From positions 62,001-126,000 of the forward strand of contig NZ_WJBI01000002.1 of assembly GCF_020804225.1 (NCBI RefSeq): a DNA stretch of 64,000 nt. Reading direction: 5' to 3'. This DNA is from Methanosarcina sp. DH2. GTDB lineage: Archaea; Halobacteriota; Methanosarcinia; Methanosarcinales; Methanosarcinaceae. Each line of letters opens with the position of its first letter. Position 1 is the first letter of the stretch. The position numbers and the translations under genes are program-made. Below the pieces are notes generated by a model. The model made no database searches, was not told where the DNA came from, and worked only from the letters and a program-made list of their open reading frames with translations. Shown here one piece after another: positions 1 through 64,000 of this stretch.

Positions 1-1
1 C

Positions 2-85
2 AAACCTCTCCCTGTTCCAGTCATTTTAATTCCTGAACTCATTGCGGGACTGATTCTTAGAGCTGGGATAAAGAGGATCTTTTAG
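2..85 (+). CDS. C-terminal end of an unidentified protein, cut by the window start
   Basis: An open frame enters from the left edge and ends at a TAG at 83-85. The 27 visible residues (KPLPVPVILIPELIAG then LILRAGIKRIF) are hydrophobic and end in a basic tail, as in a membrane protein terminus. No family can be named from so little sequence, and the frame could be accidental. Confidence 0.3.
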   Translation, partial: KPLPVPVILIPELIAGLILRAGIKRIF

Positions 86-162
86 ATAAAAAGGAAGCTT
101 CGGAATATTTTGAAATGACGCTCTGCTGACCTGCATGAAATTTCATGTTCCTTTCATGTTCT

Positions 163-396
163 CTAAAGCTCATCTTCCTTATAATCGTCCAGATTCTCAA
201 TTTCTTTATAGCTTGTTCCGTCAGGTAGAAAAGGCGCGAAAAGAATAACTGAAAAAAGGAGCAAAAACGTCCCAAGCATTCTGGGCTGCTCTTCAAAGGT
301 AGCATAAAACATAAAAATCCCAAGCATGACCCATATAATAAAGCTCAACTGAAGAGCAATCTTCACTCTATATAAATTTTCCGTGCTCTCGCTCAA
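163..396 (-). CDS. Small two-helix membrane protein, function unknown
   Basis: About 77 residues. Two hydrophobic segments (around IALQLSFIIWVMLGIFMFY and TFLLLFSVILFAPFLP) are separated by a short polar loop, and the C-terminus is acidic (ending DDYKEDEL), so this looks like an integral membrane protein with a charged tail. The frame is open up to an ATG at 420, but a GGGGG Shine-Dalgarno sequence sits 6 nt before a TTG at 396, giving a product starting SESTENLYRV, so I place the start there. The neighbours do not suggest a role. Confidence 0.5.
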   Translation of the reverse strand: MSESTENLYRVKIALQLSFIIWVMLGIFMFYATFEEQPRMLGTFLLLFSVILFAPFLPDGTSYKEIENLDDYKEDEL

Positions 397-630
397 GCAA
401 ATCCCCCACGAATATCCCATTTAGAATGATTCGGGATTGAATAAATAACTGCTTATTTGAAAGATTCTGACATTTAAGATTCAGAAATTGGAGATGTTGT
501 CAGGCTAAAAAGAGAGTTTTCCCGAAAAAATCCGATTTTAAGATGAGATGTGCAAATTGCAGATATGTAAAAATCTCAGAAATAGTAGGGTTCCGGAAAA
601 TTCCGAAAAAAGAAAGGGAGAAGGAATAAA

Positions 631-757
631 TCAGGTTTAGATACCAGATTTAGAGTATCAGGTTTAGACACTAGGTTTAAAATACCATATTTAAAGTACC
701 ATATTTAAAGTACCAGATTTAGAGTGCCAGATTCAGGGTATCAGGTTAGAGTGTCAG
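631..757. repeat. Degenerate ~15-bp tandem repeat array
   Basis: At least seven imperfect copies of a unit like AGTACCATATTTAAA / AGTATCAGGTTTAGA follow one another in the gap 397-796. The array lies directly 3' of the convergent-side end of the radical SAM gene. Nothing else is recognisable in the gap. Confidence 0.7.
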
Positions 758-796
758 TAAGGTATTAGATTTGGACTATCACGTTTCTGTGGAGCA

Positions 797-2524
797 TTAA
801 ATATCGATAAAACTGATAATCTTTTCTCCCTCGCTTACCCTTCTGAGAAAGTCTTCTCTGTCAGCATAGGGGATGCCTGCAGCTATAAGATCAGCTGTTT
901 TTCTGCCGATTCGCGGGAGTTCACGGATAAGAGCTGGGGAAGCTGCGTTGATAGGCAGAGGATAGGGAATTCCGGTAATTGAACGCATGCCGTGCGCTGT
1001 GACAGTAACGTCAGTGAATTTTCTTAAAGGAAGAGAAGCCGGAATACCTACAAGCAGAGGGTAAGAGCCAAGCTGCCTTCCGAAAGTGACCCCTTTGTCA
1101 TGCACCTCGCACATGACGTCTCTCAGTACTGTCCCTTCCGGCACAACCCTCCGGAGCATTGGGAGGTCAATATTCTTCCGGACCTGTTCCTTATAGTCCA
1201 GAAAAAGTCTCTTGTGCTTCTTTGCAGCTTCGTCCCTTCCGTAGATTGGAGTTCCGGGAAATGCCATAACCTGGCGGATATTAATTCTGCGGAGAAGCAG
1301 CCCTGAATCAAGCACTTTCTGCAGAAAATCGTAGTTCATCTGGAAAGTCTTTTTTGTCTCACCCATCAGCCCATGTACAAAATTGATGCCAGGGAGAATT
1401 TCCGGAAGCCCGTTTGCCCCGCGAATGGCTCCCAGACTGTTTACCAGTTTGACCGCTTCAAAAACTTCTTCGGCAGTTGCCTTGAGGGAGTTTGCTGCAA
1501 TTACCGCAGGGTCAGCTGTCTCCATGCCAAAGGCTGCTACATCTCCGGAGGTGTGATATTTAATAATCGTCTTCAGTATTTGCTCTGACTCTTCGGGGTA
1601 TGCGGCAAGGGTTATAGGGTTTGCGTTGTCCATATGGAGTACGGAAAGCTCAGGTGCAGAATTCCGGATTCCTTTATAGAGCTTTTCAAGGACCTCAGGT
1701 ACAGGTTTCGGGACAGGTCCTCCTGCGTCGATCCCATGATAGGAGAAAAGGTCTGGCTGTCTTCCGACTCTGAAATAACGGGCTCCATAGAAATAAAGTG
1801 TAGAGACTTCGGAGACAACATCCTCTACAGGTCTGTAGTCCGAAGCCCCGTAAAAGGGTTCTGTGCAGAAAGAGCAGTGAACCTGCCTGCCACAGCCCCT
1901 GTAAGTCTCAAGTTCGCACATGCAATAAGGGTAATCAGGATGCTGCCGAATCAAAAAAGCCCCTTTAAGTCCCCAGCGCCCGACCTCGGCTGTCGTCCTG
2001 AAACGGTGGTCAATGGAATCCGGGGCCTTTAGCCTGGCGGGAAAATATTCACCGCTTCCTATCCCACCTGTTCCTTCCTTCTCAAAGAGATCGTAAACAA
2101 AAGCCTCAATATCCATTTTTGCAAGTATGGCTTCTTCCAGACCGATACCGCTTTCCATACCCTTTGCAGCCCTTCCGCCCTCGCTGCTAAACCCGAGCCT
2201 TATCGGGCCGCCTATAACTTTTACCCCATATGCAGCCCGAAAAATAGTTTCGATCTCTCCAGGTGTGATAGGGGATGCCCGAAGATATTTTCCAGGCACG
2301 GTCATACCTGCAATAATGACCAGAAGATCTGCCTTCCCTATAAGTTCGCCAGCTCCGGGTGGATTTTCCCTCAGGGTATCGATGGTCAGGTAGTAGATCT
2401 CGTTTTCGGAAAGCCCGCGCTCTCTCAAGGCTCCTGCTACGTACCGTGGATAAGGGGAAAAGTATGGAGGAACTCCAAGGCAGGCGGGTTCGTCTACATA
2501 ACCGTCTATGATGAGTGCTTTCAT
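797..2524 (-). CDS. Radical SAM enzyme with C-terminal helix-hairpin-helix (COG1031 type)
   Basis: 575 aa. The N-terminal ~190 residues resemble the Rossmann-like region that precedes many B12-binding/radical SAM enzymes. The [4Fe-4S] motif is C211-x5-C217-x2-C220 (RGCG...HCSFC), a variant of the usual CxxxCxxC. The C-terminus (about 500-570) has the TAHGM...TGIPYPLPIN segment followed by a helix-hairpin-helix (ELPRIGRKTADLIAAG) typical of this archaeal family. SAM cleavage to a 5'-deoxyadenosyl radical and possible nucleic-acid binding follow from the domains; the substrate is unknown. AGGAAACGAG upstream supports the ATG at 2524. It appears to be transcribed alone. Confidence 0.9.
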   Translation of the reverse strand: MKALIIDGYVDEPACLGVPPYFSPYPRYVAGALRERGLSENEIYYLTIDTLRENPPGAGELIGKADLLVIIAGMTVPGKYLRASPITPGEIETIFRAAYGVKVIGGPIRLGFSSEGGRAAKGMESGIGLEEAILAKMDIEAFVYDLFEKEGTGGIGSGEYFPARLKAPDSIDHRFRTTAEVGRWGLKGAFLIRQHPDYPYCMCELETYRGCGRQVHCSFCTEPFYGASDYRPVEDVVSEVSTLYFYGARYFRVGRQPDLFSYHGIDAGGPVPKPVPEVLEKLYKGIRNSAPELSVLHMDNANPITLAAYPEESEQILKTIIKYHTSGDVAAFGMETADPAVIAANSLKATAEEVFEAVKLVNSLGAIRGANGLPEILPGINFVHGLMGETKKTFQMNYDFLQKVLDSGLLLRRINIRQVMAFPGTPIYGRDEAAKKHKRLFLDYKEQVRKNIDLPMLRRVVPEGTVLRDVMCEVHDKGVTFGRQLGSYPLLVGIPASLPLRKFTDVTVTAHGMRSITGIPYPLPINAASPALIRELPRIGRKTADLIAAGIPYADREDFLRRVSEGEKIISFIDI

Positions 2525-2583
2525 ATCAGTTCTCGTTTCCTTTGTTTGATAATTGAAATTGGAAGCAATACAATGTGGTTGAA

Positions 2584-2660
2584 TATAATCAGATATAGTC
2601 GGAAGTAGTCGGAAATAGTCGGAGATAATCGAGATGATAGGATATAATCGGATATTAGAT
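2584..2660. repeat. Degenerate ~10-bp tandem repeat
   Basis: Six or so copies of a unit like ATAGTCGGAA / ATAATCGGAT occupy much of the 300-bp gap between the radical SAM gene and tRNA-His. The copies drift in sequence. Nothing else is seen in 2525-2827. Confidence 0.65.
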
Positions 2661-2827
2661 ACAGGGTGATTGATAGATGCAGCAGGGTTCTAGAAACACA
2701 GTATAAGGCAACTGTAATAGAGCAGAGGAATAGGTTACAAAATAGGCGTCAGGAACAATATAAAGACGATCCCGCAAAAAACACAGTAAACATAGAATAG
2801 AAGAAAATACATTAAAAATAATTATAG

Positions 2828-2900
2828 GGCCGGGACCGAGAATCGAACTCGGATCGTAGCCTCCACAGGGCCACAGGATAACCGCTACCCTACCCCGGCC
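2828..2900 (-). tRNA. tRNA-His (GUG)
   Basis: Reading the minus strand, a full cloverleaf folds: 7-bp acceptor stem, D arm containing AGCGGUU, anticodon stem UGGCC/GGCUA with loop CUGUGGA (anticodon GUG), and T arm CCGAG-UUCGAUU-CUCGG. An extra 5' G (position -1) faces C73, the identity feature of tRNA-His. CCA is not encoded. Confidence 0.95.
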
Positions 2901-2946
2901 ACGGGGTCTGATACTTCAGGTTTGAAGCAACCTATAGAAGGAGTTT

Positions 2947-2960
2947 TTTTATATAAAGTT
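2947..2960 (-). promoter_or_regulatory. TATA box of the tRNA-His gene
   Basis: The minus strand reads AAACTTTATATAAA about 47-60 nt upstream of the mature tRNA 5' end. With archaeal TATA boxes about 25 nt before the start, this predicts a leader of roughly 25 nt removed by RNase P. This is inference from spacing and sequence. Confidence 0.55.
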
Positions 2961-3083
2961 TTTGCCGGAAAAGCAGGAGACCCTTCTTCGAGAAGGGAGT
3001 GGTTCTGCTACCCGGCATCCAGAGCCGGTAAAAACCTGATTTTGAGAGGTTTCACGGTGGCTTCAGGCAAATATCAAATCTAT

Positions 3084-3866
3084 CTAGATCTTTTTAAGCC
3101 TGTCAAGGGCAAGTTTTGCAGCCTTTTCTCCGGAAAGGAGCATCCCTCCAAAGACAGGTCCCATTCTCGGGGCACGGGTTGCGGCATTTGCAGCCATGCC
3201 TGCAACAATCAGCCCTGGATAAATTTCCTGCGTTGCGTCCACAGCCAGTCGCTCGCCGACCTCAGACCACATTGGCTTTTCCCCTAGCATGCCGAGTTCC
3301 CCTATCTTTGCATCAGGGATCTTCCTGAGAATTGTGTTGCAAACAACTGCATCATGTCCTGTCCCATCAATTACGAGTTTTGTGCGGATCATAAGAGGGT
3401 CCACATGCAGGCGCTGTGTTGTAACAGGCCCCCAGTTGATAACTATGCCAGTAACCCTGTCATTCTCCCTGATCATGACGTCCTCAAAGCTCACAAGGTT
3501 GAAGACCTCAGCCCCTGCCGAAGTTGCCCCTGCAATCAGCTTTCCGACGGATTCCACGGAGTTTGCCACGTAATACCCTGGCTGGTACTCTTTATACCTG
3601 ATCCCGAAGTCGTCCAGGACGTGGCAGGCCTCTTCCTGCACAACTATGCGAGGGAACATCATGCCGCCAGCCCACATGCCGCCCCCGAGTGACAGCTTCT
3701 GCTCATAAATGGCAACCTTTGCCCCGGCTTCTGCTAAATATTTTGCAGCCACAAGGTTTGCAGGTCCTCCTCCTACAAGTGCCACATCAATGTCCGTGTA
3801 GTCAAGGAAGGTTTTAGAATACTCTTCAAAAATTGCCCGTGTGATTATGACTTCGTCGAGTTCCAT
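3084..3866 (-). CDS. thi4: Sulfide-dependent ADP-thiazole synthase (Thi4 family)
   Basis: 260 aa, full length for archaeal Thi4. It makes the thiazole half of thiamine from NAD, glycine and sulfide. The dinucleotide-binding glycine motif VGGGPAN is at 31-37, LGGGMWAGGMMFPRI at 60-74, and the C-terminal GMAANA...RMGPVFGGMLLSG closes the Rossmann fold. Yeast THI4 has a suicide sulfur-donor Cys; here the matching position is His154 (QRLHVDP), as in catalytic archaeal enzymes that use free sulfide. The minus-strand leader contains TTATTAAAAA, a possible TATA element near 3925. No riboswitch is apparent. Confidence 0.95.
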   Translation of the reverse strand: MELDEVIITRAIFEEYSKTFLDYTDIDVALVGGGPANLVAAKYLAEAGAKVAIYEQKLSLGGGMWAGGMMFPRIVVQEEACHVLDDFGIRYKEYQPGYYVANSVESVGKLIAGATSAGAEVFNLVSFEDVMIRENDRVTGIVINWGPVTTQRLHVDPLMIRTKLVIDGTGHDAVVCNTILRKIPDAKIGELGMLGEKPMWSEVGERLAVDATQEIYPGLIVAGMAANAATRAPRMGPVFGGMLLSGEKAAKLALDRLKKI

Positions 3867-4239
3867 TTTAATCTCTCATAAAGCTTATACGGTTGAAAGT
3901 CCGGGAAAAACAACCCGACTTTTTAATAAGTAGATCAGGAATTGTTAACCCTGACTGTAAGCATTGAAATTCATGTTTTGATACAGGGCATTACTTTTAA
4001 AGTTGTTGGAATTGGTGGGGAAGGAGAGAAAGGATTTGAGAAGAAAGAACTTGATATATTTTGCTGATGGTACAACAGAATATACAAAAACATCTTGTGA
4101 ATTATTTCATTCATACATCTGCAGATTCTTGAAGACTTAAGTTTACACAACTAAGAATTAGAAAATTAGAATAGAACTTGGGTTTTTGGTACACTGAAAT
4201 TAATAAGCTGATGGTTAGAAATATTTGCAATTAATAACA
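3867..4239. other. Intergenic region, probable thi4 promoter side
   Basis: This AT-rich stretch separates thi4 from the convergent-side end of the UAG-interrupted ORF. It contains the probable thi4 promoter near 3915-3935. No RNA gene or repeat is visible in the rest. Confidence 0.4.
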
Positions 4240-5058
4240 TCAATAAGCTTCTTGGTTCTTTCTTTTAGGAAACATGATTTTTATACTATTTTCTTTGAAC
4301 TTTTGTAATATTTTATTTGGAAGTGGATTTTTTGCAAATGGATTTATCCATAAGGTAGTTATGTCATTTGGACTACTCAATAAAAGTGCAGAAACATTTG
4401 AGTAGTCAATACTTTCTTCAATATTGATATAAACAGGGTCACCTTCTGACGTTAAGTCAAAGCCAAATGCTTTCATTATACTTCTTCTTTCGGGAGTATA
4501 TAAAGTAAGGAAATATAAAGCCACGATCTCAGGATGATCTTTTGATAACTATATGCTTTCTCCTTCAATTTTATCTGAAAATTTACATGGCTCTCGGGTA
4601 TTAAACTCTATTATCTTCACTCCATTCTCTTTTTCTATTAGTGTCTCTTCTTCAGGGCCTATTCGAGTTGATACTTCTATAAAAATGTCAATACCTTCTA
4701 AGTTAATTTTTATATCGCTTACCTTTCCATTTTGAACTAATGGTTCAAACTCTATATTGAATCCCATTTTTTTGAACATATATCCTATTTTTAATTCAAT
4801 CAGTGTCTTTTCAAATTGGTCTTTAACTCTTAATGTTTTGAAATGTTTCATATGTTTCTTGATTTCATCTTTTAGCAATTCTAAGCAATCTTCAAACTCC
4901 TTAAGATACTCAATAGAGAAGTCGTCGTCTAAAATTAACTCTTTTATGAGTAAGTGATTATTTTCTTTTTTAATCTCAGCCTCAAACCACTCAGCAGGAA
5001 ACACACTTGCAATATTAGGGTAATTGTCAATAACTTCAGAGATATTTATCACGACCAT
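4240..5058 (-). CDS. Nuclease-like ORF interrupted by one in-frame UAG
   Basis: Two open stretches in the same frame, 5058-4549 (169 aa) and the piece ending at 4240, are separated only by a TAG at 4546-4548. Reading through gives about 272 codons, and the residues after UAG (LSKDHPEIVALYF) continue as protein without a new start. The first part carries a PD-(D/E)xK-like pattern: E...GYMFKKMGF, SDIKINLEG, IFIEVSTR. Methanosarcina can decode UAG as pyrrolysine, so the product may be full length; alternatively CAG (Gln) mutated to TAG and the gene is dying. If UAG stops, the product is the N-terminal 169 residues and an ATG at 4524 could restart the rest. The function is unproven. Confidence 0.6.
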
Positions 5059-5172
5059 ATAGAAGATATAAAGCTATTTAAACATCAGACAATTAATTTA
5101 TAAAATCGACCGAAAGCAAAGACAAAGATAATTTTTTACATAGAGTAAAGTGGATCAAATTCTATTTTTACC

Positions 5173-6050
5173 TTAGAGCCTATCCGAAAAGTCCCGCTGC
5201 TCTAAATGTCATCCATGCACATGCTAAATGAAGCATAGCAAGGTAATTCTCAACTTTCTTTTCCCATCTTATAAGCAGCCTTCTGAATCTGTTTATCCAG
5301 GAATGTGTCCTTTCTACAACCCATCTTCTTGCCCTAAAACCTGGTATCTCTATTCTTATGTTTTCCTCTCCGCGGCTTTTTATATGGGCGGTGTAATCAT
5401 ATTCTTTAACCAGTTCTCTGATATCAGGAAAATCATATCCTTTATCCATACACATATTCTGAATAACATCATCTGGAGAAGTTCTTTCAAAAATAATGGC
5501 ATCTAAAGTCTCTTTTACAAGCTTTTTATCGTGACGATTTGCTCCATCAACAGTAACCGATGATGGTATACCTTTCCCGTCTGTTAAAATACTCCTTTTT
5601 GTACCTTTTTTGCCACGATCAGTTGGATTCGCTCCAGTGCCAGGTCCACCTAATGGTGCTTTTGTCATAGCACCGTCAATTGCTTGCCATTCCCACTCTA
5701 ATCCTTTGTTATTATCATACTCCAGTAGACCAGCTTTCCACATATTCTCAAATAAGCCTGATCTTCTCCATTCCTGAAATCGATCATGGACAGTGCTTGG
5801 AGCTCCATAAAATCGTGGCAGAGATTTCCATTGGCAACCAGTACGAAGAAGATAAAAAATACCACTCAGTATTTTTCTATCATCTTTTCGAGGTCTTTCA
5901 GCCTTCTTTTTTGGTTTAGGGAGAGGTAATAATGGTTTGATTTTATTCCAGAATTCATCAGAAATCTCGTAGTCGTGTACGTTTTTTCGTCTTACCACTA
6001 ATCGACATTACCCTAAAATGTAGTTATTCTACTTTTCGGATAGGCTCTTA
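5173..6050. mobile_element. IS5-family insertion sequence (872 bp) with TTA target duplication
   Basis: The element spans 5176-6047 and is bounded by perfect 17-bp terminal inverted repeats, GAGCCTATCCGAAAAGT on the left and its complement on the right. A direct TTA lies on each side (5173-5175 and 6048-6050), the 3-bp target duplication expected for this group. One transposase gene fills the element, and its stop codon lies inside the left repeat. Perfect ends and an intact gene suggest recent insertion. Confidence 0.92.
5180..5998 (-). CDS. IS5-family DDE transposase
   Basis: 272 aa in one uninterrupted frame. The N-terminal DUF4096-like DNA-binding region (ISDEFWNKIKPLLP... RKILSGIFYLLRTGCQW) is followed by an RNase-H-like DDE core: D108 (AIDGAM), D185 (CMDKGYDFPD) and E229 (VVERTHSWINRFRRL). 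Spacing and motifs fit IS5-family enzymes of the IS1031/IS427 type encoded in one frame. The gene fills its IS, and the TAG stop at 5180-5182 falls in the terminal repeat. It is probably active. Confidence 0.93.
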   Translation of the reverse strand: MVRRKNVHDYEISDEFWNKIKPLLPLPKPKKKAERPRKDDRKILSGIFYLLRTGCQWKSLPRFYGAPSTVHDRFQEWRRSGLFENMWKAGLLEYDNNKGLEWEWQAIDGAMTKAPLGGPGTGANPTDRGKKGTKRSILTDGKGIPSSVTVDGANRHDKKLVKETLDAIIFERTSPDDVIQNMCMDKGYDFPDIRELVKEYDYTAHIKSRGEENIRIEIPGFRARRWVVERTHSWINRFRRLLIRWEKKVENYLAMLHLACAWMTFRAAGLFG

Positions 6051-6141
6051 ATCGAAGGCTGCATTGGTTGAGTTTGGAAGTGACACAAAACTGGTAAAAA
6101 TCAAAGTTGCGCTGGCGCACCTCGCTGCAAGCAACGGGGTA
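6051..6141 (+). pseudogene. Protein-like remnant beside the IS (KIKVA fragment)
   Basis: Immediately right of the IS an open + frame reads SKAALVEFGSDTKL then VKIKVALAHLAASNGVC and stops. A related segment (KIKVAEAFPAASNQVF) occurs at 56556-56610, so the two are probably tails of the same gene family. The IS seems to have landed in or beside one. The parent protein is not recognised. Confidence 0.35.
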
Positions 6142-6314
6142 TGTTAGCTCCACCGCTCCAAGTTCCGTTAAAGTAGACGATAACCCTAATAAGATTTAGT
6201 TGAGCAGAAGTTAACAACCAAAAATGGAATTGATAAATCATATTATCATTAACGGTTACCTGGGAAGTTTTCCATTCCCGCAACAAGCTAGCGGGGTATT
6301 CGATTGAAATAAAC

Positions 6315-6464
6315 ATGCCGTCAGAATTTGTTTATGCAAATACTTTCCGGATACTTGCAACTTTAGGTTTGCGTGGTGAGAGATTATGGGAAATTGAAAC
6401 GATGTACCCCAGATTTATGAGAAGCTTGAGCAGTCATAAAGTAATTAAAGGTTGTTCCGACTAA
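6315..6464 (+). pseudogene. Short ORF remnant ending at the MITE
   Basis: A 49-codon frame (MPSEFVYANTFRILATLGLRG...) ends at a TAA that is itself the target duplication of the adjacent MITE. No Shine-Dalgarno sequence precedes it. It looks like a piece of a larger gene truncated by mobile DNA, and no family is recognised. Confidence 0.3.
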
Positions 6465-6600
6465 GAGTCTATCCGAAAAGTCAATAATGACATCTTGTAG
6501 AAATTACACTAGGTCATAATATCGAGTATCTGCTCCAGTCGTATATATTGCCAACTGTAAAAATTACAGTAGGTCGGAACACTTTTCGGATAGGCTCTAA
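6462..6600. mobile_element. 133-bp MITE related to the adjacent IS5-family element
   Basis: The core 6465-6597 begins GAGTCTATCCGAAAAGT and ends ACTTTTCGGATAGGCTC, the same 17-bp inverted ends as the IS at 5176-6047 with one mismatch. TAA flanks both sides (6462-6464, 6598-6600). There is no coding capacity. Inside, two related direct repeats near TGTAGAAATTACACTAGGTC and TGTAAAAATTACAGTAGGTC are present. It is probably mobilised in trans by the neighbouring transposase. Confidence 0.85.
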
Positions 6601-6643
6601 GTTAAGCAAGTAACCCGATACTGAAAAAATAAAAAAAGAGATA

Positions 6644-8047
6644 TCATAACTCGCTCGCGATTTCAAGAAAAGCGGGCCGTTTCTTAAATTCGGATTTTAG
6701 GTCTGAAAAACGTTTTGCCCACCCGTCTTCGTTCCTCAAGACATAGATATAGATATTTTTGGCCTTTTCAAGATCTTTGACTGCAGAATGATATGTTTTT
6801 CTGTTTCCGCCCGGTATGTTTCGATAGGCTTTTTGCCAGTAATATTCAATGATTTTTTCCGGAAAATCATTTGTCAGTTTATCTGCAAACTCATCAAAGC
6901 CATTTTCATATGATGAACTAAATCTACTGTAGGGGGGCTTTAAGCTTAGAATTGATTCAAGAACTGTTTCTTTCATACCCTTGTAAAGGCAAATTCTGAG
7001 ATAATCATAAAAGTCTTTTTCTTTGATTTTATCGAAGATTTCAGGCTCAATGGATTTCCAATCACATGCTTTCAGAAATTTTTTCATCCTTTTGTACTCT
7101 GCATAATATTGCTGTCTGGCAAACTTAAATGACCTTAACAGGGCATCTTTTGCGTGCTCATAGTCTCCTTTTAACCTGTAATATTCAAATGACCTGTCCA
7201 GCATGTTTTTTTCTTCAGTATTGCGAGATAATGCCGTCTGCACAAGCCGTTCCAGGTTGGCTGTGTCTCCCTTTTTGGAGAAGTATTCCCATAAGAATTC
7301 AAACAACTCAGTAAGCCTGCCTTCCCCCTTTAAGATACCTTCTTCTGCCGTTTCCAGGGCTTTATCCGGATCTCCCTTTTCAACATAAAATTTAACCAGG
7401 TCCCAATAATTCATCCCATAAATGAGAATTTGCATGCGCTCTTGCAGATAAGCTTCGTCATTGTGAAGGTATTCTCTCTGGATATTCATTATCCGTTCTT
7501 TTCTCCAATTAGAAGGATGCTCGTCAAGTTTTTTCACCAGATACTCCCATTCTTCTTTTGTCTGGCAGATCTCAAAAAAAATTTCCATCAGGCCATCTTC
7601 AAAACCTGAATTGTGGATGTTGTATTCCTCAAAGGCTTCATCTAAAAATTCAAGTTTTGCAGCAGTTGACAGGCTACCTTCTTCAATCAGGCCTGAAATC
7701 TTTTCAAGATAACCAAATGCTTCCTCTTCCTCTTCTTCTGGGCCACCTCCTAGCTCGTTAAACTCTGAAATAATGCTTCTGGCATCTTCCCAGTACTCAA
7801 ACAACAGGTTATCATTTAGGGAAACGGTATCATTATCTGTCATAGTTTCAGGCATAGATTCCTGTTTTTCTTTGAACCATTCCATAACCAGCTGATATAA
7901 TTCGGGTTTTTTAATCAGCAGGGTACTTACCAGGTCGTAAAATTCTGAGGTATTCAGGAACCGCAAGCGTTCATGTAATGAGAATCTTTCAGATTGCATG
8001 CTATTTTCTGTCACTATTAGTTTCCCACCTTTCTCGTAAGAATACAT
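6644..8047 (-). CDS. Helical-repeat (alpha-solenoid) protein, C-terminus like SWIM zinc-finger proteins
   Basis: Up to 467 aa, acidic and almost entirely helical, with TPR-like pairs (EKGDPDKALETAEEGILKGEG, YRLKGDYEHAKDALLRSFKFAR). The last ~70 residues (YYWQKAYRNI...YHSAVKDLEKAKNIY then WAKRFSDLKSEFKKRPAFL) resemble the tail of SWIM zinc-finger proteins, but no SWIM Cys/His motif is present. It is probably a scaffold. The start is uncertain: ATG at 8047, or a GTG at 8014 preceded by AAAGGTGGGAAAC, or ATG at 7999. It stands alone downstream of the MITE. Confidence 0.75.
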   Translation of the reverse strand: MYSYEKGGKLIVTENSMQSERFSLHERLRFLNTSEFYDLVSTLLIKKPELYQLVMEWFKEKQESMPETMTDNDTVSLNDNLLFEYWEDARSIISEFNELGGGPEEEEEEAFGYLEKISGLIEEGSLSTAAKLEFLDEAFEEYNIHNSGFEDGLMEIFFEICQTKEEWEYLVKKLDEHPSNWRKERIMNIQREYLHNDEAYLQERMQILIYGMNYWDLVKFYVEKGDPDKALETAEEGILKGEGRLTELFEFLWEYFSKKGDTANLERLVQTALSRNTEEKNMLDRSFEYYRLKGDYEHAKDALLRSFKFARQQYYAEYKRMKKFLKACDWKSIEPEIFDKIKEKDFYDYLRICLYKGMKETVLESILSLKPPYSRFSSSYENGFDEFADKLTNDFPEKIIEYYWQKAYRNIPGGNRKTYHSAVKDLEKAKNIYIYVLRNEDGWAKRFSDLKSEFKKRPAFLEIASEL

Positions 8048-8478
8048 TAATCATTACATTTAAGCTTGAAATGATTATCTCTGATAATTGAGGCTGCTAT
8101 AAATACCATATTGGAAATCAAGATAAGCCCACACAACCTTCAAAACTGCTAAAAACAAAAAAGGAGATTTAAATCTGCCAGTCATTCGTCAAAGACGCCT
8201 TTATATTATGGAAATGGAATGTAAGAAGACTTTTTTGCAGTTCACCGACCCGGAATTTTGATGAAAACGTTGCATTAATAAATTTGTTAGTGCCATTTCT
8301 TTATTTGCCCTGAACATTTCAGAAGGAAAAGAACTTATAATCAAAAAACAAGCAGTTAAATAAACAGATTCAAAGTAAAACGATAAGTATAGAAAAAATC
8401 TGCAGAACCCAAAAAGTAAAAACGAGGCTCTATAAAAATTCGAGCCTCTATTCACCTAACTCAATTAAAAATCAACCT
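8048..8478. other. Intergenic region
   Basis: AT-rich with no convincing gene. An 84-codon minus frame at 8201-8455 lacks a ribosome binding site and has the composition of noncoding DNA. No repeats or hairpins stand out. Confidence 0.4.
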
Positions 8479-9147
8479 TTACTGTTCAGCCTCTCCTCCA
8501 TTTGTAAAGAACATCTTGTCACCTTCGTTTCCTGGGTAAAGGACAAGTTGTCCATCCTCAAGAGCCACTGCTTCTACAGTGGGTAAAAGTGACAGGTATT
8601 CGCCATCCATAGATTCAGGCCCGCATGCCATAAGAGTAATGGTAACAGGACCAAGGGTTAAGTTGTTTCCTTCAAGGACATAAGTCCCGCTACCGCTGTT
8701 GCAGTCGGCTTTGATATAATATGTGCCGTCATCGAAAAAGGCAAGCGTATAGTTCTCAGGGTCAGGCACCGTTATCTGGGTTTCAGGGCTGTCAGAGTCC
8801 TGGAAGCTGGCCCACTGCCATTCGATACTGGTGATATTGTCAGCAGAAACCGGTTCAAGTTCCTCGGTAGTGCTTCCTGCGCTTCCTGCAGACTCAACAG
8901 GCGTGCTTTCTGCAGATTCAGCAGGAGTATTCTCTATGGGTTCTGCAGAGATATTCTCAGCGGGCTCTACAGAAGTGTTTTCTGCAGGCTCAGCAGGAGT
9001 GTTTTCTACAGGTTCGGCAGAAGTGTTATCTGAAGGCTCAACAGGAGTTTCTTCCTGCTCAGTACATCCAAGCGAGAAGGAGACCGCGGTTATAACTCCT
9101 ATAGTAAGGAGTAAAACCATGCCTATAGACGTAGTTTTCATTTTCAT
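8479..9147 (-). CDS. META-domain lipoprotein with EP-rich repeat spacer
   Basis: 222 aa from the ATG at 9147 (MKMKTTSIGMVLLL); the frame is open to 9207 but those 20 residues are polar and spoil the signal peptide. A signal peptide with lipobox-like FSLGC at about residue 29 indicates a lipid-anchored exported protein. A linker of roughly seven 8-residue repeats (EPAENTSV/EPIENTPA type) follows, then a META domain like E. coli HslJ: SIEWQWASF, FDDGTYYIKADCNSGSGTY, LTLGPVTITLMACG. HslJ-type domains occur in envelope stress proteins; the role here is unknown. The repeats correspond to a 24-bp DNA minisatellite. Confidence 0.85.
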   Translation of the reverse strand: MKMKTTSIGMVLLLTIGVITAVSFSLGCTEQEETPVEPSDNTSAEPVENTPAEPAENTSVEPAENISAEPIENTPAESAESTPVESAGSAGSTTEELEPVSADNITSIEWQWASFQDSDSPETQITVPDPENYTLAFFDDGTYYIKADCNSGSGTYVLEGNNLTLGPVTITLMACGPESMDGEYLSLLPTVEAVALEDGQLVLYPGNEGDKMFFTNGGEAEQ

Positions 9148-9515
9148 AATATGCCTCGTAATACGATTAGATGGAGAGTGATTAGATGGAGAGATGCGCC
9201 ACTTCAATATATCTTTTGTTTAAGCTTCAGTTTGATTCGCAGTCACCGAATATTTATTCCAATTATTTTACGTAAATTCTGAACAAATCTCATCCACAAA
9301 TGACAGTTATCAAGCAGCAACCATGTTCACAAAACAGAAACTATAATCTGACGATTATTTATATTCCATAAAGAAAAAACTATAAAGAGTAACTTTATAG
9401 AGAGTATAGAGAAGTTTTAGAAACACAAGCAAATCCAAGGCTGTCGGTATCAGCTAAGAGGTTACATCATAAAAAGAGATTATATTTTGTAAAACTCTGC
9501 TTCACATGATCATGA
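9148..9515. other. Intergenic region, probable promoter of the META lipoprotein
   Basis: AT-rich, with no gene, tRNA or repeat array recognised. It must carry the promoter for the lipoprotein gene and the terminator region of the 9516-10109 gene. Confidence 0.35.
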
Positions 9516-10109
9516 TTATTTTATGTAGCTAAGGAAGGACTCCAGTTTATTGTTCTTTTTCAGTATTTGAATATAATGAGCGACTAAATATATGTTTTTA
9601 AGTTCCTTTGCGTTTAAACCCTGAAGCAGTATTATTTCATCCGCAAGTGACGGGCTGCCTTCAACAAAGACATATCCACTGTGTTTTTCGATGCCGATAA
9701 CAATAGGACATTTCTCAAAAGGCAATTCTTCAATATTCTTTATTAAATTTTTTTGTTCTTTAAGCAGGTCATGATAATCCTGCTCCTGTTTATCGTAAAG
9801 GATTTTTCCGGCTCCCTTGTTTTTTACGATTAGGGCTGTTGTATCCAGAGCAGTATCTTCCTGAAATATATCATCTGGCAAATATTCCCGATACCCCAGT
9901 GCATTCAGCTCCACAACCTTTTTTGCCCTGGCAGAAGCATCCTCCTCGGTTGGGTATTTGCTTTTGATATGATTAATTATTTCCTCAGCATCTTCTATAT
10001 TAGGCTTTAAATATGGGATATATTCATCATAAATAGCTTTCAATTCTTCCATTGCCGTTTCATCCGCACTCGCCTGAACGCAAACGGAATAAATGGTGTT
10101 ATCCTCCAT
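9516..10109 (-). CDS. Hypothetical cytoplasmic protein
   Basis: 197 aa, acidic, no signal peptide or membrane segment. It begins MEDNTIYSVCVQASADETA and contains two helical halves joined by a beta-rich segment (PIVIGIEKHSGYVFVEGSPSLADEIILLQGL). I do not recognise the family. AGAATGAGAGGTTCAC before the ATG provides a GAGGT ribosome binding site. It is monocistronic by spacing. Confidence 0.7.
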   Translation of the reverse strand: MEDNTIYSVCVQASADETAMEELKAIYDEYIPYLKPNIEDAEEIINHIKSKYPTEEDASARAKKVVELNALGYREYLPDDIFQEDTALDTTALIVKNKGAGKILYDKQEQDYHDLLKEQKNLIKNIEELPFEKCPIVIGIEKHSGYVFVEGSPSLADEIILLQGLNAKELKNIYLVAHYIQILKKNNKLESFLSYIK

Positions 10110-10139
10110 GTGAACCTCTCATTCTGAAAATAATGAAAA

Positions 10140-10186
10140 TTCTCTGTTTAAGAAATTTTCTGTTTAAGAAATTCTCTGTTTAATAA
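10140..10186. repeat. Short tandem repeat, ~16-bp unit
   Basis: Three copies of a unit like TTCTCTGTTTAAGAAA lie in the gap 10110-10493, upstream of the gene at 9516-10109. The rest of the gap shows only a GC-richer patch near 10310-10330. Confidence 0.6.
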
Positions 10187-10493
10187 TTACTTATTTCGTA
10201 CTGAAAAATGTTCATAATCCTGGGTATTATCTTCCCGAAAAACTAACCTTCAGCCCACCCTTTCAACTTATTTGCAACACGTTGTGTTTCATTTAAGCTG
10301 GATACATTTTCCCGGGGGTCCGAGTACTTCGAATGGGTGAAGAGATCCAATATGTAAATCTCTAGAATGAAGTTTTAAAGTTCAGTAACCAAGTTCAGAA
10401 AGCCAGATTCCTATGTTTCTATAATTCACAAGACTAACCTTATTGATTAACAAATAAAAATCAACAAATAAAAACCTGAATCTGGAGATAAGG

Positions 10494-10703
10494 ATGAAAA
10501 TAAGCGCACGCAATGTCCTTAAGGAAAAAGTCAAGAGCATAACACATGGATCAGTTAACTCGGAAATCATAGTCGAGCTTCCGGGTGGCACCGAAATCAC
10601 TTCCATTATCACAAAAAACTCAGCCGAAAAACTGGGTTTGAAAGAAGGGCATGAAGTCTATGCAGTAATTAAAGCCACAAGTGTCATGTTAGCCGCTGAC
10701 TGA
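10494..10703 (+). CDS. mop: Molbindin (Mop/TOBE-domain molybdate-binding protein)
   Basis: 69 aa, the size of a single-domain molbindin. It starts MKISARNVLKEKVKSI and has the conserved GSVNSEIIVELPGG, ITSIITKNSAEKLGLKEG and VYAVIKATSVMLA segments of the TOBE/Mop fold. Such proteins oligomerise and bind molybdate or tungstate, needed here for formylmethanofuran dehydrogenase. AGATAAGG precedes the ATG. It lies 120 bp before the TIR group but is probably separately transcribed. Confidence 0.92.
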   Translation: MKISARNVLKEKVKSITHGSVNSEIIVELPGGTEITSIITKNSAEKLGLKEGHEVYAVIKATSVMLAAD

Positions 10704-10823
10704 CCGACATGACTCTGGGGCTGCATTTTATATTTCATTTTACATTTAATAGAAAGCACTTCGTAAAACCGCCAGAAAATAATTTGTTCTGAAAGTACTA
10801 TTATTGATAAAGGGGGAGTTGTT

Positions 10824-10964
10824 TTGGATAAAGAAGACAGAAAACCATCTTTCCAGCCTGAGCCGATACCTGATCCGGAGCCGCAGCCGGTTCCTTCACC
10901 CGAACCGATACCTGAACCAGAACCGGATCCTGAGCCTGAACATAAGTCACGAAAAAAAAGATAA
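10824..10964 (+). CDS. Pro-Glu-rich 46-residue peptide upstream of the TIR gene
   Basis: A TTG start at 10824, preceded by AGGGGGAGTTGTT (a very strong Shine-Dalgarno sequence), opens a 46-codon frame. The product is DKEDRKPSFQPEPIPD followed by repeated P-E-P-x-P units and a basic tail HKSRKKR. An overlapping frame with ATG at 10804 runs through the same DNA but has neither the ribosome site spacing nor a sensible composition. The stop lies 21 bp before the TIR gene on the same strand, so co-expression is likely. It may be a stiff, extended linker-like peptide; function unknown. Confidence 0.6.
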   Translation: MDKEDRKPSFQPEPIPDPEPQPVPSPEPIPEPEPDPEPEHKSRKKR

Positions 10965-10985
10965 GGCAGGTCAAGTACAGCAGGC

Positions 10986-11546
10986 ATGATCACAAAGATT
11001 TACATATCTCATTGCGAACAGGACGAGTTGCTTGCCCAGGAACTGGCAAGGGCTCTGTGGGCAGTGGAGCTGGAGAGCTTTTCGGCCCTGTATAGAAAAG
11101 CTCGAATCCTTTCTCTGGCCGAAAGAATACGTTTTGGAATCCGCCAGTCAGATTGCGTTATCCCGATTATCACCCAGGAAGGAGTGATATCCCCGGAAGT
11201 GAATCAGGAGATAGGACTCGCTGCAGGAATAGATCAGTTAATAATTCCGCTGGTAGAGTCAGGAGTTGAACTACCCCTCCTTATACGTCATCTCCAGCCG
11301 ATTAATTTTTACCCTGAAGCCTATGAGGATGCTCTGGGAAAACTTATACAGAACATAAGGCAGCTTACGAAACTGGATTGGCTGAAAATAAAGTGCCCTT
11401 ATTGTGGTGAGGAGATGACACAATACATCTCACCTGAGGAAGATGTGGAGAGGGCTCTTCTTGCAGGGAAACACCTTGAAACAATGTGCAGTTACTGCCA
11501 GAGAAACATTTACCTTGACCCGAGAACCTTCAGGCCCACACCCTGA
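10986..11546 (+). CDS. TIR-domain protein with C-terminal zinc ribbon
   Basis: 186 aa. Residues 1-125 form a TIR-like fold: KIYISHCEQDELLAQELA (strand A/helix A), SDCVIPIITQEGVISPEVNQEIGLA and IIPLVESG. E75 sits where the catalytic Glu of NAD-cleaving TIR domains is found, with E71 nearby. Residues 137-171 hold a zinc ribbon, C137-x2-C140 and C168-x2-C171. TIR proteins are often immune effectors or signal generators, so NADase or cyclic-ADPR activity is possible but unproven. It forms a tight group with the Pro-Glu-rich peptide upstream and the 123-aa protein 31 bp downstream. Confidence 0.85.
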   Translation: MITKIYISHCEQDELLAQELARALWAVELESFSALYRKARILSLAERIRFGIRQSDCVIPIITQEGVISPEVNQEIGLAAGIDQLIIPLVESGVELPLLIRHLQPINFYPEAYEDALGKLIQNIRQLTKLDWLKIKCPYCGEEMTQYISPEEDVERALLAGKHLETMCSYCQRNIYLDPRTFRPTP

Positions 11547-11577
11547 GTATTTCTAATACAGGAAGGGAGGCGGATTA

Positions 11578-11949
11578 ATGGAGAAAAGAATCAAAGATAA
11601 ACCCGGAGAACCGATGGTTGCTCAGTCCAAATTGGGGGAGGCTACCGTAAGCGAGACTGAAGTCAGGGGTATAGAAGACCTTACTCCAGTAGAGAAGAAA
11701 CATCTCCTGTTACAGCTTTCCAGGGACAGAGTAAAAGACAGTTCTGCTGGCCCCTGGGAAATTGTTGATATCCGCAGGGAAGAATGGAGAGCAGTTAGAG
11801 ATACACTGGTCGAACCCATTGAAATTGATATTAGAGATACAGTAACAGACGAACTGTTCAGAGTATGGTTCGATATTACAAAGTTAGAAAGAGAACTGGA
11901 GCTGGAATCGAGGGAGCAAGCAGACATCAAGTCAGAGAAAGGTAGGTAA
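11578..11949 (+). CDS. Hypothetical protein downstream of the TIR gene
   Basis: 123 aa, charged, no membrane segment. GGGAGGCGG precedes the ATG by 5 nt. The N-terminus is disordered; the core from about 30 to 105 (LTPVEKKHLLLQLSRD, WEIVDIRREEWRAV, IEIDIRDTVTDELFRVWFDITKLE) is mixed alpha/beta. I do not recognise the family. Tight spacing after the TIR gene suggests a shared operon and possibly a partner or regulator role. Confidence 0.75.
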   Translation: MEKRIKDKPGEPMVAQSKLGEATVSETEVRGIEDLTPVEKKHLLLQLSRDRVKDSSAGPWEIVDIRREEWRAVRDTLVEPIEIDIRDTVTDELFRVWFDITKLERELELESREQADIKSEKGR

Positions 11950-12105
11950 CAGGACTGAAGAAAAAAACAGGTAGGAGGAAATAGTAAAATTACGGTATGA
12001 TAATTGGGAAACAATAAAATTACAGATAAGACTTCAGAAACAGGTTAGAAGTCGTCTGTAAGAAGTATATCTGTTAAAATTAAGCTATCAGATAACCCAT
12101 CCGGT

Positions 12106-12297
12106 TTAAAATTTTCTACTTTTCTGTTTTGCGTAGCACTCCCTGCAATAGACCGGCCTATCAGGGTCCGGTTTAAAGGGCACCTCTGTTTCCATATCAC
12201 AATTCGAACACTTTGCTTTGTACATCTGGTGTGGCTCTCTGCTGAAGCCACCTTCTCTACTCTGGTCCATGTCTTTACTCTGGAAACCTCGTTCCAT
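12106..12297 (-). CDS. CxxC-x17-CxxC zinc-ribbon protein
   Basis: 63 aa. Two Cys pairs, CSNC and CREC, are separated by exactly 17 residues that include the conserved VPFKPDPDRPVYC. This matches the small CxxC-x17-CxxC domain described from Methanosarcina. It probably binds zinc; the partner is unknown. AGGGGAAAACAT precedes the ATG at 12297. A longer overlapping frame starting at 12251 is a shadow. Confidence 0.88.
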   Translation of the reverse strand: MERGFQSKDMDQSREGGFSREPHQMYKAKCSNCDMETEVPFKPDPDRPVYCRECYAKQKSRKF

Positions 12298-13144
12298 ATG
12301 TTTTCCCCTTTGGTTAACCCCTGGTTTTATATCAAGTAATTCAAAAGAGCCGCACTTGAATGGGTTATTCTTTGGTGTGTCTCGATGAACTAATTGAATG
12401 ATTAATATCTAGCATGGTGATATTTATTATTGTTGCATCGGATTTGAAGTGTATTAAGTCTCTGTATTAAGTCTCTAGCAGTTTATTTTAAGCTCTTAAG
12501 CCAGATGTTGTTACAATATTCTCTGTCGATTAATGCAGCTATTTTGACATAATCTAACTTTCCGGAATAGTAGTTTCTACTGTTTTTCAGACCCGTTAGA
12601 TTTCACATGGTAATCGCCGGCATAAATGTAATCGTTTTATTCCTGCTAAACAGTTTTATTCCTGCTAGACAGTTTTATTCCTGCTAAACAGGTTTATTCC
12701 TGCTTCAGCCTGAGCCCAGGCTTTCATCAGTTAAAAATAATAGAGTGGGACCTGTAAATATGACATCTTGTTAATGAAACATCACACCAGGAGTACAATG
12801 ACATCATAATCCAAATAATAATAATAAATTTGAAATAATAAGGCTAATAGGGCTAAAAAAACTACTAACACTAAGAAACAAATTAAGAAACGATTTGAAA
12901 AAAGGGGAGGCTAAAAGCCTCCTGATTCTTTTCTTGCCTCAAATGGGAAGCTACAGGCTTTTTCCAGGAAGCCTTTTAACGCTATAGATTTCTTGAATCT
13001 GAACCTTTTTTCATTCGGCGTACCTATCAGATTATCTTTTTTGTAATAACCGAATAGTTTAAGCTCCCTGAGTCTCAACCGGATTTACTTTTGATTTATT
13101 TATAAGTAGTCTCCCATTTGAGAGCGGATTTACGCTGATTAGAG
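12298..13144. other. Long intergenic region, partly repetitive
   Basis: Nearly 850 bp without a convincing gene. It holds the 19-bp tandem repeat at 12634-12704 and an AT-rich run near 12810-12900. AAGCTCCCTGAGTCT and neighbouring sequence near 13060 form no clear terminator. No tRNA or CRISPR is present. Confidence 0.4.
12634..12704. repeat. 19-bp tandem repeat, about four copies
   Basis: The unit is GTTTTATTCCTGCTAAACA, repeated directly with few mismatches. It is noncoding. Head-to-tail copies with no spacer exclude a CRISPR. Confidence 0.8.
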
Positions 13145-13333
13145 TTACTTGCCTGAGAATTCCTTGCTGACGTCAGCAGCGTTGGAGTATTCATGGTCAG
13201 GAAGGTCCTGAAGAACTTCCATTACTTCATTGCTGGCTTTATGCTTTTTAGCATGTTCAATGAGTTTTTGTTTCTGTGCAGGATAATCCATACCCTTTAG
13301 AGCCTTCTGAACTTCAATAGGACTTGTTTGCAT
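13145..13333 (-). CDS. DUF2795 family protein, copy 1
   Basis: 62 aa, whole-length DUF2795: SPIEVQKALKGMDYPA, a helical EHAKKHKASNEVMEVLQDLP and a final EYSNAADVSKEF. It differs from the next copy at only a few residues, so the pair is a recent tandem duplication. GGGGGGAAACTT precedes the ATG. DUF2795 proteins are small helical proteins of unknown role, some linked to stress responses. Confidence 0.88.
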   Translation of the reverse strand: MQTSPIEVQKALKGMDYPAQKQKLIEHAKKHKASNEVMEVLQDLPDHEYSNAADVSKEFSGK

Positions 13334-13353
13334 AAGTTTCCCCCCGGTTTTAT

Positions 13354-13542
13354 TTACTTACCTGAGAACTCTCTGCTAACATCCGCAGCGTTGGAGTACT
13401 CCTGGTCAGGAAGGTCCTGAAGAACTTCCATTACTTCATTACTGGCTTTGTGCTTTTTAGCATGCTCAATAAGTTCCTTCTTTTTTGCAGGATAATCCAT
13501 ACCCTTTAGAGCTTTCTGAACTTCAATAGGACTTGTTTGCAT
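13354..13542 (-). CDS. DUF2795 family protein, copy 2
   Basis: 62 aa, nearly identical to copy 1 (KKKELIEHAKK instead of QKQKLIEHAKK, DQEYS instead of DHEYS). It lies 20 bp upstream of copy 1 on the same strand and is probably co-transcribed with it. GGGGGAAAATC before the ATG at 13542 is the ribosome site. Further decayed copies follow upstream. Confidence 0.88.
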   Translation of the reverse strand: MQTSPIEVQKALKGMDYPAKKKELIEHAKKHKASNEVMEVLQDLPDQEYSNAADVSREFSGK

Positions 13543-13559
13543 GATTTTCCCCCATATAA

Positions 13560-13745
13560 TTTTATTTCCCTCTCGAACACCTTATTGACATGAGCAGTCG
13601 ATAAGCTTTTGTCAGGAAGGTCTTTTAGAACATATACAACTTCACTACTGACGTCGTACGTGGCACATTAACTGGAAATCCTGTTACAGGAAAATTAATA
13701 CATTCGAACGCCTTCTGGACCTTACTGGATTTGCTGTCGCAAATT
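13560..13745 (-). pseudogene. Decayed DUF2795 copy 3
   Basis: The minus strand keeps SSKVQKAFECINFP in one frame and SSEVVYVLKDLPDKSLSTA then HVNKVFE in another. These match the start and the C-terminal half of the two intact copies. A frameshift in the middle and loss of the start codon show it is dead. Confidence 0.75.
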
Positions 13746-13754
13746 CCTTATAAA

Positions 13755-14015
13755 TTCAGTGCTTTGTTAGGTTGTATTCGTTCTAAACGTTCGAGTTTTT
13801 GGCAATCAGCAAAGGCATCTTTATTCCTTAAAGGCAGACCTCTCAAAAGATCTGATGCCTGGTTGCTTTTTCCCTCGGTATATTTACAGGAATCTCTTTT
13901 AGCCGGATAACCTGTGCCTATCGGATAAACTGTGCCTTATGACTCCCCAACCTGGACTGGATTCCTTTTAATAAGTTCACCTTGCAGGATTCGGATAGCC
14001 ATTACTTTTTCCCTT
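13755..14015 (-). pseudogene. Decayed DUF2795-like copy 4
   Basis: Frame fragments on the minus strand read KRNPVQVGES, then GYPAKRDSCKYTEGK, then SNQASDLLRGLPLRNKDAFA. Their order parallels P-x-E-V-Q, DYPAKK and ASNEVMEVLQDLP of the intact proteins. Stops and shifts separate them, and similarity is weaker than for copy 3. Confidence 0.5.
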
Positions 14016-14637
14016 AGTTGCCCACCCTCCATTCAGTATTTATGCAATATATAATATAAAAAAGAATTCAACTAAAACGTTTGTTAGAAGATGATTATTT
14101 TTGTCTAGAAACACTTTATTTTTTATTAGTATGGTGGGCTGGTTGCACTGAAAACTCGAAAGAGTAGGGAATAGCTTCAATTTGAGTTTAAGTTCAGGAT
14201 AAAACCCGGATTGAAATCGGAGTAATAAAAGAAAAGTCTCTTCAAAATGGCTATCGAATCGGAAAAGATACTCCATCAGAAAATAAAGCTACTACATATA
14301 AAAGAAAGCTTCCTTGAACGTACCTGAGTCTCAGAGGTTACAATCGAAAAAAAGCCTTATGTAATCGAATTTTAGTTATGAGATATATACCTAACGTTTG
14401 ACTTGTCTGAAGCTTTATTCATTGCCTCAGCTGCCCGAAATGAAAGATTATTATTATTCCATCTCCACGTGGTCATCAGTAGGAAGCTTACGCCTGTAAC
14501 TGAAAAAGCTTCAGCTTCCAGTGTAAGCAAAAATTTTAATTTTTTCTTTTAACTGAAAACCTTTAATAAGAGTTCTTCAGATTAAAGTCCAAGTCAATAA
14601 TGAATAAACAGAAGAAAAACAAACCAGATGTTATTAT
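14016..14637. other. Intergenic region
   Basis: No convincing gene. A 78-codon minus frame at 14040-14276 is very Phe/Leu-rich and has no ribosome site. Partly complementary GGAAGCTTACGCCTG and CAGCTTCCAGTGTAAGC near 14490-14530 could form a hairpin upstream of the antiporter gene. Confidence 0.35.
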
Positions 14638-15678
14638 ATGGTCACAACAAATTTTCTCATTCTTTTACTTGGCCTTGTCTTTCTTGTCAAGGGTTCAGAC
14701 TACTTTGTAAAGTCAGCTTCTACAATTGCAAAAAAGCTTGGCGTTTCGGAGTTTGTTATAGGACTGACTCTTGTGGCAGTGGGGACATCAATCCCGGAAC
14801 TTGCTTCTTCTATAGTCGCTTCTATTCAGCACGCAAGCGGGATAGTAGTAGGGAACGTCGTAGGCTCAAACATTGTTAACATAGGTCTAATTGTCGGGCT
14901 TGCTGCAATTCTTTCTCCGATGAAAACCGAAGTTGAAATGCTTAAAAGAGACGGCTACATCATGCTCTTTTCAGCTGTACTATTTTTTGTTTTTGCACTC
15001 AACGGAGAACTATCAATAATCGAATCAGGTCTTTTTGTACTGCTATATATCGCTTATGTATTTTTCCTGTTTGAGGAAGCAGAAAAATATGAGGGAAAAC
15101 TCCACTTCAAAGAGTTTATAATATATTTCTTCAAATTCAAATATATAAACAGTGCAAAGCAAAAGATCAACGGTTCAAACCGTAACGGAAACTCGGATTC
15201 AGAAGAGGGAAATGGCCGGCCAGAAGGAGGATTTGCAAAAGATATCTTAACTCTTGTGTTAAGCTGTGCAGCAATTGTAATAGGGGCAAGATATTTTGTT
15301 AATGAGTCAATTTTCTTTGCAGAACTTCTGGGGATTCCAGATACCCTCATAGGTACCACTCTGGTCGCAGTCGGAACTTCCCTTCCGGAACTTGTGGTAA
15401 CGGTATCCGCAGCGAGGCAGGGTTACGGAAGTATAGCCCTTGGCAATATAATAGGTTCGAATATCACAAACATATTTTTAATTCTCGGACTTTCCGGGCT
15501 TCTCTACCCCATAAGCGTTGCAGAAATAAGCCTCTTCTTTACAACTCCTGTAATGATAGTAATAAGTTTAATCCTTCTTATCTTTATCAGCACAGGCTGG
15601 GAGATAAAAAGGTGGGAAGGAGTAGCGCTGATGGTTTTCTATGCAGCTTTTCTTCCAGTACTTTTCAGTATGAGCTGA
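14638..15678 (+). CDS. CaCA-family sodium/calcium antiporter (YrbG type)
   Basis: 346 aa, about ten membrane helices in two inverted halves. Each half has the ion-binding alpha repeat: GTSIPELASSI at 50-60 and GTSLPELVVTV near 246. A charged cytoplasmic loop (residues about 165-200) joins the halves. It should exchange cations such as Ca2+ for Na+ or H+. The family, including the structurally solved archaeal NCX, is typically 300-350 aa. It appears monocistronic. Confidence 0.95.
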   Translation: MVTTNFLILLLGLVFLVKGSDYFVKSASTIAKKLGVSEFVIGLTLVAVGTSIPELASSIVASIQHASGIVVGNVVGSNIVNIGLIVGLAAILSPMKTEVEMLKRDGYIMLFSAVLFFVFALNGELSIIESGLFVLLYIAYVFFLFEEAEKYEGKLHFKEFIIYFFKFKYINSAKQKINGSNRNGNSDSEEGNGRPEGGFAKDILTLVLSCAAIVIGARYFVNESIFFAELLGIPDTLIGTTLVAVGTSLPELVVTVSAARQGYGSIALGNIIGSNITNIFLILGLSGLLYPISVAEISLFFTTPVMIVISLILLIFISTGWEIKRWEGVALMVFYAAFLPVLFSMS

Positions 15679-15680
15679 AA

Positions 15681-15768
15681 AATATTCGGATAAGAGTATT
15701 ATGATAAGATATTCGGTAAGATATTCGGTAAGATATTCGGATAGGAATAACAGGATAGGAATATTCGA
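15681..15768. repeat. Tandem repeat of ~15 bp after the antiporter gene
   Basis: About five copies of AAGATATTCGGTAAG / AGGAATATTCG-type units begin right after the antiporter stop codon. They are noncoding. The remainder of the gap to 16213 has only short unsupported ORFs. Confidence 0.7.
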
Positions 15769-16213
15769 ATAAAAAAGTAGAATCACAGACAGATATAAAG
15801 AATTAAGGAATAAAGGCATAAAGGCATATCCTGACAAAGGTAATGCCTTTATTCTGATGATTGCTATTTTGGTTTAGCCCTTATATCCTGATTTATGTAT
15901 TCTATTCTGGTTGGCCTGCTTTTTGATTTATATGTTTTATCCGGAAGTCTCAACGCTATTAATACGGTTTCAAAGACTTATTGGTTATTTCCCAGCAGCC
16001 CATTTTCCAGATACTGAATTACTCCTTAGCTGTTTCTTTTTTCATTAAATCAAATTCATGTTCAGAAGCACTCGCAGCAGAAAAATCAAATTATCAGTGC
16101 AGCGAGACCGCTACTATTCTAACAATCCGGCACGCTACCGTTTATCAACCCCCTATAGTATAAAATGATAATAACTAACGATAATAACTGGACGCTATTC
16201 TTTTTCCTGCCGA

Positions 16214-16291
16214 TTAAAGCAAACTCAGCAGTAGCTGGATTAGAATTATCAGAATTATCAGCCCAATAATCAATCTTATAATCCCTGTCAT
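16214..16291 (-). CDS. Tiny hydrophobic membrane peptide (25 aa)
   Basis: ATG at 16291 is preceded by TGGGGGTAAACAA, a strong Shine-Dalgarno sequence with correct spacing. The product is a single membrane helix, MTGIIRLIIG followed by LIILIILIQLLLSLL and a stop. The length and ribosome site favour a real small membrane protein. No function can be assigned. Confidence 0.5.
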   Translation of the reverse strand: MTGIIRLIIGLIILIILIQLLLSLL

Positions 16292-16417
16292 TTGTTTACC
16301 CCCATTTACAGATAATTTACAGATATATGATTTATTTATCTATAAATTATAGATATAGTAAATATAAATCTCATCGAATTTAAATCTTCAGCATAATAGA
16401 GGTAATGGCTTCAGACA

Positions 16418-17089
16418 TTACAGAAGTTCGAGAGTAAACATGAGTAAACCTGAAAATATGGGAATTAAAAAATTGTCATTGAGGAAGAACCTGAATGCTG
16501 CTTGAGAATTAAGTTCTCTTATCGTCTGTAAATCCACAACACTTTCCAGTAACATCCCGCCTGCTGACCCGACAAATGCCTGAGCAGGAGTTACAAAAAT
16601 CAACGAGGCAAGAAAAGCTGCTATAATGCCGGCAAGCGTTCCTTCCACGCTCTTTTGTTCCGAATAAGGCAATTTATGCCTGCCCATGGTAACGCCTATA
16701 ATGGTTGCTACCGAGTCTCCAAACTCGACCACTGCAATCGAAGCATATACGATTTCTTTGGGGAACAACACTAGAGAGACAACTATCCCGCAAACAAGCA
16801 GAATGGTCCCTTTAAGAGGGATGTTCTGCTTCCCGGGCCGTCCCCACCTGCAAAGGAAAGTGGAAAGTGAAGAAGGAAGCATATCCTTTAAAATCACAAA
16901 AGATATTGCCAGATAGAAAGCAAGCAGAAACAGCAGGAACCATAATGCCTGGTCTCCGGTTGCATAAATGAAAAGGATAAAAAAAATTCCTGTAGAAAGA
17001 TGTATTAGCTGGCGTTCAATCTCACCTTTAAGAGAAGACTTTTTGTCGCGATAGTCGCATCTGGCTCCTTCCTGGTTCAGGTTTGCCAT
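16418..17089 (-). CDS. Polyprenol/phytol/diacylglycerol kinase-like membrane enzyme
   Basis: 223 aa with about six to seven membrane helices. The segment VEFGDSVATIIGVTMGRHKL followed by EQKSVEGTLAG is the CTP-binding signature of the dolichol kinase / phytol kinase / Dgk1 group, which is related to CDP-archaeol synthases. It probably phosphorylates an isoprenoid alcohol or lipid at the membrane; the substrate is inferred from the family only. A hydrophilic N-terminus (30 residues) precedes the first helix. Confidence 0.82.
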   Translation of the reverse strand: MANLNQEGARCDYRDKKSSLKGEIERQLIHLSTGIFFILFIYATGDQALWFLLFLLAFYLAISFVILKDMLPSSLSTFLCRWGRPGKQNIPLKGTILLVCGIVVSLVLFPKEIVYASIAVVEFGDSVATIIGVTMGRHKLPYSEQKSVEGTLAGIIAAFLASLIFVTPAQAFVGSAGGMLLESVVDLQTIRELNSQAAFRFFLNDNFLIPIFSGLLMFTLELL

Positions 17090-17446
17090 AGAATCACTTC
17101 ATGAGTTATACCTTATGAGTTACACCTGCTTAAGTCCGACTAATATCTGGGTTGAAGTTCGTGGAATAAAGTGAAAAAGCCACTAGTACGATCCGGTACT
17201 GCCGTAAATCCTGCTTATTAAGACGATTATTAAGACGATTATTAAGACGATTATTTTATTGAAGAGAATTATTTCGTTGAATATAATAAATGTATTCAGA
17301 ATAAATTTGCAGATCAGGCTATATTCGCTATAAAACTGGTATTTCCTTAAATGCCCTCTTATCAGATACCCATTTATAATAACCCTCTGAGAATTTCTAC
17401 AATCTTCAGAACTAAATCATTTAAAATAGAGTACTCTGAGGGATAA
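17090..17446. other. Intergenic region with 12-bp tandem repeat
   Basis: Four copies of TTATTAAGACGA lie at 17215-17256. The rest is AT-rich and holds the probable promoter of the kinase-like gene. No gene is seen. Confidence 0.5.
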
Positions 17447-17871
17447 ATGCCAGCAAGAGTTTACTTTGATATTCCGGTAGACAACTCTGAGAGGGCAAAG
17501 AAGTTTTTACGCAAGATTATTTGTATTTGGCTGGAAGTTTGAGCCTCTGGAAATAGTGTTACTACATGATTGAAACTAAGGGGCTTGAATGGGAACCCGG
17601 ACCCGAAGGAGGACTCGGGAAAAGGGAAGCGATAGACCAGAGAATAATGAGCTATATTGGAATTTCTTAGGTAGATGAATGCCTCGAAAAGGTAAAAGAA
17701 CTCGGAAGCAAAATATTGATGCCAAAAACTGTCATCCCCGGCTGGAGATACCTTGCAATCCGTATGGACACCGAAGATAATGCTTTTGGGCTCTGGCAAG
17801 AGAAGAAGAAGGTAACCCGGAATTGCCCGTTAAAAGAGAAGACTGGTCGCCCATTCAAAAGAATAATCTGA
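17447..17871 (+). pseudogene. Broken VOC-family (glyoxalase/bleomycin-resistance-like) gene
   Basis: The pieces line up as one VOC domain: MPARVYFDIPVDNSERAKKF, then FGWKFEPL in the +1 frame, then YYMIETKGLEWEPGPEGGLG, then SYIGIS-UAG-VDECLEKVKELGSK and WRYLAIRMDTEDNAFGLWQE. At least two frameshifts and one in-frame TAG (where Ser or similar is expected) inactivate it. The family is about 120-130 aa and both beta-alpha-beta-beta-beta halves can be traced. Confidence 0.8.
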
Positions 17872-17921
17872 TTGTTTAAAAAATAAAGTAGAATTTTCTG
17901 AAGGGACATGACTCTTGGCTG

Positions 17922-18116
17922 TTACGTTAACCTTTTTCTTCCCAGGAAGTAGTAAAGAACTACCCCAAAAATCGACAGCAACACGATAAGGAGTATCCAG
18001 AAAACCATTATTACAGGAGTAAGTTTCCTGTTCCGGGTAAATACATCAAAAAGGACCACGGCAAGCGAAACAATTACCGAGATAACCCATATCGTGATCA
18101 GAGTATCAGATACCAG
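17922..18116 (-). CDS. Small two-helix membrane protein resembling the PLDc_N domain
   Basis: About 64 aa. The second half, VFWILLIVLLSIFGVVLYY followed by FLGRKR, is the pattern of the PLDc_N (phospholipase D nuclease N-terminal) membrane domain, here as a stand-alone protein. GGGGG lies 6 nt before a CTG codon at 18116, with no ATG, GTG or TTG nearby, so the start is uncertain and the gene may use CTG or be damaged at its 5' end. Confidence 0.5.
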   Translation of the reverse strand: MVSDTLITIWVISVIVSLAVVLFDVFTRNRKLTPVIMVFWILLIVLLSIFGVVLYYFLGRKRLT

Positions 18117-18508
18117 CTTATTCCCCCTATAAAAGAAATTTCTGAAGGAATACTGTTAGGTATAACCTTATACTTTGATTTAAGCAATATTCCTCCTTAT
18201 TGTTTTTATCTATAATAAGAGAATTATATACTATAATAGATAATGGTATTCATACTTAAAAATCATCGTATACTTCAAAACAGGAGAAAAATTGGAGATC
18301 AAATCCTGACTGAAAAATATAAAGCTGAAAAACTGGCTGAAAAGAAGGAGAATATAAAAATAAACTGAAAAAGCAAAAATGAAAAAATTTAAAAGAGTGT
18401 GTTATAAACAAATAAAACGAAAGCTGACTTAAATTATACCAGTAAGTATTCCTTCTTTGAAGTAAATTATTATATCGCGGAAAAGACCCCTATTTACCGG
18501 TAGCTTTT
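18117..18508. other. Intergenic region
   Basis: AT-rich, A-rich toward 18360-18420. No gene or strong hairpin is recognised. Confidence 0.35.
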
Positions 18509-19246
18509 TCAGTCCAGAAGCGAGAAATACATTCTTCGGTTGCTCTTTCCCTTGTTCTGGAGTTTCTCAATTTTTATTCCTTTTATCTCTCCTGTGTTTT
18601 TCAGGTGTGTACCCCCGCAGGCTTCAATTGTGATGCCTTCTATTTCTACAAGGCGGACTTCATTAATTTCTTCAGAGAAACCTTTGGCAAGTGTAGTAAG
18701 CCTTGAGAGTTTTTCTTCAGCTTCCCTGCGGCTGACCAGGTGGAGATTTACAGGGTGGTTACCGGCTATTATTTCGTTTGCAATTTTCTCGTATTCTGCG
18801 AATTTGTCCCTGTCAAAAGCTTCAAGGCTAAAATCAACCCGACTCTGATCATGCCCAAGCTGGTTTCCAGTAATCTGGGCTCCGGCTTCTTTTTCGATCA
18901 CATTTGCAATTACATGGGTTGCAGTATGCATGCGCATATGCCTGTAACGGCGTTCCCAGTCAATGACCCCTTTTACCCTATCTCCAGCTTTCAGGACTGC
19001 AGATTCAGTTTCACCTGCAAGAGCGATTTCATGGCTGAGGTCTCCATTGAACTTGCCGACATAAATAATCTCAAACTCAGCCCCATCTTCCTCTCTTATC
19101 AGCTTTCCGGCATCACTGGGCTGTCCTCCGCTCTCGGGATAGAAAGCTGTGTGGTCAAGGACGACATATTTATCATCAGTCACTTTTTCAACGGTTGCTT
19201 CGAATTCTTTCAGGTAACAGTCAAGGAAATAAAGCACTTCTGTCAT
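18509..19246 (-). CDS. alaX: Alanyl-tRNA editing protein AlaX (AlaX-M type)
   Basis: 245 aa, the length of AlaX-M. It hydrolyses Ser or Gly mischarged on tRNA-Ala. The N-terminal beta-barrel motif (DHTAFYPESGGQPSDAG, residues 31-47) marks the medium/large AlaX forms. The zinc site is complete: H107 and H111 (HTATH) with C210 and H214 (CGGTH). The C-terminal IKIEKLQNKGKSNRRMYF is also typical. It appears monocistronic. Confidence 0.95.
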   Translation of the reverse strand: MTEVLYFLDCYLKEFEATVEKVTDDKYVVLDHTAFYPESGGQPSDAGKLIREEDGAEFEIIYVGKFNGDLSHEIALAGETESAVLKAGDRVKGVIDWERRYRHMRMHTATHVIANVIEKEAGAQITGNQLGHDQSRVDFSLEAFDRDKFAEYEKIANEIIAGNHPVNLHLVSRREAEEKLSRLTTLAKGFSEEINEVRLVEIEGITIEACGGTHLKNTGEIKGIKIEKLQNKGKSNRRMYFSLLD

Positions 19247-20169
19247 TGGCAGACCTCTTTACTTAAGAAACTCTTTACAAATTCAATTTTAAGGAAGACA
19301 TTCAAAAATGTTGATAGCTCTTAAAGCGTACTATAAAGTGAAAAAATAAAGTACACTGTACCCTGATTCTCAAATATATTATCAGGTAAATGGATATTCC
19401 TTTAAAAGAGTTTCTAAATAACATGTTAAAAGGATCATTTATTAGCGGTTGATCTATTCCGGAATACGAAGAAGGAATCTTTGGTTTTTCTCATCTGCAC
19501 CGTCCGGGCCATGGGCCAGCCCGTCAGTATGAAAAAAGAAAAATATACTAATCGGCGCTGCTTTTGAAAAATTACAGGTTCTCTAAAGATATTCCCCATG
19601 ACTTGAGAAATAATTCTTTTAATCCCGAAAACCGATTTTAATCCGCAGGTAAATATAAACGCCTCCGCCAGCCTGTCTGACAGCCCTTCCCAAAAAAAAG
19701 AAGCAGAAAGAAAGAGGAGGGAAAGGAATAAAGAAGAAAGAAGAAACTAAAAAACAGCAAAACAAAAAAGCAGATTCGGGAAAGAGTATTTTTTAGGTTT
19801 AGTTTAATCCTGTTTCGCTCGAGTCTTTTCATGTTTTTCGTTAATCTTTTACTGCTAGTTTCTTGAAAGATGGAGTATAGTGAATAGTGTTGTATGGATT
19901 AGAAATCGGTTAGAAATATTGTAATTTAGTCCTCTTGAGCGAAGTGAAGCGTAGTGAAAAGAACCTCGTGCTGTTACACTTGCAGTGCAACTCCCAGAAA
20001 ATCTTCGATTTCTTATGATCCCGAAGCGAAACTAGGAAAGCGAAACTCGGGTAATGCAGGATTTCAAACCAGCCCTTATTTACTTTGTACTCAAAACATC
20101 TACATAATAAAACGCCAACATATAAGACTGGACGAACCTATTCTATCTACCGTTCTTCCGATATGTACT
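19247..20169. other. Long intergenic region with inverted-repeat arm
   Basis: More than 900 bp with no convincing gene. A 64-codon minus frame at 19638-19832 is low-complexity Phe/Ser. The arm at 19927-19968 pairs with one at 24136-24176 on the far side of the surface protease gene. GGGCCATGGGCC near 19508 is a short perfect palindrome. Confidence 0.45.
19927..19968. repeat. Left arm of an imperfect inverted repeat flanking the subtilase gene
   Basis: The arm reads TAGTCCTCTTGAGCGAAGTG onward; the minus strand at 24136-24176 reads TAGTCCTCTTGAGCGAAACG onward. About 32 of 41 positions match. GAGCGAAG-type repeats recur elsewhere in the window (44300, 63150). Confidence 0.7.
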
Positions 20170-23100
20170 TCACTTCTTTTTAACCCACAGTGCGCCTGCA
20201 ATCAAGAGGAAAATGCATGTCCCAAAGCTGAGGGATGGAATGTTCCTCTTATTTTCGTTGACCTTTTCTGTGAAGTTATCCGCACTCTCGCGTGCAATCC
20301 AAATTTCAGGAGCCCCGTCAGGACCTGTTTCAGATGAGTTGTTCTGCAAACCTGTAGGAGAAGAGAACTGTGGAGACTCGCTCTGCTTCTTGCCAGTAAC
20401 TGCAAAAGATGCAAAACCTGAAGTTTTCGATTCAAAATAGAAAAATGACTCATCTTCTCCGGTAATTCTGGAAGAAAGCTCTGTCCAGTTTGAGTCAGAA
20501 TACCTGTAGAGAGAAACTGAGGTAGGGTCAATTCCATTTTCGGAAAGCCAGTTTTTTTCTACCCTGAAATCGACTGCTGGGTCCTGTATATTTTCCTGGA
20601 ATGCAAACCCACTGCTGCCAGCCCAGATATTAAAGTGTCTGTAAACCTCGCCTTCCGGCAAGCCTGAAACCAGAACTGACCGGTTTTTTAGCATTTCTAC
20701 GATAACTGTAACTTTTCCGGCGTTTTTCCTCGCATCAAATTCTACAGCCGTTACAGGTGTTGCATTCCTGGCAAAATCAAACAGGATATGGTTTCCACTG
20801 GTAATGAAACTCTGTGTCAGTTCCTTACTTTCGATATTGCTTGAGGGCTCAGGAGAGCTGGCAATCGAACCACTTCCTTCGCTTCCTCCACTTCCTCCAC
20901 TTCCTCCACTTCTCCCGGCTCCTGAATTCTTTTCGTTTTCCCCTCCTGAAGTGTTGCTCCTGATTATATTATCTTCATTTATGTCCTCAGGCGCGTCTAT
21001 CTTTTCTTCTGCAGGATAGATAGTCCAGTTCCAGCTGTGTTGCAGGGTTGAAGAGCTGTTTATCATACCGTTTACCGCAATAACCGTCAGATTGTATTCG
21101 GTTCTAAGAGGGGCGACAGTGCTGATTTCTGTGATGCTACCTATCATTTCTCCGGCATTAATGGAAAGAACCGCAGAAGAAGCAGATTCGTTTATCTGTA
21201 GAAAAGCTCCGTTTAGTAACCAGCTGAAGGTGCAGTTTCTTGTAGAACGAATCCCGAATTCCAGAGTATCCCCTTCAAAGGAGGCGGGATCCTGAGCAGG
21301 AATTGCACTTCCTAATTCAAAACCCGTGGAGTACGATGCCAATCTGGTAATAAGCGGGAAAGAATCACTGCCGTAAGGAGTGTCTCCTATTCCACTGCCA
21401 TCTGTATCCGGTCCGTTATAGTCCGAGTAAAAATTTCCAAATCGACTTTCATAGATTCCGTCATTATAAAGATAAAATACCTTTGAAGCCGTATTCCAGG
21501 TGTTCGAAAGTCCTGTATCTCCTGAGGGACTTTGATTGAAACTTTCATTGATATTGACATTGTTGTCATCAAATTCGTTCTCAAGGATTGTGTTCAGGAA
21601 AGAATCTGTTAGCCTGAGCCCTTCAGCATTATTTGAAATGTTATTTTCTGTAAGAGTGTTATTAAATGACTCTTCAAGCAAGACTCCCTGACTACAGCCT
21701 GACACCTTATTATTCGTAAGCATACAGGCACCTGCACTTTCGAGATATATGCCAGCACGGGTAGAACCGTTTATACCAAACCCATTGATATTCGCAGAAT
21801 TTGCAGTCACATGAATAACAGGCTCTCCGGGATATTCAGCTTCGAGAATGGTGTCCTCAGGCTTTCCGGAAACGGAACTTATGTTAAGAGCCCAGGGTAC
21901 ATACACGTTTTCCCTGTATGTTCCGGGGTATACAAGAATAGAATCTCCGGGCCTGCTGCTATTTATTGCTTCCGAGATTGAGACAAAATCCCCGCTCCCG
22001 TCTGTTCTTACAATAAAAACAGAAGGGTCTCCTGATGCCTGTTCATGCATCCTGAGGGCATTTACAAGCCCGTGTCCGAAAACAGTATCATATCCGGGCT
22101 CACCCAGATCTGTTGATGAAGTATAAAGCAGCCTTCTTATATCCATAGCCGATTTTTCCGGAAAAGCGCTCCAGACAAGCCCTGCAACAGCTGCAACATG
22201 TGGGGAAGATGCGCTTGTGCCGTAGAATTTCTCTGAAATTCCACCCGTACCAGTGACACTTACACCATCAAGCCCTGAAAGATCAGCTTTCGGACGAACT
22301 TCCTGAGAAGGATAGGAGATCGTAGCCGGACCAATGGAAGAGAAATACTCGATCTCGTAACCTCCGGATTCTCCTGTCCCGACTGCTCCCACAGTTATTA
22401 CTTCAGGCAGGGCAGGGTGCCCGAAAATCGAGTCTTCGGCAACGATATTTTCAGGATTAATTGTTACTCCCGGCCAGTAATAGATATAGAGCTCGAGTTC
22501 TTTTGCTTCCCCGGAAGTCTTTTTGATCTCAATAGAAGCGTTAATGGCGCTTTTTCCATTATTGGTATACATAATATATTCAAGGGGCAGGTTGTCTCCG
22601 TCCTGGTAGACCGCACTGGACGCAATGACCTCTGAAGTTTTCCTGTCTTTAAGGTAAAGGTCATAATTATTTCCCGAATGTTCCCATCTATCGTCCCATT
22701 GGAGAAAAACCCATGCCTCTCCCGAGGGCTGGACCTCGAGTTCTAGATTCTCTACCTCTCCCTGCCCGCTGCTGAAATCATGCCAGCCACTCCCGTTGTC
22801 ATGGAAAAACCCCTGGTAATGGCTGTCTCCGGAATTTCCCGCAGAACTTATGTAAAGGAGATCATGCTTTTTTACAAGCTCTTTTACATGGTCTGCTACT
22901 ATCCCGTCTTCAAAAAAAGGCTCGGAAAGCCAGCCGATATCATCACAGATAACAGTGCACCCTTCATTAACAATAGCATCGACCGCCCTGTTGAATTCGA
23001 GCCTGCTGCCTCCGCAGTCGTGAAAATACAGTTCTGCCCCTGGAGCGATATCATGGGCGATTTCAAGCATAGCCGTACCTTCGTTTCCCCCTACCTTATT

Positions 23101-23883
23101 GCTCAAGATATGCACATTGGAAGGAATATCACCCATGGCCTGTACGTCCTCAAGGTTGTCTACTCCGTCAGATATAATTCCGATTTTGATCCCTGTCCCG
23201 TTTACTCCGTAAAGTTCCCTGAGGCTGGAAGAGTTAAGAATGGAGTCACCTTCCGAAACCGTACTTCCCTGCCTGACAAAGGGAGGAAGGACAGTTTGAA
23301 TACTTCTTACCTCAGGAAGAGAAGCAAGCGTCTCGAGGGATTCGAGCGGAACCCACGCCACTGCGATATGATTTTCTTCATCTCTCTCCGCAACCTCGCA
23401 GTACCCGTCAAGTATATTGCTGCGTGCTAAAGGCTCCAGATAAATGTACACATAAACTTTTTCAGCCAAATCGAAAGAAGATTCACTGGCATTTTTCCCT
23501 GAACCTGGATAATTCCCCGGGTTTTCGCCTGAAAGAACCGCCCTTCTCGAAGCAGGATCTGCCTGACTTAACTGCCCCAGCTTTGCCATACGGGCTCGCA
23601 GAGTTTCAGAGGACTCTTTTCCGGAAAGATAGCGCTCGTCACTCAACTGCAGCAGATCACCTGAGAGCTTCTGCTGTGCAGGGCTTAAAGGCTCTCCGGA
23701 AGAAACAGCCCCCCACCCTGTATCTTCCCTGGAAATACTGCTATTTCCACTATCGTGTTCAGCCAGAATGAATTCAACTGCAGAAGCCCTGTGGATGCCC
23801 GAAACGCAGAAACTCAGGGCTCCTGATAGAAAAACAGAGATCAGAAAGACACTGACAGATAAACGCAATAATACTCTACTCAT
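20170..23883 (-). CDS. Large S8 subtilase-like surface protein with beta-helix and PGF-pre-PGF domain
   Basis: 1237 aa. A signal peptide (1-25) is followed by a subtilase-like domain: Asp239 (IGIISDGVD), Asn350 (SSAGNSGD) and Ser557 (GTSASSPHVA). The usual His of H-G-T is Glu268 (GNEGTAMLEIAHD). Residues about 640-790 are a right-handed beta-helix of NosD/CASH type, then an Ig-like region, a Gly/Ser-rich linker near 985-1005, a PGF-pre-PGF domain (about 1015-1165) and a C-terminal membrane helix with KKK. It should be exported and membrane-anchored. It could be a Glu-type variant peptidase or an inactive relative. Confidence 0.88.
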   Translation of the reverse strand: MSRVLLRLSVSVFLISVFLSGALSFCVSGIHRASAVEFILAEHDSGNSSISREDTGWGAVSSGEPLSPAQQKLSGDLLQLSDERYLSGKESSETLRARMAKLGQLSQADPASRRAVLSGENPGNYPGSGKNASESSFDLAEKVYVYIYLEPLARSNILDGYCEVAERDEENHIAVAWVPLESLETLASLPEVRSIQTVLPPFVRQGSTVSEGDSILNSSSLRELYGVNGTGIKIGIISDGVDNLEDVQAMGDIPSNVHILSNKVGGNEGTAMLEIAHDIAPGAELYFHDCGGSRLEFNRAVDAIVNEGCTVICDDIGWLSEPFFEDGIVADHVKELVKKHDLLYISSAGNSGDSHYQGFFHDNGSGWHDFSSGQGEVENLELEVQPSGEAWVFLQWDDRWEHSGNNYDLYLKDRKTSEVIASSAVYQDGDNLPLEYIMYTNNGKSAINASIEIKKTSGEAKELELYIYYWPGVTINPENIVAEDSIFGHPALPEVITVGAVGTGESGGYEIEYFSSIGPATISYPSQEVRPKADLSGLDGVSVTGTGGISEKFYGTSASSPHVAAVAGLVWSAFPEKSAMDIRRLLYTSSTDLGEPGYDTVFGHGLVNALRMHEQASGDPSVFIVRTDGSGDFVSISEAINSSRPGDSILVYPGTYRENVYVPWALNISSVSGKPEDTILEAEYPGEPVIHVTANSANINGFGINGSTRAGIYLESAGACMLTNNKVSGCSQGVLLEESFNNTLTENNISNNAEGLRLTDSFLNTILENEFDDNNVNINESFNQSPSGDTGLSNTWNTASKVFYLYNDGIYESRFGNFYSDYNGPDTDGSGIGDTPYGSDSFPLITRLASYSTGFELGSAIPAQDPASFEGDTLEFGIRSTRNCTFSWLLNGAFLQINESASSAVLSINAGEMIGSITEISTVAPLRTEYNLTVIAVNGMINSSSTLQHSWNWTIYPAEEKIDAPEDINEDNIIRSNTSGGENEKNSGAGRSGGSGGSGGSEGSGSIASSPEPSSNIESKELTQSFITSGNHILFDFARNATPVTAVEFDARKNAGKVTVIVEMLKNRSVLVSGLPEGEVYRHFNIWAGSSGFAFQENIQDPAVDFRVEKNWLSENGIDPTSVSLYRYSDSNWTELSSRITGEDESFFYFESKTSGFASFAVTGKKQSESPQFSSPTGLQNNSSETGPDGAPEIWIARESADNFTEKVNENKRNIPSLSFGTCIFLLIAGALWVKKK

Positions 23884-24135
23884 AACGACCGCACATTAAT
23901 TTGTTAAAAATTATCCGGAAAGCACTCAATAGCCACATGAAAAACACAGGTAACACAGTAATACAGGTAACTATCCGAAAAAGCTCTCATCCCCCACGAA
24001 ATTGAGTTCTCAGAGTAAAATTAACGAGCTGATAATTTATATATTCATAAGATAAACTGATAAGATAAAATGTTAAGGTAGACTGTTAGGTTGTCAACCC
24101 CGAATTGCATTGCCCGATTTGTGACTCGGGAGTAC

Positions 24136-24176
24136 GCGGTCCTTTTCGCTCCACTCCGTTTCGCTCAAGAGGACTA
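24136..24176. repeat. Right arm of the inverted repeat flanking the subtilase gene
   Basis: GCGGTCCTTTTCGCTCCACT onward, ending GGACTA, is the imperfect complement of 19927-19968. The gap 23884-24500 also contains ATTTGTGACTCGGGAGT just before it. No gene is seen in that gap. Confidence 0.7.
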
Positions 24177-24500
24177 CTTTATGGGCTATAATAGTGAGCT
24201 TCATTTAAGAAGGCTGAACTAAAAACATCCATAACCGGTACAACCTTTTTCTTTATACTGGCCCGTTTTTATCACGCCGTCAGGAGACCGTTTTTCTTAC
24301 AAAAAAAGGAAGAGAAGAGGGAAGTCAGGAAGAAACGCGATAGGAAAAAAGCAGAAATAAGAAGAGACAGAAAACTTAGATTGAAAAATAATTTGTGGTT
24401 AAGAGGAGGATTTATCAGGGAAACTATTTCTCAGGGAAGAGGGATTTCTCTAAATTACCCCTGTTTCAGGCCCTTCAGGTAATATTATAACGCTGGAATG

Positions 24501-25778
24501 TCAGGGAAGGAATTGAATTCTTACAGTGCTGTCAATTATAGCCACACTGGCCTGAAGCTCTTTTTCTCTAGTTTTGAGATCTTCTTTTAAGGCAGCCAGT
24601 TTCTTTTCGGAACTTTCGATCTCTTCTTCAAGCAGACGGGCTCTTGCCAGCAGTTCTGTCTCTTTATGTTCAAGTCCGGCAAGTTTTCCGGTATCTGAGC
24701 CTGCCAGTTCGGCTTTTTTTGCTTCAAAAACCTTCCGGGCCTCAATATACTCTTTTTTCTTCTCTTCAAAGGCCGAAGATGCGGACTTGACCTGTGAAAG
24801 GGCTTTTTCTTTTTTCTGAGTTTGTATATCAAGAGCAGGGTCCTCAAAAATTTTCTGGAGCTCAGGGAAAAAAGAAGGATCAAGGTTTACAGGGGATTCA
24901 AGGCAGATGTCAAGCTGCTGCTTTACCTCTGGTTTCAAGGTATACCTGCCGCTTTCATGAAGTTTTTTTATCTTCGAGAGGTTGCCTGAAAAAGGAACGA
25001 AAAGGGAGTTCAGGCCTGTTTCGGCTTTTTTGAGCCTGTCTCTGGCTGTATCTAATTCATCCTGGAGGCTCTGCATACTTTGCCAGGCTTCTCCCCGTTT
25101 GAACTCTTCGAGAGCCTGACCGGTTCTGGCAGCTTCGTCTCTTAAAGCCAGAATTTTCCTGTTTTTAGATTCGAGTTCCAGTTTTTCGGCCTCTATTGAA
25201 GCAGTTAGTTCTCTCGCTTCCTTTATGCCTATAGAAGCTGCTTCGATAGCGTCCATTTCTTGTTTATGTTCCCTGATTGTTTCCCTGAGACTATTAAGGA
25301 CCTGACCCAGCCTGCCAAGGCTTTCAGTAACATCTTTTGATTCCAGAGGAAAGACAACCCTGGTGTATCGGAAACTCTGGTTCATATGTTCAAGGCAGGT
25401 GTCCAGGTTCTGCACAGCTGCTTCATGAAACCCTTTAAGAGCCCTGAAATCGGTATTCTCCAGAACTCCGAGTTTATCTATGAATACTCCTACTTGCTTT
25501 GTTACATTTTCCCGGTTGCTCTTCGCTCGTTTTACAGCCCTTATGTCAAAATCTCCTTCAACTTTTGCTTCCAGAAGCCGGGCATTGCTTTCTTTAAGCT
25601 CAGAAATTGCAACCTCAAGCTCTCTGAAAAGGCCTGAAACATTCTTTTCTATTTCAGAAGATACTTTTTGAGAATTCTCCTCCAGCCAAACGGGCAGTTC
25701 ATCAAAACTGACTTCGCTGGAAACAGCTTTTTCATGTGATCTTTCTTGTTTTCCGAAGAGCTTTTTAATCCACTTCAA
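24501..25778 (-). CDS. Coiled-coil protein of unknown function
   Basis: 425 aa, strongly helical and charged, no signal peptide. It starts MKWIKKLFGKQERS and contains long coiled coils at about 190-255 and 325-410. A more globular middle (NSLFVPFSGNLSKIKKL... LDPSFFPELQKIFEDP) interrupts them. The short basic-hydrophobic N-terminus might touch the membrane. Related proteins are common in Methanosarcina but uncharacterised. It is transcribed alone. Confidence 0.75.
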   Translation of the reverse strand: MKWIKKLFGKQERSHEKAVSSEVSFDELPVWLEENSQKVSSEIEKNVSGLFRELEVAISELKESNARLLEAKVEGDFDIRAVKRAKSNRENVTKQVGVFIDKLGVLENTDFRALKGFHEAAVQNLDTCLEHMNQSFRYTRVVFPLESKDVTESLGRLGQVLNSLRETIREHKQEMDAIEAASIGIKEARELTASIEAEKLELESKNRKILALRDEAARTGQALEEFKRGEAWQSMQSLQDELDTARDRLKKAETGLNSLFVPFSGNLSKIKKLHESGRYTLKPEVKQQLDICLESPVNLDPSFFPELQKIFEDPALDIQTQKKEKALSQVKSASSAFEEKKKEYIEARKVFEAKKAELAGSDTGKLAGLEHKETELLARARLLEEEIESSEKKLAALKEDLKTREKELQASVAIIDSTVRIQFLP

Positions 25779-26245
25779 TATGGGCCTTCCTTGAATTTGA
25801 TTAGGTTAATAAACATATAAAGTCAATAAATACTTGAGCTAATAATTTTTATAAGGTTTATAACTTGGTAAGGTTTAAGACTTAAGATTTAAGATTTAGA
25901 TTTAGAACTTAAAACAATTAATAATCCAATAAGCTAAATAATTTGATAAAGTCAACTATTTGATGCGATTATTAGAGGTATAATTCTTTAGTCCCTGTAT
26001 ATGTTAAAGTTTGCTCTATGTAATCCTATTCTTGAGTAAAAGAGGGATAAAAGAAAAGCTATCCTCGAGAAGACACATACAAATCGATTAAAATATTTTA
26101 TGCTGAAGGCAAATCCAACCAATATAATCCAACCGATGTATCCGGGACTAACGTTATAAAAATACCAGTCAGAGGTATAAAAAGCCTTTTGAGCTTTTCG
26201 GCATTCAGGGATAAAAAATCTAGGAGATAAAACAGGAGATTTAAA
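25779..26245. other. Intergenic region between divergent genes
   Basis: It holds promoters for the coiled-coil gene (minus) and MscS (plus). A short direct repeat of TTAAGATTTAAGATTTAG type lies at about 25868-25915. Nothing else stands out. Confidence 0.4.
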
Positions 26246-27124
26246 ATGAATGATGGAATAAGCAACGGAATAATAGAGAAGGTGATTCCGTATACTGATA
26301 TAACGGTATCGAGGCTGATTTTCGCAATAATAGTGCTGATTGCAGGATTTATTTCAGTAAAGTTTCTTGTGTATATACTCAGGAAAGGAATACAGAAAAC
26401 AAAACTACCCGGCCTTACCACACAGTTTCTGGCACATTTCCTGAGCATTCTCCTGTATGTGATAGTTATTCTGGTCTTTTTGAAGAGCCTGAATTTTGAT
26501 GTGGATAGTTTTGTAATAGGAATTTCTGCGGTAATAGGCCTGGTCCTGGGTCTGGGGATGCAGGATACCCTTACGAACATAACAGCCGGGGTATGGGTTG
26601 CGGCAATTAGACCTATTGATACGGGAGAGATGGTGGTCGTAAACGGGCAGACCGGAAAAGTAAGAGCAGTAGGGATTATGTCAACAGAACTCCTGACCCC
26701 TGACAACCAGCTTATAACAATCCCGAATAAGCTTGTATGGGGGAGTTCCATTGTCAATATGACACGCATGCCTACAAGACGGGCTTCCGTGGATGTAGGC
26801 ATAAGCTATTCTTCAGACATTGAAAAAGCTATCGTGACAGCTCTCGATATTATGAAAGGTCACCCTCTTATACTTAAGGAACCCGAACCTGCAGTGGTCA
26901 CTACCGAACTTGCCAATTCTTCCGTAAATCTGCAGCTCAGAGCCTGGACGAAAACCGGGGATTTTGCAGCCGTAAAGAATACTCTGACTGCCGGAATCTT
27001 TGAGGCTTACAGGAGAGAAGGAATTGAAATCCCCTTCCCTCAGATGGAAATACATGTAAAGGAAGTAAAAAGGGAGATAAAAGAAACTCAAGTAAAAGGC
27101 ATTGGAATAATAACTTTGGACTAA
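26246..27124 (+). CDS. MscS-family small-conductance mechanosensitive channel
   Basis: 292 aa. Three predicted membrane helices in the first ~110 residues lead into the pore helix VIGISAVIGLVLGLGMQDTL. The MscS beta domain follows (GVWVAAIRPIDTGEMVVVNGQTGKVRAVGIMSTEL, TPDNQLITIPN). A cytoplasmic alpha/beta domain ends near 275 at GIEIPFPQMEIHV. It releases osmolytes on hypo-osmotic shock. AGGAGATTTAAA precedes the ATG. The length fits the short MscS class. Confidence 0.95.
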   Translation: MNDGISNGIIEKVIPYTDITVSRLIFAIIVLIAGFISVKFLVYILRKGIQKTKLPGLTTQFLAHFLSILLYVIVILVFLKSLNFDVDSFVIGISAVIGLVLGLGMQDTLTNITAGVWVAAIRPIDTGEMVVVNGQTGKVRAVGIMSTELLTPDNQLITIPNKLVWGSSIVNMTRMPTRRASVDVGISYSSDIEKAIVTALDIMKGHPLILKEPEPAVVTTELANSSVNLQLRAWTKTGDFAAVKNTLTAGIFEAYRREGIEIPFPQMEIHVKEVKREIKETQVKGIGIITLD

Positions 27125-27212
27125 TAGTATTGGATAAATTAGTATTGGACAAATAAGTATTGGATAAATAAGTATTGGATAAATTAGTATTGGATTAATA
27201 GTATTGGAACAA
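27119..27212. repeat. 15-bp tandem repeat after the MscS gene
   Basis: Six copies of a unit TAGTATTGGATAAAT (variants TAAGTATTGGACAAA and others) begin at the MscS stop codon. The array is noncoding. Confidence 0.85.
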
Positions 27213-27369
27213 ATATAACCGGACAAAAGCAGAAAAAGTATAGTTACATGAGCTAAATACAGGGCAGGGCTGCTTCAGAAGAAATCCAGACAGCTCTGCC
27301 CGGTTTATAAAATTGCCTGTCAATTCTTGTCAATTATCTGTTTTATTTCCAGCCGGTCTGTTTTGTTTC

Positions 27370-27732
27370 TTAGCAGGTTATATGAAATAGTGCCGAAACT
27401 CTGCCTTCGATTTCATTCCAGCGCTCAATTGCCCAGGGAGTCGGGAATAACTCTACCCCGCATTTCTTTCCCGTGAAAAAGTCTTCAGCTTCCTCCGAAA
27501 GTTTCACAAAACCTGTCTGTCCGGTCCCGATGATTATTTTTTCTGTCCCCTCCTCATAGATATTTTCTGCTTCTTCAAGAGAGATTTTATGAGAAGTCCC
27601 ATACTTTTCTTTTGAGAGCATTTTTTCCCGCATTTCAACCCTGCCGTCGAGGCGGATGAGAATATCGTAATCAAAAGTCTCTCCTTCTACAGTAATTGAA
27701 CCAAAACTTGTGGAATCAATCTTTGGTTTCAT
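27370..27732 (-). CDS. Mth938-like domain protein (DUF498)
   Basis: 120 aa, the standard length. Recognised by DSTSFGSITVEGETFDYDIL, EKIIIGTGQTG, ELFPTPWAIERWNEI and VSALFHITC near the end. The fold is that of M. thermautotrophicus MTH938, related to NDUFAF3/AAMDC. The molecular function is unknown. AAGAGGTAAACC precedes the ATG. It lies divergent from AIM24 across 216 bp. Confidence 0.9.
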   Translation of the reverse strand: MKPKIDSTSFGSITVEGETFDYDILIRLDGRVEMREKMLSKEKYGTSHKISLEEAENIYEEGTEKIIIGTGQTGFVKLSEEAEDFFTGKKCGVELFPTPWAIERWNEIEGRVSALFHITC

Positions 27733-27948
27733 GGTTTACCTCTTAAATTAAAGACTGAAAACGAGATTTCATATTACAATTGTTTTGCATGCTTCATATA
27801 TATAACAGGAAGTTTGCTCCGGAACCTGAACTCATGTCAGTACGGTTTTCCTTGCTTTCTGAAAGGGACATAGGAAATTTATTTATATTTATTAAAGACT
27901 ATTGAACATTTAAATAATATTAAAGAAATGAATTAGAGGTGAATAATA

Positions 27949-28641
27949 ATGGGACGCTATTCATTAGAAGATTTTATTCAAAGCACAGGAGAAAGAGACC
28001 TCGGACAGGGAATTTTTGAGCTGGAACGAGAACGCCTGCTTGAAGTTAATCTCAATAGTATGGTATGGACCAAAATGAGCTCCATGGTCGCATACACAGG
28101 GAATATAAAGTTTACTCGGGAAGGAGTCCTCGAACACGGACTTGGGAAGCTCGTGAAAGTATCCCTGACAGGAGAAGGGGTCAGTCTCACAAAAGCCGAA
28201 GGAAGAGGGAAGCTCTATCTTGCGGACAAGGGGAAGAAAATATCAGTTCTGAAACTTGAAAATGATTCTATATTCGTAAATGGTAACGACATCCTGGCCT
28301 TTGAAAATACTATCAACTGGGACATCAAGCTGATGAAAAAGCCTGCAGGAGTGATGGCAGGTGGGCTTTTCAACGTAAAACTGGAAGGAAACGGTATGGT
28401 TGCCATCACCACTCACCACGATCCTGTAACTTTCAGGGTAACTAAAGAACATCCGGTCTTCACTGACCCTAACGCCACAGTTGCCTGGTCAGGAAATCTG
28501 GAACCTGAGATAAAAACTGATATCTCCTTGAAAAGTTTCGTTGGAAGAGGCAGCGGAGAATCTATCCAGATGGTTTTCAGAGGAGAAGGGTTTGTAGTAG
28601 TCCAGCCTTATGAAGAGATTTATTTCCAGGCTCAGACCTGA
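27949..28641 (+). CDS. AIM24 family protein
   Basis: 230 aa, all-beta. Features of the AIM24 (DUF124) family: repeated beta segments with VWTKMSSMVAYTGNIKF, GRGKLYLADKGKKI, VNGNDILAFE and the C-terminal SGESIQMVFRGEGFVVVQP. Bacterial and archaeal members form TRAP-like beta-barrel oligomers; the role is unclear (the mitochondrial homolog supports inner-membrane organisation). AGAGGTGAATAATA precedes the ATG. Confidence 0.93.
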   Translation: MGRYSLEDFIQSTGERDLGQGIFELERERLLEVNLNSMVWTKMSSMVAYTGNIKFTREGVLEHGLGKLVKVSLTGEGVSLTKAEGRGKLYLADKGKKISVLKLENDSIFVNGNDILAFENTINWDIKLMKKPAGVMAGGLFNVKLEGNGMVAITTHHDPVTFRVTKEHPVFTDPNATVAWSGNLEPEIKTDISLKSFVGRGSGESIQMVFRGEGFVVVQPYEEIYFQAQT

Positions 28642-28643
28642 AA

Positions 28644-28737
28644 AAAATAGTTTACAGCGTAAAAATGGCTTACAGTGTAAAAGCAGTTTACAATATAAAA
28701 ACAATTTACAATATAAAAACAGTTTACAATATAAATA
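28644..28737. repeat. 17-bp tandem repeat after the AIM24 gene
   Basis: Six copies of a unit CAGTTTACAATATAAAA (variants TGGCTTACAGTGTAAAA and others) follow the AIM24 stop. The 5' copies are more diverged. It is noncoding. Confidence 0.85.
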
Positions 28738-28819
28738 ACAAACTTAATCAAGTCAGGGTTTTTACTAAAGGAAAAGGAGGGAAAGGCACAGGAAAATTGC
28801 GCATTTCCTCTTTCCCACT

Positions 28820-29632
28820 TTAATTTTCAGAAGCCATGGCTTCAACTTCATCGCCGCAGGTTGCCGAAAACCTGGTTTTTTCCTTCTTTGCACACTCCAT
28901 TCCGTCTTCTACAGCTTCCCTGATGATGTATCCAGCTTTGTGCAGGATAGTATCCCCTATCTGAGGGTCTTTGTCCATACTCCCGGTACAGGGATAGGAA
29001 TGGTGAGCTCCTGAGATGGTTTCTTTATATCCCGGAAGGTCGGTCCAACCGAGTTTTTTTGCGACAAACCAGGTCGAGCCACATGGAGCGTCCCGGATTA
29101 CACCTGCTCCTACGAACATTTTCCCGTCAGGGCTCATCTCGACCCTGAGCACCGGTCTTCCGAAGCCAAGGTCAACGAAAGAATCTATCACTGGCTTTCC
29201 GGTTTTTTCGAGGGCGCAGAAGGGTTTCGGCGCCTCAAATTCAACACCTGTAGCTTCGAGTTCTTTCCTGAGCTGCTCAAGGACACCGGCAGGAGTTTTC
29301 TTCGAATCTTCAGCAGGCGCAATTACGGCTTTTGCCCCGGTTTTCTGCACGACTTCGGGAAGAGCCGCAAGGAGGTCAGGGTGGATCCCTATAGCAAGGA
29401 TCAAATCACATTCCGGAAGTGATGGAGGCAGAAACTGGGCAGGCTCTTCGATAAACGGAGGCAGGTCTTCCGGAAACTCATGGATTCCCACAATCAGGTT
29501 TGCATAAGATTTCCTTGCCTGCCGGCAGTGGTTGCAGAGCTCACCGCACGAAACGCAGAAATTTGACGAATTTACCAAATTCTGGATAACTTTTTTTCCG
29601 AGTTCGCCTGTATAGAGTACGAGGATTCTCAT
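28820..29632 (-). CDS. DUF166 family protein
   Basis: 270 aa from the ATG at 29632, chosen because AGGAGAGCAAAAAT sits right before it; an upstream ATG at 29668 has no such site. The Cys-rich segment CVSCGELCNHCRQ suggests metal binding. PCGSTWFVAKKL and SGAHHSYPCTGSM are the family signatures. DUF166 proteins, once called thymidylate-synthase-like, are found mostly in methanogens and their function is unknown. Confidence 0.88.
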   Translation of the reverse strand: MRILVLYTGELGKKVIQNLVNSSNFCVSCGELCNHCRQARKSYANLIVGIHEFPEDLPPFIEEPAQFLPPSLPECDLILAIGIHPDLLAALPEVVQKTGAKAVIAPAEDSKKTPAGVLEQLRKELEATGVEFEAPKPFCALEKTGKPVIDSFVDLGFGRPVLRVEMSPDGKMFVGAGVIRDAPCGSTWFVAKKLGWTDLPGYKETISGAHHSYPCTGSMDKDPQIGDTILHKAGYIIREAVEDGMECAKKEKTRFSATCGDEVEAMASEN

Positions 29633-30061
29633 ATTTTTGCTCTCCTTTTTCAAGGATTCCAATGTCACTATGCAAATTCGCTTTTGTTGTAACGATCCCC
29701 GCCTGTTTTGTATCTCATAATGAAAAATACAGAGAAAAAAATCTTTTTTTGCGGGGTTGCTGATATGCTTTTAAAAGGTAGTTCTGACAGAAGGTGCTTC
29801 AGACAGCACACACTTCTCACAGCAGACAACTTTCACCTGTTATCATCTTACTATACATTATAATTATTTGTTTCAATCTATAAATAATGGGAGTTTCAAG
29901 ATAGAAATCAGTATCCACAACTAAATCTGTGTATGAGCGCTCGAAGAGGAATAAAAAGCTGAAAACCGGGAAGAGGGAGGAAAAGGTAAAAAGATCGGGA
30001 AAGTGTGAAGAAAAAAAGGAAAAGATGGAAAAAAGAAGAAAATCCGCGGATCAGTTCTCTT
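29633..30061. other. Intergenic region
   Basis: No gene is recognised. The plus frame 29929-30288 is Lys/Glu low complexity at its start and then runs antisense to the ferredoxin gene. It contains the DUF166 promoter side. Confidence 0.4.
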
Positions 30062-30448
30062 TCATTCTCCCAGTTTTAAAGCCCCATGAGGGCACATCTT
30101 TATGCACATACCACACTGGATACACTTCTTTTCATCCACGCAAAGGCTCCAGGTTTCATCAAAAGCGTAAACATTCATCGGGCAGACTGAGATGCAGGCT
30201 CCGCATTCAACACATTCTTCTTCATCCCTGTGAATGGGGCGATCCAGAATTGCAACTATTGCCCCTCTTGACTCGAGAGCATTTTTAATTTTGTCGAACC
30301 TGGAATCTTTAACGTCTGCAATCAGTTCTCCGTAAGTCGAGTCAATATTTGCGACCATAATATTAAGCAGAATTCCGGTTTCGATAATAGACTCGGAGAT
30401 AATGGGGTTATGTATCCTTTCCGTAGGGATGCTGATCTTTATTTTCAT
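30062..30448 (-). CDS. NIL domain plus 2[4Fe-4S] ferredoxin, homocysteine synthesis partner
   Basis: 128 aa. Residues 1-70 form a NIL domain (KIKISIPTERIHNPIISESI), and residues 78-125 carry two ferredoxin motifs: CVECGACISVCPMNVYAF and CIQCGMCIKMCPHGAL. It is the homolog of M. acetivorans MA1822, shown genetically with MA1821 to be needed for making homocysteine from aspartate semialdehyde and sulfide. The ATG lies 2 bp after the stop of the DUF39-CBS gene, and its ribosome site AGGAGGTACTGAGC is inside that gene, so the two are translationally coupled. Confidence 0.93.
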   Translation of the reverse strand: MKIKISIPTERIHNPIISESIIETGILLNIMVANIDSTYGELIADVKDSRFDKIKNALESRGAIVAILDRPIHRDEEECVECGACISVCPMNVYAFDETWSLCVDEKKCIQCGMCIKMCPHGALKLGE

Positions 30449-30450
30449 GC

Positions 30451-31953
30451 TCAGTACCTCCTTGCAAGGAGCTTGCTTATATTATCGCTTGTGATAATTC
30501 CAAGTACCCGCTTCTGAGCATCGATCACAGGCATTGCCGAAACTCCATAGCGGTCCAGCCTGCGGGCTGCAAGGTCCACAGGTTCGTTCGGAGCGCAGGT
30601 CAGGACCTTTTTCGTCATGACGCTTTCTACGGAATCAAAAATATTTTCGGCAACAGCTTTTGAGATATCCCAGGCAGTAAGTATTCCTACCAGTTCACCT
30701 GTATCCGAAATCACTGCAAGGTGGTTGAACGAATTCTCCCAGATTTTCTTTGCAGCGTCCTGAACAGTCTGGTTCTTTTTGATAGTAACAATAAAATCGG
30801 ACATGACATCTTTTACAAGAGGCACTGCCTGTGTCTGTTTCATGGATTTTGCCGAGCCTTCACAGCAAAGCCTTTCCACAGGCGCGCTGATAAAGAATTT
30901 GCCGTGCTTTACCCATTCCTTAAGTTCATTTGCAATCTTTCTTGCGTTCTTGAAGCTTGAAAGGGAAGAGGTTAGAACGTCTTTTCCTTCAATCTGCACA
31001 GAGCCTGACCTGAGTTCGGCATAATTTACCTGCCTGACCACAGGCTTATCCTTGCTGCCCACGGCATAATCAAGAACACTGGTAGTAATATCCTCATCAC
31101 GCACTGCAGTTGAGGCTGCGATCTTTTCATTAAGAATGGGTATTGGGATTCCGATTCCCATATAAAGGGTTGTCCCGTAGCCTGTAAAAGAAGCGGCCCT
31201 TAAATAATCAGGGTTCATTTCCTTAAGGTTTCCTTTAAGCATGAGGGTACCAAAACCGCTGGAGGGAGAGTGTTGGGTCCCGTTCCCGATAACATAACCC
31301 TGGGCCCCGCCGATAAAAATCCTTGTGCCTGTTCCTATAGTTTCGTAGGTCGGGTCGTTTGACAGGGGAGAAAGGACTCCTGCTCCGGAATAGGTTACGT
31401 TACCAAAGTTGGGCAGAAGCTCTCCCATATAAGTATTCAGTATCCGTTTGGAACTATTTGTTGCAGCAGCATATTTCTGGTAGGCATTTCTGGGATTGAG
31501 GAGAGCTGCTTCGTTTAAGTCATCAAGGGTGATTGTCGTATCAAGCACTTTCCTGGGATAGCAGTCCGTCCCGTAGGAGGTTGCGTGTACATTGATCTCT
31601 TTTCCTCTCAGCAGGTCTTCAATGACATGCGCTCCACCATACTGTATCCCGCGTGTGTCCGAGATCTGGGCAGCTCCAAGGTAAGCGTCAACAGCAGCAA
31701 GCCCGCTGTATGCCTCTACATTGTTGAACCATACTTTCTGGATCTTGATTGGGGGTTCCGAATGACCCAGGTTAAGCATCAAACCTGAAGAGCACATGGC
31801 TCCAAACGTGCCTGTAGTGACTACATCAACTTCTCTCGCGGCACCTTCCACGCCAAGACTTTCAACAATTCCGACCATTTCCTCGGCTGTGACTACACTG
31901 ACGCTCCCATCCTCAATTTTTTTATTGATCTCATGAACCGATTTTTTAACCAT
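30451..31953 (-). CDS. DUF39-CBS protein, L-aspartate semialdehyde sulfurtransferase
   Basis: 500 aa. Residues about 1-370 are the DUF39 (COG1900) catalytic domain, including MCSSGLMLNLGHSEPP, YGTDCYPRK and VERLCCEGSA near the end. Two CBS repeats follow (DVMSDFIVTIKKNQTV, VMTKKVLTCAPNEPV). Homolog of M. acetivorans MA1821, which acts with the NIL-ferredoxin to convert aspartate semialdehyde to homocysteine. Conserved Cys residues (C53, C136 region) are candidates for persulfide chemistry. AGAGGAAACCCCC precedes the ATG. The CBS pair probably senses an adenosyl ligand such as SAM (inference). Confidence 0.93.
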   Translation of the reverse strand: MVKKSVHEINKKIEDGSVSVVTAEEMVGIVESLGVEGAAREVDVVTTGTFGAMCSSGLMLNLGHSEPPIKIQKVWFNNVEAYSGLAAVDAYLGAAQISDTRGIQYGGAHVIEDLLRGKEINVHATSYGTDCYPRKVLDTTITLDDLNEAALLNPRNAYQKYAAATNSSKRILNTYMGELLPNFGNVTYSGAGVLSPLSNDPTYETIGTGTRIFIGGAQGYVIGNGTQHSPSSGFGTLMLKGNLKEMNPDYLRAASFTGYGTTLYMGIGIPIPILNEKIAASTAVRDEDITTSVLDYAVGSKDKPVVRQVNYAELRSGSVQIEGKDVLTSSLSSFKNARKIANELKEWVKHGKFFISAPVERLCCEGSAKSMKQTQAVPLVKDVMSDFIVTIKKNQTVQDAAKKIWENSFNHLAVISDTGELVGILTAWDISKAVAENIFDSVESVMTKKVLTCAPNEPVDLAARRLDRYGVSAMPVIDAQKRVLGIITSDNISKLLARRY

Positions 31954-32317
31954 GGGGGTTTCCTCTTTTTATAAACTTATCTAGATGGTAATTTTTGCCA
32001 GAATTATATATTACTTGTTATAACCCCTGGGGTAACAGCTACTTCCGTGAGAGGTAAAAAGTTCTGGCATTGCATTATTTATCTTCAGACTACTGCTGTC
32101 AGGTCTTCATTCTAATAATTAATAATCATATTTATGAGCCATATATATTACTTACGATAATCGAAGCCCATTATCATGGAGGCTAGTTATAGAATAATCA
32201 ACACGCGTTCACACTATATACAGGTTGCATAACATGGAACTCTTATGGTCAGGGAACAGGGCTATTTTCAGTAAGTTTCTTATGCTTACAGGATATTACC
32301 CGAGACCAGGTGATTTA
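31954..32317. other. Divergent promoter region between homocysteine genes and ribL
   Basis: AT-rich, with TATATATTAC-type elements on both strands near 32000 and 32145. It serves the minus-strand homocysteine operon and the plus-strand ribL gene. No RNA structure is recognised. Confidence 0.45.
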
Positions 32318-32737
32318 TTGACGCGTGTACTTGCTACCGGAACTTTTGACATTCTCCATCCGGGACATGTTTATTTCCTGACCCAGGCACGAGCTCTTGG
32401 AGATGAACTCTTCGTCATTGTTGCCAGGGATTCCAACGTGACCCATAAGCCAAAACCAATAGTTCCTGAGAAGCAGCGGCTTGAGATGGTGAATGCACTT
32501 GGAACGGTAGACAAAGCCACTCTTGGCAGTGAAAAGGATATGTTCGAACCCCTTAAGGAAATAAGACCGGATATCATTGCTCTGGGTTATGACCAGCATT
32601 TTGACATTGAGCTTCTGGAGATAGAACTTACTAAAAGAGGGCTTCCTGCAAAAGTGGTCAGGATTCCACTTTCAAAAAGATGCCCTCTTTGCAGTACCGG
32701 CGCAATTATAAAAGAAGTCCTGAAACGGTATGGGTAA
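32318..32737 (+). CDS. ribL: Archaeal FAD synthase RibL
   Basis: 139 aa from a TTG at 32318, giving (M)TRVLATGTFDILHPGHVYFL, the canonical RibL start; AGGTGAT lies just before. Longer frames from 32225 add a 31-residue tail the family lacks. The nucleotidyltransferase motifs HPGH and, near the end, IPLSKRCPLCSTGAII are present. RibL transfers AMP from ATP (or CMP from CTP) to FMN. The two Cys in CPLC are conserved in archaeal RibL and affect redox sensitivity. ribH and ribC lie about 1.3 kb away on the other strand. Confidence 0.93.
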   Translation: MTRVLATGTFDILHPGHVYFLTQARALGDELFVIVARDSNVTHKPKPIVPEKQRLEMVNALGTVDKATLGSEKDMFEPLKEIRPDIIALGYDQHFDIELLEIELTKRGLPAKVVRIPLSKRCPLCSTGAIIKEVLKRYG

Positions 32738-32814
32738 ACTTACCCCTACCGTTCTCTATACTTAAAAAAATACTTTCCGGACCTCTATTAAAAAGGTCGC
32801 TTCGGAATCGTGTT

Positions 32815-33957
32815 TTATGCAAATACTTTTTCAAGCCTTTCAAGCGCTTCGCGGATTCTATCAATGGATGTTGCGTAGGAAATCCGGATAAAGTCCTCGC
32901 CGGAAGACCCGAAAGCAACTCCAGGGGTTACTGCAACATGAGCTTCCCTCAGTAGCTTTTCAGCAACCTCGGTCCCGTTTCCGTACTCACTCACATTGGC
33001 AAAGGCATAGAAAGCTCCATCCGGTTTCTTGCATTCAAGCCCTATTTTATTCAGCCCATCAATGAGAATGTCCCTGCGCATTTTAAAGCGGTCCACCATT
33101 GCCTTCACTCCGTCCTGAGGGCCCTGAAGGGCTTCAAGCCCGCCATACTGGACAAAAGTAGTGGCGCTGCTTACAGAGTGGGACTGGATCTTCTGTAGAA
33201 GCTTGAAGATCTCAGGAGGAGCGGTAAGGTATCCAAGTCTCCAGCCAGTCATTGCATACGCTTTGGAAAAGCCGTTTACAGTAATGGTCCTCTCCTGCAT
33301 CCCGTCAAAACTGCCAATACTGATATGTTCCCTGTCATAGATGATTTTCTCATAGATCTCATCTGAGACTACCAGAAGGTCATGGTCAATTGCAAGATCT
33401 GCAATGCACTGCAGGGTTTTTTTCCCGAATACGCCGCCTGTCGGGTTGCCCGGGCTGTTTACAACAATGAGCTTTGTCTTATCGTTTATGTAATCGGCGA
33501 AATTGTCAGGCAGGAACCCTTTTTCAGGGACTGTAGGAACCCAGACAGTATCTGCTCCTGCAAAACGAATGCAGGCGTCATAGGTTACCCAGGCAGGATC
33601 AAAGAGGAGTGCCTGATCCCCGTCGTCGAGGGCACCCATCATTATTTCGAAAATCCCCTGCTTTGCACCCGGGGTGACCAGCACATCTTTTTCGGTCACA
33701 TCCAGGCGATTTTCCGTTCTCAGCTTTTCGGCAATCGCTGCCCTTAATTCCGGAATACCGCCAGAAGGAGCGTAGTGGGTCTTTCCCTCATACATAGCCT
33801 TTGCTGCAGCATCACAGATGTTTTTAGGGGTGTCGAAATCAGGTTCGCCAAGGCTAAAATTGATAACGTCTGTACCCTCTTTAATCATTCTGGTCGCGAT
33901 GTTGGAGATCCTGATCGTTGCAGATTCTTCTACACGCTTGAGCCTTGCGGATGTCAT
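32815..33957 (-). CDS. aspC: Pyridoxal-phosphate aspartate aminotransferase (class I/II)
   Basis: 380 aa, full length. Motifs: SLGEPDFDTP, HYAPSGGIPELR, VTPGAKQGIFE, the Asn of NSPGNPTGGVF, SDEIYEKIIY, the PLP-binding Lys in VNGFSKAYAMTGWRLGY and the substrate-binding Arg in FIRISYATS. It interconverts aspartate/2-oxoglutarate and oxaloacetate/glutamate. Its location near the homocysteine genes, which use an aspartate derivative, may be functional or chance. The gene symbol follows family naming. Confidence 0.92.
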   Translation of the reverse strand: MTSARLKRVEESATIRISNIATRMIKEGTDVINFSLGEPDFDTPKNICDAAAKAMYEGKTHYAPSGGIPELRAAIAEKLRTENRLDVTEKDVLVTPGAKQGIFEIMMGALDDGDQALLFDPAWVTYDACIRFAGADTVWVPTVPEKGFLPDNFADYINDKTKLIVVNSPGNPTGGVFGKKTLQCIADLAIDHDLLVVSDEIYEKIIYDREHISIGSFDGMQERTITVNGFSKAYAMTGWRLGYLTAPPEIFKLLQKIQSHSVSSATTFVQYGGLEALQGPQDGVKAMVDRFKMRRDILIDGLNKIGLECKKPDGAFYAFANVSEYGNGTEVAEKLLREAHVAVTPGVAFGSSGEDFIRISYATSIDRIREALERLEKVFA

Positions 33958-34012
33958 AGAGATGGTCCTGGTTTGTTACACTCTTGCTAGCTTATTGAAG
34001 CATCAAGGAACT

Positions 34013-34417
34013 TCACAGCCGCCGCACCAACTTGACTGCAGCTTCTACTGCCCTTTTAGCATAGTCGACACGTTCATGAGCAGCCATCCTGGTCATACCC
34101 GGACCCGGAATTCCGAGAGTTACTGGCTTGTTGAACTCAAGGGAAAGATCCATGATCTTCCTTGCGGCATGCTGCATAACCACCTGGTCATGGTCGGTCT
34201 CACCTTCGATTACCGACCCTATGGTAACCACTGCATCAATGTCCTCCCTCTGACAGAGCTTCTTGATTGCAAGAGGCATGTCAAAGACTCCGGGCACGAG
34301 AATGGTCTCTTTAACTGTTGCCCCCAGGAATTCCGCATGCTCTCTTCCAAGCAGTTCCATCTGGTAGGTCAGATCCCTGTTAAATTCAGCTACAACAAAT
34401 CCTAGGCTGATAGTCAT
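34013..34417 (-). CDS. ribH: 6,7-dimethyl-8-ribityllumazine synthase
   Basis: 134 aa, the short archaeal form. It condenses 5-amino-6-ribitylaminouracil with dihydroxybutanone phosphate. [21 protein letters not shown] (N-terminus), [30 protein letters not shown] (phosphate loop and catalytic His in H-D) and [14 protein letters not shown] are characteristic. It lies 40 bp downstream of ribC in the same direction, so the two form an operon for consecutive riboflavin steps. Confidence 0.95.
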
Positions 34418-34457
34418 CTAGTAAGGTCTCCAGTCTTGTTTTTAACTTAAAGTCGCT

Positions 34458-35009
<552 letters not shown>

Positions 35010-36161
35010 TCATAACCTGTCAATGACACGTGATGCAGCTTCAGTGCCTGCTCCCACGCTGCCAATATAACCCCGCTTACTCAGCACGATTTCGAGCTGC
35101 TGGACAGTGGAGAGGACATCCCTTGCAGTCACATTTCCCATGCTTCCAATCCTGAAAATCTTGCTCTTCAGGCGTTCCTGCCCGCCAGCTATAATTACTC
35201 CACGTTTTTTCATGTCGTTTTTAATGTCTTCACCATCAACTCCTGCAGGAGATTTCATTGCAGTGATAGTGTTGGAGTACTGGCTGTACTCATTAAGCTG
35301 TGGGAACATTTCTATGTTCATTGCGCCAGCTGCTGCTCTTACTGCTTCGGAGAGGGTTCTGTGCCTTTTGATCCTTGCTTCCATGCCCTCTTCCTTAACG
35401 ATATGAAGGGCTTCCTGAAGTGCATAAAAGAGAGGAATTGCAGGAGTGTAAGGCGTTTCAGGCCTGGGTTTATCCCCGCTTTTTTTATATGCCTTAAGGT
35501 CATTATAGTATGGCCTCTTCTTTATTCCGTTCATAGCCTCAAAGGCTTTTTCGCTTACGGAAACAGCTGCCATTCCCGGTGGAGCTGCAAGGCATTTCTG
35601 GGAACCAACAATTGCAATATCGACATTCCATTCATCGACTTTGACTTCATCTCCCCCGAGGGAGGTAACACCGTCCATAATAAAAAGAGCGTCGTGCTTT
35701 TTTGCAAGCTTGCCGATTTCTACAGCAGGATTCATGATACCTGCAGAGGTCTCGTTGTGGACAAGGGTGATAGCTTTTGCCCCTTCCTCGAGCTTTTCCT
35801 TAACCTGTTCAAGGTCAACAGGAAGACCCCATTCGAACTCCAGGGGCACCACTTCAGCATAAAGAGCTGCAAGGTCTTTGAAACGCTCTCCGAACTTTCC
35901 GTTCTCTATAGCGATAACTTTATCCCCGCTTCCGGCCACGGACCCGACTGCGGCTTCCATTCCCGCAGTCCCGGAACCACTGAGCAAAAAGATGTCATTT
36001 TTTGTCTGAAAAACATCTGCAAGAATTGCCCTGCAATCGGTATAAATTCCGGCAAATTCAGCACTCCGGTGGTTGATCATCGGTTTTGACATTGCTCTAA
36101 GGACTCTGGGTGCGACAGGTACGGGACCAGGCATCATGAGAAGGGTATCTTCCAGATCCAT
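35010..36161 (-). CDS. Class V aminotransferase (alanine/serine-glyoxylate aminotransferase family)
   Basis: 383 aa from the ATG at 36161 (MDLEDTLLMMPGPVPV), preceded by GGAGTATAATAAAT; an ATG at 36188 would add nine unrelated residues. PLP motifs: MINHRSAEFA, LLSGSGTAGMEAA, HNETSAGIMNP, MDGVTSLGGDEV and the Schiff-base Lys in GSQKCLAAPPG. In archaea such enzymes act on alanine, serine or phosphoserine with various keto acids; the exact pair is unknown. Confidence 0.92.
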   Translation of the reverse strand: MDLEDTLLMMPGPVPVAPRVLRAMSKPMINHRSAEFAGIYTDCRAILADVFQTKNDIFLLSGSGTAGMEAAVGSVAGSGDKVIAIENGKFGERFKDLAALYAEVVPLEFEWGLPVDLEQVKEKLEEGAKAITLVHNETSAGIMNPAVEIGKLAKKHDALFIMDGVTSLGGDEVKVDEWNVDIAIVGSQKCLAAPPGMAAVSVSEKAFEAMNGIKKRPYYNDLKAYKKSGDKPRPETPYTPAIPLFYALQEALHIVKEEGMEARIKRHRTLSEAVRAAAGAMNIEMFPQLNEYSQYSNTITAMKSPAGVDGEDIKNDMKKRGVIIAGGQERLKSKIFRIGSMGNVTARDVLSTVQQLEIVLSKRGYIGSVGAGTEAASRVIDRL

Positions 36162-36499
36162 ATTTATTATACTCCACACTTTTTTCAAAGATTAAATTGG
36201 TTTTTGTTTTTATTAATTGAGGGGGATTTATGTAAACTCTATGATATTGAAATTATTTCAGTAATGTAGTCCTGAAATAGTTCAGGGTAATATACTTATA
36301 GATACGGCATGCCGGAGGGATCCGTAGTACCTTAAGCCCTGATACCTTTTCGACTGCATTTACCATGTTCTCCGGACAGTTCAGACAGGTTAAGTACCGA
36401 ATTAAATTAAGGATTCAGGTTTAATTGAATCCTAGTATATAATTCATGTGCTTTCCATGTTCAATCTGAGATTCTGGCTTTAAGGAAAAAGGATTCCGG
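36162..36499. other. Intergenic region
   Basis: AT-rich with GATACGGCATGCCGGAGGGATC near 36301, which contains CGGCATGCCG, a 10-bp perfect palindrome. It may be a protein-binding site. No gene is seen. Confidence 0.4.
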
Positions 36500-37063
36500 T
36501 TATTGGCCCTGAAGAAGTTTCATTACGTCGTGTTTTGTTACAACTCCCACGACTGTTCCTTTTTCTACTACAAGTACGGCAGGATTTCCTTCAAGTATAT
36601 GTGAAACTACTGAGATCGAGATTCCGGGAGATACTGTAGGGAACGACTCCCCCATTATCCCTGAAACTTTCAACTGAGATATGGATTTTTTCTTGCTCTC
36701 ACCCATCAGTTTTACGATCATATCTTCCGAAACACTTCCAACCGGAATTCCTCTATCAAGCACGGGGATCTGTGAAATACCATGAACATGCATAAGGTTT
36801 ACCACCTCTTCTACCGAGTCTTCAGGAGAAACATGAAGGACAGGGGAATGCATCAGGTCCCTTATAATGATCTGCTGCTCCTTTTCAGCTTCCTCAAAAG
36901 CATCAAGGATTTTCCTGACCGTTGAGAGCCTGGGGTCTACATCTCCAGATTCGATACGTGCTATAAGAGGCTGGCTTACACCTGCCCTTTTAGCCAGGTC
37001 GCTCTGGGTAAGCCCGAGTTCATTTCTTCTTTTTTTAAGATCTTCGGGTGTTGGAAGCTGCAT
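36500..37063 (-). CDS. XRE-type HTH transcription regulator with CBS pair
   Basis: 187 aa. Residues 1-62 hold an XRE helix-turn-helix (LKKRRNELGLTQSDLAKRAG, VSQPLIARIESGDVDP). Two CBS repeats follow (LMHSPVLHVSPEDSVEEVV and IMGESFPTVSPGISI). CBS pairs bind adenosyl ligands, so this is probably an energy- or SAM-responsive regulator. The same architecture is widespread in Euryarchaeota. It may regulate itself or neighbours; no operator is recognisable. Confidence 0.93.
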   Translation of the reverse strand: MQLPTPEDLKKRRNELGLTQSDLAKRAGVSQPLIARIESGDVDPRLSTVRKILDAFEEAEKEQQIIIRDLMHSPVLHVSPEDSVEEVVNLMHVHGISQIPVLDRGIPVGSVSEDMIVKLMGESKKKSISQLKVSGIMGESFPTVSPGISISVVSHILEGNPAVLVVEKGTVVGVVTKHDVMKLLQGQ

Positions 37064-37387
37064 ATATATTACCGATAGTAATTATGGTATTTAATGTCAT
37101 TGGTTAACATAATTTAAAGAGTTTATATATAAATCACTTTCGGAGCCACTTAACCATTTCCAGAAACGTCCAGTGAAACAGGTTGTCAATAAATAATTAA
37201 ATTAAAAAATAACCGATTTAAGAAAAAAATGGTACAATTACAGTAATAAAAAATTAAGTACTAATTAATAAAAAAGAATGCCACGTCTAAAAAAATTAAA
37301 CAAATAATAAAAATAGAAAAGAAGGCTGAAAAGAGAATCCTCAAAGGGACAAAAATAAAAATTAGAAAACAGAATTCCTTCTCATAC
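37064..37387. other. AT-rich intergenic region
   Basis: Very A-rich (37190-37330). It lies between the XRE-CBS gene and the 3' end of cdc48. No terminator with clear stem or other feature is seen. Confidence 0.35.
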
Positions 37388-39682
37388 TCAGATATAATAG
37401 GAACTTTCTATTTCCTTGGATTTCCTTTTTCTCAGTTCGCCTTTTATTGCCTGGTAGTACTTCATGGTATCCGGAGTAACTGAAGGCCCGGTCTCTTCAA
37501 TTGCCTGAAGGAAATGTTTTTGCTTAACATTTTTTGCATGGAGGTCTTCACGTAGTGCATGCCGTCCTGCTTTTTTACATACGGCTGCAATGTCCGCACC
37601 TGTATACTGGTCTGTAAGGGAAACGAGTTTTTCAATATCGACATCTTCCGCAAGAGCCATATTCTCGATATGGACCCTGAAAATTTCCCTGCGAGCCCCT
37701 TCGTCCGGGACAGGCACAAGAATAAGCTCATCAAAACGCCCGGGTCTCAAAAGAGCAGGGTCTATCATGTCAGGACGGTTGGTTGCACCGATTACCACAA
37801 CAGCCCTGAGTTCTTCAAGACCGTCCATTTCAGAAAGGAGCTGGTTAAGGATTCTTGCTGTAACCTGAGGCTCACCTGTAGAAGCCCCGCGGATAGGTGC
37901 AAGGGAATCAAGTTCATCAAGGAAAATGATGGAAGGAGCAACCTGCCGTGCACGCGTAAAGACCTCGGCAATTCTCTTTTCGGATTCCCCGTACCATTTG
38001 GAGAGCAGGTCGCTCCCTTTAGCGGTGATAAAGTTGGCATCGGACTCGTGGGCAATGGCTTTTGCGAGGAGGGTCTTTCCAGTACCCGGAGGCCCGTATA
38101 AAAGCACACCCTTGGGGGCTTCAACCCCTATATCCCTGTAAGATTCAGGGCTCTTGAGCGGCCATTCAACAGCCTCTTTCAGAAGTTCTTTTACCCCCTC
38201 AAGACCGCCAACGTCGTCCCAGCCGATGTTGGGGACTTCTATCAGGATTTCCCTTATAGCAGACGGCTGGACATCTTTCAGGGCGTTTTCAAAGTCCTCC
38301 CTTGTGACCTGAAGGGAATCAAGGATTTCTCTCGGGATTTCGGGTTCATTAAGGTTGATTCTCGGTAAAACCCGCCTCAGTGAACTCATGGCTGCTTCCC
38401 TGCAGAGCGCAGCAATGTCAGCTCCCACAAACCCGTAAGTTATCTGGGCAAAATCCATCAGGTTTACGTTTTCTGCAAGAGGCATGCCCCTTGTATGGAT
38501 CTGGAAAATCTCAAGCCTTCCTTCCGTGTCCGGAACTCTAAGTTCAATCTCCCGGTCAAACCTGCCCGGGCGGCGGAGGGCAATATCGATGGCTTCAACA
38601 CGGTTGGTCGACCCTATAACAATCACGTTTTTGCGGGCTTTAAGCCCATCCATCAGGGAAAGAAGTTGAGCGACCACTCTTCTTTCGACTTCTCCGGTCA
38701 CTTCAGCCCTTTTAGGAGCAATAGAATCAATCTCGTCCAGGAAAATAATTGCCGGAGCATTCTTTTCTGCGTCTTCAAAGATTTCCCTTATTGCCCTCTC
38801 GGATTCTCCGTAGTACTTTGACATAATTTCCGGGCCGTTAATGGAAATGAAATAAGCATCTGATTCGTTGGCAACTGCTTTTGCAAGCATTGTCTTGCCC
38901 GTCCCGGGAGGCCCGTGCAGCAGTACCCCTTTCGGAGCATCGATTCCAAGCCTGTCAAAGAGCTCAGGATGCTTCAGAGGCAGTTCTATCATTTCCCTTA
39001 CCTTGCTAATAGCATCTTTAAGCCCTCCCAGGTCCTCATACATTACAGTAGGGATATTCTGTTCAGGGGTTACCTCCGTAGCCTCAGGCAAAAGCTCTAC
39101 CTGTGTCATATCAGTAATCTTCACTATTCCCGACGGGGCAGTAGATACCACCTGCAGTTTTATCTCGCCAAGCCCGAAAGATTGGCCAAAACCCTGCCCG
39201 AAAAAGTCCTGGAAGAAATCCTCGAACATAACCCCTTTACCGAAAGTCTCCCTCTCCCTGGACCGTCTGAGGCTTGTAGTGGAAATGAAATCCCCTTTTG
39301 AAACCGTACGGTTCATGAATACGGCTTTAAGAGTCTCACTTGGGGCATATATCTGCATGCCTTTGGCTACAGGTGCAAGGGTTACACTTTTTGCTTCTTT
39401 CCAGTCTGCTTTGCGGATATCTACGTATTCCCCTATACTCGTCTTTGCATTCATACGGATAAGCCCGTCCATGCGGACAATATCAAGGCCCGCATCACTG
39501 GGATAAGGACGGCCTATAAGGGCAGAAGTCGATTTTCCACCTCTGATCTCCACAACGTCAAAGGGTTTCAGGCCCATCCTTTCTCTGAACCTTTCATCAA
39601 TTCGGACAATTCCTTTTCCGACATCCCGTTGATCTGCTTCTGCAACCTTAAGTTTTATAATCGATTTATCCCCATCAGTCAA
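37388..39682 (-). CDS. cdc48: Cdc48/VAT-type AAA+ unfoldase
   Basis: 764 aa. N-domain (1-200) with double-psi barrel, then D1 (Walker A GPPGTGKT near 247, Walker [15 protein letters not shown]) and D2 (GPPGTGKT near 520, [12 protein letters not shown]), each with R-finger RRPGRFD / LRPGRFD. The N-domain carries an unusual Phe/Gly-rich insertion [18 protein letters not shown]. The protein ends S-S-Y-Y-I, an HbYX-like tail that could dock on the 20S proteasome. It unfolds proteins in the cytoplasm. It is divergent in its N-terminal insertion from standard VAT, so may be one of several paralogs. Confidence 0.95.
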
Positions 39683-39797
39683 ATAAAATCCTCCATCTCT
39701 ATCAGTAAAATGTTCCCCTCAGCAAAAGTATGCAGCTATTTGAAAATAAAAGCAACGAAAACAAGTAAAAAGTAACACAAGGCTTTTTAAAGCTGAT

Positions 39798-40454
39798 TTA
39801 GACCGAGTCGCTTACCCTTTTTGCCTCCTCATCAAGCATTTTCAAGTTGGTAGGAATAGGATTTTCTTTGAGAAGCTTTGCGAAATACGCAAGATTATGT
39901 GCCATGTATCTTACCGTCCGATTCGTGTAAAGGTGCCTTTCCCCTCCTGCTTCGATATAGCTGGGCCCCGGGCCTGCATCCCCGACCCAGTAACAGTCCG
40001 CATTGGGAGGCACGGCACATCCCAGGTGTGTGAGGTTGAAGAGTATGGTAGAACATACGTCATGCGCCCCATCTTCATTCCCCGTAACGATAACTCCCGC
40101 GACTTTTCCGTAAAGAGGGTACTGCCCGGTTTCGGGATCCCCTTCCATATAGGTCCCGTCCAGCCTCTCAATTACCATCTTGGCTACGGAAGAAAGCACT
40201 CCAAACCAGATAGGAGTTGCTATAACCAGGATATTGCAGGCTTTTATTCTCTCAAGTAAAAGGGGCCATTCATCTCCGTTTCCTTCGTCTGAGGAAATCC
40301 CGAAAGCTATATTGTGGTCAACAACCCTTATGACCTCGCTCTCAATATCAAGTTCTTTAAGAATATTCACAGCTTTGTCAACAAGAGCATGGGTGTTCGA
40401 TACCTGAGGTGATTTTTTCAGTGTGCAGTTCAAAAAAAGCGCCCTCATCGCCAT
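39798..40454 (-). CDS. Flavodoxin-fold NAD(P)H-dependent FMN reductase family protein
   Basis: 218 aa. FMN phosphate loop region LFLNCTLKKSPQVSNTHALV, then IATPIWFGVLSSVAKMVIERLDGTY and GVIVTGNEDGAHDV are those of the WrbA/iron-sulfur-flavoprotein group, but no Cys cluster for Fe-S is present. It probably binds FMN and transfers electrons or reduces quinone-like or nitro compounds. It is a single gene just upstream of cdc48 on the same strand, 115 bp away. Confidence 0.85.
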   Translation of the reverse strand: MAMRALFLNCTLKKSPQVSNTHALVDKAVNILKELDIESEVIRVVDHNIAFGISSDEGNGDEWPLLLERIKACNILVIATPIWFGVLSSVAKMVIERLDGTYMEGDPETGQYPLYGKVAGVIVTGNEDGAHDVCSTILFNLTHLGCAVPPNADCYWVGDAGPGPSYIEAGGERHLYTNRTVRYMAHNLAYFAKLLKENPIPTNLKMLDEEAKRVSDSV

Positions 40455-40751
40455 AGTATATATGTTTCCAAATGCCTTTATAAATACGGAAGCGCATAAA
40501 TGTTCAGAAGGATTATTACTTAACTGAGCTGTATTATGGATTTACTGCCGCGATGCCGGTTTCCTTATGAAATCAGGCTTCATCTTTTATTCCCCGGATG
40601 AGTTCGCTACTCAATCTTTGATAAAAAATAGAGAGGGGTCCTGGATTCATAGATCAGGGAAGATGAAAACCGGGAAGACAGAAAAAATAAAAAATAAAAA
40701 GAAAGCAGATGAAAACAAAATAAAAACATCTAAAGAGAAATAGAAAAATTC

Positions 40752-40979
40752 TTAAAGTTTAAGTTCTTTAGCCATTTCCTGGAAGACTTTTCCTTTGTCA
40801 GTTGTGATGAAAACGCCATTCTCGTGCCTGATAAGCTCTTTTTCTTTTAACATTTCCAGATATTTCTGAGCAATATTAAAGTTAAGGTTTACCTCATAAA
40901 CGATATGCGTTTTCTTTGCCCCGTTCATCGCCACTCTGAGAATATCTACTGCGATATCTGTCCTGCTTCTTCTCTTCAA
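40752..40979 (-). CDS. Winged-helix DNA-binding protein (ArnR1-like)
   Basis: 75 aa single wHTH domain: RTDIAVDILRVAMNGAKKTH, IVYEVNLNFNIAQKYLEMLKE and LIRHENGVFITTDKGKVF. Small proteins of this type are frequent archaeal regulators. Targets are unknown. No ATG alternative is closer to a ribosome site; GGGGGAGGAGTAAGTATTG precedes, giving a strong Shine-Dalgarno match. Confidence 0.88.
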   Translation of the reverse strand: MKRRSRTDIAVDILRVAMNGAKKTHIVYEVNLNFNIAQKYLEMLKEKELIRHENGVFITTDKGKVFQEMAKELKL

Positions 40980-41895
40980 TACTTACTCCTCCCCCACTGT
41001 TAATAGAAATAATCTTTGTAAGAATCAACGCTTTCAAAATATATTAAAGCGTATCTTTTTGTAGGTAACAAAGATTCTAAGTCTTTATCGTTTCCCTTTC
41101 TATATAACGATATCAGTATTATATAAAGTATTAAGTTTTAAAAGGAAAATTTAACCTGCAGCTAATACATAAATATACAAATACAATCTGTTACTATATA
41201 AAAAAAACTGTTTAGTTTCAGATATAATTAAGCTCAAAAAACTCAGTGGACTCTCTAAGATTCAAATTCATTATTCCGGCCACTTAAAGGTCATTAGTTA
41301 ATTACTAGCCGATTTTTTGATCTAAAGATATTCAAGCCCTTATGACCCTTTAAATTTTAATTTCCCCAGGAAACAGGTTGTGAAAGACTTTAATTTTAAT
41401 AATATATGGCTCGAATATAAATCTCTTTTCAGCAGTTATTGACCATAAAAATCTATTGGAAATGACTAAGAAAAGTAATTTTAACGCCTTGTTGAGATTT
41501 TTTGAAAACCGGGCTGCTTACAGCCCGGTAGAATTCAGGAACATTCCGCTCAGGATAAAGAGGAGCGCCAACTACGCGGATTACACGGATCATTAATTGT
41601 TTTGATTATGAAGAAATAAAGGAGATTTTGGTTACGATCTCAAAAAATAGGGACGCATTTTAAAGATTAAAGGTAAGATATTATTTAGATTCAACATTTT
41701 TAGAGTCTCTTCTTTACTTTTTGTGCCGTCACAGTGATTCTACGAAGGTTAGCTTTGATCCAACCTTTATCCCCCGGTAATTCTCTAAATTAAAGGATTT
41801 CTATAGAGTTTGCATTCAAAAGAAAAGGGATAAACATAATTAAAAAGTGGTAACTGTTTAATTGTTTTGAATGATTGGTGGAAAAGGGAACATAA
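40980..41895. other. Long intergenic region with a perfect hairpin
   Basis: More than 900 bp without a gene. The notable item is the 9-bp hairpin at 41508-41529. The stretch ACTACGCGGATTACACGG near 41570 looks like gene or repeat debris. Otherwise AT-rich. Confidence 0.4.
41508..41529. other. Perfect hairpin, 9-bp stem with 4-nt loop
   Basis: ACCGGGCTG-CTTA-CAGCCCGGT. The minus-strand transcript would be followed by TTTTC and could be a weak terminator, but no minus-strand gene lies upstream. It may also be a protein-binding site. Confidence 0.6.
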
Positions 41896-42297
41896 ATGGA
41901 CAAAAAAGAAAAGCTTTTTTTGATAACTTTAACTTCAATATCTCTGATTTTACTTCTTTTTACTTCCGTTTCATCTGCCGCATTGGCGTCTACTGTACAA
42001 AATACCCAACTCACTATAAATGAAATTCAGATAACTACCAATGGATCTTCTCAAAATATTCCTGATATCTATGAGGACAGAATAGTGTGGGCAGATTATC
42101 GCAATGGAAACCTGGATATCTACATGTATGATCTCTCTAACTTCACTGAAGCACAGATTACCACTGATGAATCAAATCAGTACTATCCTGAGATTTACGG
42201 CGAGAATATATACTTTCCTATTTTAGCCATTGTAGCTGTAAACAAACGTTATGATATCCCTGATTTCCTACTGATTTTGGCAAATACTAAAGGATGA
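41896..42297 (+). pseudogene. Truncated TolB-like beta-propeller surface protein
   Basis: Signal peptide (1-31, KLFLITLTSISLILLLFTS), then one and a half propeller blades with the Methanosarcina surface-repeat pattern: SQNIPDIYEDRIVWADYRNG, NLDIYMYDLSNFTEAQITTD and QYYPEIYGENI. At about residue 107 the match stops and unrelated sequence (FPILAIVAVNKRYDIPDFLL) runs to the stop. Full-length relatives have many blades, so this is a 5' fragment joined to other debris. Fragment QILKDEIDVNDLLKAL follows in another frame. Confidence 0.65.
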
Positions 42298-42880
<583 letters not shown>

Positions 42881-43011
42881 ACAGAGGAGAAGTTAAAAAT
42901 GATATCGAAAGAACATAGGAGAAATTAAAAATGACATCAAAAGGAACGGAAGAGAATTTAAAATGATATCAAAAGGAACAGAAGAGAATTTAAAATGAAT
43001 CAAAAAGGTTA
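42881..43011. repeat. ~30-bp tandem repeat adjoining attL
   Basis: Four imperfect copies of a unit like ACAGAAGAGAATTTAAAATG followed by ATATCAAAAGGA. The array ends 12 bp before the att copy. It is noncoding. Confidence 0.8.
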
Positions 43012-43022
43012 GAAAATCAAGA

Positions 43023-43067
43023 TGGGCCCGCTGAGATTCGAACTCAGGATCCCCGCCGTGTAAAGGC
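43023..43067. other. attL, 45-bp copy of the tRNA-Val 3' half
   Basis: Identical to 54890-54934, beginning TGGGCCCGCTGAGATTCGAA and ending GTGTAAAGGC. It covers the tRNA from the discriminator base through the anticodon loop and part of its stem. The rest of the tRNA is missing here. Confidence 0.95.
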
Positions 43068-43977
43068 TGTATTTGACAAATTCAACCTTATTAAACCTCT
43101 AATTGGAAATCAAATAAACCAATTAAATTGCGACCTAATAAGTACTCATTCCTTGATAACATACCCTCTACAAGAAAGCAAATGTAAAAGCTCTATACTC
43201 AATGATATCTGGTTCAAGCATAAAAATTCTTTTGAAGATTGGTTACACTATAAAAATATATCGCAAACTACTAAAAGAGACTATTTTAATGCCTTAATAA
43301 GATTCTTTGAAAATCAAATTATAAGCAAACCAATACAATTTAGAGATATTCTACTAAAAGACAAAGAAGAAAGAGGGTTACGCAATTTATTCAATTACTT
43401 TGAAGACAAAGAGATTGATGAAATATGCGGCTATAGCCTTGAGAAATGGAGACGCTTTGTAAAGATCAAAAAATCAGGTGTTGTTGAGGTCTACGTAAAT
43501 GAGGATGAAATCAAGAAAGGGTATGAAGAATGTCCCGAAGAAATGAAACCTGTATATAGTCTATTGGTTTATTCGGGAAACCGCTTAACTCATATCCATC
43601 GAATGCTTGAAAACTTCGACGAACGCAATATAGTTATTGAAGGTGAAGTTGCCCACTATCCAACTTCTTATTTATCAAGCGGTACAAAGAAGACATTTCA
43701 CCTATTTTTCCCTGCTTCATATATTCCTGAATTAAGGAAACTATGCAGGCTCAAGTCATATTGTAGCGTCATGAAAGAAATCAGAAGCGGACGTGTAACT
43801 GCAAAAACCATTCGAAAATGGCATTTAAACCTCATGATTAAGGAAGGGATTACAGAAAGCGTAGCTGATTTCATTCAAGGTAGGGCATCTGCAACCGTTG
43901 GAAGTGCACATTACCTCAATAAAGTGCAACAGGCGACAAATCAGTACCGTAGGCTTATCGGGAAACTCCCTATATAA
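43068..43977 (+). CDS. int: C-terminal part of split SSV-type tyrosine integrase, int(C)
   Basis: The frame is open from attL to a TAA-type stop at 43977 (about 302 codons after the crossover). The stand-alone start could be TTG at 43153, but on the excised circle it fuses to int(N). Catalytic pieces of a tyrosine recombinase are visible: R in YSGNRLTHIHRML, KWHLNLM (H-x-x-x position of the second His/Lys box), GRASATVGSAHYLNKVQQA with the nucleophile Tyr. DNA-binding SAM-like helices occupy the first ~90 residues (KNISQTTKRDYFNALIRFFE). Without int(N) it may be inactive or may serve excision. Confidence 0.9.
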
Positions 43978-44016
43978 TTTCAGTAAACAGAGCCTGTATA
44001 CCGTGATTCCAAAACC

Positions 44017-44132
44017 ATTTCAGGTTATAGCTGATCGTGAAAAAAATCACCACTAAAAAAATAACCTGAATTACCTGAATTACCTGAAGCTGTTAGCGTT
44101 TCTTAACCTGAAATAACCTGAAATAACCTGAT
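44017..44132. repeat. Iteron-like ACCTGA repeats, candidate replication origin
   Basis: Six direct copies of ACCTGA at 44064, 44073, 44082, 44106, 44116 and 44126, most within ATAACCTGAAAT, plus one inverted copy at 44020-44025. Spacing is 9-10 bp, close to one helical turn. It lies in a noncoding, AT-rich part of the element, as plasmid iterons do. Function is inferred. Confidence 0.6.
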
Positions 44133-44177
44133 TATCAAAAACTTTAGAAGGTAAACTTAAGGATAAGTAAATCAAAT

Positions 44178-44414
44178 CTGGGACATGAGACAATTAACGC
44201 ACCGCCTACAGCAACAAAGAAACAAGCAAGCAAGCCGGGAATCTCTTTTAAGGAGTTTGCAAAGGGGAATGATATTCGGACGCGGCAAGGCGTAAGGAGC
44301 GAAGCGGGCGTTTATTTTATAGATTTGATTAATTATAGCCGATACAGCCTTAATTATTTTCTCCCGTTTTTACCCTCAGTACCAGCTCTGCTAGGACACT
44401 TTTTAACTTCCTGA
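44178..44414 (+). CDS. Open frame without standard start codon
   Basis: A 78-codon frame with protein-like sequence (NAPPTATKKQASKPGISFKE, FAKGNDIRTRQGVRSEAGVY) extends upstream past the last possible ATG/GTG/TTG. A CTG at 44178 follows AGGATAAG. It may be a 5'-truncated gene. A competing 36-codon basic frame from ATG 44185 overlaps it. The remaining gap 44415-44690 shows only AT-rich sequence. Confidence 0.25.
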   Translation: MGHETINAPPTATKKQASKPGISFKEFAKGNDIRTRQGVRSEAGVYFIDLINYSRYSLNYFLPFLPSVPALLGHFLTS

Positions 44415-44690
44415 AATCGTTAGCAGAGAGCCACTTAATTAATTAATTTCGATTTTATTCTAATGCCCTTGGGATGCTTCACTTCCCAAATTTTCCGCTT
44501 GAGTACCTTATGTGCAACTGTGTAAACTCAAAATTTCACTATAAATCGAGCGTGCAAGGCCACCCTTTTTCCCTCCTCAGAGCCTTGATTTAATCTGTAC
44601 CTTTACGAACAGTATTTTAAAAAAGGATACAGCATCAATAAAACCTTAGATTATATTCTTATACTCAGAACTTATACAATTTATTTAATT

Positions 44691-45128
44691 ATGACTAAAA
44701 AAACGAAATGCACCCCTGAATTAATTGAACGAATGAAAGAAAATGTTAAGTTAGGTTTCACCTACTCAGCTCTGGCTTTATCTCTTGGAATATCAGAAGA
44801 TACCCTGTACTCATGGATAAGGAAAGGCAGGGATGAACAGCAACAGCCTTATGTAAGCTTTTACGCGGCACTCAAGGAAGCTGAAGCCGACCTTCTTGCA
44901 GAGTGCTTGCAACAGCTCAAACTCTCTATGAAAATGGGTAATGTAGAGTCAGCTAAATTCATGCTTGAGAGACGCTTTAATAATATGGGATATGGGAAGC
45001 AGTCACAGGTAGATGTAAAGTCCCAAAACCTGAATATGAACTCTACAGTACCCATGACACACGAACAAACAGAGGCAATGCGAGCCGACATATTAAGCAA
45101 GCTCACCCCGACGGATAGGATATTCTAA
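44691..45128 (+). CDS. HTH protein resembling phage terminase small subunits
   Basis: 145 aa. A homeodomain-like helix-turn-helix at residues 10-45 (LIERMKENVKLGFTYSALAL, SLGISEDTLYSWIRKGRDE) is followed by a helical oligomerisation region (AALKEAEADLLAECLQQLKL, FMLERRFNNMGYG). Such layouts occur in terminase small subunits, but no large terminase is present, so it is more likely an element regulator or replication factor binding repeats such as those at 44017-44132 (inference). Confidence 0.7.
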   Translation: MTKKTKCTPELIERMKENVKLGFTYSALALSLGISEDTLYSWIRKGRDEQQQPYVSFYAALKEAEADLLAECLQQLKLSMKMGNVESAKFMLERRFNNMGYGKQSQVDVKSQNLNMNSTVPMTHEQTEAMRADILSKLTPTDRIF

Positions 45129-45464
45129 ATCTTATCCACCAGCATAATAAAATCTCTTCATTCCCTCCCTTTTCTCCGGGCTGGAAATCCACCAGCTCAA
45201 CTTTTATAGATTATTAGTGTACATGTGAGTACATAAAAACGCCACCGTTTGACCTTTTACTCTCAAGACCTAACTATCCGGAAAGGCTCAATGTTACACA
45301 ACGGCAGGAAAGATTAAAAAAAAGTACATGCAACAGGCACGACAGCCACAAACATTATTTCTCTGTGGTAATAACAGTTTGAGAAAGAGAGGAAAGCCGG
45401 AACAAAAAACGGAAGGTTTAAAGAGCTTGTTCCCCTCCTCCATTTCATTAAAGGAGTAGGAAAA
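45129..45464. other. Intergenic region of the element
   Basis: Contains GGAAAGCCGGAACAAAAAACGG and an AAAGGAGTAGGAAAA ribosome site for the lipoprotein gene. No other feature is recognised. Confidence 0.35.
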
Positions 45465-46019
45465 ATGAATAAAGTTCAGAAAGCCATCTCAATTTTTCTT
45501 GTTGTTTTTACTGTAGTCTTTGTTGCTGGATGTTCTGGTCAATCATCCCCCCAAGAAAAGACGGCAGACAGCGCAGAGAACACAGGAGAACAAGCAGGGG
45601 AACAGCCTGACCAGTCTAAGGAGTGGATGGAGACCACAAGCGCAGACGCTTTAAATGTATCAACCTCAGCAAATGAGCTTGCATCCGTTCTGAGCAATTC
45701 CGGAGATCCAACCCAAATCAAAGCTCTGACGCAGTACATTGAGACGGAAGCGGACACTTCCAGCTACGACAGCGCGCAATATTATTATGATGATGATCTT
45801 GAGCCAGCCGTACAGAAATACGCGGATATGATGGGCTCTTATGGAGCTTTTGCAAAGCGGGTAGACATGTCTCTTGATCATATTAACGCCGGGGACACAG
45901 CATCAGCAGAAGTCACAATAGAAGACGCGGCAGAGTCTCTAACGAGAGGAAACACGTATTACGAAGAATACAAAACGATGACAGAAGACTTTAAGAAAAG
46001 CCACCCTGAGACAGCCTAA
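45465..46019 (+). CDS. Element-encoded surface lipoprotein
   Basis: 184 aa. Signal peptide with lipobox VAGC at Cys23 (FLVVFTVVFVAGCSGQ), a Gln/Glu-rich spacer, and a helical acidic domain (ASVLSNSGDPTQIKALTQYI, YYDDDLEPAVQKYADMMGSY). AAAGGAGTAGGAAAA precedes the ATG. It is probably anchored outside the membrane. On a mobile element it might act in exclusion or cell contact, but no family is recognised. Confidence 0.8.
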   Translation: MNKVQKAISIFLVVFTVVFVAGCSGQSSPQEKTADSAENTGEQAGEQPDQSKEWMETTSADALNVSTSANELASVLSNSGDPTQIKALTQYIETEADTSSYDSAQYYYDDDLEPAVQKYADMMGSYGAFAKRVDMSLDHINAGDTASAEVTIEDAAESLTRGNTYYEEYKTMTEDFKKSHPETA

Positions 46020-46673
46020 CAACTGTCTAAACTTTCCTATTTTTTGTTTGTAAATTTTGGTGGGAACTCACGCACTAAATATTTTCAGTTAGACCGGATT
46101 GGGTTTTCGTTATTAAACATAATAAAAGTATACACGATGTCCGGTATATAATATATAAAGCTTTGCCCCCATCCCAAAGTATATATACATTGAATTACAT
46201 ATATATAATAAAATAGGTATCGTAGTTTTTTCGAAAATTGCGGCATCTATGTATCAAGAAGAATGTCTCATTTTATACACGGATACTTTTTTAGACTTAT
46301 TAAAAATTGACTTATATTTTTGTTTGAATTGTAATAGTATCAGTAGTCAATACTATGAGCATATATCAGTATTGTTGAACGGAGGAACGTTAAGAAAGAT
46401 AAAGCTTAAACGAACGGTATACGTCAAAACATAAGTAACTTGGAAGTTATGTTTTCGAAGTTACTTAATGTCTTGTAGAATGAAAAAGGTATGTTTGTCG
46501 TTAATTCCAATTTGATTATATGAAATTATGTTAAACAATTATAGCTAACTATAACACTTATATTATTAATATTTAATTATAATTTAAATATATTGCGGAA
46601 TAAACGTCAGATGCTCCTTTGTGATTGAATGAATAGATAACTATGATCCGCAGTGATCAAAGGAGACAAATAG
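46020..46673. other. Very AT-rich gap in the element
   Basis: No convincing gene. A 61-codon plus frame (46249-46434) lacks a ribosome site. Several ATATATA tracts and ACTATAACACTTATATT-like runs occur. Confidence 0.35.
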
Positions 46674-46793
46674 ATGAAATCATTGACAAAAAATAATGTT
46701 GTGGTATTTCTTATGATATTCCTCATTGATATAATTATTAATTTGAATCAATGTTTTATTTTTTATATAAATAGTATTACAATAAATATGTAA
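46674..46793 (+). CDS. 39-residue membrane peptide
   Basis: ATG at 46674 preceded by AAAGGAGACAAATAG, a strong ribosome site. The product begins MKSLTKNNVVVFLMIFLIDI and is one or two hydrophobic segments ending INSITINM. No function can be assigned. The ribosome site is the main support. Confidence 0.45.
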   Translation: MKSLTKNNVVVFLMIFLIDIIINLNQCFIFYINSITINM

Positions 46794-46920
46794 GTTACCT
46801 AATTGTTATAGCTCATTCAAGAATTACATTGAATATTAATTTTCTTGAATGATTCTATTTTTTCGAGTAATTTTTATAATTCATTCATTTTCAACGATTT
46901 TTAACATTTGTATTAAATAA

Positions 46921-47298
46921 ATCCCGGATATATCCCATCATATCCCGGAACTCAGAGCAACTATTGAAGGACTGCAATTACTTCTCTCTGAAAAAGATCA
47001 GCGTATAGAAGACCTGAGAAGGGACAAAGAAACCCTTTCTATTTTTGCTCATTACTTCAAGAGCCTTGAATACAGGCGATTAGAGGAGAGTTCTGAAGCT
47101 GTTGTGCCGGATGTCAAGGAGCCTGTTAAGAGTTCAGCTAGGACAGCCAGGACAGCCAGGACAGCTCCAGCAGGAACGGAGATAATTAAGAAGATCTGCA
47201 AGAATTGCGGAGAAGAATTTGATACCCATAACCTCAAAAAAGAAACACGCCCCGATAAGTGCAGATCTGATTATTCACGAAAAAGAACAATAAATTAG
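46921..47298 (+). pseudogene. 5'-truncated coiled-coil/zinc-finger protein
   Basis: The protein-like frame runs from just after a TAA at 46918-46920 to 47298 but has no ATG, GTG or TTG before GTG 47104. The upstream part is clear coiled coil (LRATIEGLQLLLSEKDQRIE, DLRRDKETLSIFAHYFK); the downstream part has RTARTARTAPAG repeats and a Cys-rich end (ICKNCGEEFDTHNLKKETRP, DKCRSDYS). The 5' end is missing or shifted. A shorter product from GTG 47104 (64 aa) remains possible. Confidence 0.6.
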
Positions 47299-47300
47299 AA

Positions 47301-47582
47301 TTAATTTATTTTATGTTTAGTCAATATTCCCATAATAAAATCAAGTGCTTCATTTAAACTGAACATATCATTATCTGATATAAGTGATTCAGGAATCATA
47401 GCGCACTCGTCTTTATCAACATAGTCCGTTTTATTCAAATACCCCTCAGAATTACACACCGTCCAATTATTAACTCCGTGTGAATTATATTTTACGACAC
47501 TGAGTAATCCTTGGTCAGTTTCAAAATCCATTCGCACTACATTATTCAAAAGTTCTTTTAAAATTTCTGTTTCATTTTGCAT
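47301..47582 (-). CDS. Hypothetical small protein of the element
   Basis: 93 aa, acidic, no membrane segment. AAGGAGACAAGTAT precedes the ATG at 47582, a strong ribosome site. The sequence (MQNETEILKELLNNVVRMDF, LLSVVKYNSHGVNNWTVCNS) suggests a small alpha/beta protein. Its stop abuts, tail to tail, the truncated zinc-finger frame. Family unknown. Confidence 0.65.
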   Translation of the reverse strand: MQNETEILKELLNNVVRMDFETDQGLLSVVKYNSHGVNNWTVCNSEGYLNKTDYVDKDECAMIPESLISDNDMFSLNEALDFIMGILTKHKIN

Positions 47583-47670
47583 ATACTTGTCTCCTTACTG
47601 TCGCCTGAGACTCCCGATATTTAAAAACCATCGTGGAAGTTTTGGTAAATAACAAACAAAGGTGAAAACC

Positions 47671-48255
47671 ATGGTTCCAATACCAAAAAATCGACTCAAG
47701 CTCATATTTATATTAGGAACAATACTTTTAATATTTGTTATAATTATTAGAGTCCCAATAACACTTTTGACTTTAAATAATGGGAACTCAACCGAAGTAG
47801 CCGTGAATATTGCTGACACTGTTTCTCTTATAATAGCAATGGCGTCTTTCACCGTCTCTCTTATTGCAATGGTGCTGACATATAATTCCCTAGAAATTAC
47901 ACAAAATACACTAGAACGAACTGAAAAAGAACAACAAATAAGAGACATAGAACAGCGTCTCGAACTTTTCTATAACCCAATGTCCTCCTACTTTAAAATT
48001 TCAGTCGGTCGCGAAACGAAAAGAGGTATGAATGAAGACGACAGGCGAGAGCGTGTCCGAGCCTATCAACACAGATTCAAAGCAAATGACGAAACAAGAA
48101 AGCAATTTGAAGAATGGTATAGGCATATAACTGGAAGAGCAACGACTGGGAAAGCAGGCGTTCAACAGAAGCTAATTGAATACATAGAGGAAGATATCAA
48201 AAAGCATAACAACCGAATTCAAGACCTTAATAAACAAATTCAAGAACTCTCATGA
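47671..48255 (+). CDS. Membrane protein with two helices and coiled-coil cytoplasmic tail
   Basis: 194 aa from ATG 47671, with AGGTGAAAACC just before it. Two membrane helices (LIFILGTILLIFVIIIRVPI and AVNIADTVSLIIAMASFTVS) are followed by a long helical tail with EQRLELFYNPMSSYFKISV and a C-terminal coiled coil (LIEYIEEDIKKHNNRIQDL). The NPMSSYF-type pattern after two helices occurs in phage and plasmid proteins of unknown role. A 20-codon frame overlaps its stop (ATGA) but ends in TAG at 48314. Confidence 0.7.
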   Translation: MVPIPKNRLKLIFILGTILLIFVIIIRVPITLLTLNNGNSTEVAVNIADTVSLIIAMASFTVSLIAMVLTYNSLEITQNTLERTEKEQQIRDIEQRLELFYNPMSSYFKISVGRETKRGMNEDDRRERVRAYQHRFKANDETRKQFEEWYRHITGRATTGKAGVQQKLIEYIEEDIKKHNNRIQDLNKQIQELS

Positions 48256-48397
48256 ATGACAACATAACTGAAATGCCAGTAGCAAAAGCCCAGGTAGAAG
48301 TTATGGTAATTTAGGGAAATATGAGGCTTTATAAAAAAAAGATTGAATTTATATACTCCCGTTGCTTTTTCTAAACTGTTGTTATAGAGAGTCCTGA

Positions 48398-48653
48398 ATG
48401 TCTCATTGTATAGGATGTCGAATAAACACGAACGATATCAAAAGACATCAAAAAAGAGACCGAAAGAAGCACATGGAGACGTTATAAGCAGAAAGCTAGA
48501 GACGCATGTAAGCTTCGAAGTAAAAAAAGCCTTAAAACTTCGGAGTGTGAAATTACGAAAGTAGAATTTGAACCGAAAGAGCTGATAGAGTTCTTGAAGG
48601 AGCTAGTAGAACTCTTTACGGTTATAATCATTCTCGTAAGAATGATAATGTGA
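48398..48653 (+). pseudogene. Small frameshifted ORF with Cys pair
   Basis: ATG 48398 opens MSHCIGCRINTNDIKRHQK; the +1 frame, which has no start codon of its own, continues ETERSTWRRYKQKARDACKL to ITKVEFEPKELIEFLKELVE and a hydrophobic end at 48653. The two overlap at a run of six A residues near 48450. A single-base indel or a +1 slip would give about 84 residues. Either the gene is broken or expression needs frameshifting. Confidence 0.4.
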
Positions 48654-48749
48654 TTACAAAAAGGGCTCTCCTGACAACACATTTTATAACCGTCTCAGAT
48701 ACAAAAAAAGCTTAAATTTTCGCATCGAAAAGCAATAGGAAGCGTTAAA

Positions 48750-48974
48750 GTGTCATGTTTTTGTTACAAAAAACCAACCCATCCAGTTGGGAAAATGGTA
48801 GATGGTAAGCTGGTAATAACACAACCAGAAGAACTCGAATACCGTTGTACAGCTTTTAACTTAGAATACTATCCAGAAGAACAAGAGAAAATAGAACTAT
48901 GTAAGAGCAACGATTTCGAAAAATGCAAACGCTATATAAAACGACAATCGGGGAAAGCTATAAAAGAAAAATGA
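48750..48974 (+). CDS. Small Cys-rich protein of the element
   Basis: 74 aa with Cys3, Cys5, Cys33, Cys51 and Cys58 (MSCFCYKK, EYRCTAFNLEYY, ELCKSNDFEKCKRYIK). It may bind metal. The C-terminus is basic. A weak GGAAGCG lies before the ATG. It is hypothetical, but codon use and amino-acid composition are protein-like. Confidence 0.55.
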   Translation: MSCFCYKKPTHPVGKMVDGKLVITQPEELEYRCTAFNLEYYPEEQEKIELCKSNDFEKCKRYIKRQSGKAIKEK

Positions 48975-49050
48975 CAACATTATTATATTAAAAATAATAA
49001 ACTTTCTTCGTTCAAAATCCAAAAGTAAAAGATATACATAAAAATTTTGT

Positions 49051-49374
49051 TTAAATTTTTTCTAATATCCAAACTCCTTTTTGAGTAAGCATTATTTCTT
49101 TTTCACCCCAATGCGATATTTCACACTTCACTAGCCCCTTCTTGCTTAAACTCGATATTACACCTGATATTTGATTTTTTTTGGTCATTTTGCAGTTCTT
49201 AGTAACATTGGACATCATTACTCTTTGATCGTAGAATAAAGGCTCAAGTTCTCTGAAAACACGTAATATATCAATTCTTTTATAATATTTGCCAAAAATT
49301 GAAACCATTGGTTTGCATATTCCATAAATTAAAACGTCCTCTTCTAAGTCCGTAATTCCGTCTAAGGTTGTCAT
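49051..49374 (-). CDS. Winged-helix DNA-binding protein of the element
   Basis: 107 aa. The core is a wHTH: RIDILRVFRELEPLFYDQRV, NQISGVISSLSKKGLVKCEI and the wing ISHWGEKEIMLTQKGVWIL. It is likely a regulator of element genes. Tandem small promoter-like elements lie to its right (ACTTTAAAGT at 49401). It is the only regulator-like gene on the minus strand of the element. Confidence 0.8.
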   Translation of the reverse strand: MTTLDGITDLEEDVLIYGICKPMVSIFGKYYKRIDILRVFRELEPLFYDQRVMMSNVTKNCKMTKKNQISGVISSLSKKGLVKCEISHWGEKEIMLTQKGVWILEKI

Positions 49375-50114
49375 ACTCCACCAGCAACACTAACTGTACA
49401 ACTTTAAAGTTGTAAATCAATATATATACTCATCTATTTCGTGAGGTAACTAATAACATATATTTATCGCTTGCCAGCTATCTTTATTCACATCATATTA
49501 TATTTAGTAATATAAGCAATTTTGAAAATAATACCAAGTAAATCTTATTTCACAGAAGTTTCCTTACCCTGCCTCAACAGATGTTTTATTAGCCAGTTTC
49601 CTATGTACACACTATATGATTTTTATAGAGATGTCCACGTTATGCTTTTGTGAGCTCAATTATTCCATAGTATACAGGAATGTATAATATCCCTTCGATT
49701 TGGCCAAACGGTAGAGCAAAATCACTCAAAAAATACACATAGGACGAATAGAAAACAGATAGCTGGAGACACGATTTAACCGTATTTGTTTTCGTTCTGA
49801 CTTACTAAAAAGCTTACAAGAAGTGAGCTAAAAATCAGCCTTTTATTCAGGACAGACTGAAGAACGAAATGACAGACAATTAATATTAATGTCCTGTCTA
49901 AAAATCGAATCCTTCCTTATCCGGTTAAGTCAATTATCCAAAAGTACAAGATTTCTGTCCTATTCGGGAAAATCACAATCGGGAATTATCCAAAATCAAA
50001 TTACTTTGTAACTTTGGAACTTTCAAAAGAGTTGATCATGCAGAGAGGACGGGGGAAATCTCCAATCAAAACAGTACACAGTTTTTAAGACAGTTCACTC
50101 TATTTTCTGAAGCT

Positions 50115-50139
50115 ATAGATAGATAGATAGATAGATAGA
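50115..50139. repeat. GATA tetranucleotide microsatellite
   Basis: Six perfect copies of AGAT/GATA in a row. It is noncoding. Confidence 0.9.
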
Positions 50140-50316
50140 TTTTGATAGATATGTCATATATACATATGGTATATTTGCAATTATATACCGTCTTTAGACC
50201 TTTTTTGGAAGGAAATATACTTGTCATTTTTAAGGCGATTAGAGGCTCATGTCCTAGAGCCTGAGTAATTAGTCCTGTCCTCAAGATATTCAATCAAATC
50301 TGATGGGTTTGCAACG

Positions 50317-50347
50317 CCCTGCGGGCTATAACGCACAGCCTGTAGGG
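50317..50347. other. Hairpin shared in inverted orientation with 54409-54441
   Basis: It begins CCCTGCGG and ends CCTGTAGGG, which pair over about 8 bp including G-U pairs, with AACGCACA in the loop. The minus strand at 54409-54441 has the same CCCTGCGG, AACGCACA and AGGG blocks. The pair brackets the zinc-ribbon and helicase-primase genes. Confidence 0.6.
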
Positions 50348-50688
50348 AGGGGAAGTTCTTACAGGCCTTCATGCAGGAAGCAACTGCGTACCAGGACGAC
50401 AATAAAGACAAAAAACAGCAGTACCGATAAGAGAAAAGCAGAGCGGGAACAGCTTTTTTTGCTTTTTTGGACTCTTTAAGCTTAGATAGCAATGGGGAAA
50501 TCTTAAAAACGCTATCAGGCAATTTTTAGAAAGGTTAGAAAATAAAAGCTCAAAAGATATGTATCAGGTTAAATGAAACGCTTTTTAGGTTCTGTTAAGG
50601 AAAAGAAGAATTCTAAACCCTGCGATTAAATAGAATACATTGTGTATGACGAAAGGGAGAATAATAAGGAGACTGTTAACTGTTTTTA

Positions 50689-50727
50689 CTCCTGCCAAGC
50701 TAAAAAGCACAGCAGGAGCAGTTTTTT
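50689..50727 (+). terminator. Terminator-like hairpin without an upstream gene
   Basis: Stem CTCCTGC / GCAGGAG (7 bp, loop about 16 nt) is followed by CAGTTTTTTAAC. The nearest plus-strand gene ends 1.7 kb upstream, so it may end an unannotated RNA. Confidence 0.4.
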
Positions 50728-51007
50728 AACGCTGGTTGCTTTTTTATTCTGTTATCAAAACAGAAGTGCAATGATAAGTAAATAGTTTACTAAGTAATTC
50801 AACTTCCATCTATTTAAATTGAATTATTCATAAGGTCACGGCATGTATATTATGAGAATTCTATTTTTTAATGTCCAACTGTCTAAAAGGATGTAAAACA
50901 AAATTTACATTTTGTTAGAAATACATAACATTGCTATACACGCGCAGAGTATTAAATTCTTCCAAAAGAGCGTATACTTTTTATGCCCTGAACATTTAAT
51001 TAGTTTG

Positions 51008-51220
51008 ATGACTGAAGACAGAACTCCAGTAATGAAAAAATGTTTACACTGTGGTTACTCTTGGCCGCAGAGGTTCGCAAACAGAACGCCGAAGACTTGC
51101 CCGAACTGCCATAATTACAACTATGACCAGCCCCGGAAGAAAGCACCACATATAAGACCAAACAGAAGAATTAAAAGAAGTCAAGAAGTAACGATTATTA
51201 CTAAAAGTAATATTTTATAA
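51008..51220 (+). CDS. Zinc-ribbon protein upstream of the helicase-primase
   Basis: About 70 aa from an ATG at 51008 (MTEDRTPVMKKCLHCGYSWP); a frame open to 50912 adds an unlikely hydrophobic leader. CLHC and CPNC pairs, 17-18 residues apart, form a rubredoxin-like zinc ribbon; the rest is basic (KKAPHIRPNRRIKRSQ), suggesting nucleic-acid binding. It precedes the replication gene in the same direction by about 220 bp. Confidence 0.7.
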   Translation: MTEDRTPVMKKCLHCGYSWPQRFANRTPKTCPNCHNYNYDQPRKKAPHIRPNRRIKRSQEVTIITKSNIL

Positions 51221-51442
51221 CGAAGACATAACTGAGAGTAACAAAAGAAAAAGAAAAGAAAACAAAGGCAGAAGACAGTTTTATAGTTTGGCGACCCTAA
51301 AACTGCTTCCTGCTGACTGACTCAATAGTAAGAGTAAGTTAAAAACCATCTCACAATGAAATATTTATTACTCTATTCTATATAGTCTTTTCGCTGTTGG
51401 TGGAGAGCCTTCTGTCTTTGTTTTCGGGAAAAAAAGATAAGA

Positions 51443-54367
51443 ATGAAGAGATTAAGTGAAAGAAAACCAACACAGAAACCTATAGAAGGCTGTCCCCGGA
51501 AGAGTCAGGACAGGAGAACGGTTTCAGCTTGGGAAATATACGAGATGTTCCAACAGGGACACATAGAGGTATATAAAACTACAAGGGCAGGCGCGACCAC
51601 TTCCTTAAATGCAGAGTCAGGAAACAGGAAAGAACGGTTTACTTGTATAGTACCTACTAACAAAATTGCAGATGAGACGATTGTAAGGGACTCTATAAAC
51701 TTCTGTGAGAAGCCGGGACTCGATGTTATACACGTAAAATCTAACATGAACTGTATTAAGAATCAGGAACTATGCGAGGAATACCCCGACCTTAAGGAAC
51801 TTCAATACCTGCCACTTGCTGACAAGTGCGAGGACTGCGAACATTACGACACCTGCCCGATTACAGCCCCACTAAGAAGACCTAACGCGGACGGTTTTGT
51901 ATTGACTTATGCGAAGGTCGCCGCCTTACAGCTTGCAGTTATGTTCAGGGAAGGGACAACGGCAGAGAAGATATTAAACAGTATCGCGGGAAGCCGGAAT
52001 ATTATTCTCGATGAAGTCCACGAACTCCAATACGGAAGACAACAGGAATACATAGTCTATGATAGTAAAAACGGATACAGGACAGACTTTAATAAATATA
52101 GCTCTGCCTGTCAGGACTTCGAATATATCAAGAACGTTATAGAGCAAATGAAAGCAATAGCAGAGGACGACACTTTTAAGATAAAAGTTCATGAAGTCCT
52201 CGGAGGCGCGGAGAGTCCGAAATACTGGAATCACCGCCTTAGCCTTGATTATCAGAATCCAGCTTTCACAGGACAGGAGAGAGACGCAAGAGGAAAGGAA
52301 ACAGCAGGCTTTATTAAAGAACTGATCGAGCTTACGAAGCACAGAGAGGACTATAATCTAAGTATGGAGGAAGTTAAAGCCCTTCTCCAATTTAACGCAA
52401 TCGGGAAAAGCTTTAAGCTGTCTATCAATGCTATCAAAGATAGAGGGATTATTCAGATAAAAGTATCCGCTCTCGATTTCTTGTATGCGGACACTATAAG
52501 AAAATTTACTATGAGCATGCAGGGAGAAGGCAGGCGAATAATATTAACTACTGCCACTTTTTGCAGTAAGGACTATTCAGACTTTTTTAGGGGGAAGGTT
52601 TCACCCCTTAAAACAACATTCGGGCAACATGGCGACCCCACAAACAACAACGAGAAAATGTTAATTCTTGCAGATAACAAGAAATACAACGCCATAGGCG
52701 ACAGGTCACGCTATAAGATGCGCCCGGAGATTATCAGCCGATGTATTGATATTCTGGAATCCTACGAGGAAGAGGAAGTACTTATAATTGCACTTAGCAA
52801 GGAGGAAGCCCGGAGTATAGAGAGGGGACTTAAGCAGGCAGGAAGACCCCACCCTGTAATTTATTATAAAGGCTCGGAAACTATCGGCGTTACCTCGGAA
52901 GCCCGAATAATGATTGCTATAGGAATAGCAAACAAACCCTTAAACGCCTTCGACTCAATCACCGAAACAGTAGAAGAGTCTAAAAAACTTTTATACGAGT
53001 CGGTACACTGCGACACATGGCAGGCTTGGAGCAGAGTGAAAGACCCAAACGGAAAGAACCCCTCTGTAGTATTCGCCCTTGGATGCTGTATAGACGATGT
53101 AAGAGCCTGTGTTAAGTGGGGATTTAACAGGCAGATAACCGGGATAGAGGAACACCGGAACGGATGCAGGAACAAATTAACCATAGAATATGAAGGTTCA
53201 GGAATTACTCAACCAAAAATAATTCACTGCAAAAACTTTGAAGAGATGCTTACACATGCTGGAAATCATAGACAACTGTCTAAAAAAGTCTTTCTAAATT
53301 CAAAGAACCGTCTATGTAATATTATAGACGGTTTTTCCGATTTTGAGAGCAAAGTTTACACAGTTAACGAGGAATTCCTTAAATTAATCATTAACAGGGA
53401 AGATCTTTATAAACTTTATAACCCTGTAACAACTCGATATTTTGATGTAAAAAAGAGCATTTCCAGCAAAGACATTAAAGACCACCTTTCCGGGAAAATG
53501 ACTATAGGAGGCTACCAGATCGACAACAAGACCAATCTTGTAAAATGGTTATGTTTCGATGTGGATGCACACCCTAAGCCGGAAGCAACAAAGGAAGAGA
53601 TAAAAGCCTGTATAGAGGAAGCAGAGAAGCAGAAAGGACAGCTTGAGGAATTCCTGAATAAGTTGAACATTCCTTTTGTTCTGGAACTTTCAGGAAGGGA
53701 ACACTCTTACCACTTCTGGATATTCCTTAAGCCGGTTGATGCGTCTGCCGCTTATGCTTTTGGCAGGGACATTATAAGGGAATTGGGATATAAACCGAAC
53801 ACAGATATAGAGGTATTCCCGAAGCAGGAGCACATAAACCCGGACGAGTTCGGGAACTTTGTTAAGCTTCCCCTCGGAATCAAAAGCGGGCAGAAATCAA
53901 AGATAATGCAGGAAGGAAAGTTTCTTCGGAAGATTTCAAACCTTGAGATAAAATTCATTGATATTTCAGGTTACAAGGCTTATGTAGACGAAGCAAAGAA
54001 AGCCCGGAAGAAAGCCGCCAGAACCACAGAGAATCCCTCAGTAAGCACCGTAAGCATAGGAGAGTACAAGGTTAAGCCCTGCGTTTTAACAGCTTCTAAG
54101 ATGCTGTTACACGGTAAGGGAGATGCAGGAAACTTCACCCGCTTATTCATAGCAAGGGAGCTAATAAGCGCAGGGATGCAACCCGGAGATATCTGCAAGT
54201 TCTTTGAAACTCAGCCGGACTATAACAAAGAAAAAACCCTGTACCACATCGGGCAGATAATGAAAAAGGATTATCCCCCTATACCCTGCCACACTGTTTA
54301 TGAGAAGGTTAACAACTTTATAGGCTGTGAGGACTGCCCGAACTTCTGGAAGTGTGGAGTTTATTGA
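51443..54367 (+). CDS. Helicase-primase fusion: XPD-like SF2 helicase, AEP primase, PriL-like Fe-S domain
   Basis: 974 aa. Residues 40-560: helicase region with P-loop-like TTRAGATTSL (46-55), Cys cluster C111-x17-C129-x2-C132-x5-C138 in the XPD/DinG Fe-S position, DEVH box (190-193) and LTTATF (motif III, 369-373). Residues 655-845: archaeo-eukaryotic primase with metal-binding D706-V-D708, S750...H757-F-W-I-F and VKLPLG (807-812). Residues 879-974 match the PriL C-terminal Fe-S domain (PCVLTASKMLLHG, NFTRLFIARELISAGM, CHTVY, GCEDC, C971). It is the likely replication initiator of the element. The helicase assignment is weaker than the primase assignment. Confidence 0.85.
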   Translation: MKRLSERKPTQKPIEGCPRKSQDRRTVSAWEIYEMFQQGHIEVYKTTRAGATTSLNAESGNRKERFTCIVPTNKIADETIVRDSINFCEKPGLDVIHVKSNMNCIKNQELCEEYPDLKELQYLPLADKCEDCEHYDTCPITAPLRRPNADGFVLTYAKVAALQLAVMFREGTTAEKILNSIAGSRNIILDEVHELQYGRQQEYIVYDSKNGYRTDFNKYSSACQDFEYIKNVIEQMKAIAEDDTFKIKVHEVLGGAESPKYWNHRLSLDYQNPAFTGQERDARGKETAGFIKELIELTKHREDYNLSMEEVKALLQFNAIGKSFKLSINAIKDRGIIQIKVSALDFLYADTIRKFTMSMQGEGRRIILTTATFCSKDYSDFFRGKVSPLKTTFGQHGDPTNNNEKMLILADNKKYNAIGDRSRYKMRPEIISRCIDILESYEEEEVLIIALSKEEARSIERGLKQAGRPHPVIYYKGSETIGVTSEARIMIAIGIANKPLNAFDSITETVEESKKLLYESVHCDTWQAWSRVKDPNGKNPSVVFALGCCIDDVRACVKWGFNRQITGIEEHRNGCRNKLTIEYEGSGITQPKIIHCKNFEEMLTHAGNHRQLSKKVFLNSKNRLCNIIDGFSDFESKVYTVNEEFLKLIINREDLYKLYNPVTTRYFDVKKSISSKDIKDHLSGKMTIGGYQIDNKTNLVKWLCFDVDAHPKPEATKEEIKACIEEAEKQKGQLEEFLNKLNIPFVLELSGREHSYHFWIFLKPVDASAAYAFGRDIIRELGYKPNTDIEVFPKQEHINPDEFGNFVKLPLGIKSGQKSKIMQEGKFLRKISNLEIKFIDISGYKAYVDEAKKARKKAARTTENPSVSTVSIGEYKVKPCVLTASKMLLHGKGDAGNFTRLFIARELISAGMQPGDICKFFETQPDYNKEKTLYHIGQIMKKDYPPIPCHTVYEKVNNFIGCEDCPNFWKCGVY

Positions 54368-54408
54368 CTCCCTCTTCCCGGCACTTATCCGACACTTTCC
54401 AGTCCTTA

Positions 54409-54441
54409 CCCTGTAGGTTGTGCGTTGGAGTGACCGCAGGG
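54409..54441. other. Inverted copy of the 50317 hairpin motif
   Basis: The minus strand reads CCCTGCGGTCACTCC then AACGCACAACCT and ACAGGG. It shares about 23 positions with the copy at 50317-50347. It lies just after the helicase-primase stop. Confidence 0.55.
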
Positions 54442-54596
54442 AACGGGTGTCTGACCATACAGATTGATACTTAACTATCAATAGTCTCGGTTGTTAAAAA
54501 TTAGTTTTTCACCTCCAAATTCTAATCATATATCAAAAAATGCAAAGTTACATAAATATTTAGTAACCTTTTGTTTGATATTATAGAGGTGGAAGA

Positions 54597-54944
54597 ATGA
54601 AGCTTTTAGGTAAGTCCAAAGTTATGAAACATAGGGTTAAACCAGAGATTACATATCCTTTAGTAAGGCTCCCACAATCTGAAATAAACCTTGCCGGAGA
54701 AACAGCTTATGTTTTCAAAACGGAATTAAACGGTAAGTCTGTTTATGTGATTTCTTTGGATGAAGAGCTGAACTGTGAACTTAAAGTTACACAATCAGAA
54801 GTGAAATCTGACCTTGAAGCAAGAATAGAAGCTTTAGAAAAGGAGGTCTATAAAACCTCTAAATCAGAAAACAAGGAAGAAACAGAAAGTGGGCCCGCTG
54901 AGATTCGAACTCAGGATCCCCGCCGTGTAAAGGCGATGTCATGA
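54597..54944 (+). CDS. int: N-terminal part of split integrase, int(N), reading into tRNA-Val
   Basis: 115 codons from an ATG preceded by GAGGTGGAAGA. The N-terminus (ITYPLVRLPQSEINLAGETA, YVFKTELNGKSVYVISLDEE) and a coiled coil (LEARIEALEKEVYKTSKSEN) are followed by SGPAEIRTQDPRRVKA, which is the antisense translation of the tRNA-Val 3' half. After 112 codons the frame leaves att; on the excised circle codon 113 joins int(C). Reassembled length is about 415 aa. In the integrated state the product ends after the tRNA overlap. Confidence 0.9.
   Translation: MKLLGKSKVMKHRVKPEITYPLVRLPQSEINLAGETAYVFKTELNGKSVYVISLDEELNCELKVTQSEVKSDLEARIEALEKEVYKTSKSENKEETESGPAEIRTQDPRRVKAMS
54890..54934. other. 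attR, 45-bp att copy within tRNA-Val
   Basis: Identical to 43023-43067. It includes the discriminator base, acceptor 3' strand, T arm, variable loop and anticodon loop of the tRNA. The intact tRNA is restored at this end. Confidence 0.95.
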
Positions 54945-54963
54945 CCGACTAGACCACGAGCCC
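54890..54963 (-). tRNA. tRNA-Val (UAC), integration target
   Basis: Minus strand: acceptor GGGCUCG/CGGGCCC with A73, D arm with AGUCGGUCA, anticodon stem UCGCC/GGCGG and loop UUUACAC (anticodon UAC), T arm CUGAG-UUCGAAU-CUCAG. CCA is not encoded. The gene is intact although its 3' half is the att site. Confidence 0.95.
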
Positions 54964-56615
54964 AGTTTGCTGTTAACTACATTTTTAAGATAATTACTTA
55001 CAAGCAGTTGCTTGAAATGCAAATCCAACATGTCACTAGTTATATATATGTCTTTTGTTCGGAGAAGACTTTAAAATATTATGAACAATGAGAAAATCCA
55101 CATATACCCTGATTTTCACTATTAATTGAATAAAAGGCTGGGGAAAGCTGAGACAGAGATATGCATTTAAGCGGGTTTTTTGAGAATGTGGAAAGTCCTG
55201 CGTTTGTAGAAGTGAGGATGAAACCTGAATATTTTTTGAGCACTTTAGCGACAGAATTCGTATAAGCAAAATATATTATACAAGATTAGCACGTTTTGTT
55301 ATGTGGTGAGCCTCTCTTTTGTACATACCCATTATAGAAGGTCTATTTATAAGGTTTAATTAGTTTAATATTTAAACTACTTTTCGTGGGTTCAGACGAG
55401 AAGATTGAGAACTTCGTTTGCGGTTTTCTACGATTCAGGGTGCAGAACGGGTGAATTCAGAGCGTGTAAGGTCAAGCATGTCAAGTGCCGTGTTTCGACA
55501 TATAACATGAAACCAGTATACTGGACAAATGGTTATACAAGCTACAGTTTAGAAATGAAACAAACTGTATACTGAGCAAAAAAGTTACTAGACCACGCAA
55601 TAGAATTCTCAGATAATAAATTTGAGAAGGATTACATGACCTGACAAGGGAGGGATATTGCGACTGGTGTGATACAGCCCGAACAGCCTCTGCTTTCTCA
55701 GCAGAAAGTTGTTACATCATCGGTTTGAAAACCGAATTTTTGTCGTTTAAAACCAATGGATATATAAAGGATTAAACTCGTTTTCGGCACACGGTAAGCA
55801 TTATATATAAGGAAAATTATTTACCTTTTGCAGCCGCCTGAAGATAATCCCAACCCCCAACACCCCAATTCATACTTCCCCAATTAAGAACAAGCTTTTT
55901 TTATAGGCGGCTGTTCCTCAACTTCATCACTTGACGTTTTCTCTTATATCGAGTTCAGGGACAAAATCAACTGGTGTTCTGATTGAATAATAAATATCTC
56001 TCCTCCAGAGCTGGTTTTCCTTACTTCGTTGTTGATTTTCATCGAAAAAAGAAAGAGATAAAGCATGGATAGTATTTTCGAACCGAAAATCATTTCCAAG
56101 AAATCTTGTTGAGATGTGGGACAAAGAAGTCCTTGATGCTCTCAAGAAATCTGGAGATTAAGTCCCGGAAGGATTCACCTTTTTTGCGCCAGCCCTTTTT
56201 GTTTTCATCCCTGAGAAGGCGTAGTAAAAATATATAAAAGTAGAGAAAAATGATCATTTGTTGGAGTTTCCTGCCCAAGTTACAAACCTCAGGCGGAGAG
56301 GTCTGTCCACACAATTAAGTGAGCAGAAAAACATAACAGTTATTACTTAAATTTTTGTACGCCGTTTAAATGTTAGAGAAATGGGCAGTTCAAAATAGAA
56401 TCAATTATTAAGGCGATTTAAGCCCCTCTTCTATCCTGTCTCACCCCACACTTTCCACATTGAAGAATTCCGTTATTACTTCTTATGGATACCCGGCTCA
56501 GAAGAATACTGATATTTTCAAACTTGATTTAGGAGTAGTAAAGTGCAAGGATAAAAAATCAAAGTTGCAGAGGCGTTTCCTGCTGCAAGCAACCAGGTAT
56601 TCGCGCCAGCATTGA
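54964..56615. other. Degenerate region with gene remnants
   Basis: No intact gene. Two overlapping minus frames near 55927-56314 carry protein-like pieces (NLGRKLQQMIIFLYFYIFLL, RRDIYYSIRTPVDFVPELDI) that may derive from one broken gene of unknown family. A hairpin CGGTTTGAAAACCG followed by AATTTTTG is at 55720. The KIKVA fragment seen beside the IS recurs at 56556-56610. Confidence 0.45.
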
Positions 56616-56775
56616 GAGACAGAGATGTTTGAAACCGGAATTAGGTTATCGATGTGCACATGCCATTTGAGCGCGTTGGTAAAGCGGGCCTTTTTTGGAA
56701 AGGCAGGTATGGGCAAGACTGTGTTACTGACCGAAATAATTCATAACATGGTCAAGCAGCATCACGAAGTATCAC
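56616..56775 (+). pseudogene. atpD: Fragment of F-type ATP synthase beta subunit gene
   Basis: Reading across two frameshifts gives ETEMFETGIR, IDVHMPFERVGKAGLF and GKAGMGKTVLLTEIIHNMV followed by KQHHEVS. This is the Walker A region of bacterial-type F1 beta subunits (ETEMFETGIK...GGAGVGKTVL). Some Methanosarcina carry an extra F1Fo operon besides their A-type ATP synthase. Only about 50 residues remain, so it is dead debris. Confidence 0.85.
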
Positions 56776-56822
56776 GGAGTATCACAGAGTATCACAGAGT
56801 ATCACAGAGTATCACAGAGTAA
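56768..56822. repeat. 11-bp tandem repeat, five copies
   Basis: AGTATCACAGA repeated, starting inside the atpD fragment where the codons for HEVS end. It probably arose by slippage in the dead gene. Confidence 0.9.
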
Positions 56823-56868
56823 GTATTTTACGCTTCAATGGAGTTTAGGTTCTACAATGCGCTGCCTT

Positions 56869-57441
56869 TCATTTACAGCTAATTAGCTTCCCTGTTGAAG
56901 ATTCAGGGATAAGTTTGCATATTATATCATATAGTCCAATAAGGTCACCTGAATGGAGATACAATTCTTCGTCGTTTACCAGGGTCAGGCGAAGTTCATC
57001 CCGTTCTTCGTCCTGGTAGATTCCTTTGCCGATATCAAGCATCCGAATTGCGGTAAGTGGAATTTCAAATAAAATTATATTAAAAGCTTTATTCCATCCG
57101 AAGATTCTGCGGTTGGTTACATAAGTAAAACAGTATTTCCAGATAGGATGAGATTGCTGGAAGTAAGAGCCATAGAATTGGAACTCGATATCTTCATTTT
57201 CCTGGAGGAGAGGCCCGGTTTTCCGGTGTTCGAGCTGCCAGGCTCTGGTATTTTTGTCAAGTTCTTCAAAAAGCCCGTATTCAAGCATGGTCTCAATGGA
57301 TGCAATCGCAGCTCCAAGTTTTACTCCAATGAGAGGAATTCCTGCAACTGAAATTATAACATCTGCATTAATAAGCACTCCCTTTGTAACCAATCGGTTG
57401 AGCAGTTCTCCAAGACTATCTTTTTCGCGTTCAGGTTTCAT
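56869..57441 (-). CDS. GvpA-family protein (GvpJ/M-like) fused to a PH-like domain
   Basis: 190 aa from ATG 57441, which overlaps the gvpL stop (ATGAAACCTGA). Residues 1-60 are GvpA-fold: LGELLNRLVTKGVLINADVI, ISVAGIPLIGVKLGAAIASI, ETMLEYGL. After a linker, residues about 95-180 resemble a bacterial PH domain (YVTNRRIFGWNKAFNIILFE, IPLTAIRMLDIGKG, LRLTLVNDEELYLHSGD). GvpJ/M proteins are minor, essential nucleation components, usually about 80-110 aa. The added domain is unusual and may bind membrane or other Gvp proteins (inference). Confidence 0.8.
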   Translation of the reverse strand: MKPEREKDSLGELLNRLVTKGVLINADVIISVAGIPLIGVKLGAAIASIETMLEYGLFEELDKNTRAWQLEHRKTGPLLQENEDIEFQFYGSYFQQSHPIWKYCFTYVTNRRIFGWNKAFNIILFEIPLTAIRMLDIGKGIYQDEERDELRLTLVNDEELYLHSGDLIGLYDIICKLIPESSTGKLISCK

Positions 57442-58231
57442 CCTCAATATTCCCCTTGAGATCAACAAAACTGAAAGGTGCCCATGGCCCTGTAAATCTT
57501 ACTGCAAATCCTTCTCTTCTGTTTATTTTCTCAAGGCTTTGCCCAAGTCTTTCGATGTTGTCGTGGATAACAAGGCAGGAAAATGCAACCATAAGTTTTT
57601 TGCCCGTGTATTTCTCAGGTATATAGGGAATTTTCTCCTCAATTTTCAATTGTGTTACATTTTCTCTTATTAATTTCCCAAATTCTTCTCCCAGACTTAC
57701 CAGATGATCATTTACTGCCTGTTTCAAGCTGAGCTCGAATTTTTTTTTGAAAATGTAAGCTTTTCCCTTTGACATGCCTTCTATTTTATTGTTTATCTCT
57801 TCAAGTTCGGGAATTGCCTCTATTACCTGTTTTTCCAGAATTTTCGAATCGTAAAAAATCTGTACAGAATATTCTGCAGAGTTTTTTAACCTGTCAAGTT
57901 CTCTTTTATAGGAGCCATAATCCTTTTGAAGCCAGTTTCTTATGGCTTCGTCATCCCCTCTGGCGAGGCATCCGAAAGAAAACGGCAATACGGTGTTAAA
58001 GTACTCAGTTGCTTTATCAATTACGTAGTTATGGTTCAGAATCCACTGATGAGCCTGTTCTTCATTCTGTGCAGGCTCGGGTTCAGGTTTAGAAGCATGT
58101 ACGACAGCTGCAATATCCTGGAAAACAATAGTGTATACAGGCCTATCGCCAATGCCAATGTCTCCCAGGTTTATTTCTTCTTCAGTGTTAGCTATCAAGT
58201 AAAGATATCTCCCCTGGTCGGTTTCGGTCAT
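57431..58231 (-). CDS. gvpL: Gas vesicle protein GvpL (GvpF/L family)
   Basis: 266 aa. GvpF/L features: an N-terminal RYLYLIANTEEEINLGDIG domain, VLPFSFGCLARGDDEAIRNW, a long helical region and C-terminal GFAVRFTGPWAPFSFVDL. GvpF and GvpL coat or chaperone GvpA during assembly. Its start overlaps the 3' end of gvpK by 44 bp and its end overlaps the next gene by 11 bp, so translation is coupled. AGGTAGAGGAGC precedes the ATG. Confidence 0.93.
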   Translation of the reverse strand: MTETDQGRYLYLIANTEEEINLGDIGIGDRPVYTIVFQDIAAVVHASKPEPEPAQNEEQAHQWILNHNYVIDKATEYFNTVLPFSFGCLARGDDEAIRNWLQKDYGSYKRELDRLKNSAEYSVQIFYDSKILEKQVIEAIPELEEINNKIEGMSKGKAYIFKKKFELSLKQAVNDHLVSLGEEFGKLIRENVTQLKIEEKIPYIPEKYTGKKLMVAFSCLVIHDNIERLGQSLEKINRREGFAVRFTGPWAPFSFVDLKGNIEDET

Positions 58232-58544
58232 GCTCCTCTACCTCTTTAGCCCATCTTACAGGATTTATTAATTTATCTACTACATCATCTACGACCTCAT
58301 CCAGTCCACACCGTACGGATTCAACGGTATCTTCGAGATTATTGTCAGCCTTTATGATTTCAAGTGCTTCGTTCAAATCTGCAAGTGCTTCTCCAAGTCT
58401 CTCGATCTCTTCATCACTGAGACTATCTTTTTCGATCCTCAGGAGAGCCTGCTTTTCAAGTAACTCGGTTATTATTTCAACAAGAGCTACAACAAGACCC
58501 AGTACGCCTTTTTTCAGATTTTTTTCATCAATCTTAAGCGGCAT
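58188..58544 (-). CDS. gvpK: Gas vesicle protein GvpK
   Basis: 118 aa, full length. NLKKGVLGLVVALVEIITEL, LLEKQALLRIEKDSLSDEEI and RLGEALADLNEALEII are conserved GvpK helices; the C-terminus has VDKLINPVRWA. GvpK is essential for vesicle formation in haloarchaea. GGAGAGGAAATTCC precedes the ATG. It lies between gvpH and gvpL in the same operon. Confidence 0.95.
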   Translation of the reverse strand: MPLKIDEKNLKKGVLGLVVALVEIITELLEKQALLRIEKDSLSDEEIERLGEALADLNEALEIIKADNNLEDTVESVRCGLDEVVDDVVDKLINPVRWAKEVEEHDRNRPGEISLLDS

Positions 58545-58569
58545 GGAATTTCCTCTCCTTTCATCGATC

Positions 58570-59241
58570 TTAATCGATTTTTTCTCTTCGTTTTATTTTC
58601 AGCTGCAGTACACCGTTGCTAAAACTTTTCTCTTTAATCGCTTCTGCTTCCGAAGGTAAAGTTATGATTTTCCTGTACATCCCTGCAGAAATATTCAGTT
58701 TGCTGCCTTCAAGTTCTATCTGGATATCTTCCTCATTGGCGTCCGGAATCTCAGCAATTACAAAAATATGGTCCTCTTCTCCGAAAACATCAAAAACAGG
58801 TTCAATTCTGGTAGATTCGATTTTTACTTCTTCGATTCTCTTTTTATGGACCATCCCTGTCGAAGTTTTCGCAGGCTTTGTGTTAAGTGGCCTTATAGAG
58901 AATCCATAGTTTACAACAGGCTTTTTATCGCTCCAGCCGGTCTCAAGCCTGTGTTTTATTTCCGAATCAGTTTCGGCAATTCTTTGTCTAAACTCAGGAG
59001 AAGTTTTTTCAAGAGTTTTTACTATTTTTCCGAAGCCTGGAATAAGGGAACCTACAAGATCTCCCACAAAACTTTCTTCACGATATTCGGATTCCCTTTT
59101 TTCTCCAAGACCTTTCTCAAGTTCCTTTATTCTTTTTTCCATGGCTTTCATTTTGGATTCTAATTCTTCTCTGGACTCTAACTTCTCTTTTTCTTCTTGA
59201 GATTCACCTTCATATTTTCTTTCTGCCGTATCCTTTTCCAT
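58570..59241 (-). CDS. gvpH: Gas vesicle protein GvpH with Hsp20-like domain
   Basis: 223 aa from ATG 59241, chosen for AGGGGCTAAA just before it. The first half is a charged coiled coil (EKLESREELESKMKAMEKRI) followed by VGSLIPGFGKIVKTLEK and VVNYGFSIRPL. The second half is an alpha-crystallin-like domain: DVFGEEDHIFVIAEIPDANE, IQIELEGSKLNISAG and SFSNGVLQLKIKRRE. In haloarchaea GvpH stabilises GvpC and modulates assembly; here gvpC is not seen. Confidence 0.92.
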   Translation of the reverse strand: MEKDTAERKYEGESQEEKEKLESREELESKMKAMEKRIKELEKGLGEKRESEYREESFVGDLVGSLIPGFGKIVKTLEKTSPEFRQRIAETDSEIKHRLETGWSDKKPVVNYGFSIRPLNTKPAKTSTGMVHKKRIEEVKIESTRIEPVFDVFGEEDHIFVIAEIPDANEEDIQIELEGSKLNISAGMYRKIITLPSEAEAIKEKSFSNGVLQLKIKRREKID

Positions 59242-59395
59242 TTTAGCCCCTTTAATCCAATTTTGCATTTTAAACCCGATAATGTAAACCTTTAAACCTT
59301 ATATGCAGGTTCAATGCTCTAAATCAGGCACTATCGCCTTGATATCGAGCCATGATAAGTAAATGCAATGCACTGATAACTTAATCCGATGACAT

Positions 59396-59764
59396 TCATC
59401 TGGGAGGTTTTATTTCGACTTCAGAGAGTCTTTTATTCTTAAACGGGCTTTCCCATCCGCATATCGGGCATCCCTCTTCTATCAAAAGCTTTTCTTCTCG
59501 TCGGTTTCCGCATTCAGGGCAGTTTGCATACGTTTCAAAACTTTTCTCCCAGACCGGAGCATTGAGATTGGTTCCTGAAGGGAATTCAAGCCCGTACTTT
59601 GCCGCAGTTTCAAAGGATGCAATAGTAGCTGTGATTTTAACTCCAAGGAGCTCCGTACCTCCGACAGATACAGAGATATCGGCATTAAGTACAAGCCCTT
59701 TATCGAGAATTCTATCTATTACGTCAACAAGTCCCCCCGACTCCTTGACAACCGAACCACTCAT
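59396..59764 (-). CDS. GvpA-family protein with C-terminal zinc ribbon, copy 2
   Basis: 122 aa. Residues 10-60 have the GvpA fold (LVDVIDRILDKGLVLNADIS, VSVGGTELLGVKITATIASF). The C-terminus carries CPECG and CPICG pairs, then GWESPFKNKRLSEVEIKPPR. It is almost identical to the upstream copy, with a longer tail and Y instead of H/I before CPECG. GGTGAAATA precedes the ATG. It probably serves as GvpJ or GvpM; the zinc ribbon is an addition to the usual form. Confidence 0.88.
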   Translation of the reverse strand: MSGSVVKESGGLVDVIDRILDKGLVLNADISVSVGGTELLGVKITATIASFETAAKYGLEFPSGTNLNAPVWEKSFETYANCPECGNRREEKLLIEEGCPICGWESPFKNKRLSEVEIKPPR

Positions 59765-59798
59765 TATTTCACCTTTTTATCAGTTCCAATCCGAATTT

Positions 59799-60137
59799 TT
59801 AGAGGTTCTTTTTAAGCGGACTTTCCCATCCGCAGATTGGGCATCCCTGTGCCAGCAGTATTTTTTCTTCTCGTCGATTTCCGCATTCCGGGCAGTTTAT
59901 ATGTGTTTCAAAACTTTTCTCCCAGGCCGGAGCATTGAGATTGGTTCCTGAAGGGAATTCAAGCCCGTACTTTGCCGCAGTTTCAAAGGATGCAATAGTA
60001 GCTGTGATTTTAACTCCAAGGAGCTCCGTACCTCCGACAGATACAGAGATATCGGCATTAAGTACAAGCCCTTTATCGAGAATTCTATCTATTACGTCAA
60101 CAAGCCCCCCCGACTCCTTGACAACCGAACCATTCAT
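59799..60137 (-). CDS. GvpA-family protein with C-terminal zinc ribbon, copy 1
   Basis: 112 aa. GvpA core as in copy 2, then a ribbon with CPECG and CPICG separated by NRREEKILLAQG. GGTGAAATA precedes the ATG. The pair arises from a tandem duplication of about 370 bp that includes the intergenic ribosome site. Divergence is concentrated in the last 20 residues, so one copy may be specialising. Confidence 0.88.
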   Translation of the reverse strand: MNGSVVKESGGLVDVIDRILDKGLVLNADISVSVGGTELLGVKITATIASFETAAKYGLEFPSGTNLNAPAWEKSFETHINCPECGNRREEKILLAQGCPICGWESPLKKNL

Positions 60138-60348
60138 TATTTCACCGTTTATTCACCTGTTTATTTATCTGTTTATTTATCTGTTTATTAATTCATTTTT
60201 AGCTCCTGTAGAACTTCCAGATCCAGATATATGAAACCGGAATTAATGATGTACCGGCATTATTCTCAGTTATTTTTAGAATATATTTACTGTGGGCTGC
60301 AAGTGGTTCCCTGGGGATCCTTGAAGGATGTAATAGATTTTTATGTAT
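60138..60348. other. Operon-internal gap with TTTATTTATCTG repeat
   Basis: A direct repeat of TGTTTATTTATC (three copies, 60152-60190) lies just before the GvpA/zinc-ribbon pair. No gene is present. A secondary promoter may be here. Confidence 0.45.
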
Positions 60349-60624
60349 TTAGCCCTCCTCAGCCTCTGACTTCCTGGATACACGTTTTCCGGGCTTTTCT
60401 GCTTTTCTTTCAGAATCATTAACCCTGACATTGTAAGAATATTCGATTTTAGAGCCAACCGGTCCCTTGCAGATATTTCTTCCTGATTTCTCGGATATTT
60501 TTTTTGTTTCCATCTCTTCAAGCAATCTGAAGAAGTCCATCATCTTCCAGCAGGATTCTCTGGATTCCGAGTTCCGATCTTTTGTATGTCTTTTCTTCTC
60601 AGGCAAGGATGTCGCTTCTGACAC
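60349..60624 (-). CDS. Short GvpH-like protein without Hsp20 domain
   Basis: 91 aa from a GTG at 60624, inside the end of gvpG, with AGGAG 10 nt upstream. WKMMDFFRLLEEMETKKISE, KSGRNICKGPVGSKIEYSYN and VRV resemble the N-terminal region of GvpH proteins (D-F-x-x-L-L-E, S-G-R, YxYxVR). The Hsp20 half is missing. It is translationally coupled to gvpG. The family assignment is tentative. Confidence 0.6.
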   Translation of the reverse strand: MSEATSLPEKKRHTKDRNSESRESCWKMMDFFRLLEEMETKKISEKSGRNICKGPVGSKIEYSYNVRVNDSERKAEKPGKRVSRKSEAEEG

Positions 60625-60880
60625 TGAGGTTCATCTCCTCAAAACGCTCTGCAAATTTCAGTTGCTCCATGAGCCTGGACTTTGTTTCTTCAAATTCTTC
60701 CCTGGGAACCTCACCAAACTCATATAACATTTGATTTTCCTTTATCTCGTTTTTGACTTTTTCAGGGTTGTACAGTTCTTTATACGCAAGGTTTTTTATG
60801 ATTTCTAGCGTGTAAATTAAATCAAGTCCGGGAATTGAGATTCCCAGCGCCCGGAGAATAAGATCGTCAAGGAGGAACAT
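60599..60880 (-). CDS. gvpG: Gas vesicle protein GvpG
   Basis: 93 aa. FLLDDLILRALGISIPGLDL, YTLEIIKNLAYKELYNPEKV and FGEVPREEFEETKSRLMEQL are standard GvpG. Its ATG overlaps the gvpF stop (TAATG), and GGAGG lies inside gvpF. GvpG is a small helical minor assembly component in the same block as GvpF. Confidence 0.93.
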   Translation of the reverse strand: MFLLDDLILRALGISIPGLDLIYTLEIIKNLAYKELYNPEKVKNEIKENQMLYEFGEVPREEFEETKSRLMEQLKFAERFEEMNLSVRSDILA

Positions 60881-61539
60881 TACCTGAAGCCTCCCCTCTG
60901 TTTGGATAATATATGTATATCTACGAAATTGTAAGGTGACCAGGGTCCACTATACTGGATCTTAAATGAATCATACTTGGTTTCTAGCCTTTCAATTTCA
61001 TCTGAAAAAGCCTCTATCTTATCTTTTTCCACAAGAAATGAAGTGTTCATTATAAGGCGCTTGCTGAAAAGGCTCATGTCTTTGGAATCAAAAGCTATCT
61101 GCTTAAGATCTGTTAAAAACTCGGATTTGCACTGTTCTGCTTTTTGCAAGTCCCCATCAAAATCTTGTGGCAAAATCACCTTTACTCCGAGTTCGACCCT
61201 GTTATCCACGATTTTTATGGATTTTCTCATAGCCTTGTAACCGGACCTCATAGAGATGTCTACCAGTTTTTTGTTTTTGAAGATCATGCCATATGCCACA
61301 GGGATGACACTGTGCCTTTTCATTACCTCATTAACCACGTAAGTATGAGTCTTTACTTCCTCCTCATTTTCAAGCTCGTACTTTTTAAAAGGCACATCAC
61401 TTACAACAGGAGAGAATTCCTTATATTTGATAGTGTATACCTCTTTTCCCTGAAAGCCTATGTTTCCGAAACTATCCTGTTCCTCCTGGGCCTTAATTAT
61501 GCAGTAGACATATTTCCCGTTTCCATTGTCTTTGTTCAC
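60880..61539 (-). CDS. gvpF: Gas vesicle protein GvpF
   Basis: 219 aa from a GTG at 61539, preceded by AGGGGGATACAGG. N-terminal GKYVYCIIKAQEEQDSFGNI, VIPVAYGMIFKNKKLVDISM and C-terminal KIQYSGPWSPYNFVDI define GvpF/L. It is the shorter of the two GvpF/L proteins here and sits before gvpG, as in haloarchaeal clusters. GvpF contacts GvpA and starts assembly. Confidence 0.94.
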   Translation of the reverse strand: MNKDNGNGKYVYCIIKAQEEQDSFGNIGFQGKEVYTIKYKEFSPVVSDVPFKKYELENEEEVKTHTYVVNEVMKRHSVIPVAYGMIFKNKKLVDISMRSGYKAMRKSIKIVDNRVELGVKVILPQDFDGDLQKAEQCKSEFLTDLKQIAFDSKDMSLFSKRLIMNTSFLVEKDKIEAFSDEIERLETKYDSFKIQYSGPWSPYNFVDIHILSKQRGGFR

Positions 61540-62111
61540 CCTGTATCCCCCTAGAGGTGGTCAGAAACTCATTTAAAGTCACTAAAAGTCACTAAAAGTC
61601 ATTAAAAGTCATTAAAATTAATCTGCTATCAGGTGTTCCTCAAGGATGTTACGGACACTTTTCCATTTTCTGCAGTTTTGACGTTTTTTCTTATCTTAAT
61701 TAACTTATTAGCTTGAATTAATTAGCTTGAAATTAATTAGCTTGAAATTAATCAGCTTGAAATTAATCAGCTTGAAATTAATCAGCTTGAAATTAATCAG
61801 CTTGATAATTTAATGACGTTTCAGCACGCTTCGGTTTGTTTCATCTTTCAGTTTGTTAAGAGAAGTGATGCCATAGGCTCCGGGATTTAGCAGGACAGTG
61901 AACTCTCTATGGACAATGTAAAATATTTCTATCCCGCACACAGGTTTACATGCGATAAAGGCAAGCACAAAGATGCCAGCATATTCTTTAATAAGCCGTT
62001 ATATCATGGAATAGTTCATATTGAAGCCTTAAAAGCTGCTTGCAGGTGGAATTGTCATTTTTTGAATTTAAGAAGCCAGTCTTTACCGATACATCCCTGG
62101 CTTCCGCATAC
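61540..62111. other. 570-bp gap in the gvp cluster with two tandem repeats
   Basis: AAAGTCACTA-type 10-bp units (61573-61615, four copies) and a 15-bp unit AGCTTGAAATTAATC (61708-61812, about seven copies) occupy its right-to-middle part. A 68-codon plus frame at 61909-62115 lacks a ribosome site and runs antisense to the operon. gvpF may need its own promoter here. Confidence 0.5.
61708..61812. repeat. 15-bp tandem repeat, about seven copies
   Basis: Unit AGCTTGAAATTAATC / AGCTTGAAATTAATT, nearly perfect across the array. It lies between gvpF and gvpO. Confidence 0.9.
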
Positions 62112-62399
62112 TTAATTGATATAACAATCATCCAGTATGACCATGTCTCCTCTATGCCGCAGTCCCACCCTTCTGTACTCCAAAATATTCAGATTTGTAT
62201 CGAGTTTCATTTCGTAGAGTCCCAGTATGTCCTGTGTATCAGGGACTGCCCTCCTCTCCAGAACTTCTAACTGGACAGTCCAGTTTTCCCCCTCCCTGGA
62301 TATACCCACTACTCCCTGCCCTTTCTTTTTAAGAAGATACTCTATCTGACGAAGTGCTTTGTCCCCTACTTCTTTTACTGTATTCTTTTCTTCCTCCAT
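62112..62399 (-). CDS. gvpO: Gas vesicle protein GvpO
   Basis: 95 aa from ATG 62399, preceded by GGAAGGGGTAAT; an ATG at 62456 would add a leader not found in the family. GvpO pattern: NWTVQLEVLERRAVPDTQDI, LGLYEMKLDTNLNI and YRRVGLRHRGD. It is essential for vesicle formation in haloarchaea and follows gvpA as there. Confidence 0.92.
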   Translation of the reverse strand: MEEEKNTVKEVGDKALRQIEYLLKKKGQGVVGISREGENWTVQLEVLERRAVPDTQDILGLYEMKLDTNLNILEYRRVGLRHRGDMVILDDCYIN

Positions 62400-62595
62400 A
62401 TTACCCCTTCCAAGTAAGCACAAATTCTTAGCTAGTAATCCCCAAAAATATATCAAATTCTAATTAATTAGAATTTGATTTTTATGTTAGCTCTGAAATT
62501 ACATCCTTAACAGATTTCTCTTTTTAGACAATTCTCTTTGGAACTTGTATTTACCTCAATCATATCGAGGACGAAAAAATAGTCAGATTTGCTTC

Positions 62596-62835
62596 TTATG
62601 TATTAACCTGTGGTGGCTCTGCTTCCAACGCAGCTACGGCTCTTTCAATCCTTGTGATCTCTTCAGCATAGTGCAGGAATGTATCCACAGATGCTATAAC
62701 GATCCTGGCTTCTATTGTTAAGATTTCGATTCCGACAAGTGAAACCCTGGCCCATAAATCTATAACTACGCCTTTGTCAAGTATTCGGTCCAGCACATCT
62801 GCCAGACTGGAACCATCAGGACTTTTATTTACCAT
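62596..62835 (-). CDS. gvpA: Major gas vesicle structural protein GvpA
   Basis: 79 aa. The conserved core is [40 protein letters not shown] and [11 protein letters not shown], followed by a short A/E-rich tail. GvpA forms the ribbed helical shell. CGGGGGATAAAGT precedes the ATG at 62835, a very strong ribosome site. It is first in the cluster, separated from gvpO by 196 bp, which could allow a gvpA-rich transcript. Confidence 0.97.
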
Positions 62836-63680
62836 ACTTTATCCCCCGAATATTATAATTTATTTTTAATTTTTAATTTAAGTTATACACATAGCGCTTT
62901 AAAATTTGGAACTTTTTGCTCTGAAAATGAATTCAGTACCAAAAGATAGTCCCAAAAACGAACTCCCATTTTCATTATCTTTTAGGGGCGCAGAAGTTGA
63001 AGTAGATTAGGATATTCATCTTTTTGTTAGAAAATATGTTTTAAAATACGATACTCTAATTATATTATATAATAAAATAAATTGGAATTATTCAGCTTAC
63101 CCAAAATCGGCCGATTGATTTAATGTAGTGAACTACTCCTCCCTTTCGCTTACGCTCCGAGGAAGGAGTTCTCTCGCCTTATCGAGATAGAACCAAAATA
63201 ATATAAAATCGGTTTCAAAAACATAAATTTTTTATCAGTTTTTCTGGATTCTTTCCGGTAAGTATTCTGCATATTCGAAATCCATTTATTGGTATCGATT
63301 TTAAGTTTTCATCTATTTAAGATATTGATTTATGCAAAAATGGAAATATAGTTAATTTGCATATTAGTTTTGGATAAATATATAAATTCGTTAATTATAT
63401 TTCTCTCAAAAAAACTAATATGGGGTATAGTATGGAGTATAATATGGGTATAATATGGGGTATTATATGGGTATAACAAAAAATATCAGTATTGGCTACT
63501 TCGAGCTGTAAGCAGAATATAACGCGGAATAATAGAGTCCATTTTTTTATGAACTTAAGAAATATACCTGTTTTTTCAAACTCGATCAATTGACATTCTC
63601 AAATGTCTCGAAATAGTTGAATATCAGTATAAAGTCGTTAAGGCAACGATTTAGCCAGATTATGAGGGGGAATATATTAG
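62836..63680. other. Divergent control region between gvpA and the PadR-type gene
   Basis: It contains AT-rich candidate promoters upstream of gvpA (TTAAATTAAAAATTAAAAAT near 62855). An imperfect inverted repeat GAACTACTCCTCC / GGAAGGAGTTCTC lies at 63130-63176, with GCTTACGCTCC between. A GGGTATAATAT-type direct repeat lies at 63419-63477. These are plausible regulator sites for vesicle expression (inference). Confidence 0.5.
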
Positions 63681-64000
63681 TTGCATTCAAGACAGGAGCC
63701 ACTTGCTGGATACTCAAATTCCGAAATCCAAAAAGAATCAGACATCGAAAATATGGTCAAAAAACACCTCGACATGATAGTACTTTCTATTATCAGAACG
63801 CAGCCGATGTGCGGTCAGGACATTGTAAAAGAGGTCTTCAGGCAATATCAGGTATTTATTAACCAGAGTTCCGTGTATAAAGTTCTGTATTCTCTTAAAG
63901 AAAGAAATATCCTGGAAGCAAGCACTATCAAAGGTGACATGAGATCAAAGGTGTATATTCCAACAGAGCAGGGAAGCGAGATGATTAACTCAATGCTGGA
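63681..64000 (+). CDS. PadR-type winged-helix regulator, cut by the window end
   Basis: At least 106 residues. ATG-rich wHTH: VKKHLDMIVLSIIRTQPMCG, QDIVKEVFRQYQVFINQSSV, YKVLYSLKERNILEAS and MRSKVYIPTEQG are PadR N-terminal domain features. TTG 63681 has GAGGGGG upstream; ATG 63756 is an alternative start. It diverges from gvpA across 845 bp. Haloarchaeal GvpE, the gvp activator, has been linked to PadR-like folds, so this is a candidate gvp regulator. Confidence 0.8.
   Translation, partial: MHSRQEPLAGYSNSEIQKESDIENMVKKHLDMIVLSIIRTQPMCGQDIVKEVFRQYQVFINQSSVYKVLYSLKERNILEASTIKGDMRSKVYIPTEQGSEMINSML

Follow-up and report, generated by a model that had tools for sequence, protein, structure and literature searches.

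A Methanosarcina integrative element encodes one polypeptide with SF2 helicase-like, AEP primase and PriL-CTD-like modules

The Thermococcus plasmid pTN2 encodes PolpTN2, in which PriS and PriL are fused and which makes primers for PolB (PMC3973330). An archaeo-eukaryotic primase (AEP) domain, a PriL-related domain and a helicase within one polypeptide is likewise an already known plan, and PriCT domains are related to PriL-CTD (PMC5862659). CRISPR-associated Prim-Pols (CAPP), finally, include helicase-fused and RT-fused members (PMC8211822).

We compared with these systems a gene in the window, by which we mean the whole 64,000-nucleotide stretch of Methanosarcina DNA that was analysed. An open reading frame at 51443-54367 (+), running from an ATG start through a stop and present as a single copy in its own genome, encodes a 974-aa protein in which an SF2 helicase-like, an AEP and a PriL-CTD-like module follow one another in one chain. 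Its features are as follows.

51443..54367, + strand: three-module protein, probable replication protein, 974 aa (intact ORF, full-length relatives)
51500..53317, + strand: residues 20-625, SF2 helicase-like domain with motifs laid out as in XPD/DinG (hhalign, motif spacing, Foldseek on a low-confidence model)
51575..51601, + strand: Walker A-like loop KTTRAGATT (residues 45-53), without the Walker A lysine (alignment)
51752..51856, + strand: candidate Fe-S ligands C104/C129/C132/C138, four cysteines that lie between motifs Ia and II (conservation)
52010..52021, + strand: motif II, DEVH (residues 190-193; alignment)
52547..52561, + strand: motif III, TTATF (residues 369-373; alignment)
53021..53047, + strand: motif VI-like block, QAWSRVKDP (residues 527-535; alignment)
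53360..53962, + strand: AEP domain, residues 640-840, active site D706/D708, H757 and E790 (Pfam, PDB match, model)
54065..54364, + strand: PriL-CTD-like domain, residues 875-974, Cys 880/949/962/965/971 (NCBIfam, hhalign)

Like PolpTN2, the 974-aa protein belongs to a small archaeal element and pairs a PriS-like AEP with a PriL-like region bearing predicted Fe-S cysteines; unlike it, the protein has a helicase-like domain in the same chain, where pTN2 has a separate, adjacent SF1 gene, and it retains the motif II histidine (H757) that the AEP of PolpTN2 lacks, the PriL-like region of the latter being the larger (PMC3973330). pRN1 ORF904 and other AEP-PriCT-helicase proteins similarly combine an AEP, a PriL-related helical domain and a helicase on an archaeal mobile element, but the ORF904 type has PriCT-1 and a C-terminal SF3 helicase (PMC5862659, PMC4158269), whereas the 974-aa protein opens with an SF2, XPD/DinG-like domain and has a PriL-CTD with cysteines. 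Helicase fusions of CAPP, too, are reported to run from AEP to helicase (PMC8211822), while the 974-aa protein places the helicase-like domain first and the PriL-CTD last. A search of the open-access literature, which covers few subscription papers, found no description of a helicase-AEP-PriL-CTD fusion. What appears to be undescribed is the union in the same chain of a leading helicase-like domain, an XPD/DinG-like Fe-S-type layout, a P-loop without its lysine, and a PriL-CTD.

An initial annotation of this DNA had proposed three modules in a single polypeptide, a reading now borne out for each module by its own line of evidence. Of the two outcomes named beforehand as fatal to it, a C-terminal segment unlike PriL-CTD and an N-terminal part unlike SF2 helicases, neither was observed. 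The motifs that it quoted are all present at the positions it gave them (KTTRAGATT, 45-53; DEVH, 190-193; CFDVDAH, 704-710; the primase motif II string SGREHSYHFWIF, 750-761; VKPCVL, 877-882; IPCHTVY, 947-953; GCEDC, 961-965), and because these positions are conserved family-wide, the pattern is not due to chance. Its description of a self-contained replication initiator says more than the evidence shows: neither a processive polymerase nor an origin-binding domain was recognised in the 974-aa protein, and the AEP, PriL-related and helicase plan was, as noted above, already on record.

The AEP module, residues 640-850, is identified by structure as well as by profile: Pfam AEP-TOTE matches residues 672-819 (E 1.3e-22), AlphaFold is confident over the domain (pLDDT about 87), and the nearest solved structure is a CAPP of Marinitoga (E 3e-19, phmmer against the PDB). 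Identity with CAPP_A (PMC8211822; PDB 7nqd, 7nqf, 7p9j) is 27-28% over the AEP domain, and superposition on 7p9j by VIA-align gives Z 21.5 and rmsd 2.8 over 206 residues; among the VIA-align matches listed, all fall in the AEP range save one SF2 entry (7enn, Z 6.7). The active site is complete in motifs I (FDVD, D706/D708), II (S-x-H, H757) and III (E790). DxD, sxH, the acidic motif III and the AEP fold that mark the superfamily (CAPP_A/AEP-TOTE type) are all present, and every three-module member covering the domain keeps all of the catalytic residues.

This closeness to CAPP, the AEP-TOTE label, and matches to the PADLOC PrimPol and type IV DinG models (the latter weak, E 0.0036) are what would recommend a role in defence or CRISPR adaptation in place of replication. 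We consider such a role very improbable: unlike CAPP proper, the gene has no CRISPR locus near it, with no CRISPR-like array in 30-64 kb and none of the element ORFs that were searched recognised as a cas gene; no defence partner is prominent in the element, where there are weak matches alone; relatives in proviruses and viral contigs adjoin terminase genes, and in G155, G120 and L079, a viral contig, they immediately precede TerS/TerL; and mobile elements are already known to carry CAPP relatives that lie outside CRISPR loci (PMC8211822). Separately, in other genomes of the order a reverse transcriptase is fused to an AEP in proteins of about 915 aa (L024-L028), which resemble CAPP-RT or DRT UG10 proteins.

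PriL-CTD assists initiation in the cellular primase. The C-terminal segment of the 974-aa protein (residues 875-970) matches this domain by two routes: NCBIfam PriL models match residues 845-952 (E 1e-4), and hhalign aligned the family C-terminal domain with a profile built from nine cellular PriL proteins of relatives (E 2.4e-12, probability 98%), the same profile giving zero match to the AEP and helicase parts of the family. The helical core and the PPC, PPxC and C motifs are those of archaeal PriL-CTD, with C880, C949 and C962 occupying three of the four ligand positions. Unlike archaeal PriL-CTD, the domain lacks the third cysteine (GNC) and has a CxxC (962/965) instead, and C-terminal cysteine ligands are lost in the viral relatives L083 and L086. 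An Fe-S cluster in this domain is therefore plausible but not a constant of the family, which tempers the earlier suggestion of two Fe-S clusters: both are plausible in the 974-aa protein, while some relatives have lost the C-terminal ligands.

For the N-terminal part, earlier read as an XPD-like helicase, the match to SF2 helicases was confirmed and the family name was not. The family profile aligns with a mixed SF2 protein set over motifs I to II (hhalign, E 3e-7) and with DEAD_2/XPD proteins alone in a weak local match from motif III to IV (E 0.023); because the mixed set matched better, kinship with XPD rests on layout and not on profile score. Motifs II and III are separated by 179 residues (176-227 in the family), compared with 175-226 in DEAD_2-type proteins (n = 20) and 24-48 in other SF2 proteins (n = 16), an Arch-sized insertion as in XPD/DinG. 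C104, C129, C132 and C138, kept in all complete family members, lie between motifs Ia and II, a placement that the initial annotation had likened to that in XPD/DinG, and these cysteines are candidate Fe-S ligands. Motif II (DExH, here DEVH), motif III ([ST]AT, here TTAT) and motif VI (Q..xR, here QAWSRVKD) are present and conserved. Pfam DEAD_2 has zero matches in the 974-aa protein at E up to 1, nor does any other Pfam helicase model match, and the protein departs from XPD/DinG further in being fused to a primase. AlphaFold models of the helicase region are poor (pLDDT mostly 30-70), and folding it alone, with 4 sequences, gave a worse result (pLDDT 42) than the full-length model, so the fold is assigned on the basis of motifs, spacing and profiles; with the full-length model, whose helicase part is of low confidence, Foldseek returned DinG (6fwr, E 2.5e-4, prob 0.95) and CasDinG, XPD being far weaker.

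For the P-loop-like motif noticed at the outset, the alignment stands but the key residue is absent: KTTRAGATT aligns with GxGKT, but the loop reads RAGATT where Walker A has GxGK[ST], the catalytic lysine being replaced by alanine. Every relative covering the region has Ala, Cys, Gly, Phe or Met at this position, while the loop glycine, the loop threonine and an upstream lysine (K45) are invariant or nearly so. Since both the Walker A and the Pfam tests failed, we do not class the protein in the XPD family, and judged from its sequence the helicase-like domain is not a standard member of it.

With the motif I lysine missing throughout the family, the domain could well differ from ordinary ATPases. 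One reading of the substitution, which is possible though we think it doubtful, is that the domain is a pseudo-helicase without ATP hydrolysis that binds DNA or docks a real helicase such as MCM, making the protein a primase with a targeting module. The conserved phosphate-loop Gly and Thr, K45, DExH, motif III and motif VI Arg speak against this, as continued selection for nucleotide binding or hydrolysis would be expected to preserve them, and a related clade with a dead AEP (see below) retains all of the conserved helicase residues. The opposite and equally tentative proposal is that the family represents a new type of helicase-primase. Its iron-sulphur SF2 motor would work without the phosphate-loop lysine, for which K45 or R48 would substitute, and the covalent link of this motor to an AEP and to a PriL-type Fe-S domain would let one molecule both unwind and prime. 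ATP hydrolysis and DNA unwinding by the lysine-less domain are predictions.

Of 186 genomes of the order, 9 encode the three-module protein in full or in part: the window's own genome, G155, G120, G107, G124 and G115, together with broken or truncated copies in G177, G131 and G117. The copy in G177 (L038 8215-12137) is split after about residue 240 by an insertion of roughly 1 kb, which carries an opposite-strand ORF of 320 aa. Further relatives reside in the viral contigs L079, L083 and L084/L086; L084 and L086 are the ends of a single 52,295-bp contig, which is thus probably circular. Helicase-bearing relatives were few in scans of viral contigs. The named phage collection gave no match to the 974-aa protein, and the sole match in the plasmid collection was an AEP at 27% identity. 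Outside the order, G445, from another order of the class, has two copies with an active AEP and the C-terminal domain. The family alignment omits row L035, a wrong ORF.

A sister group (G098, G094, G136, G143, a second locus in G115, and G090) keeps the helicase-like domain and lacks both the AEP catalytic residues (FDxD has become FE, and SxH has become YR/K/LR) and the PriL-like domain. Because the distant G445 members have both, loss in the sister group, whether in one event or in several, is the simpler reading, and the joint loss of primase active site and PriL-like domain suggests that the two are functionally coupled. The AEP plus PriL-CTD type unit is joined to D5/SF3 helicases in other contigs, which makes the helicase an exchangeable part.

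The gene lies within an element integrated in a tRNA-Val gene, whose features are listed here.

43023..43067, + strand: 45-bp att copy with the same sequence as the 3' part of the tRNA-Val gene
43068..43977, + strand: IntC half of a suicidal (SSV-type) integrase (PF16795, E 7.6e-38, reading joined across the att core)
44691..45128, + strand: terminase small subunit-like (TerS-like) protein, 145 aa (phrog_4102, E 5.8e-14)
45465..46019, + strand: putative lipoprotein, 184 aa, conserved in elements of G158, G177 and G164
47662..48255, + strand: predicted membrane protein, 197 aa
49051..49374, - strand: winged-helix-like regulator, 107 aa (weak matches)
50912..51220, + strand: zinc-ribbon/treble-clef protein, 102 aa (DUF4379, E 3e-5)
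54597..54944, + strand: integrase half IntN, which extends into the tRNA gene
54889..54963, - strand: tRNA-Val (TAC), integration target
54890-54934, within the tRNA-Val gene: second att copy

The excised circle would be 11,867 bp. In the circular form the integrase frame reads across the att core, from IntN at 54597-54944 through IntC to 43977, and suicidal SSV-type integrases are defined by an attP inside the integrase gene, which is split on integration (PMC8371274); with its PF16795 match and attP within the gene, the element's integrase is by sequence of this type. Consistent with the mapped boundaries are G171, G155 and G149, where the left flank directly abuts an uninterrupted tRNA-Val gene. 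Besides the 974-aa protein gene, no other replication gene was recognised among the element's ORFs, and a search for an origin and iterons gave weak repeats and no clear origin. A related element in G158 has the integrase, TerS-like gene and lipoprotein in common and a DUF927 protein in place of the 974-aa gene, the pattern expected of replication-module exchange; G161 and G141 have elements whose integrases are related and whose gene content includes Prim-Pol/D5 and NrS-1-type polymerase genes.

That the element is a decayed tailed-provirus remnant, and the protein a leftover under little selection, seems unlikely to us. In favour, no TerL or capsid gene was found beside the TerS-like gene in the element (the TerL family tested, phrog_979, is absent from the source genome), coding density is low, the integrase is split, and a decayed older integration is adjacent. 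The 974-aa frame is nevertheless intact and retains every AEP active-site residue, and the same int/TerS/lipoprotein set in G158 shows that a small element of such make-up recurs. The element itself may be defective, being integrated, with a split integrase and much AT-rich, apparently non-coding DNA.

Several further observations concern the element and its surroundings. The older integration is at 41246-41674, where an integrase fragment comes after a copy of the tRNA-Val 3' half, both of them decayed; it left this remnant in tandem with the present element. A 1.9-kb block at 45411-47307, part of which is AT-rich (about 26% GC) and which appears not to encode protein, recurs with 94% identity at L122 5488-7384 in a second element, the integrases of the two elements being 77% and their TerS-like genes 79% identical; the block reflects either recent exchange or a conserved functional region, for example an origin. 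The gene set of 43023-54934 (integrase, primase-helicase and TerS, without TerL or capsid) resembles that of phage satellites, and the element is possibly a satellite of an archaeal virus. G166, of the same genus, has 31 matches to the TerS-like protein, far above any other genome. Beyond the element, 56869-62456 holds a gas vesicle-like cluster (GvpF/L-like and GvpA-like, named by eye from sequence) with two nearly identical tandem GvpA-like genes at 59396-59764 and 59799-60137 (-).

We favour, as the likely explanation, that the 974-aa protein is the replication protein of a Methanosarcina-type integrative element, plasmid-like or a tailed-virus relic or satellite, combining unwinding and priming with extension by the host. 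The three domains share one chain with an intact primase site, they are conserved across the family, and the genes sit in integrated elements and viral contigs. By analogy with PolpTN2 of pTN2 (PMC3973330) and with pRN1-type helicase-primases (PMC5862659), the protein probably starts and primes replication of the circle. The element would excise as a circular 11.87-kb DNA, which the N-terminal XPD/DinG-like SF2 domain would open and along which it would translocate; the AEP domain would lay primers with help from the PriL-CTD-like domain, and host polymerases would extend them. Replication of the element through this protein, and its choice of origin, are what we would predict.

The pTN2 primase holds a PriL part, and the helicase of that element is a separate gene of open role (PMC3973330). 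With helicase-like, primase and PriL-type parts in one chain, their cooperation could be studied on one purified protein. The family also has an unusual and testable feature in its SF2 domain, which consistently lacks the Walker A lysine while its motifs are otherwise complete.

Follow-up and report, generated by a model that had tools for sequence, protein, structure and literature searches.

Putative zinc ribbons on the tandem GvpJ proteins of a Methanosarcina gas vesicle cluster

The gas vesicle cluster and the GvpJ tail

The window, a stretch of 64,000 nucleotides from Methanosarcina sp. DH2, carries a gas vesicle cluster on its minus strand in the order gvpA-O-F-G-(small ORF)-J1-J2-H-K-L-M. 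The structural protein gene gvpA (62596..62835) is followed by gvpO (62112..62456; PF05800), by gvpF of the GvpL/F family (60880..61539), by gvpG (60599..60880) and by a small ORF (60349..60624), which is tentatively regarded as gvpI-like from position and similarity only and which gas-vesicle Methanosarcina conserve in the interval from gvpG to gvpJ. Two copies of gvpJ, J1 (59799..60137, 112 aa) and J2 (59396..59764, 122 aa), precede gvpH coding for an Hsp20-like protein (58570..59268), gvpK (58188..58544; PF05121), gvpL (57431..58231) and gvpM (56869..57468). The genes gvpA, gvpF, gvpG, gvpH and gvpL were assigned by Pfam and NCBIfam matches, J1 and J2 by ORF, Pfam and NCBIfam, and gvpM by Pfam, NCBIfam and predicted structure. 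Neither in the cluster (56869-62835) nor in the whole genome was gvpN found, as the best match of the GvpN model reached 35 bits at a cut-off of 267 and lay outside the cluster. Short tandem repeats at 60141-60189, 61575-61617 and 61710-61810 (units of 12, 10 and 15 bp, respectively) occupy the gap 5' of J1 and the one that separates gvpO from gvpF.

GvpJ is a minor GvpA-fold protein that acts at the start of the gas vesicle. Both J1 and J2 match Gas_vesicle (PF00741) at residues 12-49 with 50.9 and 50.6 bits (cut-off 25), and their best NCBIfam model is halo_gas_GvpJ with 98 bits, versus about 49 bits for GvpA and about 46 bits for GvpM. The curated cut-off of halo_gas_GvpJ (125 bits) is missed; since this is an exception model for haloarchaea, the missed cut-off speaks against a haloarchaeal GvpJ and not against GvpJ. 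The position of both copies, with gvpG on one side and gvpH/K/L/M on the other, matches the place of GvpJ in the order FG-JHKLM, which PMC9501494 gives for M. barkeri.

Behind the GvpA-type cores, both proteins carry CPECG-x13-CPICGW at residues 82-104 (J1: 59826..59894, CPECGNRREEKILLAQGCPICGW; J2: 59453..59521, CPECGNRREEKLLIEEGCPICGW), just as the first-pass annotation, made from the letters of this DNA, had described. The tail follows the pattern CPECGNRREEK(x5)GCPICGWxSP, and its two CxxC knuckles have conserved surroundings (CPxC..CPxCGW) in J1 and J2. Among 88 ribbon-bearing GvpJ sequences, P83, L94, G103, W104 and W72 of the linker are invariant beyond the cysteines, whose own invariance is by selection, as these sequences had been pre-selected for the ribbon. 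Run on the genome from which the window comes, a model built on the GvpJ ribbon picked up J1 and J2 alone (E 4e-19 and 4e-18; the following match had E 0.014), and it found nothing below E 0.005 in three Methanosarcina genomes that had given no match to GvpJ. Chance pairs of CxxC are ruled out by the conservation of the surrounding residues and this genome-wide specificity. We regard the four-cysteine tail as a putative zinc ribbon, which would bind zinc. No Pfam zinc-ribbon model exceeded its cut-off for J1 or J2 (Zn_ribbon_3 14.8 of 27, CPCC 17 of 24.5), AlphaFold2 modelled GvpJ with moderate confidence (pLDDT about 80 over the ribbon region, pTM 0.31), and comparison of this model, itself of little help, with the PDB returned no significant structure match to the ribbon.

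History of the gvpJ pair

The first-pass annotation had described J1 and J2 as a fresh tandem duplication with diverging tails. The tandem layout is evident from a 93% match over a 373-bp period, whereas the freshness of the pair and the divergence of its tails did not hold up. From the ribosome-binding site to codon 77 (59905..60145 in J1, 59532..59772 in J2), the copies differ at 3 positions in about 240 bp (3 of 233 coding bases), versus 17 of 88 bases past codon 77 (Fisher p 4e-8). Synonymous divergence (dS) rises from 0.020 in the core to 0.80 in the tail (about 40-fold; Fisher p about 1e-5), with changes at 1 of 51 synonymous sites in the core and at half of the sites in the tail; as the tail comprises 19 synonymous sites, its dS is rough, but the contrast between core and tail is not. 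The tail value matches the one between J1 and another Methanosarcina (0.81).

Since a fresh duplication should lead to uniform synonymous divergence, either the copies are older and their 5' parts underwent gene conversion, or one of the tails was imported by recombination. On the substitution pattern, we consider that the 5' tract of about 240 bp was homogenised recently, probably by gene conversion. The tail dN/dS of about 0.14, with all ribbon landmarks kept, indicates that the ribbons are conserved and not released; judged by this ratio, both tails are under purifying selection. The tail of J1 is the faster-evolving one, with a dN of about 0.15-0.17 to the nearest Methanosarcina relatives in comparison to about 0.06 for J2, and the tail of J2 is closest to the tails of other Methanosarcina. 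The higher dN of J1 would fit a fresh duplication in which the tails diverge through positive selection or relaxed constraint, as would the finding that, of 8 gas-vesicle Methanosarcina genomes, only this one has two adjacent gvpJ copies. However, the low dN/dS and the retained landmarks argue against this history, and the dS contrast already contradicts it unless the tail of J1 or J2 came from another strain by recombination, so that we regard it as improbable. In the M. spelaei contig L005, the small ORF and gvpJ lie as far apart as in the window; a remnant of J1 was not found there, and unrelated sequence fills the interval.

Distribution of the ribbon in gas vesicle proteins

A search with full-length J1 covered one genome per species in 84,980 species, and the ribbon is present in 79 of the 80 best loci, which were the ones taken. 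They belong to methanogens, Methanophagales, Methanoperedens, Bathyarchaeota, Desulfobacterota, Chloroflexi, Atribacteria, Bacillota, Actinomycetota and others. Because the query contains the ribbon, such a search favours ribbon carriers; it was repeated with the NCBIfam GvpJ core model, which stops short of the tail. Using this core-only model on a Halobacteriota sample of 392 genomes, the ribbon was found in 20 of 21 non-haloarchaeal GvpJ proteins that were checked (both window genes counted), the single exception being a gene broken past the first CxxC, but in none of the 34 sampled haloarchaeal GvpJ proteins, all of which have an acidic tail. In the phylum samples, where clade membership was defined by the motif ASFETAxxYG, it is present in six of seven GvpJ proteins from Desulfobacterota (the seventh is truncated), in 4/4 from Bacillota and in 3/3 from Actinomycetota. 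The Bacillus-type paralogue (VASVDKAKEIGIDWW) represents a different group without a ribbon. The first-pass annotation had made its reading depend on homologues in other gas-vacuolate Methanosarcina, and every gas-vesicle Methanosarcina genome examined has a ribbon GvpJ. Its statement that standard GvpJ lacks a ribbon has to be turned around: the putative ribbon is the usual form in the GvpJ clade, and those that lack it are chiefly haloarchaeal. On this unrooted comparison, the simplest reading would be that the clade had the ribbon early on and that mainstream haloarchaea lost or replaced it. In the open literature, a zinc ribbon on GvpJ was not found in titles, abstracts or GvpJ papers, and the only zinc motif found recorded for gas vesicle systems is a C-terminal finger of GvpC (PMC9501494). 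We regard the GvpJ ribbon as a new and widespread variant within a known protein family.

Besides, some loci show peculiar arrangements. Plasmids of the haloarchaea Natrinema zhouii and Natronococcus occultus (L120:8974-11534 and L121:8962-11529) carry a module of ribbon-GvpJ-K-L-M with only two GvpA-fold proteins, and gvpA was not found on the plasmid. Another haloarchaeal GvpJ tail (L128:1213-1740) has a Cys/His motif of another kind (CKALTASGERCSRPAKDDGFCHQHD), which may be a further zinc site of independent origin. The idea of ribbon-GvpJ clusters without gvpA was dropped, as most of the 20 genomes concerned have further GvpA-fold genes, and nearly all of those limited to J and M are draft MAGs.

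The distribution also bears on the suggestion of the first-pass annotation that the ribbon ties vesicle assembly to redox or zinc. In such a switch, oxidation of the cysteines or loss of zinc would free the partners of GvpJ and halt assembly, so that buoyancy would depend on oxygen or metal status. CxxC pairs can indeed be redox-active, and many carriers are anaerobic (Methanosarcina, Methanothrix, Desulfobacterota), but the ribbon is also kept in Actinomycetota that are usually grown in air (Brevibacterium, Kocuria, Streptomyces). In addition, the invariant residues near the cysteines (P, G, W and L) argue for a structural fold, and neither a sensor domain nor a regulator was found in the cluster. 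The suggestion found no support in our data and we consider a switch highly improbable.

The ribbon model was also run on 16,420 ORFs from the fetched loci. Apart from GvpJ-like extra copies, it matched GvpM at the C-terminus in about 16 loci (E 5e-13 to 8e-9), small, usually double-ribbon proteins in about 18 loci (down to E 7e-11) and two Hsp20-like proteins (E 1e-10 and 9e-10), while ORFs without a visible gvp link begin at E 0.03. The domain is therefore reused within the assembly machinery, and in the genomes searched the predicted ribbon is a distinct, gas-vesicle-specific subtype. Standard GvpM, for which a ribbon had likewise been denied, often bears one. The double-ribbon proteins (L017, L018, L019, L022, L023, L025, L026, L027, L029, L031, L041, L042, L043, L050, L052, L055) adjoin or lie near gvpJ in Desulfobacterota, Chloroflexi, Atribacteria and others. 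A natural Cys-less mutant is GvpJ of Methanoperedens (L021, 5021-5757), as its tail ARSHESINRREEHLLIEEGFPISGLEN has lost all four cysteines and the ribbon tryptophan; the gene directly after it codes for an Hsp20-like protein with an intact N-terminal ribbon. In a second archaeon (L186), both GvpJ and the Hsp20-like protein have ribbons.

GvpM of the window is longer than Halobacterium GvpM, and its C-terminal part (about residues 92-188) is predicted with high confidence to adopt a PH/GRAM fold (pLDDT about 90). Significant Foldseek matches of this part are largely PH-domain proteins, and a GvpM homologue exceeds the Pfam cut-offs for GRAM and a Vps36 PH-like family. Many GvpM proteins have the ribbon appended after one or two PH/GRAM domains, whereas the window GvpM has the domain without a ribbon. 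In a protein of vesicle nucleation, PH/GRAM domains could serve for contacts with membranes or with other Gvp proteins. The arrangement of domain and ribbon is relevant to the possibility that GvpJ is held on mRNA, DNA or ribosomes by its ribbon and that vesicles would thereby start at the sites of Gvp synthesis. The tail weakly resembles the zinc ribbons of the ribosomal proteins eL43 and eL37 (E 0.004 to 0.03) and gives weak NCBIfam matches to RNA-binding ribbons, but these matches stay far under the cut-offs and are driven by the CxxC spacing. The ribbon of Methanosarcina moreover contains acidic stretches (EEK..IEE), and its occurrence after the PH/GRAM domains of GvpM is more typical of protein or lipid contacts. 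Binding of nucleic acids or ribosomes is thus an unlikely role, with little probability in our view.

A possible docking head and its counterparts in known systems

With moderate confidence, we favour the interpretation that J1 and J2 are GvpJ proteins with a structural, zinc-stabilised ribbon to which accessory Gvp proteins dock, and that they are paralogues with a homogenised 5' tract and two ribbons under selection. A short linker, in which one tryptophan is invariant, connects the ribbon with the GvpA-fold core. In the nucleation complex, the ribbon would lie on the side exposed to water and form a rigid head, which may be recognised by GvpG, GvpH, GvpL or GvpK. It occupies the corresponding place in the protein and would do the job of the cysteine-free acidic tail of Halobacterium GvpJ. 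This proposal builds on the presence and conservation of the putative ribbon, its specificity for gvp clusters and its reuse on partner proteins; zinc binding, the position at the nucleus and the identity of the receptor we infer. Considering the recent 5' homogenisation and the purifying selection on both ribbons, J1 and J2 are both probably working docking heads and neither is a drifting duplicate.

A docking site had also been proposed in the first-pass annotation, and it appears to be the most plausible function in the light of the Halobacterium data in PMC8716928. There, GvpJ is required for vesicle formation, deletion of five C-terminal residues abolishes vesicles in spite of the protein still being present, and the C-terminal half (fragment J47-114) binds GvpG, GvpH and GvpL. 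The last 30 residues are dispensable for GvpL binding, so at least GvpL may be contacted independently of the tail; the authors consider that the AAIA motif/helix 2 may mediate contacts (PMC8716928). If the ribbon were a pure folding aid, it would merely cap and solubilise the aggregation-prone GvpJ and have no specific partner. A solubilising tag predicts just such a replacement as is seen in haloarchaea, an acidic low-complexity tail. Both Halobacterium findings, the loss of vesicles despite protein being present and the binding of three partners by the C-terminal half, speak against this explanation, and the invariant residues beyond the cysteines argue for a specific surface; we consider it rather unlikely, if less so than a switch or a nucleic-acid tether.

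More tentatively, the docking head may be one part of a shared zinc-ribbon code in most gas vesicle systems outside haloarchaea and the Bacillus/cyanobacterial type. GvpJ, GvpM, GvpH-like and free double-ribbon proteins would then be marked for one receptor, and the best-studied systems would have lost the ribbon or never had it. We regard this extension as possible, though doubtful. A shared ribbon among Gvp proteins could stem from duplication and not from a common receptor. The start of the vesicle is poorly understood, and the ribbon offers a defined, mutable surface for finding the partner in the nucleation complex as well as an entry point for turning vesicles into engineered acoustic reporters.

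The best NCBIfam match of the tail is the small zinc-finger family HVO_0416 (NF041910; E 5.5e-6, residues 64-105, score 26 versus a cut-off of 80), yet this is a separate family of small proteins. Halobacterium GvpC resembles GvpJ of the window in having a C-terminal zinc-finger motif on a gas vesicle protein (PMC9501494). An identity of the haloarchaeal GvpC finger with the GvpJ ribbon was rejected, as in Pfam the GvpC motif matches ROS/MucR, a family of regulators. GvpM of Desulfobacterota, Chloroflexi, Atribacteria and others shares the C-terminal ribbon subtype (E down to 5e-13) but has a core of another subfamily and one or two PH/GRAM domains separating core and ribbon. The ribbon GvpJ proteins of Streptomyces, Brevibacterium, Desulfoluna, Methanothrix and others show 53-67% identity over the matched stretch and have the four cysteines, W72, L94 and CGW; in contrast to the window, they usually read CPQCGK..CPWCGWxSA instead of CPECGN..CPICGWxSP and occur as a single copy. 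Where annotation was seen for these proteins, it reads only "gas vesicle protein". GvpJ of Halobacterium salinarum (pNRC100, 114 aa) is comparable to GvpJ of the window in its GvpA-fold core with the motif ASFETAAxYGLEFP and in its place upstream of gvpK-gvpL-gvpM, and the identity over residues 7-67 is 61%. Unlike the window protein, it has no cysteine and ends in an acidic, Ser/Thr-rich tail instead of a ribbon (PMC8716928). The well-studied haloarchaeal GvpJ is the exception, and the model systems are not typical of GvpJ.
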